From the NCBI GenBank assembly GCA_021199235.1, contig JAJQIL010000105.1:1-42650 (forward strand): 42,650 nucleotides of DNA, given 5' to 3'. Positions 1-42,650 of the stretch are shown here, one piece after another. The position numbers and the translations under genes were made by a program. The notes below the pieces were generated by a model. The model worked only from the letters and a program-made list of their open reading frames with translations, searched no databases and was not told the DNA's origin. This DNA is from Lachnospiraceae bacterium (GTDB taxonomy: Bacteria > Bacillota > Clostridia > Lachnospirales > Lachnospiraceae). The number at the start of each line of letters is the position of its first letter. The first letter of the stretch is position 1.

Positions 1-48
1 ATAAGGCTGATTAGGCAATGTAGTTATAACTTATACCCGGGAATTTAG

Positions 49-225
49 GTTAAATATACGAAAGCATTCCATGACAGATTTTTGATTTTGGATGATAAGA
101 TTGCCTATCATATAGGTGCTTCATTGAAAGACGCCGGGACGAAGTGTTTTGCTGTGAATTTGCTTCAGGATGAGAGTGTGGTGCAGGATATTTTACAGCG
201 CCTGGAATTAGAAACGGAAGAGTAA
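49..225 (+). pseudogene. C-terminal remnant of an ORF6N-like protein
   Basis: A short open frame ends at the TAA at 223-225 and is closed upstream by an in-frame TAG at 46-48, so no start or N-terminal domain remains. The readable peptide carries the segment FHDRFLILDD followed by YHIGASLKDAG, which I know as the usual C-terminal signature of ORF6N (phage antirepressor-type) proteins of Clostridia. The DNA-binding N-terminal half is missing. The family assignment rests on this one motif. It could equally be the tail of another phage-type protein with the same module. Confidence 0.5.
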
Positions 226-838
226 TGTGAGAGGAGAAAGGAATAGACAAGAATGCAATCAGGTGATGTGAGTGTTCCCGGATTGCATTCTTGACTGAAT
301 CCCTGATAATTAATTTGCTGACTCCTGACTGCCTTTCTTCATATTACCGACTCTGCGACAGATTCCGTGCCGTTTTCAGGGTCTTTCCCTGTCCAAGAAT
401 AGCATCAACAGTGGAGCATACCGGGCGGAAGTCTTTCTGTCCGACACTGCAGCGGTCGAGTCTGGCCTGCAGTGATTTTGCCGGTAAGAATTAAAAACAA
501 GACTTTTGCGACAACGTAGATTGTGGCAAAGGTCTTTATCTTTATCCTGAAATGACTGGCGCCACCTGCATGCTGTACACTGATTCTGGCACCGGTTGGA
601 ACGGCGCTGATGCGTGCGGCGGGTAGAGTTGTTTATCCATTTTAACTGAAAACAGGATAGTAGAAACAGAACGGGAATAATTAGAGAGAATAAAAAGCAA
701 ACAATGTAGCTGCAAACAGAGAATGTATGTTCTTTTACAAAGCCTGTTTTTTGGACTCGCAATTTCTTATACTGTATTCATGAAGAACCTTAAATGAACT
801 TTAAATGAATACGAGTCAGAAGTGAGGAGGTGGTACCG
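226..838. other. Gene-poor stretch without recognisable genes
   Basis: Apart from the inverted repeat at 248-293, I see no convincing gene here. Short open frames exist on both strands but have no ribosome binding site and no familiar motif. A TTGGAC hexamer (751-756) and a TATACT hexamer (768-773) are only 11 bases apart, too close for a standard sigma-A promoter. The stretch is probably decayed coding DNA. Confidence 0.5.
248..293. repeat. 13-bp perfect inverted repeat with 20-base loop
   Basis: CAAGAATGCAATC at 248-260 is exactly complementary to GATTGCATTCTTG at 281-293, with one mismatch then further pairing outward. As RNA it would form a strong hairpin just behind the ORF6N-like remnant. 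No T-run follows either arm, so it is not a classical intrinsic terminator. It may be a relic of a mobile-element end or a Rho-independent terminator that lost its tail. Confidence 0.7.
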
Positions 839-946
839 TTGCGGTTTTTGTTTTGGATTCGTAAAACGCTGCACGGTGACAGGCATTGCAGTAAATGCTG
901 CCTGATGCGTGAATACTTTGATACGTGTAAAAATGATGATGAATAA
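839..946 (+). CDS. Cys-rich micro-protein (35 aa), TTG start
   Basis: An AGGAGG ribosome binding site at 825-830 lies 8 bases before a TTG codon that opens a 35-codon frame ending in TAA at 944-946. The peptide starts with a short basic/hydrophobic stretch (RFLFWIRK) and then has HCSKCC at residues 16-21 and a further Cys at 30, a spacing that could bind a metal ion such as zinc. Small proteins with a similar CxxCC...YFxxC pattern are common as hypothetical proteins in Firmicutes. The optimal spacing of a perfect Shine-Dalgarno sequence is the main argument for expression. Function unknown. Confidence 0.6.
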   Translation: MRFLFWIRKTLHGDRHCSKCCLMREYFDTCKNDDE

Positions 947-1041
947 AATTGTATGTATGACAATCCATTACTGTTTGTTCTGCAATTGGGCTCAGTGTAT
1001 AAAAAGGATGTCGGCATGAAAAAAATGAGAGGAGAATCACT

Positions 1042-1362
1042 ATGAGGAAAAAAGAAGGATACAGCAGAGAGGGAGCTTTTGGTACGATCAATCATTACGA
1101 TGCTAAAGGAAAGAAAATTGAAGAGAGCAGGCCGGGTTTATTTGGCGGGATGAACAATTACGATGCGAAAGGACATAAGGTGGGGTATAGTACCCAGAAT
1201 CTGACCAGCGGATTGACGCACCATGACAATCACGGACATAAGACGGGCAGAAGTGATCCGGGGGTGTTCAGTGAAATTGATCATTATGATGCAAAAGGCC
1301 ATAAGACCGGATATAGTGACTGGGGATTGTTTGGGGATATGAATCATTATAAGAAAAAATAG
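1042..1362 (+). CDS. Tandem 21-residue repeat protein (106 aa)
   Basis: The frame starts at ATG 1042, six bases behind a GAGAGGAGA ribosome binding site. After a short lead-in, the protein is built of about four consecutive units of 21-22 residues with the pattern HYDAKGHKxGYSxxGLFGxM, ending in NHYKKK. There is no signal peptide and no membrane segment. The composition is rich in Gly, His, Lys and Tyr. I recognise the repeat style from hypothetical proteins of Clostridia but know of no assigned role. The regular His/Asp/Lys spacing could support metal or nucleic acid binding; that is inference only. It lies between the Cys-rich micro-protein and a cell-surface LRR protein, both in the same direction. 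Confidence 0.75.
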   Translation: MRKKEGYSREGAFGTINHYDAKGKKIEESRPGLFGGMNNYDAKGHKVGYSTQNLTSGLTHHDNHGHKTGRSDPGVFSEIDHYDAKGHKTGYSDWGLFGDMNHYKKK

Positions 1363-1496
1363 GTGTGACTACCACTTAGTTGATTGCAGAGATGCAAAAA
1401 TGGCTTATATGGCTAAGAAATATGTGGAAATTAAATACTCGAGATGGTATCATAAGCCTATAAATTTTCAGATGATAATTGGGGAGGGGATCAGCT

Positions 1497-2390
1497 ATGA
1501 GAGGTAAGGGAAAATTATTTATGCTATTATTTGCTATACTGCTTACATTACAGGGCTTATCGCTAACCGTAAATGCTGAAACTATTATATCTGGCGGCTT
1601 TGAAGGCGAGATTTATACTGATGGCACGGTAATGATTACCGGCTACACTGGGAGTGATGAGGATCTTGTCATACCGAAAACGATTAATGGTTTTACAGTT
1701 ATAGCTATTGGAACTTCTGCATTTAATAAATGCTCCAGCCTGGTAAGCGTAACAATTCCGAATACGGTGACCGTGATCGAGGATTATGCCTTTTCAAATT
1801 GCAGTAGCCTGGTGACTGTAGATATACCGGATAGTGTGACGCTCATAGGTCAGGGAGCCTTTGATAATTGTACCAGTCTGATTGACATCGAAATTCCTGA
1901 AGGATTAACGACTATAGAATATTACACGTTTTCTGGCTGTAATAGTCTTTCGAATATAGAGATACCTGATAGCGTGGAAATCATAGAACGCTATGCTTTT
2001 TCCGAAACATGTTATACTGAAAACAGCGAAAATTGGACAGACGGGGTGCTTTATATAGGAAATTGGCTTATAGAAGCGGATTCAGAAAAAGTCACAGGAA
2101 TATATTCAATAAGGGAAGGGACTATAGGTATTGCCAATTCGGGATTCAGTGGATGCAGTGACCTTATAGGTGTGGAAGTACCTTCCACTCTTAAAAATAT
2201 TCCGGGGTCAGCTTTTTTTAACTGTAACAGTCTGGAGACAATAACAGTGTCTGCAGATAATCTATATTATATTTCTGCTGACGGGATTTTATTCACTAAA
2301 GACAAAACCGAATTAATCAGATATCCGGCCGGAAAAGGAGATTCATATTATCAAATTCCAGATGGTGTAAAGTCTATCCGACAGCAGTAA
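1497..2390 (+). CDS. BspA-like leucine-rich repeat surface protein, 3'-truncated
   Basis: The start is taken at ATG 1497, eight bases behind a GGGGAGGGG ribosome binding site. The first 28 residues are a signal peptide (basic MRGKGK, hydrophobic core, VNA cleavage site). The rest consists of LRR_5 units of about 23 residues with the motif AFxxCSSLVSVTIPNTVTxI, as in BspA/Treponema pallidum-type surface proteins that act in adhesion. An atypical unit interrupts the array near residues 180-200. The protein stops abruptly in the middle of a repeat (IPDGVKSIRQQ). No choline-binding, sortase or other anchor follows. The sequence after the stop matches other gene fragments, so the 3' end was probably lost in a rearrangement. 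Confidence 0.85.
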   Translation: MRGKGKLFMLLFAILLTLQGLSLTVNAETIISGGFEGEIYTDGTVMITGYTGSDEDLVIPKTINGFTVIAIGTSAFNKCSSLVSVTIPNTVTVIEDYAFSNCSSLVTVDIPDSVTLIGQGAFDNCTSLIDIEIPEGLTTIEYYTFSGCNSLSNIEIPDSVEIIERYAFSETCYTENSENWTDGVLYIGNWLIEADSEKVTGIYSIREGTIGIANSGFSGCSDLIGVEVPSTLKNIPGSAFFNCNSLETITVSADNLYYISADGILFTKDKTELIRYPAGKGDSYYQIPDGVKSIRQQ

Positions 2391-2429
2391 GCTGCTGGAT
2401 GGCATGAATAAATACAAACAGATTATGGA

Positions 2430-2597
2430 GTCTCTTCATTATACTGGCTTGATGAAAACCAGCTCATCAGGGAGTATCTTGAACCGCTTGGATTGAGTGC
2501 TGATGAAACGATATGCGGAGCAGTTGCTCTGGGCAACTACGATGGAACACACGCGCGGAAACCGAGGATAGGCATGAAGGTGGATTATATCAGGTAG
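2430..2597 (+). pseudogene. C-terminal remnant of a nitroreductase
   Basis: This open frame without a start ends at the TAG at 2595-2597. The peptide WLDENQLIREYLEPLGL is followed by CGAVALGNYDG and ends in RIGMKVDYIR, the characteristic tail of FMN-dependent nitroreductase family proteins of Clostridia. The FMN-binding N-terminal two thirds are absent. Between the LRR gene and this piece, a further short readable stretch (KLLDGMNKYKQIME) in another frame is not identified. A second, different nitroreductase fragment lies at 4935-5153 and overlaps this one in family position, so the two come from different gene copies. Confidence 0.65.
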
Positions 2598-2624
2598 ATG
2601 GTTTGAAGCAGGAGGAAAACGGAT

Positions 2625-2735
2625 ATGGCAAAAGCAAAAAAGCTGACAGCATCAGAACTAAAGAAATGTCTGCGAGATGTATCCTGGAACCAGCTGGAAA
2701 CCATCATCTGCAAACCGGATGCAGGACACCATTGA
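2625..2735 (+). pseudogene. N-terminal fragment of AKAKKLTAS-type small protein (copy 1)
   Basis: ATG 2625 has a GGAGGAAAA ribosome binding site and opens the peptide MAKAKKLTASELKKCLRDVS, but the frame closes after 36 codons at the junction with the PglX remnant. The first 90 bases are closely similar to those at 7552, including the upstream context (tttgaagc...atatggcaaaagc). In my judgement it resembles a DUF6155-type small cytosolic protein, but that assignment is weak. Copy 2 shows that the family continues with IICDLYRDSDQAKLYFNSLF. Confidence 0.5.
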
Positions 2736-2949
2736 TCACTCCGGCAATGTCCGTGAAGTGGCTCAGGCTACGAAGCGGAAGGAGAAACTGCAAAAGCAGC
2801 TCAAGGAATGTCGGGAGTACGACGAGAAGATCAGCCACCTGGCCTTGGCTCGCATCGAGTTGGATTTGGACGACGGCGTGAAGGTGAACTACGAAAAGGT
2901 ACAGACTGCGCGGGACGGGAAGAAGTATTCGGTGTTGGCGAAGATTTGA
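2719..2949 (+). pseudogene. C-terminal remnant of a PglX-like BREX methyltransferase
   Basis: The frame ends at the TGA at 2947-2949. It reads KLQKQLKECREYDEKISHLA followed by RIELDLDDGVKVNYEKVQT. This is the diagnostic extreme C-terminus (IDLDDGVKVNY) of PglX, the adenine-specific DNA methyltransferase of BREX phage-defence systems, normally over 1000 residues long. Only about 75 residues survive, fused directly to the AKAKKLTAS fragment. No other BREX gene (pglZ, brxC, brxL) is visible, so a defence island once present here or nearby has been almost entirely removed. Confidence 0.65.
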
Positions 2950-3034
2950 GTCAAAAATTACCGGAAGTTGTTTTACAAGTAATGCTGTAGTGGGGATTGA
3001 TGATAGAGTTTCATTTGTAATGGGGAGGAATCCA

Positions 3035-4555
3035 ATGACAGTCGAGGAAATTTTAACAGGCGAAAAGGATAATGTAGAATACAAAGTTGATATACCGCCC
3101 AAAAGTGAAACTTATATGCGTACCGTTGTTGCATTTGCGAATGGGAAAGGCGGTCGGCTTGTATTTGGCATTGAGAATGATACATGGAAGGTCGTTGGCT
3201 TCGAAAAAGAACAGGTTTTTCGGAAAATGGATGCTGTTACTAATGCTATTTATGATAGCTGTGAGCCTAAGATCACGCCCAGTGTAGGGATCCAGGATTT
3301 TGATGGGAAATATATTATTATTGTTGATATTCCTGCAGGGATGCAATGTCCTTATTATATCAAGAGTCAGGGAATATTGGAGGGAACCTATATACGTGTT
3401 GCCGGAACAACGCGGAAAGCCGCCAGATACCAGATGAAAGAACTGATTTTATCAGCGGAGAACCGCAGTTATGATCAGGAAAAAACAGACAGAGAACTGT
3501 CGGATGAGGAGATAGAGACTTTTTGTGAAAGGCTTTATCAGCATGCATTGGAACTTTGTACCAGTGAAGAAGGAAAGAAATCACTAAAACGGATTGGAAA
3601 GAATCAGCTGCTTTCTTTTAAAGTCATAATAAAGGAAAATGACAAATATTATGCGGCAAATTCATATCAGCTGTTAGACGGAAAGCTGGAAGATTATCCT
3701 GACGCAGCGATTCAGTGTGCTGTCTTTAAGAGAACAACGCGAAATTATTTTATTACGAAAAAGGAATACAAAGACTGCATTGATGTGGAAATTGAGCAGG
3801 CATACGCATTTGTTTTAGAGCATATAGACATGGGGGCCAGGATAGAGGGACTGGCAAGGCAGGATATTTATGAACTGCCGATTCGTTCAATCCGTGAGAT
3901 GATCACAAATTCCGTATGCCATCGGTCGTATTTGTCCCCAGGCAAGATACAGGTTGCAATTTTTGATGACAGGATTGAAGTGACAACTCCTGGCATGTTA
4001 GATAAAGATATCTCTATAGAGCAAATGAAAACCGGAATGTCTAAAATCAGAAACCGCGGTATAGCGGAAGTGTTTTCATATATGAATCTGATTGAAGCAT
4101 GGGGAAGCGGGATTCCCAAAATCATGGATGAGGCCAAAGAATATGGTCTGCGAGAGCCGGAGCTGCTTGACAGAGGAAGTGATTTCCGTATGAATCTGTT
4201 TCGGAAGAAACCTGTGTTTGACCAATATGGCGTTGTTGATCCGCGATTAGTTGCACATGCAAAAGAGACTGATGAGACTAATCTCGGAACTGATGAGACT
4301 AATCTCGGAACTGATGAGACCAATCTTGAGACTAATGAGACTGATGAGAGCGTAACGAAGGTTCAATTAAGCAGGGAAGAAGAATGCTTGCTGGAAGCAA
4401 TTCGGAAAAAGCCGGAGATTACGCAAAAACAGCTTCATGAATCCACAGGTATTTCTCTGGCAACAGTTAAAAGGTCACTTCCGAAATTGCAGCAAATCGG
4501 GAAATTGAAACGGATTGGAAATCGTCGTTCGGGCAAGTGGGAGGTAAAAGACTAA
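3035..4555 (+). CDS. AlbA_2/Schlafen-type ATP-binding transcriptional regulator
   Basis: The start is ATG 3035, with GGGGAGGA ending five bases upstream (506 aa). Residues about 15-135 form an AlbA_2 (Schlafen AAA_4) domain (EYKVDIPP, AFANGKGGRLVFGIEND). Residues about 275-390 form a GHKL-like HATPase_c_4 domain (REMITNSVCHRSY, EAWGSGIPKI). The last 65 residues form a winged helix (TQKQLHESTGISLATVKRSL). A linker of three 21-base direct repeats (4268-4330) encoding TDETNLG, TDETNLG, TDETNLE joins the last two parts. Such proteins are predicted cytosolic DNA-binding regulators common in accessory regions. The gene looks intact, unlike its neighbours. It ends exactly where a PPOX fragment begins (GAA at 4556), so its downstream neighbourhood was deleted. 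Confidence 0.85.
   Translation: MTVEEILTGEKDNVEYKVDIPPKSETYMRTVVAFANGKGGRLVFGIENDTWKVVGFEKEQVFRKMDAVTNAIYDSCEPKITPSVGIQDFDGKYIIIVDIPAGMQCPYYIKSQGILEGTYIRVAGTTRKAARYQMKELILSAENRSYDQEKTDRELSDEEIETFCERLYQHALELCTSEEGKKSLKRIGKNQLLSFKVIIKENDKYYAANSYQLLDGKLEDYPDAAIQCAVFKRTTRNYFITKKEYKDCIDVEIEQAYAFVLEHIDMGARIEGLARQDIYELPIRSIREMITNSVCHRSYLSPGKIQVAIFDDRIEVTTPGMLDKDISIEQMKTGMSKIRNRGIAEVFSYMNLIEAWGSGIPKIMDEAKEYGLREPELLDRGSDFRMNLFRKKPVFDQYGVVDPRLVAHAKETDETNLGTDETNLGTDETNLETNETDESVTKVQLSREEECLLEAIRKKPEITQKQLHESTGISLATVKRSLPKLQQIGKLKRIGNRRSGKWEVKD
4268..4330 (+). repeat. Three in-frame 21-base tandem repeats
   Basis: Units at 4268-4288, 4289-4309 and 4310-4330 (ACTGATGAGACTAATCTCGG plus A; the third has three substitutions) encode the heptads TDETNLG, TDETNLG and TDETNLE in the linker of the AlbA_2 regulator. 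Two units are identical, which suggests recent slippage. Loss or gain of a unit keeps the frame. Confidence 0.9.
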
Positions 4556-4906
4556 GAATATGGCGGAATTAAACCTGCAACAAATGCCTGGCACGACGGA
4601 GCATTCTGGATGTTTTCAGAAGGCGGGCAGAAATTTGTTGGCCTGGAGGATAACAAAAATGTCTGCCTTGCCATATATGACCGATATGATGGCTTTGGGA
4701 AATTAAAGGGGATGCAGGTTACGGGCAGAGCAGAAATCATCGAGCCGTTTTCTGAAGAATATATTTATGCGGCAGAGTGGAAGAAAATTCCCGTTGATGT
4801 GCTTAAAAAGCTGCCTTTTATCATGAATCTTATCAAAATCTGTCCGAAAGAAATTGAATTTTTAAACTCTGATTTCAAAGAAGCAGGCTATGACAGCCGC
4901 CAGCAT
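4556..4906 (+). pseudogene. PPOX-type FMN split-barrel protein fragment
   Basis: Immediately after the TAA of the AlbA gene, the next codon begins an open frame reading YGGIKPATNAWHDGAFWMF, then GQKFVGLEDNKNVCLAIYD, KLKGMQVTGRAEIIEPFSEE and FKEAGYDSRQ. This is the central and C-terminal part of a pyridoxamine-5'-phosphate-oxidase-like flavin protein of about 150 residues. The N-terminus is missing and there is no start codon at the junction; ATG 4610 lies inside the domain. After DSRQ the homology breaks off and the frame runs into nitroreductase sequence read in another frame. It is therefore a doubly truncated relic, presumably not functional. Confidence 0.65.
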
Positions 4907-4934
4907 TCAGAATTCAATCCGGCTTTCCAGACGT

Positions 4935-5153
4935 GGAAATTATGCATTTGATTACCATGCGCCGATCCTGATCGTGGTGGCAAATCGGAAGGGATATCCG
5001 AATGCGGTTGCAGACTCCGCCTGTGCACTTCAGAACATGATGCTGGAAGCGGAGAGCCTGGGTATTGGCTCCTGTTGGATTAATCAGCTGCACTGGCTGG
5101 ATGAGAATGCGTCCATTCGTGATTTCCTGAAACCATTATTTCAAACCGAATAA
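4935..5153 (+). pseudogene. Central fragment of a second nitroreductase
   Basis: The readable segment includes APILIVVANRKGYPN, ADSACALQNMMLEAESLGIG and SCWINQLHWLDEN. This is the dimer/FMN-binding second half of nitroreductase family proteins. Both ends are missing: the 5' side is joined to a PPOX remnant around 4906-4935, and the 3' side passes into an alpha/beta hydrolase in another frame around 5135-5140. It shares the WLDEN position with the fragment at 2430-2597 but differs in sequence, so it is not a displaced piece of the same gene. Confidence 0.7.
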
Positions 5154-5505
5154 GACAGAATTTGACTGGCTCTGTGAAAGTAAGGAGGGGAGAAACGATT
5201 ATATACAGGATGATGTCTGTGGAGAATATATGCCTGCGGGATTGTTCAGAGAACTCCTTTGCGGGATGCTGGCGACAGGCAGTAATGGGAGTATAGAGAA
5301 AATCCCGAAGGATCTGCCTGTTCTTTTACTTTCCGGAAATGACGATCCGGTCGGAGAGATGGGGAAAGGCGTAGAACGTCTGATGAATGCATATAAGGAA
5401 GCGCGGATCAATGATGTTTCCGCAAACTTCTACCCGGGACGCCATGACATCCTGCATGAAGCTTGTCAGGAACATGTCATTGGGGGCAGGACATTACAAA
5501 AATGA
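5140..5505 (+). pseudogene. C-terminal half of an alpha/beta hydrolase
   Basis: In the frame beginning FKPNKTEFDWL, the peptide continues with MPAGLFRELLCGM, LPVLLLSGNDDPVGEMGKGV and YPGRHDILHEA. These are the cap, the acid residue (GNDDPVG) and the histidine (GRHDILHE) of a lysophospholipase/serine-aminopeptidase type hydrolase. The nucleophile-bearing N-terminal half (GxSMG) is absent. The 3' end runs into the macro-domain gene, whose frame takes over around 5480. The ATG at 5226-5234 lies inside the domain, so any product would be inactive. Confidence 0.7.
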
Positions 5506-6593
5506 AAGTTGACGCAGTTGTCAACGCCGCTAACACGGACCTTCGGATGGGCGGCGGCGTATGCGGAGCTATTTTTTGTGCGGCAGGGGAGGAAAATCTG
5601 CAGAATGCCTGTAATAAACTTTCTCCCATTGAGACAGGCCAGGCTGTGATCACGCCAGGGTTTCAGCTGCCGGCAAAATACGTGATTCATGCTGTTGGTC
5701 CTGTCTATCATCGGAGCGTAGCTTTACGATGCGAAGAACAGCTCCGCTCTGCTTACATGGAATCTCTGAAACTTGCGCTACAGCATGATTGCGAAAGCAT
5801 TGCGTTTCCTTTGATCTCTTCCGGTATTTATGGTTATCCGAAAAAAGAAGCTCTGCACGTAGCAGTATCCGCGATAAAGGATTTTCCAGATCAACATGAG
5901 CTGGATGTCTATCTTGCTGTGTTTGATAAAGACGCTCTTTCTGTAGGAGAACAGCTGCAGGGAGCGGTAAGGCAATACATAGACGAATATTACGTGGAGG
6001 CTCACATACATTCCCGCAGGAAACTCCTCGATGTTGAAGAACGTGCACTGCGGGAACCGGATGCTTCGGTATATCCGTCTCCATCCATGCTTCGTCCGGA
6101 AAAATCTGCTGCGAAGCCATCTAAGCCGGAAACAGATGGACAGATAAAGAAATCCAGAGTCGCGCATCCGAAGCCGGATGATATGGAAACTCCAATCTGT
6201 TTTGCGCAGCAGCCTGCAACCGGTGATCTGGATGATTGGATGGATCATCTGGATGAACCATTTACGGATACACTGCTGCGTCTGATTGATACAAAGGGAA
6301 AGACAGATACTGAGGTTTACAAGCGGGCAAACATTGATCGTCGACTTTTCTCAAAGATACGAAGCGGCAACGGCTATCTTCCCGGCAAGCGGACCATACT
6401 TGCGCTGGCAATCGCACTGGAGCTTACTCTTTCTGAGACAGATGACCTGTTGGGTAGAGCAGGATATGCACTGTCCCACAGTCAGAAATTTGATGTCATT
6501 GTGGAATTCTTTATTGTGAACGGCATCTACGATATTTTTCAGATCAATGAGGTCCTCTTTGAGTATGATCAGCCGCTGCTCGGAAGCAAATAA
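5502..6593 (+). CDS. Macro domain protein with C-terminal HTH-like region, 5'-truncated
   Basis: The frame carries a macro domain (VDAVVNAANTDL, GGGVCGAIF, YVIHAVGPVYH, LISSGIYGYP) of the O-acetyl-ADP-ribose/ADP-ribosyl hydrolase type. A linker follows, then about 110 residues resembling a helix-turn-helix (TDTEVYKRANIDRRLFSKI, LALAIALELTLSETDDLL). This macro-HTH architecture is familiar in Clostridia. The first eight or so residues of the macro fold (first beta strand) are replaced: homology starts at GQDITKMKVD, joined to the alpha/beta hydrolase frame. The first in-frame ATG is 5502, behind a GGGGGCAGG that could serve as a ribosome binding site. An upstream TTG (5463) would add a foreign leader. 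Ligand-binding residues look intact, but folding without strand 1 is uncertain. Confidence 0.7.
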   Translation: MKVDAVVNAANTDLRMGGGVCGAIFCAAGEENLQNACNKLSPIETGQAVITPGFQLPAKYVIHAVGPVYHRSVALRCEEQLRSAYMESLKLALQHDCESIAFPLISSGIYGYPKKEALHVAVSAIKDFPDQHELDVYLAVFDKDALSVGEQLQGAVRQYIDEYYVEAHIHSRRKLLDVEERALREPDASVYPSPSMLRPEKSAAKPSKPETDGQIKKSRVAHPKPDDMETPICFAQQPATGDLDDWMDHLDEPFTDTLLRLIDTKGKTDTEVYKRANIDRRLFSKIRSGNGYLPGKRTILALAIALELTLSETDDLLGRAGYALSHSQKFDVIVEFFIVNGIYDIFQINEVLFEYDQPLLGSK

Positions 6594-6600
6594 AAGCTGC

Positions 6601-6681
6601 GGAATTGCCTTAGCAACAGATAGATATGAAGTTGTCGCTTTGAGAGCGACCATTGCCGGATACTCCTGTGATAATCTGTGA
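6601..6681 (+). pseudogene. Unidentified C-terminal coding relic
   Basis: The open stretch GIALATDRYEVVALRATIAG ending SCDNL and a TGA reads like the end of a protein but has no start and no family I recognise. It lies 7 bases after the macro gene. The inverted repeat GTCGCT/AGCGAC (6634-6650) inside it is probably fortuitous. Confidence 0.3.
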
Positions 6682-6746
6682 GTACATCGTAACTGAGAAA
6701 ACGCAGAACAGCTACGGAAAATCAAATATCTCGGGAGGACAGGACA

Positions 6747-6950
6747 ATGAAGAAAAATTTTACAGAACTGGTATTTATTTTGGACAAAAGCGGGGCTATG
6801 GGCGGATTGGAGAGCGATACGATCGGCGGATACAATTCCATGTTGGAAAAGCAAAAGGCGCTCGACGGAGAATGCCTGATTACAACGGTATTGTTTGATA
6901 ACCGATATGAGCTGCTTCTGAGAAATCTGGACAGTAAAAAACTTCTGTAA
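6747..6950 (+). pseudogene. N-terminal fragment of a VWA-domain protein
   Basis: ATG 6747 follows a GGGAGGACAGGAC ribosome binding region. The peptide KKNFTELVFILDKSGAMGGL continues with DTIGGYNSMLEKQ and LITTVLFDNRYELL, the first third of a von Willebrand factor A protein normally near 200 residues. Translation stops after 67 codons. The metal-ion-dependent adhesion motif DxSGS reads DKSGA (residues 13-17), so a Ser that coordinates the metal is also lost. Both the truncation and this substitution argue for a dead gene. Confidence 0.7.
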
Positions 6951-6958
6951 AAACATCG

Positions 6959-6996
6959 ACTGAGCGGGGTGACTGAGCGGGGTGACCGAGCGGGTG
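6959..6996 (+). repeat. 13-base GC-rich tandem repeat
   Basis: ACTGAGCGGGGTG occurs twice in direct succession (6959-6971, 6972-6984), followed by ACCGAGCGGGTG (6985-6996) and ACCGAGAAGG. It sits in the gap between the VWA fragment and the metallophosphoesterase relic, where the VWA reading is broken off. Confidence 0.85.
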
Positions 6997-7079
6997 ACCG
7001 AGAAGGAATTGAGGGTGATTGAGCTGTTACAATGTATTACAGAAGTGCAGCGGATGGATTTGGATATGATGTGATCGGG

Positions 7080-7409
7080 ATGGTGTATTTTACAAGTGAT
7101 TTGCATTTTGGACACAGCGGGATCATTGCGATGCAGAACAGACCGTTTTCTGATGTGGAAGAAATGAACCGGGATCTTCTGCGTAATTGCAACTCATATG
7201 TCCACAAGAATGATACTGTTTATATTCTGGGGGATGTCTGCCATCACCTGCCTATGGATCGGGTGAATGACCTGATCGGCAGGATGAATGGAAAAAAGAT
7301 TTTGATTCGGAGAAACCATGACAAAAAATATGATGTTGGCGTAGACGCGAACCAGTTCTGCCCGGTATCCGTGAATCAGGTTCTGGATTTTTTCAAAGGG
7401 CAGCAGTGA
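7080..7409 (+). pseudogene. Metallophosphoesterase with internal deletion
   Basis: From ATG 7080 the protein begins MVYFTSDLHFGH (metal ligands Asp and His), continues HKNDTVYILGDVCHH, and has KILIRRNHD where the family has GNHD. It then jumps directly to KYDVGVDANQFCPVSVNQVL, the normal C-terminus. The segment between, about 60 residues in the family and including the second metal-binding HGH motif, is missing without a frame change. The join lies in the KKYD/RYD-like sequence, so a microhomology deletion is likely. The N-terminus resembles calcineurin-like phosphoesterases acting on small phosphodiesters. The product would lack the active site. Confidence 0.7.
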
Positions 7410-7551
7410 GAGATAATAGCTTGATAGCCGGGGATGTTAATGAAAAATATCCTGGGATGGATTATAAGCCGTTCAGGTAAGTTCAAAAAGAGTTAAAGGA
7501 CGAGGAAAGGCAAGCATATCAAGTATATGCTTTGAAGCGAGGACAAAGAAT

Positions 7552-7788
7552 ATGGCAAAAGCAAAAAAGCTAACAGCATCAGAAATGTCTTCGAGATGTA
7601 TCCTGGAACCAGATGGAATGGAAACCATCATCTGCGACCTGTACCGTGACAGCGACCAGGCGAAGCTGTATTTTAACTCTCTGTTCAATTCGGAGGAATT
7701 ACAGGAAGAGGTGGAAGACTGTAACAGGGAGGTGAAAGAAACGTGGCAATGGACAGATTCATTATCTATTGGCACCTTGCAAAAGTAA
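7552..7788 (+). pseudogene. AKAKKLTAS-type small protein fragment (copy 2)
   Basis: ATG 7552 follows GCGAGGACAAAGA. The peptide AKAKKLTASEMSSRCILEPD (with a local frame disturbance relative to copy 1, where the same bases read LKKCLRDVSWNQLE) continues IICDLYRDSDQAKLYFNSLF and EELQEEVEDCNREV. In copy 2 a small deletion after TASE shifts the frame and a second change after the GATGGAATGG segment restores it. The C-terminus is fused to unrelated sequence. The relation to DUF6155 is only a weak impression. Confidence 0.5.
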
Positions 7789-7805
7789 TGAAACTGTGCT
7801 ATAAT
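7777..7805 (+). promoter_or_regulatory. Sigma-A promoter of the diguanylate cyclase gene
   Basis: TTGCAA at 7777-7782 and a perfect TATAAT at 7800-7805 are separated by exactly 17 bases. The predicted transcript starts near 7812 and has an unusually long untranslated leader of about 165 bases, which contains the pairing segments TGACAG and CTGTCA around 7837-7873. The promoter overlaps the end of the preceding gene relic. Confidence 0.8.
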
Positions 7806-7979
7806 TTATAAAAATTATGATCATGATTGGTGCAGTGACAGAAAGGGAAAAAACTTTACTTCCTGTCAGGAAATTTGACTTTTTGTGGGATCGCGAGATT
7901 GTCGTTCACAATCCGGCCACGCACTTGCTGCTTGCAATGTGAGGTGAGCAGTTTCGAGAATGGAGAGAACTATATTACA

Positions 7980-9365
7980 ATGGAAGACATGGCTTTTTAT
8001 CTGGAAGATGCCATGCGGATATTGGCCGAGACGTATCACAAAATATTGAAGATCAACCTTTCGACTGATACACACATCGACATTAAGGTTTACAAATCAG
8101 AACAGAAAGACTCTTATGGTTATTCGCAAAAAATATCGGACTGGCTGCGAAATTTTGCTGTCTCCGGACAGGTTTATGAGAAAGATGTAGATGCATATCT
8201 GCGTTTTACGAATGTGAATACGATCCGGATGCATTTTGAGCACAGCGATGAGTGCCTGCGGCTGCGTTACAGACGGTGGACGAACGGGGCATTTCGCTGG
8301 GTAATGATGGAAATTCTGAAGGCGAGTGATTACAGGCCTGATAATCAGACGCTGATGCTATATATTCAGGATATTCATGATATCTATACTCGTGAATTTG
8401 AGGCGCAGAAGGAACTGGAATACCTGAGCCGGTTTGATACGCTGACCGGATTGAAAAACCTTTATTCTTACCGCTCGATGTGCAATATGGTCGCATCAGA
8501 AACGAATCCGCGTCCGACGGGGGTTCTGTTTGCGGATCTGAATGGCCTGAAAATAATCAATGACACGATGGGGCATGAGAAAGGAAATGAATTTATCTGT
8601 AGCTTCGCGAAACAACTTTGTGAAAACTTACATGGATATGAGTCTTTTCGGATCAGCGGCGATGAGTTTGTAGTGGTGAGCATAGACGATGAGGAAGATC
8701 GTTTTATGGAACGCGCAGAGGCGTTCCGAAAAATGTTGGATAATGATGGATTTCCCCGCGCTGCTGTGGGAATTGCCTGGAGTATGAGCCACAGCATAGC
8801 TCGTGTTTCAGCGGAAGCGGAGACGAGGATGTATGAGGACAAGCAGCGCTTCTATGAAGAACATCCGGAATTTAAGCACGGTGTCATGGAACAGTCGTAT
8901 CATGACGAAATGCCGTCTTTGATCAGTGTGCTGACAGATTCTTATGAGGTGCTTCTGATTGCGGATCTGGATAAGGATACATATCATATCATCAAACAGA
9001 ACTCAACGAGTATTTACGCTGGCGAGTCGGCGAATGGCGTTTATTCCAGACGAAATGATAATTTCTGCAATAATGCGGTTTCGGAGGACTTCCGTGAGCT
9101 GCGCAGACAGGTGGGAAGTATTGCCAATTTAAAAGAGCAGCTTCGTTTAGAAAACCACATTGTTTGTGATTACCGGTTGAAAAACGGTCTCTGGAGAGAG
9201 TCCGCGTTCTGGAAAATGGGTTCGGACCCGGAAGGAGAGCCGACGAAGATTATTTATTATTCACAGGCACTTGATCATTCGATGGCAGAGCGTTTAAGCC
9301 GCAGGCAGAGGGCTGAGAAGGAACTCGCCAGTATAGCGGCGCAGAACACGCCGGATGCGCTGTAA
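7980..9365 (+). CDS. PAS-GGDEF diguanylate cyclase
   Basis: The start is placed at ATG 7980 (461 aa), behind GGAGAG at 7962-7967; an earlier TTG at 7875 would add unrelated residues. Residues about 1-145 look like a PAS sensor region. A GGDEF domain follows (FDTLTGLKN, then VLFADLNGLKIINDTMGHEKG) with catalytic signature SGDEF at residues 226-230; the S/GGDEF form with D and E present is compatible with making c-di-GMP from two GTP. No RxxD inhibitory site precedes the signature, so product inhibition of the usual type is not expected. About 160 C-terminal residues form a second PAS-like module (LIADLDKDTYHII). There is no membrane segment, so it is cytosolic. It heads the c-di-GMP block in front of the pel genes, behind its own promoter. 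Confidence 0.88.
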   Translation: MEDMAFYLEDAMRILAETYHKILKINLSTDTHIDIKVYKSEQKDSYGYSQKISDWLRNFAVSGQVYEKDVDAYLRFTNVNTIRMHFEHSDECLRLRYRRWTNGAFRWVMMEILKASDYRPDNQTLMLYIQDIHDIYTREFEAQKELEYLSRFDTLTGLKNLYSYRSMCNMVASETNPRPTGVLFADLNGLKIINDTMGHEKGNEFICSFAKQLCENLHGYESFRISGDEFVVVSIDDEEDRFMERAEAFRKMLDNDGFPRAAVGIAWSMSHSIARVSAEAETRMYEDKQRFYEEHPEFKHGVMEQSYHDEMPSLISVLTDSYEVLLIADLDKDTYHIIKQNSTSIYAGESANGVYSRRNDNFCNNAVSEDFRELRRQVGSIANLKEQLRLENHIVCDYRLKNGLWRESAFWKMGSDPEGEPTKIIYYSQALDHSMAERLSRRQRAEKELASIAAQNTPDAL

Positions 9366-9427
9366 TATGACACGATACTGGTCAGAATCGTGCCGCGTAC
9401 TTACTGCTTCTCTTTTTTGATGCCTTG

Positions 9428-9436
9428 TGTTATAAT
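9428..9436 (+). promoter_or_regulatory. Extended -10 promoter before the HPt gene
   Basis: TGTTATAAT gives a perfect TATAAT at 9431-9436 with the TG of an extended -10 element. No good -35 hexamer stands 16-18 bases upstream. It would let the HPt, HD-GYP and kinase genes be expressed independently of the cyclase gene. Confidence 0.55.
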
Positions 9437-9517
9437 CTTATGGATTTTTCTTTAATTTCTTTGGGGAGAGAAAGTTCCTCGATGGTGTTCGTTATTGTTC
9501 AGGAAAGAGGCGATTCT

Positions 9518-9880
9518 ATGAAATTCTTTGATGAGTTGCAAATGCTGGGTGTTGATGTTGATGAGGGCGTGGACCGCCTGATGGGAAATGTCGATCTGTA
9601 TGAGCGGATGCTGATGAAGTTTGCTGATATGCTGAAGGAGACGCCGGTTACTGATGATTTTAATAACGATAACTGTGAAGAGACCATTCAGAATATCCAT
9701 GCACTGAAAGGTGCGGCGGGGAATCTGTCAATCAGGCCGCTGTATGAGGCGTATACGGAGATTGTAAATCTGCTGCGGGCAGGAGAGATTCTCCAGGCAA
9801 AGGACGAAATCCGAAGGATTTTGCCTGCACAGGAGAACATTGTGGAATGTATCAGAAGACATGGGCAGGAAGATTGCTAA
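9518..9880 (+). CDS. Free-standing HPt phosphotransfer protein
   Basis: ATG 9518 is 7 bases behind AAAGAGG and gives a 120-residue protein; a longer reading from further upstream has no ribosome binding site. The four-helix-bundle HPt signature IHALKGAAGNLS places the phospho-accepting histidine at residue 61. No other domain is present. HPt proteins shuttle phosphate between the C-terminal receiver of a hybrid kinase and a response regulator. The hybrid kinase at 11130 with two receivers and the receiver-HD-GYP protein at 9986 are the obvious partners, so a kinase, receiver, HPt, receiver relay can be read directly from this neighbourhood. The pairing is inference from linkage. Confidence 0.85.
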   Translation: MKFFDELQMLGVDVDEGVDRLMGNVDLYERMLMKFADMLKETPVTDDFNNDNCEETIQNIHALKGAAGNLSIRPLYEAYTEIVNLLRAGEILQAKDEIRRILPAQENIVECIRRHGQEDC

Positions 9881-9985
9881 AAGAGATGTTTATTTGCCGA
9901 CAGGCAGCGTTGCCGGGGCATCTTTTGAGAAAATGCTGAGTTATGGATGCTGATAAATATATAAGGAAGAAGATACGGTGAGATT

Positions 9986-11038
9986 ATGGAAAAGAAAACG
10001 ATATTGATCGTGGATGATGTTGAGATTAACCGTGCGGTTCTGGCAGAGATTTTTAAGGATGAATATGATGTCCTGGAGGCGGCAGGCGGCGAGGAAGCGC
10101 TTGTTATTATTAATAGCAATGAAGACATTTCAGCTGTGCTGTTGGATCTTCTGATGCCGGGGGTTGACGGGCTGGCGGTCTTAAAGGACATGAATGTGAC
10201 GGGAAGGATCCGGACGGTGCCGGTATTTCTGATCACGGCGTCAGAAAACCGGGATTTGCTTCTTGAAGCATATCACCTCGGAGCAGTCGATATCATCAGT
10301 AAGCCATTTTATGGGCATTTTATCAGGCACAGGATTAAGAATGTCATCGATCTGTACAGCTACCAGAATGAACTTGAGGGTATCGTTTCGGAGCAGGTTA
10401 CACGTCTGAACAAGCTGAACCGGTCCGTGATTGCGGCGCTGGCAGCTCTGATCGAGTTCCGGGACTGTGAATCCGGTGGGCATGTTCGGAGAATGTGTAC
10501 TTTGACATGGCTGCTGATGCAGGAAGTGAGTGAGAGATATCCTGAATATTACCTGCCGCCCGATGAGATTGACAAGATTGGAATGTCCGCTGTGCTGCAT
10601 GATATCGGGAAAATTTCCATACCGGATCAGATTCTGAAAAAACCAGGGAAGCTTACGACGGAGGAATTTGAAATTATGAAGGGACACACCGTAAAAGGTT
10701 GTGAGATTCTTCAGAAGATTCCGGATCTGGTGGATGAAGGTACCTATGTGTACAGCTATGACATCTGCCGACATCACCATGAACGATGGGACGGAAGGGG
10801 TTATCCGGATGGTCTGGTAGGAGATGAGACTTCCATCTGGGCACAGGTTGCGGCTGTTGCGGATGTCTATGACGCCCTTACATCTGACCGGGTTTATAAA
10901 AAAGCGTATAGCCATGAAGTTGCCAGACAGATGATTTTGAACGGGGAATGCGGCGCGTTCAACCCTAAGGTGATGGAAGCCTTCCTGAAGTCGGAAGATA
11001 AAATACTGAAGATGTATCAGGAAACACAGAATAACTGA
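9986..11038 (+). CDS. Response regulator with HD-GYP c-di-GMP phosphodiesterase domain
   Basis: This 350-residue protein has an N-terminal receiver (ILIVDDVEINR; phospho-acceptor Asp54 in LLDLLMPG; Lys in ISKPF) and a C-terminal HD-GYP domain of the RpfG type. The HD pair is His205-Asp206 in LHDIGKISIP, and HHERWDGRGYPDGL carries the GYP triad at 272-274. Downstream VADVYDALTSDRVYK is also standard. Known HD-GYP enzymes with this full motif hydrolyse c-di-GMP to pGpG or GMP. There is no DNA-binding domain, so output is enzymatic. It lies between the HPt and kinase genes and is the plausible end point of the phosphorelay, coupling a membrane signal to lowering of the second messenger that PelD senses. 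Confidence 0.92.
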   Translation: MEKKTILIVDDVEINRAVLAEIFKDEYDVLEAAGGEEALVIINSNEDISAVLLDLLMPGVDGLAVLKDMNVTGRIRTVPVFLITASENRDLLLEAYHLGAVDIISKPFYGHFIRHRIKNVIDLYSYQNELEGIVSEQVTRLNKLNRSVIAALAALIEFRDCESGGHVRRMCTLTWLLMQEVSERYPEYYLPPDEIDKIGMSAVLHDIGKISIPDQILKKPGKLTTEEFEIMKGHTVKGCEILQKIPDLVDEGTYVYSYDICRHHHERWDGRGYPDGLVGDETSIWAQVAAVADVYDALTSDRVYKKAYSHEVARQMILNGECGAFNPKVMEAFLKSEDKILKMYQETQNN

Positions 11039-11129
11039 CAATTATTCAGGACAAAACTGTGGTTTCAGCGGGCTCAGGGACGTTTGAACCTGACATCACA
11101 GGAAATGAAAACAAAAAGGATGACTGGAT

Positions 11130-13673
11130 ATGGAAAAAAGAACAAGACGGCTGTTGATATGGAGCTTTTGCTCGGTTCTTCTGATCTGCATTGTTGTATT
11201 TGTCGCTCTGGCGACTTATATGACGGGAAAGACCAGGGAGTCCATTACAAGCATCCGGCAGATTTACGTGTCAGAGATTAATGAACAGATCCAGCAGAAA
11301 TTTCAGACCATAGTGGAATTGCGGCTGGATCAGGTAGATTCGATCATCCGGTCAGGCCCGCTTGAGGAAGCAGAGTACAGCGAGGAAGCGATGGAGGAAC
11401 TGGCCGAAATGGCGGAATCCAGAAGCTTTACCTGGCTGGGATTGTATGGGGAAGACGGAGAACTTGTGACAGTCTATGGAGAGGAAATGGTGTTTGAAGG
11501 GGACGATGATGTCCAGACACTCCTTGATTCTTATGACTGTGTCATCAAGCGCGGAATCAACAGCAGCGGAGAGATGGTATTTCTTTTTGGAAGAGCCGCT
11601 GAGTATGAGATGGGAGACGGGGAAAAAAGTGTCGCGCTGCTGGCAGGCGTTCCGATGGAGGATATGAACGATGCCCTCTATCTCTATACCGATGACGCGG
11701 ATGCGTACTCTCACATCATTGATATGGACGGGAACTTTGTCATAAGGAATGCGGACGCTTCCGATGATGAAAATTATTTTGAACGCATACAGGAAGAATT
11801 TGAAACACTGAATGGCAAGACGAGCGATGTTTATGAGACGGAACTGCGTGCCGCAATGGAAAACAAAGAGGAGTATGGTACGACTATTTCTGTTGATGGA
11901 GAGGAACGCTATATTTATTGTACCCCAATCTCCATAAAGCCCACCTGGTATCTGGTGACGGTGATGCCGGAGGGCGTGATCAAGGAGACAGTGCTGAGCC
12001 TGGATCAGCTTCGGATCCTTTCAATTGTGGCTTCTCTTGTTATTATCCTTGCCTGCATGATCTTTGTATTTGTCCGCTATTACAGGCTGACACAGCATTA
12101 TGTGCGGGATTTGGAAGCTGCAAGAAAAGAGGCGATACATGCCAATCAGGCAAAGAGTGAATTCCTTTCCAGCATGAGCCATGATATCCGGACACCGATG
12201 AACGCGATCATGGGGATGACGGAGATTGCCCTGAAGAATCAGCAGGACCCCATGAAAGTTGAGGATTGTCTGCAAAAAATCAGGCTGTCCGGCAGGCATT
12301 TGCTGGGGCTGATTAATGATGTTCTGGATATGTCAAAGATTGAGAGCGGCAAAATGGCGCTGCGCATGGCACATGTTTCCTTACGCGAATTGATGGATGA
12401 CATTGTGAATATCGTGCAGACGCAGATCCGGGCGAAGAATCAGGAATTTGATATTTACATTCAGACGATTCTTTGTGAAGAACTGATCTGTGACGGAACA
12501 CGTCTCAGCCAGGTCCTGACGAACCTGCTCTCTAATGCGGTGAAATTTACGCCGGAAGGAGGCCGCATTGACGTATATGTATCCCAGGAAGCTTCACCCG
12601 CAGGTGAAAATTACGTACGGACGCATTTTGTCGTGGAAGATACCGGGATTGGGATGTCTGAGGAATTTCAGGAAACCATTTATGACACTTTTACCCGGGA
12701 GAATTCTGACAGAGCCGGGAAAACGGAAGGCACCGGCCTTGGTATGGCGATCACAAAGGCGATCGTGGATCAGTTTGGCGGCACGATCGAGCTTAAGAGT
12801 TCGCCGGGCTGCGGCAGCCGGTTCCATGTAACTCTGGATTTTGAAAAGGCTGAGCAGATTGTGGAAATGAAGCTTCCGCCATGGAAAATTCTGGTGGTGG
12901 ACGACAACAGGGTTCTTTGTACAAGCGCTTCGGAGAATCTGGCAGAACTCGGAGCAGACGCGGAATGGACGCAGGATGGTCGGGATGCGGTTCGTATGAT
13001 TGAGACACGGCACGAGAAAAAAGAGGATTACCAGTTTGCCCTGATTGACTGGAGGATGCCCGGCATGGACGGGATACAGACGATTCGGGAGATTCGCCGC
13101 AGGATTGGCAGCAATATTCCGCTCTTCCTGATATCAGCATATGACTGGAGTGATATTGAAGAGGAAGTCCGCTCGGATCAGATAACCGGATTTATTTCAA
13201 AGCCATTGTTTAAATCCACTTTATACGAGACGCTTTCACGGTATGCGGACGATGTGGAACAGGATTCTCATCGAAAGAATGAAGAACAGGCTGATTTTGC
13301 AGGGAAGCGGATTCTGGTAGCGGAAGACATAGATATTAACTGGGAAGTGGCGGAGGAAATTCTGAAGACGTTTGGTTTTGAGATCAGCCGTGCCGCAAAC
13401 GGCAGGGAATGTGTAGATATGTTCGAGCAGTCGGCCATCGGATATTATGACGCGATTCTGATGGATATTCAGATGCCCGTTCTGAACGGATACGAAGCCA
13501 CAAAGGAGATACGCGCCCTTGAACGCGCAGACCATACACTGCCGATTCTGGCAATGACGGCAAACGCGTTTTCGAGCGATGTACAGGAATGTCTGGACTG
13601 TGGTATGAATGGGCATATTGCGAAACCGCTTGATGTGAAAGAAATGATCAGTGTTTTGAATCAGTTTTTGTGA
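11130..13673 (+). CDS. Membrane hybrid histidine kinase with two receiver domains
   Basis: This 847-residue protein has transmembrane segments at about 8-31 and 297-320 flanking an extracellular sensor of dCache-like size. A HisKA domain follows with the H-box SHDIRTPMNAI (His351), then a HATPase domain (NLLSNAVKFTPEGG, EDTGIGM, GTGLGMAI). The first receiver is ILVVDDNR with Asp640 in IDWRMPG and Lys in ISKPL. The second receiver is ILVAEDIDIN with Asp779 in LMDIQMPV. Both receivers keep their key residues. The gene starts at ATG 11130 behind AAAAAGGA. It ends 58 bases before the pel promoter. It needs an HPt partner to pass phosphate on, and one is encoded two genes upstream. The sensed ligand cannot be read from sequence. 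Confidence 0.92.
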   Translation: MEKRTRRLLIWSFCSVLLICIVVFVALATYMTGKTRESITSIRQIYVSEINEQIQQKFQTIVELRLDQVDSIIRSGPLEEAEYSEEAMEELAEMAESRSFTWLGLYGEDGELVTVYGEEMVFEGDDDVQTLLDSYDCVIKRGINSSGEMVFLFGRAAEYEMGDGEKSVALLAGVPMEDMNDALYLYTDDADAYSHIIDMDGNFVIRNADASDDENYFERIQEEFETLNGKTSDVYETELRAAMENKEEYGTTISVDGEERYIYCTPISIKPTWYLVTVMPEGVIKETVLSLDQLRILSIVASLVIILACMIFVFVRYYRLTQHYVRDLEAARKEAIHANQAKSEFLSSMSHDIRTPMNAIMGMTEIALKNQQDPMKVEDCLQKIRLSGRHLLGLINDVLDMSKIESGKMALRMAHVSLRELMDDIVNIVQTQIRAKNQEFDIYIQTILCEELICDGTRLSQVLTNLLSNAVKFTPEGGRIDVYVSQEASPAGENYVRTHFVVEDTGIGMSEEFQETIYDTFTRENSDRAGKTEGTGLGMAITKAIVDQFGGTIELKSSPGCGSRFHVTLDFEKAEQIVEMKLPPWKILVVDDNRVLCTSASENLAELGADAEWTQDGRDAVRMIETRHEKKEDYQFALIDWRMPGMDGIQTIREIRRRIGSNIPLFLISAYDWSDIEEEVRSDQITGFISKPLFKSTLYETLSRYADDVEQDSHRKNEEQADFAGKRILVAEDIDINWEVAEEILKTFGFEISRAANGRECVDMFEQSAIGYYDAILMDIQMPVLNGYEATKEIRALERADHTLPILAMTANAFSSDVQECLDCGMNGHIAKPLDVKEMISVLNQFL

Positions 13674-13730
13674 CGAAGCAGAAAGACAACCGTGAGTCAG
13701 TCGTTTGATGGCTTCTGATGAGAAAAGATG

Positions 13731-13759
13731 TTGAAAAATAAGGGAAAATTCGCTATGAT
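13731..13759 (+). promoter_or_regulatory. Sigma-A promoter of the pel operon
   Basis: TTGAAA at 13731-13736 and TATGAT at 13754-13759 stand 17 bases apart in the gap between the hybrid kinase and pelD. From here to 28461 all genes run in the same direction with short gaps or overlaps and no strong terminator is visible. One long transcript is therefore likely. I see no GEMM-type c-di-GMP riboswitch in the leader, which suggests that c-di-GMP acts on the PelD protein rather than on the mRNA. Confidence 0.75.
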
Positions 13760-13815
13760 TACCATGGTTGCATGAGACACATAGGAAATCATCCGTAAAG
13801 GAACGGGAATATACC

Positions 13816-15993
13816 ATGGATGTATTGCTGGTTGGCGGCACAAATGGATTGATGGATGCCATGATTGACAAACTGAACAAAGAAGGCCATCGGATTTACG
13901 TGCTGACAGAGCATCGCTTTCAGAATTCCCGGAACCGAAAGGCCTTCGAATACTATTATTTTCCGTATGACAGCGACTCTCTGAAGGAAGTATTCGAAAG
14001 CATCAATCCACAGCTGGTCCTCTGCATGGGTGCGTTTGACACCAATTATGACTGGAAAGACGCCCGCAAGGAGTCGGTTCGTTATTCCCTTGGTATCACG
14101 AACATTCTGACAACGTTTGCTGACCGTGAAAAAGGAAGACTGGTCTATCTTTCCTCAGAAGAGGTATATTGCGATTCCTATACAGTCAATATAACGGAAG
14201 ACACGCCGACAAGCGCACGGGGATTCCGTGCGATTGCGCTGGCGCAGATGGAACAGCAATGTAAAAATTACAGCCGTCAGATGAATCTGGATGTGATCGC
14301 ACTGAGGCTGGATCATCTGTATACCAGACCGCGCAAAGCCGGAGAATGCTTCCATACCGGCGCGAAAATGTGCATGGAAGGGTTAAGGACCGGGAAAATA
14401 ACCGCCTCAGATCGATATCAGATCTCCATGCTGCACCTTCAGGATGCGGTAGACTTTATTTATCAGGTGTGTGTCTGTGAATCCCATCAGAGATCACTGT
14501 ATAATCTTTCATCATCAAAAATGATCACACAGATGGAGATTGCACAGATTTTGCGTGACACGCTTGGCGGAGATACGGAAATTGAGGACAATTCCGTCGG
14601 AAGCGTACATCGGGTCGTGCTCTCCAACGAAGCCTTTGCGGCGGAGTTTTATCAGGCCATCCGGCATGAGCCGCACGAGTCGTTTGCGCAGATGGCGACC
14701 TATATGAAAAAGCACCGAAATGCATTTCTTACCACGGACGGCGTCAGCGAGAGCTTTCTGAACCGCTTACTCGGAAGAACTGCTGCGCTGTTCTGGGCGT
14801 TGCTGCCGTTTGTGGAAAATATGATTTGCTTCATCCCGTTTTTTATGCTGAATAACCGTGCGACCGACAGTAAATATTTTGCGAAACTGGACTTTTACCT
14901 GCTCTATGTCCTGTTATTCGCAATTGTCTATGGGCAGCAGCAGGCGACGTTTTCCGCACTGCTGGCTATCCTGGGGTATGTGTTTCGCCAGAGCTATCAC
15001 CGAAGCAGCTTTGAGGTGATGATGGACTATAATACCTATGTCTGGATGGCGCAGCTTTTCATTGTCGGACTTATTGTGGGATATATGAAAGACCGGCTGA
15101 ACGTGATGCAGGAGGAAAACCGGCAGGAGATGCGTTACATGGAGGGGCAGCTGGATGATATTCAGAATATCAACACCAGCAATGCCAGGATGAAGAACCT
15201 GCTGGCCGACCAGATCATCAACGGGGAAGACAGCCTTGGAAAAGTCTATGAGGTCACATCCCGCCTGAATAATTATGAACCGGAGGAAGTGTTGTTTTAT
15301 GCTGCGGATGTTGTGGCAAAACTGATGGGGAGCAAAGATGTGGCTATCTACACGATTGCCAACCATTCGTATGCGCGACTTTATTCCGCAACTTCACAGA
15401 AAGCGCGGATTATGGGAAAATCTATTCAGTATACAGAGATGGAAGAACTGACGGCAGCGCTTAAGGAACGGCGCGTATATATCAATAAAAAGCTTGACGA
15501 ACGTTATCCGATGATGGCGTACGCCATCTATTCAGAGGATGAAATGCAGTTGATTCTGATGGTATGGGGACTTTCCTGGGAACGCATGACGCTCGCCCAG
15601 GCAGATACCTTAAGCGTTATCGGTGACCTGATCCAGAATGCGGTACTGCGTGCGAACCGTTATCTGGAAGCATTGGAGGACCGGCGGTATATCAGTGGGA
15701 CACCGATTATGGAAGAGAAATCCTTTACAAAGCTGGTGCGGGCTTATCTTTCCGCGCAGATGCAGGGCCTTACCGAATGCGCGTTGGTCGCTATCGATAT
15801 CAAAGATTTTTCCATGGAGGAAGCCGCGCAGAAAGTCAGGGGTGTATTCCGGCAGACGGACTACCTGGGACAGATGACCGGAGGGCTGTATCTGCTTTTA
15901 TCAAACTCGAACGAGCGGGACGCCGGATTTGTCCTGGAGCGCATTCATAAGCTGAAGATGGATGCGCATGTGCAGAAAGGAATTGATTTGTAG
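13816..15993 (+). CDS. pelD: PelD: c-di-GMP receptor of Pel synthesis, with N-terminal NAD-epimerase-like domain
   Basis: The start MDVLLVGGTNG at 13816 puts the Rossmann glycine motif at the N-terminus (726 aa). Residues 1-300 resemble an NAD-dependent epimerase/dehydratase (SDR), but the catalytic YxxxK is not clear (RGFRAIALAQME in its place). Several hydrophobic segments around 310-430 follow, then a coiled stretch, a GAF-like domain (about 480-620) and a degenerate GGDEF domain. That last domain has RQTD at 679-682, the RxxD c-di-GMP-binding site, and GGLY in place of GGDEF. Membrane anchor, GAF and degenerate GGDEF are the known PelD architecture, which activates polymer synthesis when c-di-GMP binds. 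The fused SDR domain is the addition. It heads the pel operon, directly behind c-di-GMP-metabolising genes. Confidence 0.88.
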   Translation: MDVLLVGGTNGLMDAMIDKLNKEGHRIYVLTEHRFQNSRNRKAFEYYYFPYDSDSLKEVFESINPQLVLCMGAFDTNYDWKDARKESVRYSLGITNILTTFADREKGRLVYLSSEEVYCDSYTVNITEDTPTSARGFRAIALAQMEQQCKNYSRQMNLDVIALRLDHLYTRPRKAGECFHTGAKMCMEGLRTGKITASDRYQISMLHLQDAVDFIYQVCVCESHQRSLYNLSSSKMITQMEIAQILRDTLGGDTEIEDNSVGSVHRVVLSNEAFAAEFYQAIRHEPHESFAQMATYMKKHRNAFLTTDGVSESFLNRLLGRTAALFWALLPFVENMICFIPFFMLNNRATDSKYFAKLDFYLLYVLLFAIVYGQQQATFSALLAILGYVFRQSYHRSSFEVMMDYNTYVWMAQLFIVGLIVGYMKDRLNVMQEENRQEMRYMEGQLDDIQNINTSNARMKNLLADQIINGEDSLGKVYEVTSRLNNYEPEEVLFYAADVVAKLMGSKDVAIYTIANHSYARLYSATSQKARIMGKSIQYTEMEELTAALKERRVYINKKLDERYPMMAYAIYSEDEMQLILMVWGLSWERMTLAQADTLSVIGDLIQNAVLRANRYLEALEDRRYISGTPIMEEKSFTKLVRAYLSAQMQGLTECALVAIDIKDFSMEEAAQKVRGVFRQTDYLGQMTGGLYLLLSNSNERDAGFVLERIHKLKMDAHVQKGIDL

Positions 15994-16052
15994 AAATTAC
16001 AGGCTTCGTGGAGTTAAAAATGATGCCGTCAGGGCAGAGGAGGTGCGGCAGC

Positions 16053-17015
16053 ATGCAGGAAATTCTGCGGAATATGGAGTATGCAATGATGCAGCAGATA
16101 CCACGCTGGTTTGTGTTTATGCTTGCCATAAATGCTGTGGTTTCCCTGCTATACCTGATTTTTGGGCTTGCTTTTCGCAGGAAAAAAGAAGGCACCACGC
16201 AGTATCTGATTAATACTGTCGTTATGCTGCTCTGTCCGGTGGTCGGTCCCCTGTTTTGTTTTTTTGGCACCATCTTCCGTCATGTTCTGATGCGCAGGGA
16301 GGTTGATCTAAGTGACGTCATGTTCAGCAAACAGAGAATCAACTCTCTTTTGCAGGCTGATGTGGAGCGGGAGAGTAATCTGGTGCCGATGGAGGAGGCG
16401 CTGGCAGTCAGTGACAAGGCGAGCCTGCGCGGCCTGATGCTCAATGTGATCCGGGGAGATATCCAGAACTCACTGGCTTCGATTGCGCTTGCACTGAACA
16501 GCGAGGACTCGGAAACATCTCATTATGCGGCCTCTGTATTGAGGGATCAGCTGAATGACTTCCGCGCCTATGTGCAGAAGCTTTACACACAGATCAAAGA
16601 GGCAAAAGAAGCCGGAGAGAGTGCCGCAGAGGAAGCTGGACTGCTGATCACCTATATGGATCAGGTGCTGGCACAGCATGTTTTTACCGGACTGGAGCAG
16701 GAGACCTTTGTCCGGGAGATGGACGAGGTGTGTGAGATCCTGTATCAGGAAAAACCAGAAGCGATGGAGAGTGACTTCTTCGAATCGGTCGTACTGCGCC
16801 TGATGGAGATTGAAGAATACGACCGGGCTGAAGAATGGTGCGGCCGCGCGACCGCACTGTATCCGGAGCAACTGTCTTCCTATACCAGCCGTCTGAAGCT
16901 GTATTTCAGTGCCGGATGGAAAGAAAAGTTCTTTATGACTTTGGAGGAACTCAAACACTCCGATATTGTTGTCGACAATGAGACACTGGAGCTGATTCGT
17001 ATGTTCAGTTCGTAA
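16053..17015 (+). CDS. pelE: PelE-like inner-membrane TPR protein
   Basis: ATG 16053 is preceded at nine bases by a perfect AGGAGGTG box and gives 320 residues; upstream GTG/ATG codons lack such a site. Two transmembrane helices (about 20-45 and 55-80) are followed by a cytosolic helical region with TPR-like helices towards the C-terminus (RLMEIEEYDRAEEWCGRAT, LYPEQLSSYTSRLKLYF). In Pel systems PelE sits in the membrane complex with PelD, PelF and PelG. Sequence similarity in this family is low, so the assignment rests on the TM-plus-TPR layout and on the position right after pelD. Confidence 0.7.
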   Translation: MQEILRNMEYAMMQQIPRWFVFMLAINAVVSLLYLIFGLAFRRKKEGTTQYLINTVVMLLCPVVGPLFCFFGTIFRHVLMRREVDLSDVMFSKQRINSLLQADVERESNLVPMEEALAVSDKASLRGLMLNVIRGDIQNSLASIALALNSEDSETSHYAASVLRDQLNDFRAYVQKLYTQIKEAKEAGESAAEEAGLLITYMDQVLAQHVFTGLEQETFVREMDEVCEILYQEKPEAMESDFFESVVLRLMEIEEYDRAEEWCGRATALYPEQLSSYTSRLKLYFSAGWKEKFFMTLEELKHSDIVVDNETLELIRMFSS

Positions 17016-17079
17016 GGATTAGTGGAGGAAAACCAAAAAGCAGACTGGCAGATGAGAATGAGAGAAGGGGGATGACCAC

Positions 17080-19467
17080 ATGTCCATGAAAGTGCTGACA
17101 ATCCTGCAATTTTGCGCAACACTGCTCTGGTACCTTGCGCTGACTACAGCTATCCCCGCACTGATCTTTCATCGTAAGGTTTCCGGATTCGGTCTGTCTG
17201 TTCGGTTCTTTTTCTATTTGCTGGTTGGGAATTTTTCCCTGATGAATCTGGTCTTTGCACTGCAGCTGCTTCATATTTCAAACCGGGCGACGCTGACGAT
17301 TGGAACCATAGTGTTATATGTGGGAATGGAGCGTCTGAACAACCGGAGGGATATGGCTTCTTCAATCCGTGCGGGGGGCAGGATGCTTCAGCTTTATTTT
17401 GACAGGCAGATGGGAACACGGACTTTTTTTCTGCATATTTTTCGCTTCATCTGGAAACAGGTCCGGCGCGGAGTTTTTTTCATTGGTGCAAGGATAAAGG
17501 GAAGGCTTCCGGAATGGATTGCGTTTGCCGGGGTGACGGCTCTGCTTGCCTGGCAATACGGATCGAATCTGATTGAAAATTACGCGTATTGCGCGTCGGA
17601 TATTATTGTCCATAATTACTGGATCAACAGCATGAGTCAGGGTGAGATTTTCGTGGCGGGTGTCTATCCGTTCGGCTTTCATTGTATCATGTATTACCTC
17701 CATGCGGTGACCGGTATGGACACTTATGTGCTTCTGCGGGTATTTTATCTGGTGCAGACCCTTCTGGTTCATTATTCCCTTCTGGTATTTTTAAAGGTTT
17801 GTTGTAAAAATCGTTATATTCCTTACATTGGCGTATTGATATACGCGGGACTCGGAATTTTTGCTGATGATACACGGTGGCGTTTCTATGCGTCCCTGCC
17901 GCAGGAGTTCGGCATGCTTTTTATTTTGCCGTCAATCTTTTTTCTCTACCTGTTTTTTCAAAAAAAGAAAGAGGAACGGGAACTGTCGGATGGGGAGACG
18001 GACTCGAAAGCCGCGGCGAAGACAAAAGATTCCTTCGTATGTCTGGCAGCGTTTGGCATATCGTTTTCGATGACAATTTCCGCTCATTTTTATAATACGA
18101 TGATCGCTGGTATTTTTTGCGTCGCTATAGCGGTCGGCTACGGCTTCCGGCTGCTTCGGAAACCATACTTCGGACGGGTCATGGTCACCGGTATTTTAAG
18201 TGTATTTTTGGCAATTCTTCCGATGGGAATCGCGGTGGCAATGGGGACGCCCCTGCAGGGCTCGTTGCAGTGGGGAATGAATATCATCAGCAGCAGCGGT
18301 GATGAGGAGAAAACAGAAAGCGATACTTCAGATGTAGCGGAGAGTGACACAGAAAGCAGTACGTTGACGGAGTGGGAGAGCAGCACAGAAAGTGAATCCT
18401 CAGCGGAGCCGGAGAGCGGCGCTTCCCTGACGGAGGCATGGACGAGGGGAACAAAGACCACGTCTGCCGCGGTGTCCACCGGTGCCGGTTCTGTTTTATC
18501 TGCTTTGCAGGAACGCCTGAAAAGGGTGGTGGATGCTGTCCGGCATGAGATTGAGTATTATGTTCTGAAAGACGAATATATTGCCTGCTCAGCCGCATTC
18601 CTTATCCTTATGGCTGCAGTTCCGGTGTTGGGAGCACTTTTGCTTCTGCTTGTAAGATGGCGGGAATACGGAGCAAGGCTGCTTTCCGCGGGTCTGTGTC
18701 TGGATATGCTGGGGCTGCTGCTTGCGGCACCAGATCTGGGGCTGCCATCCCTGATGGATGGGTCGCGCTGCTCCATTTTCTTTGTGTTTATTTCTGTGGC
18801 CGCTTTTGTGATGCTGCTGGATGCGCTGTGGCATCTTCTGACAGTCTGGATACAGAATGGGCGGGTGAAAAATATGGCGCTGCTGCTCTGCGTTACGCTG
18901 GTTTCTGCAGGCGCACTGCAGAATTGCCTTGTAGACCGGGTAGAAGTTCAGGCGGTTTATGGGACAAATGGGGCGGTGACATGTCTTACCAATATCATAC
19001 GGGACAATGAGGATTTTACCTGGACGATCTGTTCCGCGAATGATGAGCTGCGGCTGGGAGAGGACCATGGTTACCATTACGAAATCAGTGATTTTCTGTA
19101 CGCGATGGAGGGCGGCGGGGAGACCGGAAAGGTGGTTATCCCGACAAAGTATGTGTACTTCTTTATTGAAAAGACACCGATTAATTATACCTATTCCGAC
19201 TATGAGGGAAGCGGACAGTCCATATCGGAGGAAGGTGCGGAACAGAATCTTCCGTATGGATCCAGCAGTGTGATCTATCAACTGGAAAATCGGTGGATCA
19301 TGATGTCACGTATGTATTACTGGGCGCAAGCTTTTATGGAACTGTACCCGAATGAATTTCAGGTTTATTATGAAACGGAGGATTTTGTCTGCTACTATAT
19401 TGAGCAGAACACCTATTATCTTTATAATTTCGCGATTGATTACGGATATAATAACGTGGTTACGTGA
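17080..19467 (+). CDS. Large polytopic membrane protein of the pel operon, GT-C-like
   Basis: This 795-residue protein with a GGGGG ribosome binding site has about a dozen hydrophobic helices. The region SDIIVHNYWINSMSQGEIF, then GVYPFGFHCIMYYLH, resembles the first extracytoplasmic loop of GT-C type glycosyltransferases (Asp plus His near a membrane face). That is a similarity of pattern, not a family match I can name. A hydrophilic insertion at about 405-460 is a low-complexity Ser/Glu/Asp/Thr tract (SDTESSTLTEWESSTESESS) followed by a Thr/Ala-rich part. The C-terminal 190 residues after the last helix are soluble and probably outside. It is not one of the genes of the Bacillus pelDEADAFG cluster. 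Its place between pelE and the PelA-like gene suggests a role in polymer synthesis or modification. Confidence 0.6.
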   Translation: MSMKVLTILQFCATLLWYLALTTAIPALIFHRKVSGFGLSVRFFFYLLVGNFSLMNLVFALQLLHISNRATLTIGTIVLYVGMERLNNRRDMASSIRAGGRMLQLYFDRQMGTRTFFLHIFRFIWKQVRRGVFFIGARIKGRLPEWIAFAGVTALLAWQYGSNLIENYAYCASDIIVHNYWINSMSQGEIFVAGVYPFGFHCIMYYLHAVTGMDTYVLLRVFYLVQTLLVHYSLLVFLKVCCKNRYIPYIGVLIYAGLGIFADDTRWRFYASLPQEFGMLFILPSIFFLYLFFQKKKEERELSDGETDSKAAAKTKDSFVCLAAFGISFSMTISAHFYNTMIAGIFCVAIAVGYGFRLLRKPYFGRVMVTGILSVFLAILPMGIAVAMGTPLQGSLQWGMNIISSSGDEEKTESDTSDVAESDTESSTLTEWESSTESESSAEPESGASLTEAWTRGTKTTSAAVSTGAGSVLSALQERLKRVVDAVRHEIEYYVLKDEYIACSAAFLILMAAVPVLGALLLLLVRWREYGARLLSAGLCLDMLGLLLAAPDLGLPSLMDGSRCSIFFVFISVAAFVMLLDALWHLLTVWIQNGRVKNMALLLCVTLVSAGALQNCLVDRVEVQAVYGTNGAVTCLTNIIRDNEDFTWTICSANDELRLGEDHGYHYEISDFLYAMEGGGETGKVVIPTKYVYFFIEKTPINYTYSDYEGSGQSISEEGAEQNLPYGSSSVIYQLENRWIMMSRMYYWAQAFMELYPNEFQVYYETEDFVCYYIEQNTYYLYNFAIDYGYNNVVT

Positions 19468-19574
19468 GAAAAGGGAGCGGAAGAACTGCACAGGCAAATG
19501 AGCATTGTGTCACAGCATATTGCAGCGGAAATCGTGAGCAATGAGCGGAAGACAGGAAAGGAGGAGACGGCCGG

Positions 19575-21419
19575 ATGATATCAAGACGGAATTATATGAC
19601 CATCGTGACCATGATGGCGGTCATTTTCTTCCTTTTTATGCTTTGTGGTGTAGCAAGAGATTACCTGAACGATTATGATACGAACGGGTACGTCTCCACG
19701 GATGAGGAAGTGCTGACACAATCGGATGTATGGAGCGCGGATGAGGCGGCAGGCACATCGGGTGAAGCGGCTGATACCGCTGATCTCGCAGTCTATCTTG
19801 GCGATCTGCGCGGGGACACGCTTGGAAAAACGGTGCAGGAGTGGTGCTTTTATACGAAGCGGGATCTCATCTCGTATCAGAGCCTTTCCTCCTGGTACGC
19901 ACGCAGGGAGGAAACGCCGGAGGTGCTGCTGCTCAATTCTGAATATCTGGATTTTGATACAGATATGGAGCTCCTTTTGGAGTTGGCGGAAGAAGGCATT
20001 ACGATGATCTTCTGTAACCTTCCGGATGTGACTGTGATCCAGCAGAATGAGGACCTGGCAGAACTGCTTGGGATACGGCTGATTTACGCGTTTAACTGTA
20101 CGTTGGATGGGGTGCAGCTGTTTGACGGTTTCCTGATTGGGGGAAGAGTGGAATATACCGTGGAAAATGAGGAGGATGAAGAACGGCAGGACCTGGATCT
20201 GGAGGTGCCGTGGTATCAGACCGGCTCCCGGACCAAAGTCTATATGGCCGGGATGCTGGAGGAGGCGGATTCGGAAGAAAATCCCTATCCGGCTTTGATC
20301 TGGCGTTCGTCTTATGGAAACGCTTATGTGTTCGCGGTGAATGGGGACTATCTGGAGAGTACGGCAGGAATCGGGTTTCTTTCCGCGATGATGTCAGAGG
20401 CTGGAACCTATGAGATTTATCCGGTCGTCAACGCACAGAATCTGACTATCGTGAACGGGCCATCTCTTACGTCCGAGAATGAGACACAGATACAGGAGGT
20501 CTACAGCCGCGATTCGCGCAAGTTGTACCGGGATATTATTTTTCCAGGGCTTTCAGCCATCTCGCAGGATTCCGGGTTTGTGATGACAAGTCTTCTCTCT
20601 GTGCGTACGGCATCGGATAGTCTGGCAGAACCATCCCTGGACGACCTGACTTATTATCTGAAATTTTTAAAGGAGCAGGACGCGGAAGTCGGCCTCTCCC
20701 TCTGGCGGACGGACTCCTCTTCCCTTGCGGACGCAGTCGGCCAGGACACAGCTTTCTGGGTATCGGCCGGGAGCAGCTATGCCTACAGTGTACTCTATGC
20801 CGGTGATGGACAGCTCTCCGAGGCAGCATCGCTTACCGGAGAGGCGGCAGCCGGGACGTATCTTGAGAATGTGCGAACCATCGTCACTACGGATACGGAA
20901 GATTTTTATCTGCTGGACTATGCTAATGAGACAACTACTGTGCAGGGGATTACCAATGATGCCTATACGCATACGTTTTCTGACGATCTTGAACTGCGCG
21001 CTCTGGAGACTGCCCTGGGGTACTCAACAGTCTCACTCGACCTCGGACGTGTGCTTTGGCCCGAAGACGAGGACGATTACTGGGAGAATCTCTATGAGGA
21101 CTTTTCCAGCATCATCGGCACGTACTGGAAGCCGTTTTCGGATTATGACTATACGACGCTCTCCGAGAGTGACGAGCGGGTCCGCCAGTTCCTGGCGCTG
21201 GATTTTTCAGATGAACGGACAGACGATACGATTTCGCTTACGGTGGAAGGGCTTACCGGCACAGCGTGGTTCCTGCTGCGGACAAACGGGGAGGAGATAG
21301 CGTCTGTAACGGGCGGCAGTTTTACAGAAATTGAAAAAGATATCTATTTATTGGAAATAGATGAGCAAAATGTCGAAATAGAACTGGAAAAATCAACGGA
21401 ATTGTATTACTATGAATAA
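19575..21419 (+). CDS. PelA-like membrane-anchored protein (DUF2194 type)
   Basis: ATG 19575 follows AAAGGAGGAG at eight bases (614 aa). One transmembrane helix near residues 8-27 anchors an extracellular domain. The C-terminal half contains QGITNDAYTHTFSDDLELRA followed by LGYSTVSLDL, a segment I associate with DUF2194 proteins, which occur in Gram-positive pel clusters in the place of the PelA deacetylase. I do not see the Asp-Asp plus HxxxH metal-binding set of active polysaccharide deacetylases, nor a PelA glycoside hydrolase domain, so catalysis is doubtful. It lies directly upstream of pelF with 11 bases between the genes. The likely role is handling Pel outside the membrane. Confidence 0.65.
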   Translation: MISRRNYMTIVTMMAVIFFLFMLCGVARDYLNDYDTNGYVSTDEEVLTQSDVWSADEAAGTSGEAADTADLAVYLGDLRGDTLGKTVQEWCFYTKRDLISYQSLSSWYARREETPEVLLLNSEYLDFDTDMELLLELAEEGITMIFCNLPDVTVIQQNEDLAELLGIRLIYAFNCTLDGVQLFDGFLIGGRVEYTVENEEDEERQDLDLEVPWYQTGSRTKVYMAGMLEEADSEENPYPALIWRSSYGNAYVFAVNGDYLESTAGIGFLSAMMSEAGTYEIYPVVNAQNLTIVNGPSLTSENETQIQEVYSRDSRKLYRDIIFPGLSAISQDSGFVMTSLLSVRTASDSLAEPSLDDLTYYLKFLKEQDAEVGLSLWRTDSSSLADAVGQDTAFWVSAGSSYAYSVLYAGDGQLSEAASLTGEAAAGTYLENVRTIVTTDTEDFYLLDYANETTTVQGITNDAYTHTFSDDLELRALETALGYSTVSLDLGRVLWPEDEDDYWENLYEDFSSIIGTYWKPFSDYDYTTLSESDERVRQFLALDFSDERTDDTISLTVEGLTGTAWFLLRTNGEEIASVTGGSFTEIEKDIYLLEIDEQNVEIELEKSTELYYYE

Positions 21420-21430
21420 AAACTCAGGAG

Positions 21431-22891
21431 GTGTCGACTACGAAAATCTGTATCGTGGCGGAAGGCTGTTATCCATATGTGGTCGGCGGTGTTTCCGGAT
21501 GGGTACACAGCCTGATTCAGTCCCTGCCGAATCACGAGTTTATTGTGTTGGCGGTAGTGGCTAACCGCTCTGTGGGAAATAAATTCGCCTATACTATGCC
21601 GGAGAATGTCACTGAGGTGCATGCGGTGTATCTGGAGGACCAGGACTGGAGCGGGAAAAAAGGCAAACGCCATACGAAACGATTGAAACGAAATGAATAT
21701 CAGGCACTTCGCAGTCTGATCCTGAATCAGGCCACAGACTGGGATACCCTGTTTGATTTGCTGCACCGGAAGGATCTTTCCATAGATGAACTTCTGATGG
21801 GGGAGGATTTTCTGCATGCTGTGAGTGATTGCTATCGCTTAAATTATTCACAGATTGTATTTTCAGATTTTCTGTGGACGATGCGCTCCATTTACCTTCC
21901 GCTTTTCCTCACGATGCAGTCGGAGGTGCCGAAGGCGGATCTGTATCACTGCGTTGCGACCGGTTACTCAGGCGTTCTCGGAAGCATGGCGAAGCATTTT
22001 TATGGCTGCCGTATGATGATTTCGGAGCATGGAATCTATACCAGAGAACGTGAGGAAGAACTGATCAAGGCAAAGTGGGTCAGCGGTATTTATAAGAATA
22101 TCTGGATCGATCAGTTTCACAAGCTTTCGGATCTTGCCTATCAGAAAGCTGATCTGGTCACGAGCCTGTTCGCGCATGCGCGGGAACTGCAGATTGAGCT
22201 GGGATGTCCGTCAGAAAAGACAATGGTGACGCCGAATGGCATCAACACGCAGCGACTTATGAATCTTCCTGGCAAACCCGAAGAAGAGAAAGATATTCTG
22301 AATATCGGGGCGGTGCTGCGTGTGACGCCGATCAAGGACGTCAAGACGATGATCCAGGCTTTTGCTTTTGCGAAAAGGATGGAACCGGACATGAAGCTCT
22401 GGATCATGGGGCCGTGCGATGAGGATAAAACCTACGCGCAGGAGTGTTTTGACCTGGTGGAAGCATTGGGCGTCTCCGATGTGATCTTTACCGGACGGAT
22501 TGACGTAAAGGATTATCTCGGACGTATGGATGTGACGATCCTGACCAGCATCAGCGAGGGCCAGCCGCTTACAATTCTGGAGAGTTACGCCGCGCACCGC
22601 CCGGTGATTGCGACGGATGTGGGTAACTGCTACGGCCTGATTTACGGAGAGGATGACGGCTTCGGTCAGGCGGGAATCCTGACCCATATTATGAATGTGG
22701 AAGAGATTGCGCGAGCCATGGTGGATATGGCCAGAAATCCAGGCCGCCGCCGCGAGATGGGAGAGAACGGCTACAAACGCGTGATGGGGAAATACCGTAT
22801 TGAAGATATGAAAAAGACGTATGAGAACATTTACCGGGACTTTTCTGACAGCATGAAGTTGAAGTGGCCGGAAGAAAAGTTTCATTTATAA
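21431..22891 (+). CDS. pelF: PelF: GT4 glycosyltransferase of Pel synthesis
   Basis: The N-terminal KICIVAEGCYPYVVGGVSGW is the hallmark of PelF (DUF3492), the cytosolic polymerase that uses UDP-GlcNAc/GalNAc-type donors. The C-terminal GT4 domain has VTPNGIN, IGAVLRVTPIKDVKTMI and the EX7E motif SEGQPLTILESYA. The 486 residues match the family length. The start is problematic. GTG 21431 is part of the AGGAGGTG box itself, while the homologous N-terminus (KIC...) begins right after an ACG codon at 21440, which has the ideal 8-base distance from AGGAGG (21426-21431). No ATG, GTG or TTG exists there. Either GTG 21431 or a non-standard ACG is used. Confidence 0.92.
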   Translation: MSTTKICIVAEGCYPYVVGGVSGWVHSLIQSLPNHEFIVLAVVANRSVGNKFAYTMPENVTEVHAVYLEDQDWSGKKGKRHTKRLKRNEYQALRSLILNQATDWDTLFDLLHRKDLSIDELLMGEDFLHAVSDCYRLNYSQIVFSDFLWTMRSIYLPLFLTMQSEVPKADLYHCVATGYSGVLGSMAKHFYGCRMMISEHGIYTREREEELIKAKWVSGIYKNIWIDQFHKLSDLAYQKADLVTSLFAHARELQIELGCPSEKTMVTPNGINTQRLMNLPGKPEEEKDILNIGAVLRVTPIKDVKTMIQAFAFAKRMEPDMKLWIMGPCDEDKTYAQECFDLVEALGVSDVIFTGRIDVKDYLGRMDVTILTSISEGQPLTILESYAAHRPVIATDVGNCYGLIYGEDDGFGQAGILTHIMNVEEIARAMVDMARNPGRRREMGENGYKRVMGKYRIEDMKKTYENIYRDFSDSMKLKWPEEKFHL

Positions 22892-22914
22892 GTATAAGGA
22901 GCATAGCGGAATAA

Positions 22915-24372
22915 ATGGCGGGGATTGGCGTCACTCTCAACAAAATATTTGAGAAGAACTCGATATTCACCAGTGTGATCGGTTTCTTTTACAGCGCTGC
23001 GATTACGGCTGCGCCGATGTTCCTCGTCATCGCGGATATCCTGCTGATGGGGCAGGTGCTTGGATTATCGAAGTCCGGGTATGTGGACAGAGAACTGTTT
23101 TCCTGCACGATTCTGTATATTTTTATTTTCGCGCTGCTGACAGCATCGCCGTTTAACACGGTGCTGTCGCGCTACATGTCAGACGTGATCTATGAAGAAC
23201 ATTATGATGATATCCTGCCGTGCTTTTATGTCGGACTGATCCTGAACCTGCTGCTCGCCTGTGTGTTGGGAATCCCGTTCTGCGTACATGAGTATCTCGC
23301 TGGCGGAGTGAATCTGCTCTATGTGTTTGTCGGCTATTGCGGGTATGTCTCCCTTCTGCTGGTGTTTTATGCGATGCTGTACTTAAGTATCTGCAAGGAT
23401 TACGCGAGAATCTCACTTTTTTTCCTGACCGGGATGGTGAGTTCGTTCTTTCTGTCCTGCTTTCTGGTAAAGATCCGGTCCTGGGAAGTGACCTGGGCTA
23501 TGCTTGTATCGCTTGTAGCCGGTTTTTTTCTGATCGCCTGTCTGGAGCTTGCGACAGTGAAGCAGTATTTTAAGACAAACAGCTGCCGTTACCGGCGTGT
23601 GCTGGGGTATTTTGGTTCCTGTTGGAAGCTTATGGCGACAAATTTTTTTTATACGCTTGGTCTGTATATCCATAATTTTGTATTCTGGACGACCGATCTG
23701 CGGATCACGGTGGCGGACAGCTTTATCTGCGCCGAACCCTACGATATGGCGACCTGTCTGGCGATGTTTACAAACCTCTCAGCAACCGTTATTTTTATCG
23801 CACGTGTGGAAATGCATTTCCATGAACGTTACCGTGCCTATTCCGAGGCTGTGATCGGAGGCAGAGGAATGGATATTGACAGCGCCAGGCGCCGGATGTT
23901 CCGGCAGATTTCAGTGGAACTGATGAATCTGGTGCGGATTCAGTTTATTATTTCCGTGGTCATCTTTCTGGGGTGTATGATCTTTCTGCCGCAACTCGGA
24001 TTTTCCGGGATGGTGCTGCGGATTTATCCGTGTCTGGCGGCGGGATATTTTGTCCTGTTTATCATGTACTCCGCGATCATCTTTTTGTATTATTTTAATG
24101 ATATGACCGGAGCGATGCTGACGGCGGCAGGGTTCTGCCTGGTCACGTTTGCCGTCAGTATTGTGGCAACATATCTTTCTGAATACTGGTATGGAATCGG
24201 TGTGGTCGCCGGTGCGTTCACTGGCTGGACGATTGCTTACGGTCGTCTGCGCTGGGTTGAACGGCATATGGATGCACACGTTTTTTGTCGCGGCTCGATT
24301 ATGAAAAAGGGAAAGGGAAAACGGCCGTCTGGATTGGTCTTTGACGCGAGAAGTGCATCGGCGAAACAGTGA
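22915..24372 (+). CDS. pelG: PelG: polytopic Wzx/MOP-like membrane protein of Pel export
   Basis: This 485-residue protein has about twelve hydrophobic helices and starts GIGVTLNKIFEKNSIFTSVI, the typical PelG N-terminus. ATG 22915 stands 13 bases behind AAGGAG. Family members belong to the MOP flippase superfamily and form the membrane channel of the PelDEFG synthase. A cytosolic loop (AEPYDMATCLAMFTNLSAT) is also family-like. It follows pelF after 23 bases. The C-terminus is basic (MKKGKGKRPSG). Confidence 0.92.
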   Translation: MAGIGVTLNKIFEKNSIFTSVIGFFYSAAITAAPMFLVIADILLMGQVLGLSKSGYVDRELFSCTILYIFIFALLTASPFNTVLSRYMSDVIYEEHYDDILPCFYVGLILNLLLACVLGIPFCVHEYLAGGVNLLYVFVGYCGYVSLLLVFYAMLYLSICKDYARISLFFLTGMVSSFFLSCFLVKIRSWEVTWAMLVSLVAGFFLIACLELATVKQYFKTNSCRYRRVLGYFGSCWKLMATNFFYTLGLYIHNFVFWTTDLRITVADSFICAEPYDMATCLAMFTNLSATVIFIARVEMHFHERYRAYSEAVIGGRGMDIDSARRRMFRQISVELMNLVRIQFIISVVIFLGCMIFLPQLGFSGMVLRIYPCLAAGYFVLFIMYSAIIFLYYFNDMTGAMLTAAGFCLVTFAVSIVATYLSEYWYGIGVVAGAFTGWTIAYGRLRWVERHMDAHVFCRGSIMKKGKGKRPSGLVFDARSASAKQ

Positions 24373-24449
24373 AAGACGCACTGACAGGAATACTATGGCA
24401 GGCTTGATGTGACGGCTGTGAGGATGAGTGAACAGGGGGAAAGCATAAG

Positions 24450-24920
24450 TTGAATGTGGTAATGGTTATGAAGCTGGTCATGGGGGGTGCGGGATTTTTA
24501 TTTTTGATCCTTGCTTTTCATGAGTATGTAAGAAAAAAGCTGACGGAGGCGGCGGGGCTGATCTGGGCGCTGCTTGGTATTCTTCTGCTTATTCTGGCGC
24601 TCTGGCCGGGAGCGCTTGCCTGGTGCGCAGCCATCTCGCTTGCCGGACTGACTTTCCTGTTTGGGATTTTTCTTTCTCTTGCTTTGATTTTGTTCTGGCA
24701 GAGTCTGGCGGTTTCGAAGCTGACCCGCAAAAATCAGGAATTGGCCATGCAGGTCTCGCTTTTGAATCAGGAAAACGAACAGATCCTGACGGAACTGAAT
24801 ATGATCCCGATGCGCTATCAGGATACGTCTGACAATCCGCACAACGGTTTCAGTACAGAGACCGGCGGAGAAGGAAATGAGGATGGAACAGAAGAAATCA
24901 GAAATACAGAAAAAGCGTAA
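24450..24920 (+). CDS. DUF2304 small membrane protein
   Basis: TTG 24450 has AGGGGGAAA seven bases upstream; ATG codons further in lack a better site. The 156 residues have three closely spaced hydrophobic helices (about 5-25, 33-50, 55-80), then a coiled coil (KLTRKNQELAMQVSLLNQEN) and an acidic tail. This layout matches DUF2304 proteins, which normally accompany GT2 polyprenol-phosphate sugar transferases, perhaps as a membrane partner. Such a GT2 gene lies at 26165. The end overlaps the next gene by 44 bases, indicating translational coupling. Confidence 0.7.
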   Translation: MNVVMVMKLVMGGAGFLFLILAFHEYVRKKLTEAAGLIWALLGILLLILALWPGALAWCAAISLAGLTFLFGIFLSLALILFWQSLAVSKLTRKNQELAMQVSLLNQENEQILTELNMIPMRYQDTSDNPHNGFSTETGGEGNEDGTEEIRNTEKA

Positions 24921-26127
24921 AAAACGTAAAAAACGGATTTTATTCGTAATCAATACGATGGGAAGCGCGGGAGCGGAGCATGCGCTGCTGGCTCTGCTGC
25001 ACTGTCTGGACTGCGAAAAGTATGACATTTCCCTGTATGTACTCTTAGGACAGGGGCAGTTGATGAGACATATCCCAAAGGGAGTACGGCTTCTGAACCG
25101 AGACTATACGGAGCTTCCGGTTCTTTCGCAGGAAGGACGGCGCGCTCTGCGCCGTACGGTCCTGCGGGATGCGTTCACGGACGGATGTCTCTGGAAACGG
25201 CTGCCATACCTGATGCACAACTTCAGGGATATGCTGCACCATCACAGAATTCTGCCGGAAAAGCTTCTCTGGCGGCTTGTCGCAGACGGCTCTGCGCGGT
25301 CACAGGGGAGATATGACCTTGCGGTGGCTTTTCTGGAAGGCGGTGCGACCTACTATGTCGCAGACTATGTGAATGCCGCGAAAAAGGCTGCGTTTGTACA
25401 CATTGATTATGGCAGAGCAGGGTACACCAGAAATCTGGATCTCGACTGTTACCTGTCCTATGACCGCGTGTTTACGGTATCCAATGAGGTAAAAGACGCT
25501 TTTCTGAAGGCCTATCCGGAATGTGAGAAATATACGGCTGTTTTTCATAACATTCTGGATATTCATGAGATTCATCAGCTGGCGCATGTCCCCGGAGGAT
25601 TTACCGATTCATTTGACGGGATGCGGCTTTTGACTGTCGGAAGACTGACAGAACAAAAAGCATATGACGTTGCCGTTGAAGCGATGTCTCTGTTGAAACA
25701 GCGGGGGCGCAACGTCCGCTGGTATGTGCTGGGAGAGGGTGACCGGCGAAAACCGCTGGAACATCTGATTGCTGCACGGGGATTAAAAAAAGATTTTATT
25801 CTGATCGGTCAGGTGGAAAATCCTTATCCGTTTTATGCGCAAACGGATCTGTATGTGCATGCGACCCGCTTTGAGGGGAAAAGCATCGCCATCGAAGAGG
25901 CGCAGACATTGGGCTGCGCGATCCTGGCGTCGGACTGCAGCGGTAACCGTGAACAAATCTGCGACGGTGTCGATGGAAAACTCTGTTCTCTGACTGCGGA
26001 AGGAATTGCCGATGGGATTGAATGGATGCTGGATCATCCCGAAGACCGGCAGCGCTTAAAAAAGGCAGCAGCTACGAAGCAGAACTTTGATATGGATGAG
26101 ATCAGGCAGCTGCTGGAACTGTTATAA
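24877..26127 (+). CDS. GT4 glycosyltransferase
   Basis: This 416-residue cytosolic enzyme has two Rossmann domains. The N-terminal part has a strongly basic start (KKRKKRKKRILFVINTMGSAGAE), and the C-terminal GT4 domain contains LLTVGRLTEQKAYDVAVEAM, VLGEGDRR and FEGKSIAIEEAQTLGC (EX7E). It resembles retaining glycosyltransferases of exopolysaccharide and capsule clusters. The sugar donor cannot be deduced. It is translationally coupled to the DUF2304 gene and 37 bases before the GT2 gene, within the probable pel transcript. Confidence 0.85.
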   Translation: MRMEQKKSEIQKKRKKRKKRILFVINTMGSAGAEHALLALLHCLDCEKYDISLYVLLGQGQLMRHIPKGVRLLNRDYTELPVLSQEGRRALRRTVLRDAFTDGCLWKRLPYLMHNFRDMLHHHRILPEKLLWRLVADGSARSQGRYDLAVAFLEGGATYYVADYVNAAKKAAFVHIDYGRAGYTRNLDLDCYLSYDRVFTVSNEVKDAFLKAYPECEKYTAVFHNILDIHEIHQLAHVPGGFTDSFDGMRLLTVGRLTEQKAYDVAVEAMSLLKQRGRNVRWYVLGEGDRRKPLEHLIAARGLKKDFILIGQVENPYPFYAQTDLYVHATRFEGKSIAIEEAQTLGCAILASDCSGNREQICDGVDGKLCSLTAEGIADGIEWMLDHPEDRQRLKKAAATKQNFDMDEIRQLLELL

Positions 26128-26164
26128 GGTTAAGAAACACACAGAAGTGATTTGGAGAAGAAAG

Positions 26165-26926
26165 ATGGGGGAAACAACGCAAAAGGAACTGCTGATTATA
26201 ATACCGGCATACAACGAGGAGAAAAACATTCCGGCTGTGCTGAAGGCATTGGAAAAACCGGATATCCGCAAGATTGCGGACGTACTGGTCATGAATGACG
26301 CTTCCTCGGACAACACGAACTGGATCGTGAAAGCACATGGCCACAAGCTGGTGACGCATGTTTTTAATCTTGGATATGGGAGTGCGTTGCAGCTCGGCTA
26401 TAAGTACGCGATTCGGAGAAATTATCGATATGTCATTCAGATGGATGCGGATGGGCAGCATGATGTGTGCAATATTCCGAAAATTTATGAGGCACTGAAA
26501 AAGCCGGATGAAAACGGCCGTTGTCCGGATATCGTTCTGGCGTCACGTTTCCTTGAAGAAAGCAGTAATTATCCGATTTCCTGTGCCAGACGGTTCGCGT
26601 ATGCGTTCTATCGGATGTTGGTGAAGCTGGGAACCGGACGGACGATCAGCGATCCCACCACAGGTCTGCAGGGACTGAGTCGCGAAGCGTTTCTCTACTA
26701 TTCCAAATACAATCATTTCGATGATCGTTATCCTGACGCGAATATGATCATGCAGATGCTGCTTCTTGGCTTTCAGGTCAGGGAGATTCCCGCTGTGATG
26801 CACAGCCGGATATCCGGGAAAAGTATGCATTCCGGTATCAGGCCGATCTTTTATATGTTCCGGATGGTGTTTTCCATTATGGCAGTGTGGATGCGTGTGA
26901 AGGTGCTTAAGCTGGAAAAAAGGTAA
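26165..26926 (+). CDS. GT2 glycosyltransferase, polyprenol-phosphate sugar synthase type
   Basis: The start at ATG 26165 is eight bases behind TTGGAGAAG and gives 253 residues; an earlier reading overlapping the GT4 gene would add non-homologous sequence. Motifs are LLIIIPAYNEEKNIPAVLKA, MNDASSDNT, VFNLGYGSALQLGYKYA and the DXD site QMDADGQHD, as in DPM1/GtrB-like enzymes that load a sugar onto undecaprenyl phosphate. There is no C-terminal membrane domain; the DUF2304 protein two genes upstream may supply the membrane part. The substrate is unknown. Confidence 0.85.
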   Translation: MGETTQKELLIIIPAYNEEKNIPAVLKALEKPDIRKIADVLVMNDASSDNTNWIVKAHGHKLVTHVFNLGYGSALQLGYKYAIRRNYRYVIQMDADGQHDVCNIPKIYEALKKPDENGRCPDIVLASRFLEESSNYPISCARRFAYAFYRMLVKLGTGRTISDPTTGLQGLSREAFLYYSKYNHFDDRYPDANMIMQMLLLGFQVREIPAVMHSRISGKSMHSGIRPIFYMFRMVFSIMAVWMRVKVLKLEKR

Positions 26927-26979
26927 CTGCGAAGGTACTTAACAATTACGAAATCTGATAATTTAATAAGGGAGTGAGT

Positions 26980-28461
26980 ATGATGCTTCAGTGCAGGAGA
27001 ATGCAGTTTACGGGTGCGCTTCTGGTGGAAACTGCAGCGGAAGTTCCAAATCCGGGGCGCGGCTGGTATCAGGTCTATAGCTTTGATGTGCGGGAAGCCA
27101 TTGATGAGGAGGAACTGAAATGGTGTCTGAATGTGCAAGAGCATCTGGCGCTTGTCACGCTGGATATTGGCTGCTGCCGTGACCGGGAGCTTGTGGATGA
27201 GGAATTTCTCAATATCCGGCGGATTTTTGATTTTTTTGCTGCGCACGGGAAACAAATGATCGTTCGCACGGTGTATGACCGCGAAGGCAAAGGACCGGAA
27301 CGGGAACCGGAGACCTTTGCTCTGGTGTTGCGGCACATCCGTCAGCTGGGACCGCTTTTTGCGAAATATGCCGCATACATACTTACCCTTCAGGGGCTGC
27401 TGGTCGGCAGCTGGGGAGAACTGCACGATTCACGCTATTTATCTGATACAAAGCTTTATCAGCTGGTGAAGACGATGTGGGAGGCGACAGGTGGCACCTG
27501 TTGCCTTTCTGTCCGCAGGCCGGTGCAGCGCCGCATCCTGTGCGCCTCACCGGATAGCGCGGCATGGAAGATTGGCCTTTTTGATGATGGGCTTTTTGCC
27601 TCTGCTTCACATTTGGGAACATTTGCGGAAGGGGAATATGGCGCGAAAAATGCGGTTGACGGACAGGGACACCTGATTAACAGCCAACCGTGGCCGACCG
27701 TGGACGAGCTGGGGTATCTGGATCGTGAATGCGTACGGGTGCCAAACGGAGGGGAAGCGCCCGACAGTCTGGGAACAGGGGAATGCTCCGGCAGCAGAAA
27801 GGAGGCAGACAGGCCATCTCAGAACGAAATACTGGATACGATGCGTTGCATGCACCTGACTTATTTAAACCGCGTATATTCGGAAAAAGTAATCTCCGGC
27901 TGGAAACAGATGAAGTATTTCGGGGAGGACGCGGCATATCGGGGCTGCACTCTATATGATTATATCGGCCTGCATCTGGGATATCGCTTCGTTATAGAAA
28001 GCGTGTCCGTGTCTCCCGATCGCGGCAGGTCTTTCATGATGCAGCCGGGGAGCAAAAAAGGGCGGATCGAGACGCTTTTCTCATCCATCGGTAAATGGAA
28101 GAGCGGGAGCGGGGATCAGTCCCTGACGCTGACAATCCGCGGGCGCAATGTCGGTTTTGGCAATCTGTACCGTTCCGCGCAGCTGACGCTGATCGCAAGG
28201 GGATCGGATGGCTGTGAGATGCGGAAAAGCCTGGATACGGATCCCCGGGAGTGGGATGCAGGCAAAGAATTTCGTGTGACTGCAGAATGGCCCGGAGAAG
28301 CCGCCGCCGACATAGATGGAATGCCATGGCGGGAGGAACTCTTCCTGCGTCTGAAGCAGGAGGATGGAGAAACGATATGGTTCGCAAACCGGAACGCGAA
28401 AAATCTGCTGCCAATCGGCACTGTGTTTGGGTGGAAACCGCGGCGGGAATTCTCATCCTGA
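26980..28461 (+). CDS. DUF4832/DUF4874-type protein, cytosolic form
   Basis: The start is set at ATG 26980 (493 aa) behind AAGGGAG; GTG 26974 and ATG 26983 are alternatives. The protein has no signal peptide or membrane segment. Characteristic segments are PNPGRGWYQVYSF near the N-terminus, LVGSWGELHDSRYL, RRPVQRR, FDDGLFASASHLGTF, VPNGGE and LHLGYRF. These match DUF4874 followed by DUF4832, predicted TIM-barrel plus beta-sandwich proteins found near exopolysaccharide genes. It is homologous to the product of the opposite gene at 28453-29925, and the two overlap tail to tail by nine bases. Conserved Glu residues in GSWGE and PNGGE could be catalytic as in clan GH-A hydrolases; this is inference. 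Confidence 0.75.
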   Translation: MMLQCRRMQFTGALLVETAAEVPNPGRGWYQVYSFDVREAIDEEELKWCLNVQEHLALVTLDIGCCRDRELVDEEFLNIRRIFDFFAAHGKQMIVRTVYDREGKGPEREPETFALVLRHIRQLGPLFAKYAAYILTLQGLLVGSWGELHDSRYLSDTKLYQLVKTMWEATGGTCCLSVRRPVQRRILCASPDSAAWKIGLFDDGLFASASHLGTFAEGEYGAKNAVDGQGHLINSQPWPTVDELGYLDRECVRVPNGGEAPDSLGTGECSGSRKEADRPSQNEILDTMRCMHLTYLNRVYSEKVISGWKQMKYFGEDAAYRGCTLYDYIGLHLGYRFVIESVSVSPDRGRSFMMQPGSKKGRIETLFSSIGKWKSGSGDQSLTLTIRGRNVGFGNLYRSAQLTLIARGSDGCEMRKSLDTDPREWDAGKEFRVTAEWPGEAAADIDGMPWREELFLRLKQEDGETIWFANRNAKNLLPIGTVFGWKPRREFSS

Positions 28462-29925
28462 TACGGCGCTCCAATCTGCTCCAATCGTCAGTGTTCCGAG
28501 CGGATACCCATATTCTGTTTCTTCCGGGCTGCTTGCAAGCGAGATTTTCGCTCCAGTGACTGTGTCTGTCAGTGTCAGGTACGCGGCGTAGGTGCCTTCC
28601 GACAGATCGCGGACGGGGATACTGACCGTACCGTCTGTGCTTTCTTCGGAGCTCAGGATACAGAGACCAGGATCGGTAGTATAAGAAAGCATTGTTGTCT
28701 CAGCATCGCTGCCATCGATTTTATGCAGCGTGATCATGGCTTCAAAATCTCGTGTGCTCGAGGCGAAGCCTACGTTCTGAATCGTAAAGGAAAAGATGGC
28801 TTCCCCATCGAACCAGGTGTTGAATTCCAGACCGGTTCCGGTCAGGATATAGCGATAGCCCAGATGGGCGCTGATATAGTCGTAGCCGCTGCAACCGTTG
28901 AAAACATCGTCGCCGTCATAGGTGCTTTCTTTCCATGCCTCCAGCACGGTAGTATCATATCCTTCGTTCAGGTAGGAGATATGCATCTGTGAAAGAGTGT
29001 CGATGGCCGCGTCAAGATCGCCGAGCGTGTAGTCGTAGACGACCTCGCCGCCATTTGGTACATAGCGGCAGAGTTCGTCCTGAAAGGCAAGCTCTTCCGC
29101 ACGGGTTCCCTTATCGGATGGGGTGTCAGAACCCGCCCGGGAGGTGTTGCCATAAGTGCCGAGATCCGTCTCGGTGCCTAAGATGCCATCATTGTAAAGA
29201 CCGAGGCGCGAAATCAGGGAACCGTCAGATGCGGGAAAGGAGTCCGGCAGAGAGGTCAGACCCGTGATGGTGCGCCACTGCGCAGGGGTGCGCACAGCGA
29301 GGTAGATAGAGGGATCGGTCAACTCGGCGAGATGTGTGATCAATGAGATCAGATCCTCATTTCCGAGATAAGCGGATTCGTTCATTTCTCCATAGCTGCC
29401 GACAAAAACTCCCTGCAGAATATGGATGGAGTCCGCATAGTGATTGATAATTTCCGAGACCTGTTCCATATGCTCCAGCACCTGATCGAGCGAAGAAGGT
29501 TCACCGGAGAACCCATTGCCGTCCCAGTCATAAAGAAAGCGGAGTATGATCTGCTGGCCGCTTTCGGCCCAGGCGGACAGAATGGCATCGACCTGCGCAA
29601 GAGCGTTATCAGAAAGAGCGCTTTCGGCATATTCTTTCAGATTGATTTCAACCAGAACGAGAGACAGGGCTTCATTTTCTTCGATGTGTTTTTCCAGAGT
29701 TTCCGTAAGGGACTCGTTTTCCTCATTCAGGGAATATGCGTGTATCTGGTAAAAACCGCGATAAGGGTTATCAAGGACGGCGTCCGTTTCTGAGAAGCTT
29801 TCTGAAGACCATGATACAGGAAGATACCGTTGCTGATAAAGAAAAAGGCAGATACCGGCCGCTGCTGCCAGAATAAGGATTGCCGGAAAGAGTATGATAA
29901 AAATCCGTTTTGAACGCTTTTTCAT
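28453..29925 (-). CDS. DUF4832-type protein, membrane-anchored form
   Basis: On the minus strand the start ATG (complement of 29923-29925) has AAGGAG ten bases upstream and gives 490 residues; a longer upstream reading lacks homology. KKRSKRIFIILFPAILILAA is an N-terminal membrane anchor, so the rest is extracellular. The domain order is that of its neighbour at 26980: NPYRGFYQIHAY, LVLVEINL, FVGSYGEMNESAYL, RTPAQWR, LYNDGILGTETDLGTYG, VPNGGE, YISAHLGYRYI, then a C-terminal beta-sandwich. One homologue acts inside the cell and one outside, possibly on the same glycan. The gene runs against the pel transcript and diverges from the PqqD gene at 30087. Confidence 0.8.
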   Translation of the reverse strand: MKKRSKRIFIILFPAILILAAAAGICLFLYQQRYLPVSWSSESFSETDAVLDNPYRGFYQIHAYSLNEENESLTETLEKHIEENEALSLVLVEINLKEYAESALSDNALAQVDAILSAWAESGQQIILRFLYDWDGNGFSGEPSSLDQVLEHMEQVSEIINHYADSIHILQGVFVGSYGEMNESAYLGNEDLISLITHLAELTDPSIYLAVRTPAQWRTITGLTSLPDSFPASDGSLISRLGLYNDGILGTETDLGTYGNTSRAGSDTPSDKGTRAEELAFQDELCRYVPNGGEVVYDYTLGDLDAAIDTLSQMHISYLNEGYDTTVLEAWKESTYDGDDVFNGCSGYDYISAHLGYRYILTGTGLEFNTWFDGEAIFSFTIQNVGFASSTRDFEAMITLHKIDGSDAETTMLSYTTDPGLCILSSEESTDGTVSIPVRDLSEGTYAAYLTLTDTVTGAKISLASSPEETEYGYPLGTLTIGADWSAVSG

Positions 29926-30086
29926 AATAGTGTAACTCCTTGGAGAATTTGGAATGATGTTTTTCCTGTATTGTGTTATTATAGCATGGAAAATACTTTT
30001 GAGGTAGCTATGAAGATATTTACAGTTACTTTTTTGGAAAGAATGAAGTCGAAGGAAGACTTTTTCAGGTCGCAGAGGATATAAGA
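29926..30086. promoter_or_regulatory. Divergent intergenic region before DUF4832 and PqqD genes
   Basis: This AT-rich gap separates two divergent genes. On the minus strand a perfect TATAAT (complement of 29978-29983) could be the -10 of the DUF4832 gene, but no good -35 is seen. On the plus strand I find no convincing promoter for the PqqD gene; AGAGGA at 30074-30079 is its ribosome binding site. Confidence 0.5.
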
Positions 30087-30407
30087 ATGACAGATTCGAA
30101 AAAACGTGACATGAATAAATCGCCGGATATCTCATCGGGGAATGCACCGACCGGCAACCGTTACCAGCTGCGCCGCGCCGCAGGGGTCTGCTGGCTGCTC
30201 GATATGGAACAGCCTGGCATCCCCTATGTGAAGCCGGTGTCAATGAATGAGATGGGAGCGGACATCTGGGAACTGTATGCGCAGGGGTTTACTGCAGAGA
30301 AGATTGCGGAACAGCTCGGCCGGACATATGATGTTCCCGTCGGCCAGGTGAAAGAGGATGTGTATGCGTTTCTGGAGGGCCTGAAAGCGCAGGGAGTTGT
30401 GTTGTAG
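30087..30407 (+). CDS. Stand-alone PqqD-family peptide-binding protein
   Basis: This 106-residue protein starts with ATG 30087. After a 30-residue polar lead, the PqqD fold is recognisable: SMNEMGADIWELYAQGFTAE, KIAEQLGRTYDVPVGQVKED and VYAFLEGLKAQGVV. PqqD domains are RiPP recognition elements that bind the leader of a precursor peptide and present it to a modifying enzyme. It is the first gene of a block that ends with two precursor-like genes (34801, 35215). The downstream Stealth gene follows after 69 bases. A second PqqD domain is fused to a kinase at 39583-40890. Confidence 0.85.
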   Translation: MTDSKKRDMNKSPDISSGNAPTGNRYQLRRAAGVCWLLDMEQPGIPYVKPVSMNEMGADIWELYAQGFTAEKIAEQLGRTYDVPVGQVKEDVYAFLEGLKAQGVVL

Positions 30408-30476
30408 CAGCCGGGTGCAGTCCCGATATTACATAGTTATTGTGCTGGGCACACACGGATAGTATGGAGGGCACTT

Positions 30477-31475
30477 ATGGACGGAATTGATTTTGTGATT
30501 ACCTGGGTAGACGGAGACGACCCGGCATGGCAGCGGGAAAAAGCGCGTTATTCGCCGGCCAGAGACGCGGACGCCCGGCCGGAACGCTATCGGGACTGGG
30601 GACTTTTGCCATACTGGTTTCGCGGAGTGGAAAAATTTGCACCCTGGGTCGGGAATATTTACTTTGTCACGTGGGGACATTTGCCCGGATGGCTGAACAC
30701 GGAGCATCCGAAGCTGCGGGTGGTCAATCACCGGGACTATATTCCAGAGGAGTATTTGCCGACATTTAACAGCCGTGTCATCGAGATGCATCTGCATCGT
30801 ATTAAAACTTTAAGTGAGAATTTTGTATACTTTAATGATGATATGTTCCTGACCTCACCGACTGCGCCGGAAGATTACTTTATAGACGGAAGACCCTGCG
30901 ATATGCTGGCATTTCAGCCGGTAGTAGCCAACCCTGCTAATCCGAGTATGTCGCACGAGTTCCTGAATATTTCGCTGATGTTGTCGAAGTATTTTGATAA
31001 ACGGCAGAATGTGAGACAGCATCCCGGAAATTATTTTCATATCGGATATCCGCCGCTTTACTTTTTTTACAACCTGCTTGAGATGGCGTTCCCACTTTAT
31101 ACGGGTCTTTATACATCCCACGGGCCGTTTCCCTTTTGCAAATCTGCTTTTGAAACCATTTGGCAGAAGGAGGAAGATTATCTGAGTGAATTCTCCACGC
31201 ACCGTTTTCGCTCAAATGAGGATGTCGGCCCTTATCTGGTGCGGGAATGGCAGAAGCTGAGCGGGGAATTTCATCCGAAAAATGTGCTGCGGGATCTCCG
31301 ATATTTTAATGTGGGTGATGACAATCAGAAGCTTTGCCGCACGATTGAAAAGCAGAAAGCGAAATGCGTCTGCATCAACGACGCGAACCACGCGATCGAC
31401 TTTGCGGCCGCGAAAGCGAAAATCCGGCAGTCTTTTGAGAAAATTTTACCGGAAAAATCTGCTTTTGAACGATAA
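30477..31475 (+). CDS. Stealth-type sugar-phosphate transferase
   Basis: This 332-residue protein has the conserved regions of the Stealth family: CR1 IDFVITWVDGDDPAW, CR2 FVYFNDDMFLTSP (Asp pair), CR3 HGPFPFCKSAFETIW and RFRSNEDVGPYL, and the C-terminal CINDANHAIDF. Known members transfer hexose-1-phosphate in bacterial capsules, and the human homologue GNPTAB phosphorylates glycoproteins. No membrane segment is present. ATG 30477 follows GGAGGG at five bases. Linkage with PqqD, nucleotidyltransferase and precursor genes opens the possibility that the acceptor is a peptide or a glycan attached to it rather than a capsule. That is inference. Confidence 0.88.
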   Translation: MDGIDFVITWVDGDDPAWQREKARYSPARDADARPERYRDWGLLPYWFRGVEKFAPWVGNIYFVTWGHLPGWLNTEHPKLRVVNHRDYIPEEYLPTFNSRVIEMHLHRIKTLSENFVYFNDDMFLTSPTAPEDYFIDGRPCDMLAFQPVVANPANPSMSHEFLNISLMLSKYFDKRQNVRQHPGNYFHIGYPPLYFFYNLLEMAFPLYTGLYTSHGPFPFCKSAFETIWQKEEDYLSEFSTHRFRSNEDVGPYLVREWQKLSGEFHPKNVLRDLRYFNVGDDNQKLCRTIEKQKAKCVCINDANHAIDFAAAKAKIRQSFEKILPEKSAFER

Positions 31476-31624
31476 GCCTTTCTGACGGATGCGATTCATG
31501 AAGAAGACCAGAATCAGGTAATGGCGGAAGGGCCAGGACAGGGATTTACTGCGGAGATATACGGTAAGACAGAAGAGATAAGGACGACAGGCTGCCCGGA
31601 AAAGAGGATGACAGGAGTAAAGGA

Positions 31625-33175
31625 ATGGCAGAGCAGACACGCACCAGAACAGAATATTCGGTAAAGAATACAACGGTCGCCGTCGCCTCCCGGATGACAG
31701 CCATCCTGATGGGCTTTGTGACCCGGGTGGTGTTTACCCATGTCCTGAGCGAGAGTTACGTCGGTATCAATGGTCTGTTTACGGATATTCTAAATGTGCT
31801 TGCACTCTCAGAACTGGGGGTCGGCACTGCGATCACCTATGCTCTCTATAAGCCGGTCGCGGAAAAAGACACGGAAAAACAGAAGTCTATTATGCGCCTG
31901 TACTGCTGGTTTTATCGGATCGTGGCGCTGATTGTACTGATTGGAGGACTTCTGGTTATCCCGTTTATGGATGTGATTATGAAAGACAGGCCGCAGGTGG
32001 ATCACCTGACGCTGATCTACCTGTTGTACCTGGCGAATTCTGTGCTCTCATATCTCCTGATTTATAAAAAGACGCTGATTGAAGCGCATCAGCTGACGTA
32101 TATCGGCACTTTGTACCACACCATTTTTCTTGTGATACAGGATGCGGCACAGATTCTGATTCTGCTTACAACCGGGAATTTTCTTTTGTTCTGTATTATC
32201 GCCGTAGTCTGTACAGTGTGCGGGAACGTGAGTATCTCCAGGCGGGCAGACCGTATGTATCCGTTCCTGAAGGAACGGGAAGTGGCACCTCTGGGTCAGC
32301 AGGAAAAAAATGAGATTATAAAGAATGTCAGGGCTATGCTGATGCACAAAATCGGCACAGTAATCGTCAATAACACCGATAATATCCTGCTCTCAGCTCT
32401 TGTCGGGCTTGGCAGCGTGGGGAAGTATTCCAATTATTATCTGGTGATCGGCTCCGTGCGCCAGGTGCTGGATCAGGTCTTTCAGGGGATTTCCGCCAGC
32501 GTTGGGAATCTTGGCGTCCTGGAGGATGAAGTACATATACGGAGAATTTTTGAGACATCCTTTTTTATCGGACAATGGCTCTATGGGTTTGCTGCAATCT
32601 GCCTGTACGAGCTGTTGAGCCTGTTTGTAGAGATCAGCTTCGGGGCAAATTATGTTTTTGATCCGGGGGTGGTGCTGGTACTATGTCTGAATTTTTATCT
32701 CACAGGAATGCGGAAGGCAACTCTGATTTTCCGGGATTCACTGGGACTGTTCTGGTACGACCGGTACAAATCCATCGCTGAAGCAGTGGTAAACCTGACC
32801 GTGTCGGTTGTGCTGGCTTTGCGGTTTGGCGCCGCGGGCGTATTCTGGGGAACTTTTATCAGCACGGTGACGACATCTCTCTGGGTGGAGCCATATGTGC
32901 TCTATAAGCATTGCCTGAAGACGTCGGTGCGTTCTTATTTTGCAAAGTACGCAAAGTATGTGGCAGTTTTAGCAGGCGTCTGGTATGTGACAGATTGGAT
33001 TTGCGGACAGATGGGCGGGAATATTCTGGTGAAGTTCTTGCTTCGGCTCCTGATTGCAGCTGTTCTGCCGAATCTGTTTTTTTTGCTGTTATATGGCCAT
33101 ACGAGAGAATTTCAGGAAGTGCTGGCGATTGTGAAAGGAAGGCAGTGGGGAATCAATCGCCTTCGGAAAAGGTAG
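31625..33175 (+). CDS. Polysaccharide flippase, Wzx/MOP superfamily
   Basis: This 516-residue protein has 12-14 hydrophobic helices. The N-terminus YSVKNTTVAVASRMTAILMG followed by VLSESYVGINGLFTDILNVL is typical of Lachnospiraceae capsule and exopolysaccharide translocases. It moves lipid-linked glycans across the membrane. ATG 31625 is six bases behind AGGAGT. It is distinct from PelG, so a second glycan, or a glycan made by the Stealth enzyme, is probably flipped here. Confidence 0.85.
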   Translation: MAEQTRTRTEYSVKNTTVAVASRMTAILMGFVTRVVFTHVLSESYVGINGLFTDILNVLALSELGVGTAITYALYKPVAEKDTEKQKSIMRLYCWFYRIVALIVLIGGLLVIPFMDVIMKDRPQVDHLTLIYLLYLANSVLSYLLIYKKTLIEAHQLTYIGTLYHTIFLVIQDAAQILILLTTGNFLLFCIIAVVCTVCGNVSISRRADRMYPFLKEREVAPLGQQEKNEIIKNVRAMLMHKIGTVIVNNTDNILLSALVGLGSVGKYSNYYLVIGSVRQVLDQVFQGISASVGNLGVLEDEVHIRRIFETSFFIGQWLYGFAAICLYELLSLFVEISFGANYVFDPGVVLVLCLNFYLTGMRKATLIFRDSLGLFWYDRYKSIAEAVVNLTVSVVLALRFGAAGVFWGTFISTVTTSLWVEPYVLYKHCLKTSVRSYFAKYAKYVAVLAGVWYVTDWICGQMGGNILVKFLLRLLIAAVLPNLFFLLLYGHTREFQEVLAIVKGRQWGINRLRKR

Positions 33176-33260
33176 CAGCCAGTGGAGAGCAGCGATCGGG
33201 GAAAATGGCAGCCAGATAGAAGAAATGGACGCAGAAAAATGCGGACAGCGGAGGAACAGG

Positions 33261-34646
33261 ATGCAAAAGGAAGAATTCACATCAGAGGAGCAGGTGCTTC
33301 TGGGGTTACTTACGGAGGCGCTTTGGACTCCAACAGAAAAGTCCTTCAGCCCAAAAAACAAAATACCTGTAGAGCAGATCAGGAATATTGACCTGGGTCG
33401 GCTGTCTGCTATTGCGCAGAAGCATGCAGTATTCCCACTTCTTTACGATGCTGTTTGTGGGGAAGCTGCGATGACGCAGAATATGGCATTCACAGGGAGC
33501 AGCGGGAACGTGAGGGCGTGGAAGCACTTTCAAGAGGAGGCCGAGGAGGCCGCCCGTCATACTGTGCTGCAGGCGTATCACCTGTTGTTCCTGACCAAAT
33601 ATCTGGTTACGTTTCTGGAAGCTCGCGGAGTTTCTGTGATCGTATTAAAGGGTATCAGCGCGGCTGCGGATTATCCTGTGCCGGAGTTGCACAAATCCGG
33701 AGATGTGGATCTGCTGCTTGCAGGCGAGCCGGAGGGAGGGCGTTTGGACAGTATTTCTGAAAAATCTGACAGGGAGCAACCGGAACACCCTGTGGGTAAG
33801 CCAAAAAGGGAAGAGCTTCAGCGTATTATGGCAGAAGCAGGGTTTCGTCTGACAGAGACACAGGATTCCGTGCACCATGATGTGTATGTCTCCTCTGAGG
33901 GAATTGAAGTGGAGCTTCATCTGCTTCCGGCGGAACCATTTGAGGACTCCGCCAGAAATGAGCGCATGAAAACAAGGATGCGGCAGTGCCCGGCACACTG
34001 TGTCCGGCGAGACATTATGGGTGCCGAATTTCCGGTACTCGACCGCCCATACCAGGCATGGCATTTGCTCCTGCATATGCTGCAGCATTTTCTGAGAGCC
34101 GGGTTTGGCTTAAAACTGCTCTGCGACTGGAAAGTCCTGTTCGCGCAGCCGTGGAGTGAGGGAGAAAGGAGAGAACTTACCGGGGTACTCAGAGAAGACG
34201 GGCTTTGCCGTTTTGCGTCTCTGGTTACAGGTGCCTGCGTGAAATATCTTGGCCTGGATGCCTCCAATGTATCGTTTCTGAACCCGGACGAAGAACACGC
34301 GGAACTGTTTCTGCGCGAAATCTTTGATTCCGAAGAATTTGGGCATTCAGACTCCGAGCGCATGGTGGCGATGAAAGGCGCGCGCCTGACGGACTACATC
34401 CGGGAATTTCATCATCAGATGCACCTGAACTATCCCCAAAAGGGGAAGCTTGTGCCGCTCTGGCCCATTCTGTGGACGCTCACTCTGATCCGGTTTCTGC
34501 GCAATAACCGCAGAATCCGGCATACCTCCACGCTTTCTATATTAAAGGCGGCAGGAAAACGCAGCCGCAGGATGGAAGAACTGCGGGTATTTGATGAGCA
34601 GCCGGGAAATAGCCGGGACAGGAAAAATCTACAAAAAAGGATGTAA
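33261..34646 (+). CDS. PF14907-type nucleotidyltransferase
   Basis: The start at ATG 33261 is preferred because GGAGG lies six bases upstream (461 aa); ATG 33225 has no such site. The core motif is SVIVLKGISAAADYP followed by KSGDVDLLL (Gly147-Asp148-Val-Asp150), the metal-binding GDxD of Pol-beta-like nucleotidyltransferases, then VHHDVYVSSEGIEVELHLLP with a third acid. A 30-residue polar insertion (GRLDSISEKSDREQPEHPVG) separates the two halves. PF14907 proteins accompany HprK-like kinases in some Firmicutes lasso-peptide clusters such as that of paeninodin, where peptide tailoring is proposed. Here it directly precedes two precursor-like genes. Confidence 0.85.
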   Translation: MQKEEFTSEEQVLLGLLTEALWTPTEKSFSPKNKIPVEQIRNIDLGRLSAIAQKHAVFPLLYDAVCGEAAMTQNMAFTGSSGNVRAWKHFQEEAEEAARHTVLQAYHLLFLTKYLVTFLEARGVSVIVLKGISAAADYPVPELHKSGDVDLLLAGEPEGGRLDSISEKSDREQPEHPVGKPKREELQRIMAEAGFRLTETQDSVHHDVYVSSEGIEVELHLLPAEPFEDSARNERMKTRMRQCPAHCVRRDIMGAEFPVLDRPYQAWHLLLHMLQHFLRAGFGLKLLCDWKVLFAQPWSEGERRELTGVLREDGLCRFASLVTGACVKYLGLDASNVSFLNPDEEHAELFLREIFDSEEFGHSDSERMVAMKGARLTDYIREFHHQMHLNYPQKGKLVPLWPILWTLTLIRFLRNNRRIRHTSTLSILKAAGKRSRRMEELRVFDEQPGNSRDRKNLQKRM

Positions 34647-34705
34647 AAATTTGGTAATATTTTGGACCATGAAATTGCCGAAAATTCCTTTACAATCAGC
34701 GAAAA

Positions 34706-34734
34706 TTGGCGTATATTTTTATTAAAACTATTTT
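34706..34734 (+). promoter_or_regulatory. Possible promoter of the precursor genes
   Basis: TTGGCG at 34706-34711 and TATTTT at 34729-34734 are 17 bases apart in the AT-rich gap upstream of the first precursor-like gene. It would allow the two small genes to be transcribed more strongly than the upstream enzymes, ending at the terminator at 35696. Confidence 0.5.
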
Positions 34735-34800
34735 TAAACAGACGGTTCCTTTCAGGGCGTGTAAAGAGACAGCGGGGCCGGGAAAGAAGGTGTGGATAGG

Positions 34801-35154
34801 ATGATTGATACGTATAGTAAGCCATTGATATTAGCGGACAGTGAACTGGCGGAAGGGGTATATACTTCGAGCGGAAGCGGAAGTGTCGGTTATTCAATCA
34901 AACTGGAAAGCGATTGGGGAGACGGCGGTAAGGTTTATCGTTTGGATATTGACACGCAGAGCCTGACTACGAGTGATAGTTGGTCAATTACGTTGACCAT
35001 TTCAGGAGGGACTGTAACTGGCATCAGCGTTTATGATGGCAGGCTGACCGGCACATTGAGCGGCAGTACGATTACGATTTCTGGCACAGGCGGCGTTTAT
35101 TATTACGATATAGGCCTCTATGTTAATTGCGGCAGTGATGTGACGGTTTCCTGA
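34801..35154 (+). CDS. Precursor-like protein 1 (leader KPLILAD...EGVYTSSG)
   Basis: ATG 34801 gives 117 residues; GTG 34792 would add MDR before M, resembling the MNRM start of protein 2. The first 25 residues carry YSKPLILADSELAEGVYTSSG, which matches the start of protein 2 in 13 or so positions. This is not a Sec signal: there is no long hydrophobic core. The remainder is rich in Ser, Thr and Gly with alternating hydrophobic residues (SWSITLTISGGTVTGISVYD, TITISGTGGVYYYDIGLYVN), suggesting a small beta-sandwich. The layout is leader, EGVYTxSG boundary, variable body, as in exported precursor proteins. It lies 154 bases behind the nucleotidyltransferase gene. The function is unknown. Confidence 0.75.
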   Translation: MIDTYSKPLILADSELAEGVYTSSGSGSVGYSIKLESDWGDGGKVYRLDIDTQSLTTSDSWSITLTISGGTVTGISVYDGRLTGTLSGSTITISGTGGVYYYDIGLYVNCGSDVTVS

Positions 35155-35214
35155 TTTATCGGTGGCAATGATGTCAGGTGTTACATTATTATAAATTTAG
35201 AAAGGGCATTTAAT

Positions 35215-35628
35215 ATGAATAGAATGTATGCAAAGCCGGTAATCCTGGCAGATGACGAGATTTCTGAGGGAGTGTATACGGCGAGCGGCACGGACTGTTA
35301 CACGGTGACCACAAATATACATCAGAGGCCGGAGACCGGCAGGGGCGACTATCGGATTCAGGTGAATGCAGCACACAGCGCAACGCATCATAGTACCGCA
35401 CAGGTGTTGGTGATTTCATTTAATTTGCCGGTTACTTATGTATCATCGAATGGATCGCTTCAAAGCAGTGACGGGACTTCGACTTTGTCTGTTGCTTACA
35501 ATTATCATAACAATGGTTCGGACAATATCGGCCTTGGTGATTTGATTGTGACGGCGGATGAAGGGCTTTCGGTTACCGGAGCATATATGACCTGTAATAT
35601 GACTTGTTCTCAGCATGATGGTCTGTAA
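35215..35628 (+). CDS. Precursor-like protein 2 (leader KPVILAD...EGVYTASG)
   Basis: ATG 35215 has AAAGGG ten bases upstream (137 aa). The N-terminus MNRMYAKPVILADDEISEGV followed by YTASG repeats the leader of protein 1. The body differs: DCYTVTTNIHQ, GDYRIQVNAAHSATHHST, VLVISFNLPVTYVSSNGSLQ, DNIGLGDLIVTADEGLSVTG and a Cys-containing tail (MTCNMTCSQHDGL). The two bodies align weakly over the beta-rich part, so they look like paralogues that kept the leader and diverged in the exported portion. Three Cys residues may form a disulfide outside the cell. A strong terminator follows. Roles such as adhesin, pilin-like surface protein or effector are possible; none is shown. Confidence 0.75.
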   Translation: MNRMYAKPVILADDEISEGVYTASGTDCYTVTTNIHQRPETGRGDYRIQVNAAHSATHHSTAQVLVISFNLPVTYVSSNGSLQSSDGTSTLSVAYNYHNNGSDNIGLGDLIVTADEGLSVTGAYMTCNMTCSQHDGL

Positions 35629-35695
35629 AACAGGTAGTGAGCAGCTTGTCCTATTTCTGAAGAGGTAAATGTTTTTAATTTTATAAGAAAAGGGA

Positions 35696-35729
35696 AAGCC
35701 CGGCGCGAGATGACACGCCGGGCTTTTTT
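35696..35729 (+). terminator. Intrinsic terminator after the precursor genes
   Basis: AAGCCCGGCG (35696-35705) pairs perfectly with CGCCGGGCTT (35716-35725) across a 10-base loop, and the right arm runs into TTTTTT (35724-35729). It is the clearest intrinsic terminator in the window and closes the transcript that includes both precursor-like genes. Confidence 0.95.
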
Positions 35730-35825
35730 CTACTTGTCTGTTCTGGCTTTTTGCATGACTGAGCTGTATTCAAAGTATTTTTGGAGTTAAAAGGTACAAA
35801 GCCTCGAAATATGGGGATGGGACGA

Positions 35826-35957
35826 ATGAGGAGAATAAGAGAATCGCTGGCATTTTGCTGGGGCGTCAAGGCGGGATTGCTGAAGGATTATATTGCGCAG
35901 ACAAAGTGGATTTATTCCTGCGCGCGGCGGTATTGGCCGCCGATGATTTTTTGCTGA
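35826..35957 (+). pseudogene. Decayed N-terminus of a second ABC exporter
   Basis: ATG 35826 opens 43 codons: RESLAFCWGVKAGLLKDYIA, QTKWIYSCARRYWPPMIF, then Cys and a TGA. This is clearly homologous to the start of the intact exporter at 37671 (RERLAFYWGRVKAGRLKDFI, QTKWIYSYARRYWLPMVF), with numerous substitutions at DNA level, so it is not a recent copy. Everything after the first 43 residues is gone. It points to a former tandem pair of exporters, one of which was lost when the AAA/nuclease gene at 36056 came in or by later deletion. Confidence 0.85.
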
Positions 35958-35994
35958 AAATACAAGCTTAAGTGTGGTATCACCGGATTAATTA

Positions 35995-36003
35995 TGTTAT
36001 ACT
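35995..36003 (+). promoter_or_regulatory. Extended -10 element before the AAA/nuclease gene
   Basis: TGTTATACT contains TATACT at 35998-36003 with the TG of an extended -10. No good -35 accompanies it. It lies 52 bases before ATG 36056, which has GGAGG at 36044-36048. Confidence 0.45.
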
Positions 36004-36055
36004 CGATTCATAGAAATGACTGGCTGTTTTACAGAGTATTTAGACGGAGGACTTT

Positions 36056-37639
36056 ATGAAATCTTTCAATACATCAGTTGTCTGTGTCCCGGAAAAGCAC
36101 TATATGGTCGACATGACTGGCCGGGTAAACCGGATTATCGATTCCCTGATTCAAGAAAATAAATATTTTACGATCAGCCGGGCCCGCCAGTTTGGAAAGA
36201 CGACAATTCTTTCCCTGCTCCGCCGTGCGCTTAAACCGGAGTTTTATGTGCTGGCGATCAGCTTTGCGGGCCGGTCGTCGATGTTTGATACGGAAGCATC
36301 TTTTGTCAGGGGATTTGTGCGCAAACTCCGGATTGCCATGAAAAATGAAGGCATGGAGGCGGTGCTGGTGGACGCATTTTCTGCTGAAATTGCGGATGAA
36401 GATGCTTTTGGGGAACTGGATGAGAGAATCACTGAGCTTTGCCGAAACAGTGACAGAGAAATCATTCTGACGATTGATGAGGTGAACCAGAGTACAAATA
36501 ATCAAATCACAGTGGATTTTCTTGCATTATTGAGAGATAAATATATCCGCCGCGAGACGGAAGGCGACCATACCTTTAAAAGTGTGATTCTGGCAGGGGT
36601 TTATGACATAAAAAACCTTCAGATTAAGATTCGGCCCAGGGAGCAGCACAGATATAACAGTCCCTGGAATGTGGCCGCTGATTATAATATCAATATGCTG
36701 TTCGGAACAGAGGAAATTGCAAAAATGCTTTCGGAATATAAAGCAGATCACGGTCTGGATTTTGATGAAGACTGGTTTGCCGGACAGATTTATAGCTATA
36801 CTTCCGGATATCCGTTTATGGTATCAAGGATATGTCAGTTATTGGATGAGGTTGTTACACGGGAGAAGGAACTGGGGTCAGTCAGGAATGCCTGGACCTT
36901 GAATGGATTTTTCAGGGCAATCAAGATTTTTGTGGAAGAGGACAATACTCTGTTTGACGATCTGGAGAAGAAGCTTAATGATTATTCGGATTTACGTGAA
37001 CTGATGTACAGAGTCATTGTGTCAAGGGAATCGGTCCCCTACTCAAAAGGAAACGGAGCAATCCGCCTGGGAGATGCCTTTTGCTGGCTGAAGAATGAGC
37101 AGGGGAAGGTGGTTGTGTTTAACCGGATTTTCGAAACACGTATTTATAATCTGTTTATAGATGAAAAATCTGCAAACCCATTGTACCAGATGGCGTCTTT
37201 GGAAAAGAATGATTTAAAAAATGATGCAGAACTGAATATGGATCTGATCATGGAACGTTTTATGGTGCATTATCAGAGCATTTATGGGACTCGTTCCGCA
37301 GACTTTCTGGAAAATGAGGCGGTATTGATCTTTCTGACATTTTTGAAACCTGTCATCAATGGGTATGGAAATTATTATATCGAGGCAGAGACAGCGGATA
37401 AAACAAAGACAGACATTGTTGTAGATTATAAATCAAAACAGTACATCATCGAAGCAAAGGTGTGGCATGGCAGGAAATATCAGGAGGCAGGAATCAGCCA
37501 GCTTGCCGGATATCTTGAGAGGTATCATCAGGAAAAAGGATGGCTGCTCACGTTTTGTTTTAACAAGAATAAGGAAAAGCTGGTCGGCAGTCACGATCTG
37601 GAAAGCAATGGAAAGAGAATCCGTGAAGTGATTGTCTGA
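36056..37639 (+). CDS. AAA-ATPase with C-terminal PD-(D/E)XK nuclease-like domain (DUF1703)
   Basis: This 527-residue protein has the AAA-ATPase-like module common in gut anaerobes: SRARQFGKTT (Walker A, Gly47-Lys48-Thr49), REIILTIDEVNQ (Walker B-like) and SYTSGYPFMVSRIC. The C-terminal DUF1703 domain has Asp453 in KTDIVVDYK and Glu466-Ala-Lys468 in YIIEAKVW, the D...ExK set of restriction-endonuclease-fold nucleases. Members occur in many copies per genome, behave as mobile gene cassettes, and are of unknown function; defence roles are suspected. It sits between the ruined exporter start and the intact exporter and so looks inserted. It has its own ribosome binding site and possible promoter. 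Confidence 0.9.
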   Translation: MKSFNTSVVCVPEKHYMVDMTGRVNRIIDSLIQENKYFTISRARQFGKTTILSLLRRALKPEFYVLAISFAGRSSMFDTEASFVRGFVRKLRIAMKNEGMEAVLVDAFSAEIADEDAFGELDERITELCRNSDREIILTIDEVNQSTNNQITVDFLALLRDKYIRRETEGDHTFKSVILAGVYDIKNLQIKIRPREQHRYNSPWNVAADYNINMLFGTEEIAKMLSEYKADHGLDFDEDWFAGQIYSYTSGYPFMVSRICQLLDEVVTREKELGSVRNAWTLNGFFRAIKIFVEEDNTLFDDLEKKLNDYSDLRELMYRVIVSRESVPYSKGNGAIRLGDAFCWLKNEQGKVVVFNRIFETRIYNLFIDEKSANPLYQMASLEKNDLKNDAELNMDLIMERFMVHYQSIYGTRSADFLENEAVLIFLTFLKPVINGYGNYYIEAETADKTKTDIVVDYKSKQYIIEAKVWHGRKYQEAGISQLAGYLERYHQEKGWLLTFCFNKNKEKLVGSHDLESNGKRIREVIV

Positions 37640-37670
37640 TCAATGACAGGATGAGGCGTACAGGAAACAA

Positions 37671-39500
37671 ATGAGAGAACGACTGGCGTTTTACTGGGGG
37701 CGCGTCAAAGCGGGGCGCCTGAAGGATTTTATTGCGCAGACGAAATGGATTTATTCCTATGCGCGGCGGTATTGGCTGCCGATGGTTTTTTATACGGCAC
37801 TGGGACTGACGGGGACGGTAGTGTCTCTGCTCTCAAGCCTCGTATCGCGCGACCTGGTGGATATCATCACCGGGCATGAGACCGGCCTGGTAGTGCAGAC
37901 GTTTTGCATGATGATCGGGCTGAATATCGGCAATACCATTGTCAGTATGATTTCCAATTACGCGTCGGAGTGGATCAGCATGAAGGTGGACGCGGAGATC
38001 AAATCTGAGATTTTTGAAAAAATTCTCGTGACGGACTGGGAGAGCCTGACGAATTACCACACGGGCGATCTGCTGACGCGGTGGAGTTCGGATGCGAGTC
38101 AGATTTCCAGCGGCGTGCTGAGCTTTATTCCGAATGCGATTATCTATGCGTTCCGGTTTATCAGTGCCTTTGCCATGGTGATCTATTATGACTGGACGTT
38201 TGCGGTGTTTGCTTTTATGGGAATGCCGGTGTCGCTACTGCTGTCACGGAAACTGATGCGGCGTATGGTGAACAATAATAAGCGCAGTGCTGCTATGGGC
38301 GCGAAGATGTCAGGCTTCAACCAGGAGGCGTTTTCGAATATTCAGACAATCAAGGCATTTGGATTGATTTCCCTGTATGTGCAGCATCTGAAGGATCTGC
38401 AGAAAGAATATATCGATATGAAGCTGGATTTCCAGAGGATGTCCGTCTGGACATCGCTGCTGTTGACGACGGTAGGGCTGGTGGTCTCTTATGCCAGCTA
38501 TGGATGGGGGATTTACCGCGTCTGGAGCGGGGCGATCAGCTATGGTACGATGACGATGTTCCTGTCGCTCTCGGGAACGCTGACGGGCGCTCTCAGCAAC
38601 ATCACCTCTCTTGTGCCGGATGCGATTTCTTTGACGACTTCCGCGGGCAGGCTGATGGATATCGTTGAAATGCCACGTGAGGATTACAGCAATGCACCAG
38701 AAGTGGAGAAGTTTTTGCAGCGCAATAGAACAGAAGGCATCAGTCTTTATGCCGAACACATCCGCTATGCCTATCAGAACGGTACGCAGGTGTTTGAGGA
38801 TGCGACCTTCTGTGCGAAGCCGCATGAGATCGTGGCTCTGGTCGGACCGTCTGGAGAGGGAAAGACGACCATGCTGCGGCTGGTGCTGGCGTTGATGCCT
38901 GTGCAGGAGGGAAGCCTGACTTTGTACGCGAAAGATGCGCGGGCTGAAGCCACGCTTTTGGATGGCGAAGCAGCAGAGGATGTGCCGAGGGAATTTACCG
39001 GGCTGGATGCCATCCCGATGTCCCCGGCCGCGCGGATGATGTTTTCGTACGTGCCGCAGGGAAATACGATGTTTTCCGGCACTATCGCCGGAAATATGCG
39101 CAATGTCAAGGAAGACGCGACCGATGAGGAAATTGTTGAGGCATTGAAGCTGGCCTGCGCCTGGGAGTTTGTAGAGAAACTGCCGGATGGGATATACAGC
39201 GAGATTAAAGAACGCGGCGGCGGTTTTTCAGAGGGACAGGCACAGCGGCTTTCTATTGCGCGTGCTCTGTTGAGGAAATCACCGATCCTGCTGCTGGATG
39301 AAGCAACCTCTGCGCTGGATGTCGCGACGGAACGGCGTTTGCTGCGTAATATCATGAGCGATAAATATCCACGTACCTGCATTGTAACCACACATCGGCC
39401 CACGGTTCTCACAATCTGCGACCGGGTATACGCAATCCGGAACCGACAGTGTGAAGTGCTGGATGAAAAAGCGGTAGAGCAGATGATTCAAGATTTTTGA
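37671..39500 (+). CDS. ABC exporter, fused membrane and ATPase domains
   Basis: This 609-residue half-transporter has six transmembrane helices (about 30-320) and then an ATPase domain with Walker A GPSGEGKTT (392-400), the unusual signature FSEGQ (519-523, instead of LSGGQ), Walker B LLLDEAT (Asp543-Glu544) and the H-loop THRPT. A 25-residue insertion lies between Walker A and the Q-loop. There is no N-terminal C39 peptidase domain, so leader cleavage must be done by another enzyme; the Ser/His signal peptidase at 41135 is the candidate. It probably works as a homodimer and exports the two precursor-like proteins. The ribosome binding site is weak (CAGGAAAC). The start is supported by the homologous remnant at 35826. 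Confidence 0.9.
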   Translation: MRERLAFYWGRVKAGRLKDFIAQTKWIYSYARRYWLPMVFYTALGLTGTVVSLLSSLVSRDLVDIITGHETGLVVQTFCMMIGLNIGNTIVSMISNYASEWISMKVDAEIKSEIFEKILVTDWESLTNYHTGDLLTRWSSDASQISSGVLSFIPNAIIYAFRFISAFAMVIYYDWTFAVFAFMGMPVSLLLSRKLMRRMVNNNKRSAAMGAKMSGFNQEAFSNIQTIKAFGLISLYVQHLKDLQKEYIDMKLDFQRMSVWTSLLLTTVGLVVSYASYGWGIYRVWSGAISYGTMTMFLSLSGTLTGALSNITSLVPDAISLTTSAGRLMDIVEMPREDYSNAPEVEKFLQRNRTEGISLYAEHIRYAYQNGTQVFEDATFCAKPHEIVALVGPSGEGKTTMLRLVLALMPVQEGSLTLYAKDARAEATLLDGEAAEDVPREFTGLDAIPMSPAARMMFSYVPQGNTMFSGTIAGNMRNVKEDATDEEIVEALKLACAWEFVEKLPDGIYSEIKERGGGFSEGQAQRLSIARALLRKSPILLLDEATSALDVATERRLLRNIMSDKYPRTCIVTTHRPTVLTICDRVYAIRNRQCEVLDEKAVEQMIQDF

Positions 39501-39582
39501 TCGGGATTGCATATTTTACGGATGGATGCTGAAATATCAAAGCAGACATTTTAGCTGCAGGAAAGCGAAGTATTCATTCGTT

Positions 39583-40890
39583 TCATAAATGTTGCGAATC
39601 AATCAGTTCTTTCATATAGATGGCGGCTTCGTCTTCTTTTGTGCAGTTAAGACGTCGTACAGGTACAAGCAGTGAAACTGCTTCCGCGAAGCGCAGGTTG
39701 CTTTCGAGCTGGTTGCGTGTCCATACGGGTGAGATAAAACGCTGTGAAAGAAGCAGTATCTGCCGGTCTGCATCCGGAGTCTGACAGAGATTATGCCTGG
39801 ACTGCTTCAAAAGAATTACTCCGCCGAGCGGATATTCTTCTGTTGTCGAGATGCCGGAGGTGCCGCACCAGGGAAGACCGCAGACGTAAGGCGTGCCTTT
39901 TCGGATGGTGAGCAGGTTCAGGTCGCCGTTCAGAATGGGGACTCCAAACAGCCTGTTCCAGATTTCGGTGTGTGTCGATTTTCCGGTGCCGGATGGCCCG
40001 GAGAAAAGCCAGGCCTTTCCCTGATACAGGATGGAGGCGGAGTGCAGGGCGTATATGCCTTTTTTTTGAGCGAGATAAAGGTAGGCAAAGCGAATGGCAT
40101 GGAACAGATCCGTAACAACCTGCCCTTCAAGAGGCGGTGTGCAGATGCAGCGGGCGTATGCTTCATCTTTGCGCAGAATCATCTCCTGAATCTGCGGAGC
40201 CTGTGGAAAATGAATCTGTAAGAAGTTACCACGGTCCTTTATGGTGAGTTCCGGGTGACAGATGAGATATGGGGCTGAAGAGGCAGCCGTATGCCGGAAT
40301 CCAGATCCAAAATGTTTATCCGCCGGAGAGGACGCGGGTATCACTTCAATGGTAAGGTCAATCATCCTGCTGCTTTCTGCTTTGCATGCAAAAGGAGCAA
40401 ATTCAGGAGCGAAAGCGGCAGTCGGGCCGAGGAGTCGGAGCGTCAGGCCGCCGATTTCCAGATAACGCTCACCGATGCAAGCGAATTCTTCTGCAGGGTA
40501 AGAACCGGCTTCAAAGGTGAAATTCGATGTCGGATGAATCTGGGTGGTGGAATGATGAAATTCCGGCTTTTTATTGAGCGCGTTTTCAGTAATTATTTTT
40601 GTATTCACCTGTTCTTCTGTCTGCAGAATTCCAAAGTCCATGAGCCGATCAAGAAATTCATCCATGTCTGCCTTTAACCGAGGCAATTCCTCTTTTGTGG
40701 CATGATAGTAGGATGCGAATGACGAGAGCAGTTCCTCATAGGAAGGAATATTCTGCAACTGTTTCCAGAGAAAAACTCCCGTTTCATTGACGAGAATTCC
40801 GTGCCTGAGCTCGGCAACGGCCTGCCCAAAGGGAAGGATATAAGGCGTTCCCGCTATATTCTGTAAGGTCCAGCATGGATTCAGCTTCAT
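39583..40890 (-). CDS. PqqD-HprK fusion: leader-binding serine kinase
   Basis: This 435-residue protein on the minus strand has GGAGGAG seven bases before its ATG. Residues 1-95 are a PqqD domain (GILVNETGVFLWKQL, TKEELPRLKADMDEFLDRLM). Residues about 275-400 are an HprK-like kinase: Walker A GPSGTGKST at 298-306, NGDLNLL with Asp323, and GLPWCGTSGI at 338-347, as in HprK-like enzymes that phosphorylate lasso-peptide precursors in paeninodin-type clusters. Fusion of a leader-binding element to a kinase argues that the substrate is a leader-bearing peptide, here most likely the products of 34801 and 35215, whose bodies are rich in Ser/Thr. It converges on the ABC exporter and diverges from the signal peptidase gene. 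Confidence 0.88.
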   Translation of the reverse strand: MKLNPCWTLQNIAGTPYILPFGQAVAELRHGILVNETGVFLWKQLQNIPSYEELLSSFASYYHATKEELPRLKADMDEFLDRLMDFGILQTEEQVNTKIITENALNKKPEFHHSTTQIHPTSNFTFEAGSYPAEEFACIGERYLEIGGLTLRLLGPTAAFAPEFAPFACKAESSRMIDLTIEVIPASSPADKHFGSGFRHTAASSAPYLICHPELTIKDRGNFLQIHFPQAPQIQEMILRKDEAYARCICTPPLEGQVVTDLFHAIRFAYLYLAQKKGIYALHSASILYQGKAWLFSGPSGTGKSTHTEIWNRLFGVPILNGDLNLLTIRKGTPYVCGLPWCGTSGISTTEEYPLGGVILLKQSRHNLCQTPDADRQILLLSQRFISPVWTRNQLESNLRFAEAVSLLVPVRRLNCTKEDEAAIYMKELIDSQHL

Positions 40891-40911
40891 AGGTTTCTCC
40901 TCCAGTCACTT

Positions 40912-40917
40912 ATTATA
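40912..40917 (-). promoter_or_regulatory. -10 element of the PqqD-HprK gene
   Basis: A perfect TATAAT (complement of 40912-40917) lies 21 bases before the start codon. It gives a leader of only about 15 bases that still includes the GGAGGAG box (complement of 40897-40903). No recognisable -35 hexamer is present; that position is taken up by the palindrome at 40920-40937, suggesting activator-dependent or repressible control. Confidence 0.6.
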
Positions 40918-40919
40918 GG

Positions 40920-40937
40920 AAACGGTTTTAACCGTTT
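40920..40937. promoter_or_regulatory. Palindromic operator candidate AAACGGTT-TT-AACCGTTT
   Basis: Eight-base half-sites AAACGGTT (40920-40927) and AACCGTTT (40930-40937) form a perfect inverted repeat with a two-base centre. It begins two bases upstream of the TATAAT of the PqqD-HprK gene, so a bound dimeric regulator would contact RNA polymerase. No matching regulator gene is visible next to it. On the plus strand it could also form a small hairpin followed by TTTTCTTTT, but no plus-strand gene precedes it. Confidence 0.7.
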
Positions 40938-40977
40938 TCTTTTGCGCCGTTGCTGTGTGCCAGTGGTACATGTTTAG

Positions 40978-41037
40978 CATGACCGAAGCGGTAGCGTAGA
41001 TGCAAGGCTACGTAGCAACCATTCCATTGCGGTCGTG
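40978..41037. other. Potential structured element upstream of the signal peptidase gene
   Basis: CATGACCG (40978-40985) can pair with CGGTCGTG (41030-41037; one G-U pair), enclosing CGTAG/CTACG and the perfect palindrome GCTACGTAGC (41007-41016). The fold spans 60 bases in the divergent gap between the PqqD-HprK and signal peptidase genes. It could be an RNA leader, a repeat element or protein-binding DNA. Confidence 0.35.
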
Positions 41038-41134
41038 TGCATCGAATTAAAAATTTTGTGTTCAGTGTATCATTTTTTGAACCATAATGCTATAATCATC
41101 TGTAAATAGTTTTGAAATAAGTCGGTGAATAGAA

Positions 41135-41599
41135 ATGGCAGAACAGAAAGTGGATATTGAGCAGCTTCTTGCCGAAGGACGCTCCATTCAGATAAAGCCG
41201 CAGGGAACCAGTATGTTCCCTTTGTTTCTTGAGGGGCGGGATGAAGCGGTGATCGCGCCTCTGACGGAGAGTGGACGCGCTTCTCTGCGCTGCGGTGATG
41301 TGGTACTTTACCGCCGCGACCATGGGATTCTGGTTCTGCATCGTATCAGCCGCTGTACCTCGAAAGGTTTTTACCTTGTAGGAGATCATCAGAGTGAGCT
41401 GGAAGGCCCGATTCGGGGGGATCAGATTCGCGGGATTCTGACAGGATTTATCCGCAGTGGAAAATATTGCTCTGTTCGCCATCCGGTTTATATTCTGGCA
41501 AGTCGCTGCTGGCTGGTGCTGCGTCCGCTGCGGCCGGGAATTCTTTGGTTTTTGCATTGGGTGAAAGATTATTTCAGAAAGAGTTCAAGTGACAGATAG
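41135..41599 (+). CDS. S24/S26 signal peptidase-like protein with Ser/His dyad (SipW type)
   Basis: This 154-residue protein has the box GTSMFPLF with nucleophile Ser26, then CGDVVLYRR and VLHRIS with His69 where bacterial type I signal peptidases have Lys. A Ser/His pair is the mark of S26B enzymes (ER signal peptidase, SipW). FYLVGDHQSE corresponds to the GDN region. The N-terminal membrane anchor of ordinary signal peptidases is missing, and a hydrophobic C-terminal segment (VYILASRCWLVLRPL) may hold it in the membrane. Such S24/S26 proteins accompany PqqD/HprK/nucleotidyltransferase clusters, as here. It may cut the leader of the precursor-like proteins, since the exporter lacks a peptidase domain. 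The ribosome binding site GGTGA is weak; TATAAT stands at 41091-41096. Confidence 0.8.
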   Translation: MAEQKVDIEQLLAEGRSIQIKPQGTSMFPLFLEGRDEAVIAPLTESGRASLRCGDVVLYRRDHGILVLHRISRCTSKGFYLVGDHQSELEGPIRGDQIRGILTGFIRSGKYCSVRHPVYILASRCWLVLRPLRPGILWFLHWVKDYFRKSSSDR

Positions 41600-41602
41600 A
41601 AC

Positions 41603-42021
41603 AACTGGATGCTGCCCGGTTGAAGTCACAGCAGGCGATCCTGTATATTCCATTGGAATGGCTGGCAGCGCAGGATCTGACGATAGAGAACTACATATGC
41701 CGTATCCTGTATAAGGATGAGACATCCTGTGACCGCCTGTATCAGCTGACAGGTACCTGCAGGACTCAGCCGGATCTGATTCTTCTTTTAGATGGCTTCA
41801 ATGAGGTGGGAGATACAAATAAAGCAGGGTTTGACAAAGAGATCCGTGGATTTGCACAGTATCCGGGATTGCAGATAGTGGTGACTTCCCAGGAGAATGT
41901 TTCAGAACGATATCAATTCGGATTTGTAAAAGCAACAGTATGTGGGTTGTTAGATGGGCAGATTCAGAAGATTCTGACAGAAGAGGAATGGCATCATATT
42001 CAGGGGAACTATACATTATGA
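41603..42021 (+). pseudogene. NACHT-type NTPase fragment
   Basis: Four bases behind the signal peptidase stop codon an open frame begins with EQLDAARLKSQQAILYIPLE, has LILLLDGFNEVGDTN (the Walker B/NACHT signature), then LQIVVTSQENVSERY (sensor TSR-like). The P-loop that must precede is absent, there is no start codon with a ribosome binding site, and the frame closes at 42021. Full NACHT proteins exceed 500 residues. It is therefore an internal fragment, perhaps of an antiphage NACHT protein, joined to the peptide-export cluster by a rearrangement. Confidence 0.65.
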
Positions 42022-42650
42022 TGCAGAGGAAATGTGGAATCAACGTCCTGTTCCGGAATATCTGCACGGATATTTAAAGGAAATGAATGGAAGATACTGG
42101 AATGGAATTGCGGCAGAACTGATAGAAATCGCAAGAAACAGGAAAGCAAAGACAATAAATAATTTGCTTGTAAATCTGTTATCTGTATTTCCCTGCACAG
42201 CGGAAAGCGGTACTCCGGATTTTACAGATATTGATTTTACGGTCACCCGTTTACCGGCTTTTGTTGCTCCGGATCATCGTATCCCGATGAAAGGGACGAA
42301 GATAAGTAATGTTTCGTTGGGGCTTCTTAATAAAAAAGTGAAAACGAATTTTTCCACTGAGGGGGGGCACTGCCATGTCCCGGAACTGGGAACAGCGCGT
42401 TTAAAAGCTGCTGCAATATCCGGCGATGGAAAGAGAGCGGTAACGTTGAGTCAGCAGACATTCGGAGTCTTCCGGCGTGTTCAGCGATGGGATCTTGAAG
42501 AGAAGCGGTGTACGGGTGAATGCTTTGCAGGGCAGAGTATCATTAATATTCATCGAACTATCAGATCCGAAGGATCAGGGAACTGGCTGTGGAATAAGAT
42601 TGGAGATTTTCACTTTCTGTGCGTAAGCCCTGCTCACTTTGGTCTTTGTA
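42022..42650 (+). other. Unassigned region with a long open frame to the window end
   Basis: From 41978 to the last base, one plus-strand frame stays open for 224 codons, with a possible ATG at 42032 but no clear ribosome binding site. The translation (MWNQRPVPEYLHGYLKEMNG, later TVTRLPAFVAPDHRIP and others) has no motif I recognise and changes in character along its length, so it may be mosaic relic DNA rather than one gene. The gene, if real, continues beyond the window. Confidence 0.3.

Follow-up and report, generated by a model that had tools for sequence, protein, structure and literature searches.

What do two small proteins with a common leader do in a locus that also encodes a PqqD-kinase fusion, an ABC exporter and a candidate peptidase? 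We addressed this question for a stretch of 42,650 nucleotides from a Lachnospiraceae bacterium (contig JAJQIL010000105.1), here called the window. An initial annotation had proposed a RiPP-like pathway in which small beta-sandwich proteins are tailored, cleaved and exported. This interpretation was supported in part; it had missed the Pel locus, the CBM2-like nature of bodies and the radical-SAM cousins of the system. The explanation that we favour as a whole, and consider probable, is that RiPP-type parts make up a pathway in which a leader guides the maturation and export of small extracellular proteins, most of whose bodies would be free-standing CBM2-like modules.

Gene content of the window

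When checked in the window sequence, all genes were at the positions of the initial annotation (Table 1). The domain scan covered 20 proteins, encoded from 13768 to 41599. The likely start of leader protein 1 is 34801, or a GTG at 34792, and that of leader protein 2 is 35215. The nucleotidyltransferase reading frame starts at 33225, with 33261 as an internal ATG. The Stealth-type protein is presumably a sugar-phosphate transferase. The AAA ATPase gene falls outside the block that is conserved across the compared loci.

Table 1. Features of the window, with positions and supporting matches
Feature	Positions	Strand	Remarks
Pel-type exopolysaccharide block	13768..24372	+	Pfam and position
Epimerase/PelD-like	13768-15993	+	PelD by epimerase part and position
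PelE-like	16008-17015	+	position only
Pel-block gene	17080-19467	+	position in block
DUF2194 protein	19575-21419	+	Pel block
PelF	21431-22891	+	DUF3492, 260 bits
PelG	22915-24372	+	PF16933, 497 bits
DUF4874/DUF4832 protein, EPS accessory	26974..28461	+	
DUF4874/DUF4832 protein, EPS accessory	28453..29931	-	
Stand-alone PqqD protein, optional part	30087..30407	+	Pfam PqqD, 52.6 bits (cut-off 23.4)
Stealth-type protein	30477..31475	+	PF11380, PF17101 and PF17102 over cut-off
Wzx-type polysaccharide flippase	31625..33175	+	PF01943
PF14907 nucleotidyltransferase, optional part	33225..34646	+	Pfam, 96.0 bits (cut-off 31.2)
Leader protein 1	34801..35154	+	leader ~34810-34875; CBM2-like body, 7-member cluster
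Leader protein 2	35215..35628	+	leader ~35224-35289; commonest body type, predicted CBM2-like beta-sandwich
AAA ATPase with weak nuclease-like end	36056-37639		Pfam; between leader protein genes and ABC exporter gene
ABC exporter, permease and ATPase in a single chain	37671..39500	+	Pfam ABC membrane and ATPase domains over cut-off
PqqD domain fused to HprK-related P-loop kinase-like domain	39583..40890	-	PqqD residues 32-89 matched; motif residues 283-323
S26-type Ser/His peptidase, candidate leader peptidase	41135..41599	+	no strongly hydrophobic anchor; weak NCBIfam matches

Leaders and bodies of the small proteins

The two leader proteins align with each other (E 6e-7). In a whole-genome search their leaders match the leader profile at E 1.5e-11 and 9.6e-10, this profile consisting of 44 rows that include both of them. 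The mutual match and the recurrence of the profile across loci rule out chance likeness. The leader core is a non-hydrophobic stretch of 21 residues, Y-x-x-P-x-[VIL]-x7-E-G-V-Y-x-x-S-G, with an invariant Ser 19 residues after the Tyr. It has YxxPxL-type spacing: the Tyr is present in 120 of 122 leaders, with V (78), I (29), A (9) or L (6) at position +5, as counted with a pattern that requires the Ser; the two proteins dropped from the full set of 124 lack Y-x-x-P and both have the Ser. Within the first 40 residues, a mean hydropathy of 1.6 over 15 residues is reached by one of the 124 leader proteins, which rules out a Sec signal as the identity of the leader. The shared non-Sec leader of the initial annotation is thereby supported. 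Searched on their own against NCBIfam and Pfam, the leaders returned only RNA_pol_Rpb6 and DUF5972, at weak E-values; comparison of sequences supports a leader of RRE type.

Samples of 295 genomes from the order and 291 from the class, both including Lachnospiraceae, gave leader matches in this family only. Of 138 confirmed stretches in the kinase-locus scan, the 80 best were kept; named isolates among them include Eubacterium plexicaudatum ASF492 (L049), Coprococcus catus (L109) and Roseburia porci (L044), and leader proteins occur in all three.

The bodies (n = 124) measure 53-147 residues, with a median of 111. They are diverse, some loci encode several, and their families have no common sequence outside the leader; comparison of these families led us to reject the leader as a portion of one common fold with the body. 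In the cluster of leader protein 1, five of seven members match Pfam CBM_2 (best E 1.1e-6), the window member being without a Pfam match, and the cluster profile matches 1exg (E 0.0011), a likeness that suggests a CBM2-type module. Structure prediction gives the body of leader protein 2 a CBM2-like sandwich fold, in agreement with the beta-sandwich bodies proposed at the outset. CBM2 modules are of an extracellular kind and bear a Trp face, which is not represented among the conserved residues of the leader protein 2 type. A CBM2-like fold is by itself no proof of binding, and polysaccharide binding is a prediction. Conserved cysteines occur in some body families, and a Cys-rich family (18 of 124) has no link to the CBM2-like bodies. 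Profile comparison with the PDB gave no useful match for the leader-protein-2, type-2 and Cys bodies, nor for the S26 protein.

Kinase, exporter and peptidase across loci

Gene neighbourhoods were compared in 81 kinase loci, a count that omits L028-L035 (seven copies of retained loci, and L034, which has no kinase). In 70 loci an ABC gene lies no more than 5 kb from the kinase. An S26 gene is present in 60; in 54 of these it lies upstream of the kinase and is read in the opposite direction. No S26 gene was found by HMM in 21 loci, some of which are cut by contig ends. The PF14907 nucleotidyltransferase occurs in 37 loci, and 13 have a stand-alone PqqD at most 12 kb from the kinase. Both had been listed as system parts: the genes are there, but they do not belong to the core. 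No leader protein was found in seven kinase loci that are uncut within 3 kb downstream.

Wide occurrence of leader-type proteins without the other genes would, as the initial annotation stated, have argued against one system. At the genome level, leader proteins without the kinase were encountered in one of 23 leader genomes, G230. This genome is 68% complete, and its Pel operon opens with a stand-alone PqqD gene, directly before a PelD-like gene; a renewed search with all candidates scored returned this PqqD only. The kinase threshold, 230 bits, was set with the list of matches already in view, and at most four candidates were scored per genome. G296 and G442 have kinases below this threshold, yet encode leader proteins. 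A further 67 genomes have a kinase-profile match and no leader. They contain mostly shorter cousins, some PqqD-only matches, G107 and G133 (kinase frames of 379 and 403 aa, below threshold) and G131 and G304 (broken kinase reading frame). PelG is present in only 4 of these 67, and Pel genes are strongly associated with the leader-protein system. The co-occurrence of leader proteins with the kinase and its neighbours bears out the proposal of a single system.

Pfam found no C39 peptidase domain in the ABC exporter, as expected from the earlier description of an exporter without its own peptidase. C39-type peptide exporters use double-glycine leaders for leader-dependent ABC export; here an ABC exporter gene is present too, but the lack of both a C39 domain and a GG leader rules out this route. 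The S26 protein has no Pfam match. Its NCBIfam matches fall below cut-off (archaeal signal peptidase, 4.1e-5; Ni-SOD protease, 6.8e-5; SipW, 0.007), so that the assignment, drawn from these weak matches, is putative; Ser26, His69 and Asp84 are invariant in seven sequences. Since kinases commonly serve regulation and the leader is not a Sec signal by hydropathy, the leader could also be a regulatory tail, neither cleaved nor used for export, on proteins that act on Pel synthesis inside the cell. We consider this very improbable, given the frequency of the ABC and S26 genes, the extracellular character of CBM2 and the conserved cysteines of some bodies.

The PqqD domain of the fusion exceeds its Pfam cut-off (31.8 against 23.4 bits), and PF05402 was matched in 45 of 45 kinases. 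The kinase part of the window member has no match over cut-off in Pfam or NCBIfam (ScmC 13.9 bits against 125; the HprK_rel_A cut-off is likewise not reached). Among the 45 kinases, the commonest matches of this part at E 0.1 or better are HprK-related, namely HprK_rel_A (31; best E 2.7e-4) and ScmC (27; best E 2.2e-5), whereas HPr kinase PF07475 is absent from the families matched at E 0.1 by any of them. In hhalign, the P-loop alone aligns with true HprK (prob 12.5). In the name PqqD-HprK, the second half draws on the P-loop motif and sub-cut-off library matches. Of the motif H, GxxGxGKS, Asp-Asp, the H, K, S and one Asp are conserved in 81 of 81 loci, and the residue preceding this Asp is Gly in all of them (NGD). 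Because the Asp pair of HprK and BsfK is half-replaced in this way, kinase activity may differ or be absent.

The NGD motif, the P-loop-limited alignment and the lack of a shared modifiable sequence beyond the leader would also suit a chaperone or gate that uses ATP, keeps hold of the leader and passes the protein to the exporter, with nothing phosphorylated. We deem such export without chemistry possible but unlikely: the invariant H, GKS and D and other motif residues suggest catalysis, the commonest matches are HprK-related even if the window member stays below cut-off, and a lasso kinase aided by its PqqD partner does phosphorylate its substrate.

Proposed pathway and known systems

Gene linkage, leader conservation, body diversity and Pel association were observed; the steps of the preferred maturation and export pathway are ones that we infer. 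The PqqD (RRE) domain fused to the HprK-related kinase would bind the leader core, and the kinase would most likely phosphorylate the invariant Ser. The S26 peptidase, substituting for the missing C39 domain, would cut the leader near this Ser, either behind S-G or immediately ahead of the Ser, and the ABC exporter would take the body out of the cell. There, CBM2-like bodies would bind or cross-link the polysaccharide of the neighbouring Pel-type genes. Several observations speak against this pathway: the Gly in the Asp pair, the alignment with HprK over the P-loop only, the tolerance of the lasso precursor BsfA to replaced Y, P and L, the weak S26 matches and the 21 loci with no S26 found, kinases with no leader protein found (the seven uncut loci, and the long frames of G107 and G133), the unlinked Cys-rich bodies and the Trp face missing from the conserved residues of leader protein 2. 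A bolder version, which we offer as speculation and hold to be doubtful, is a new secretion class: a RiPP-type recognition element fused to a kinase would put a phosphate mark on one leader Ser of folded carbohydrate-binding proteins, and cleavage and ABC export would depend on this mark, with the result that matrix lectins would be released only alongside Pel; the Ser would replace the leader Cys of a radical-SAM sister pathway.

The pathway, tied to a biofilm polysaccharide of gut bacteria, would give Lachnospiraceae a non-Sec route for matrix proteins and would account for unnamed small proteins in gut genomes. The leader tag might also export other domains from these hosts. No description of the system was found in the titles and abstract openings of the literature or in the family libraries searched.

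The earlier comparison was with paeninodin-type clusters, which we take to be phosphorylated lasso peptide clusters. The BsfA/BsfK/BsfB1 clusters of this kind share with the system here the YxxPxL leader spacing, a PqqD-type RRE, an HPr-kinase-like kinase, a (predicted) nucleotidyltransferase and an ABC exporter. The phospho-Ser of BsfA is as far from its Tyr as the invariant Ser is here; replacement of Y, P and L in BsfA did not abolish phosphorylation. The system here differs in its long bodies, its putative S26 peptidase and the fusion of PqqD to the kinase. As had been noted, neither a transglutaminase-like lasso B2 protease or Asn-synthetase-like cyclase nor a radical SAM enzyme is present among the 20 window proteins, and the radical SAM HMM of the cousin type found none in 81 kinase loci against 15 frames in 8 cousin loci. 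The bodies are also not short core peptides, and a strict lasso or radical-SAM RiPP cluster is rejected. For the protease, PF13471 scores over its threshold in two leader genomes out of 24, G180 and G296, and in both the match and the kinase lie on different contigs.

In a looser sense, the bodies could be antimicrobial or signalling precursors tailored by kinase and nucleotidyltransferase, with an incidental Pel link. The parts shared with lasso clusters, the diverse and sometimes multiple bodies and the cousins in radical-SAM clusters agree with such a product. It is nevertheless improbable in view of the body length, the CBM2 likeness of some bodies, the nucleotidyltransferase in fewer than half of the loci, and a Pel association that is absent from genomes with a kinase-profile match and no leader.

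The cousins are known from ten hand-picked Lachnospiraceae loci (L169-L178) from the 67 genomes, with NEYVAAC leaders. Several also encode PqqD, nucleotidyltransferase, ABC and S26 proteins and precursors of 85-152 aa with a Y/W-x-x-P leader, as in the system here. NGD was read in the kinase cousins of seven loci, the P-loop pattern not reading the other three. They differ by a radical SAM gene beside the kinase cousin (8 of 10), an unfused PqqD and a leader Cys at the position of the Ser. The SynChlorMet cassette and the HPr-rel-A system of NCBIfam likewise combine an HprK-related kinase with PqqD, whereas the window kinase is below the family cut-offs and no cousin-type radical SAM is found here.

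SipW is membrane anchored and acts on Sec substrates. In Bacillus, this archaeal-like (S26B) signal peptidase is dedicated to the matrix protein TasA, according to PMC10269814. A putative S26-type peptidase and a putative matrix protein are also combined here, but the leader is non-Sec and the exporter of ABC type. The Gram-positive Pel locus is given as pelDEADAFG, with a larger cluster noted in Roseburia, in the main text of PMC7112168; PelD with an epimerase part, PelF, PelG and DUF4832 neighbours recur in the window, whereas PqqD, present in the window, has no mention in that main text. So far, RRE leaders have been known as handles in the making of short natural-product peptides; in the system here, the same kind of handle seems to deliver complete folded domains, which belong to several families.

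Conserved core and gene order of the locus

The leader proteins, the PqqD-kinase (a PqqD domain fused to an HprK-related P-loop kinase-like domain), the ABC exporter and the S26-type peptidase constitute a real, conserved system, of which no description was found in the literature searched. Kinase loci were collected from public genomes with a kinase-only scan that did not use the leader, and the best 80 of 138 stretches plus the window (81 loci) were searched with an HMM seeded from nine leaders. A leader protein is present in 64 of these 81 loci. In ten of the 17 loci without one, the sequence stops at most 2.9 kb past the kinase; the remaining seven extend further. One of the ten, L106 (same contig as L033), stops inside a body of the leader protein 2 type. 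In 70/81 loci the ABC exporter gene is no more than 5 kb away from the kinase, and the S26 gene occurs in 60/81, 54 times upstream of the kinase in opposite orientation. The PF14907 nucleotidyltransferase (NTase) occurs in 37/81 loci; 13/81 have a stand-alone PqqD no further than 12 kb from the kinase. Based on these counts, the core comprises the leader protein, the PqqD-kinase, the ABC exporter and mostly S26. The NTase and the stand-alone PqqD, which the initial annotation had placed in the same system, are extras outside this core.

Features of the window around the leader/PqqD-kinase locus
Feature	Position	Strand	Remark
Pel-type exopolysaccharide block	13768-24372		PelG and PelF clear
NTase (PF14907)	33225-34646	+	
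Leader protein 1	34801-35154	+	
Leader protein 2	35215-35628	+	
Exporter-like stretch	about 35828-35960		similar to 5' end of ABC exporter gene
AAA ATPase gene	36056-37639		weak nuclease-like end
ABC exporter	37671-39500	+	
PqqD-kinase	39583-40890	-	
S26-type peptidase	41135-41599	+	

The window is a contig of a genome that is Lachnospiraceae-like, judging from how its relatives are named. Downstream of the Pel block, it encodes glycosyltransferases and DUF4832 proteins, followed, all codirectionally, by PqqD, a Stealth protein, a flippase, the NTase and the two small leader proteins, and then by the AAA ATPase, the exporter, the PqqD-kinase on the opposite strand and the peptidase. The AAA ATPase gene, located between the leader proteins and the exporter, is matched only in short pieces at the equivalent place in two relatives (L028 and L029). 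The short exporter-like stretch upstream of it looks as if it were a remnant of a truncated exporter copy.

Leader distribution and the Pel link

Among 124 unique leader proteins, 122 were measurable for the spacing between the Tyr of Y-x-x-P and the Ser of S-G, which is 19 in 117, 20 in three and 18 in two. Position Tyr+5 is V, I, A or L, and in 121/122 the residue two before the G of S-G is one of A, G, S and T. By a simple threshold, a Sec-like hydrophobic stretch is absent in 123/124, and residues 7-22 of the leader protein 2 model have a pLDDT below 50. Leaders from the same locus on differing bodies resemble each other more than expected, to which relatedness or gene conversion could contribute. 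A Cys-rich leader-protein family (L036, L041, L053 and others) has invariant C-x-S and C-x-G-C motifs and gave no match against PDB profiles; in L134, L135 and L159, Cys-rich bodies of just 53-58 residues follow the same leader.

The leader profile matches 23 of 397 genomes of the family, and among sampled sets of 295 genomes from the order and 291 from the class, every leader match falls in this family. With at most four candidates scored per genome and a threshold of 230 bits, the kinase was found in 21 genomes, 20 of which have the leader; in the 21st, G180, a divergent leader protein adjoins the kinase (E 2.4e-4). In two further leader genomes, G296 and G442, the gene order is similar and the kinase scores lower. 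The initial annotation had regarded widespread leaders without the companion genes as an argument against one system; genome-wide, a leader without a kinase occurs in only 1/23 leader genomes, G230 (68% complete). This genome has three leader proteins and a stand-alone PqqD immediately upstream of Pel genes. The loci of G230 are L150, L151, L152 and L200; its leader proteins are spread over three contigs and comprise one Cys-rich protein and two that belong to a different small type. Some leader genes (in G387, G106, G113 and G118) are remote from the kinase, hence the leader may act at a distance.

PelG occurs in 70/397 family genomes: 23 of 24 leader genomes (exception G180), 4/67 leader-less genomes with a kinase-profile match and 43/306 remaining genomes. 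In 19 of the 22 genomes having both, PelG and the kinase share a contig, at a distance of 7.8-19.0 kb. In six loci (L044, L049, L054, L078, L092, L094) a stand-alone PqqD is located directly between a PelD-like gene and the S26-kinase pair. In the consulted main text of the Pel survey PMC7112168, PqqD is not mentioned, and the Roseburia pel lies within a larger cluster taken as capsule or teichoic acid genes. We favour reading the system as a delivery pathway for matrix proteins, with predicted chemistry, over reading it as a peptide antibiotic cluster.

Radical SAM cousins

The 67 leader-less genomes with kinase-profile matches (at most four candidates scored per genome) mostly encode shorter kinases without the PqqD part; the set also includes long kinases that are broken or occur alone, and matches to PqqD only. 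Of ten such cousin loci (L169-L178), eight have a radical SAM protein nearby according to motif and HMM (not L173 and L175), with a Pfam match in the three tested, and several additionally carry PqqD, NTase, ABC and S26. Some encode proteins of 85-152 residues with the leader Y/W-x-x-P...N-E-Y-V-A-A-C, the Cys being 19 after the aromatic residue, or, in the alternative leader Y-x-x-P...I-A-G-x-C, at 20 (both counted by eye). No NCBIfam model scored over cut-off for four cousin radical SAM proteins (among the best 25 matches each) or six cousin precursors. The cousin radical SAM was found in none of the 81 PqqD-kinase loci (best 80 of 138 plus the window). The fused PqqD scores 24-37 bits against the PqqDs of the cousins, versus 6.8 bits against the stand-alone PqqD of the window. 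We read both groups as the two branches of a single wider family: one combines radical SAM with Cys, the other lacks radical SAM and has Ser.

Candidate cleavage and phosphorylation sites

Small residues at -3 and -1 are a rule for cleavage sites, and at the candidate cut site the S-G sequence fits this pattern. Alternatively, cleavage might occur immediately before the Ser, which would mirror the A-A-C of the cousins.

In the Asp pair typical of such kinases, all 81 PqqD-kinases (best 80 of 138 plus the window) have Gly-Asp. A profile of 45 kinases aligns with true HprK at the P-loop only, and the commonest NCBIfam matches of the kinase part, HprK_rel_A and ScmC, are weak. According to the consulted parts of PMC10368454, the HPr-kinase-like enzyme of the lasso cluster bsf phosphorylates core Ser3, 19 residues past the leader Tyr, accelerated by a PqqD-type RRE, and phosphorylation survived Y, P and L changes. 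This tolerance, the Gly-Asp pair and the P-loop-only alignment limit our trust in Ser phosphorylation. Nevertheless, the Tyr-Ser distance equals that of bsf and the RRE is here fused to the kinase, which makes the invariant leader Ser the natural candidate for phosphorylation by the PqqD-kinase.
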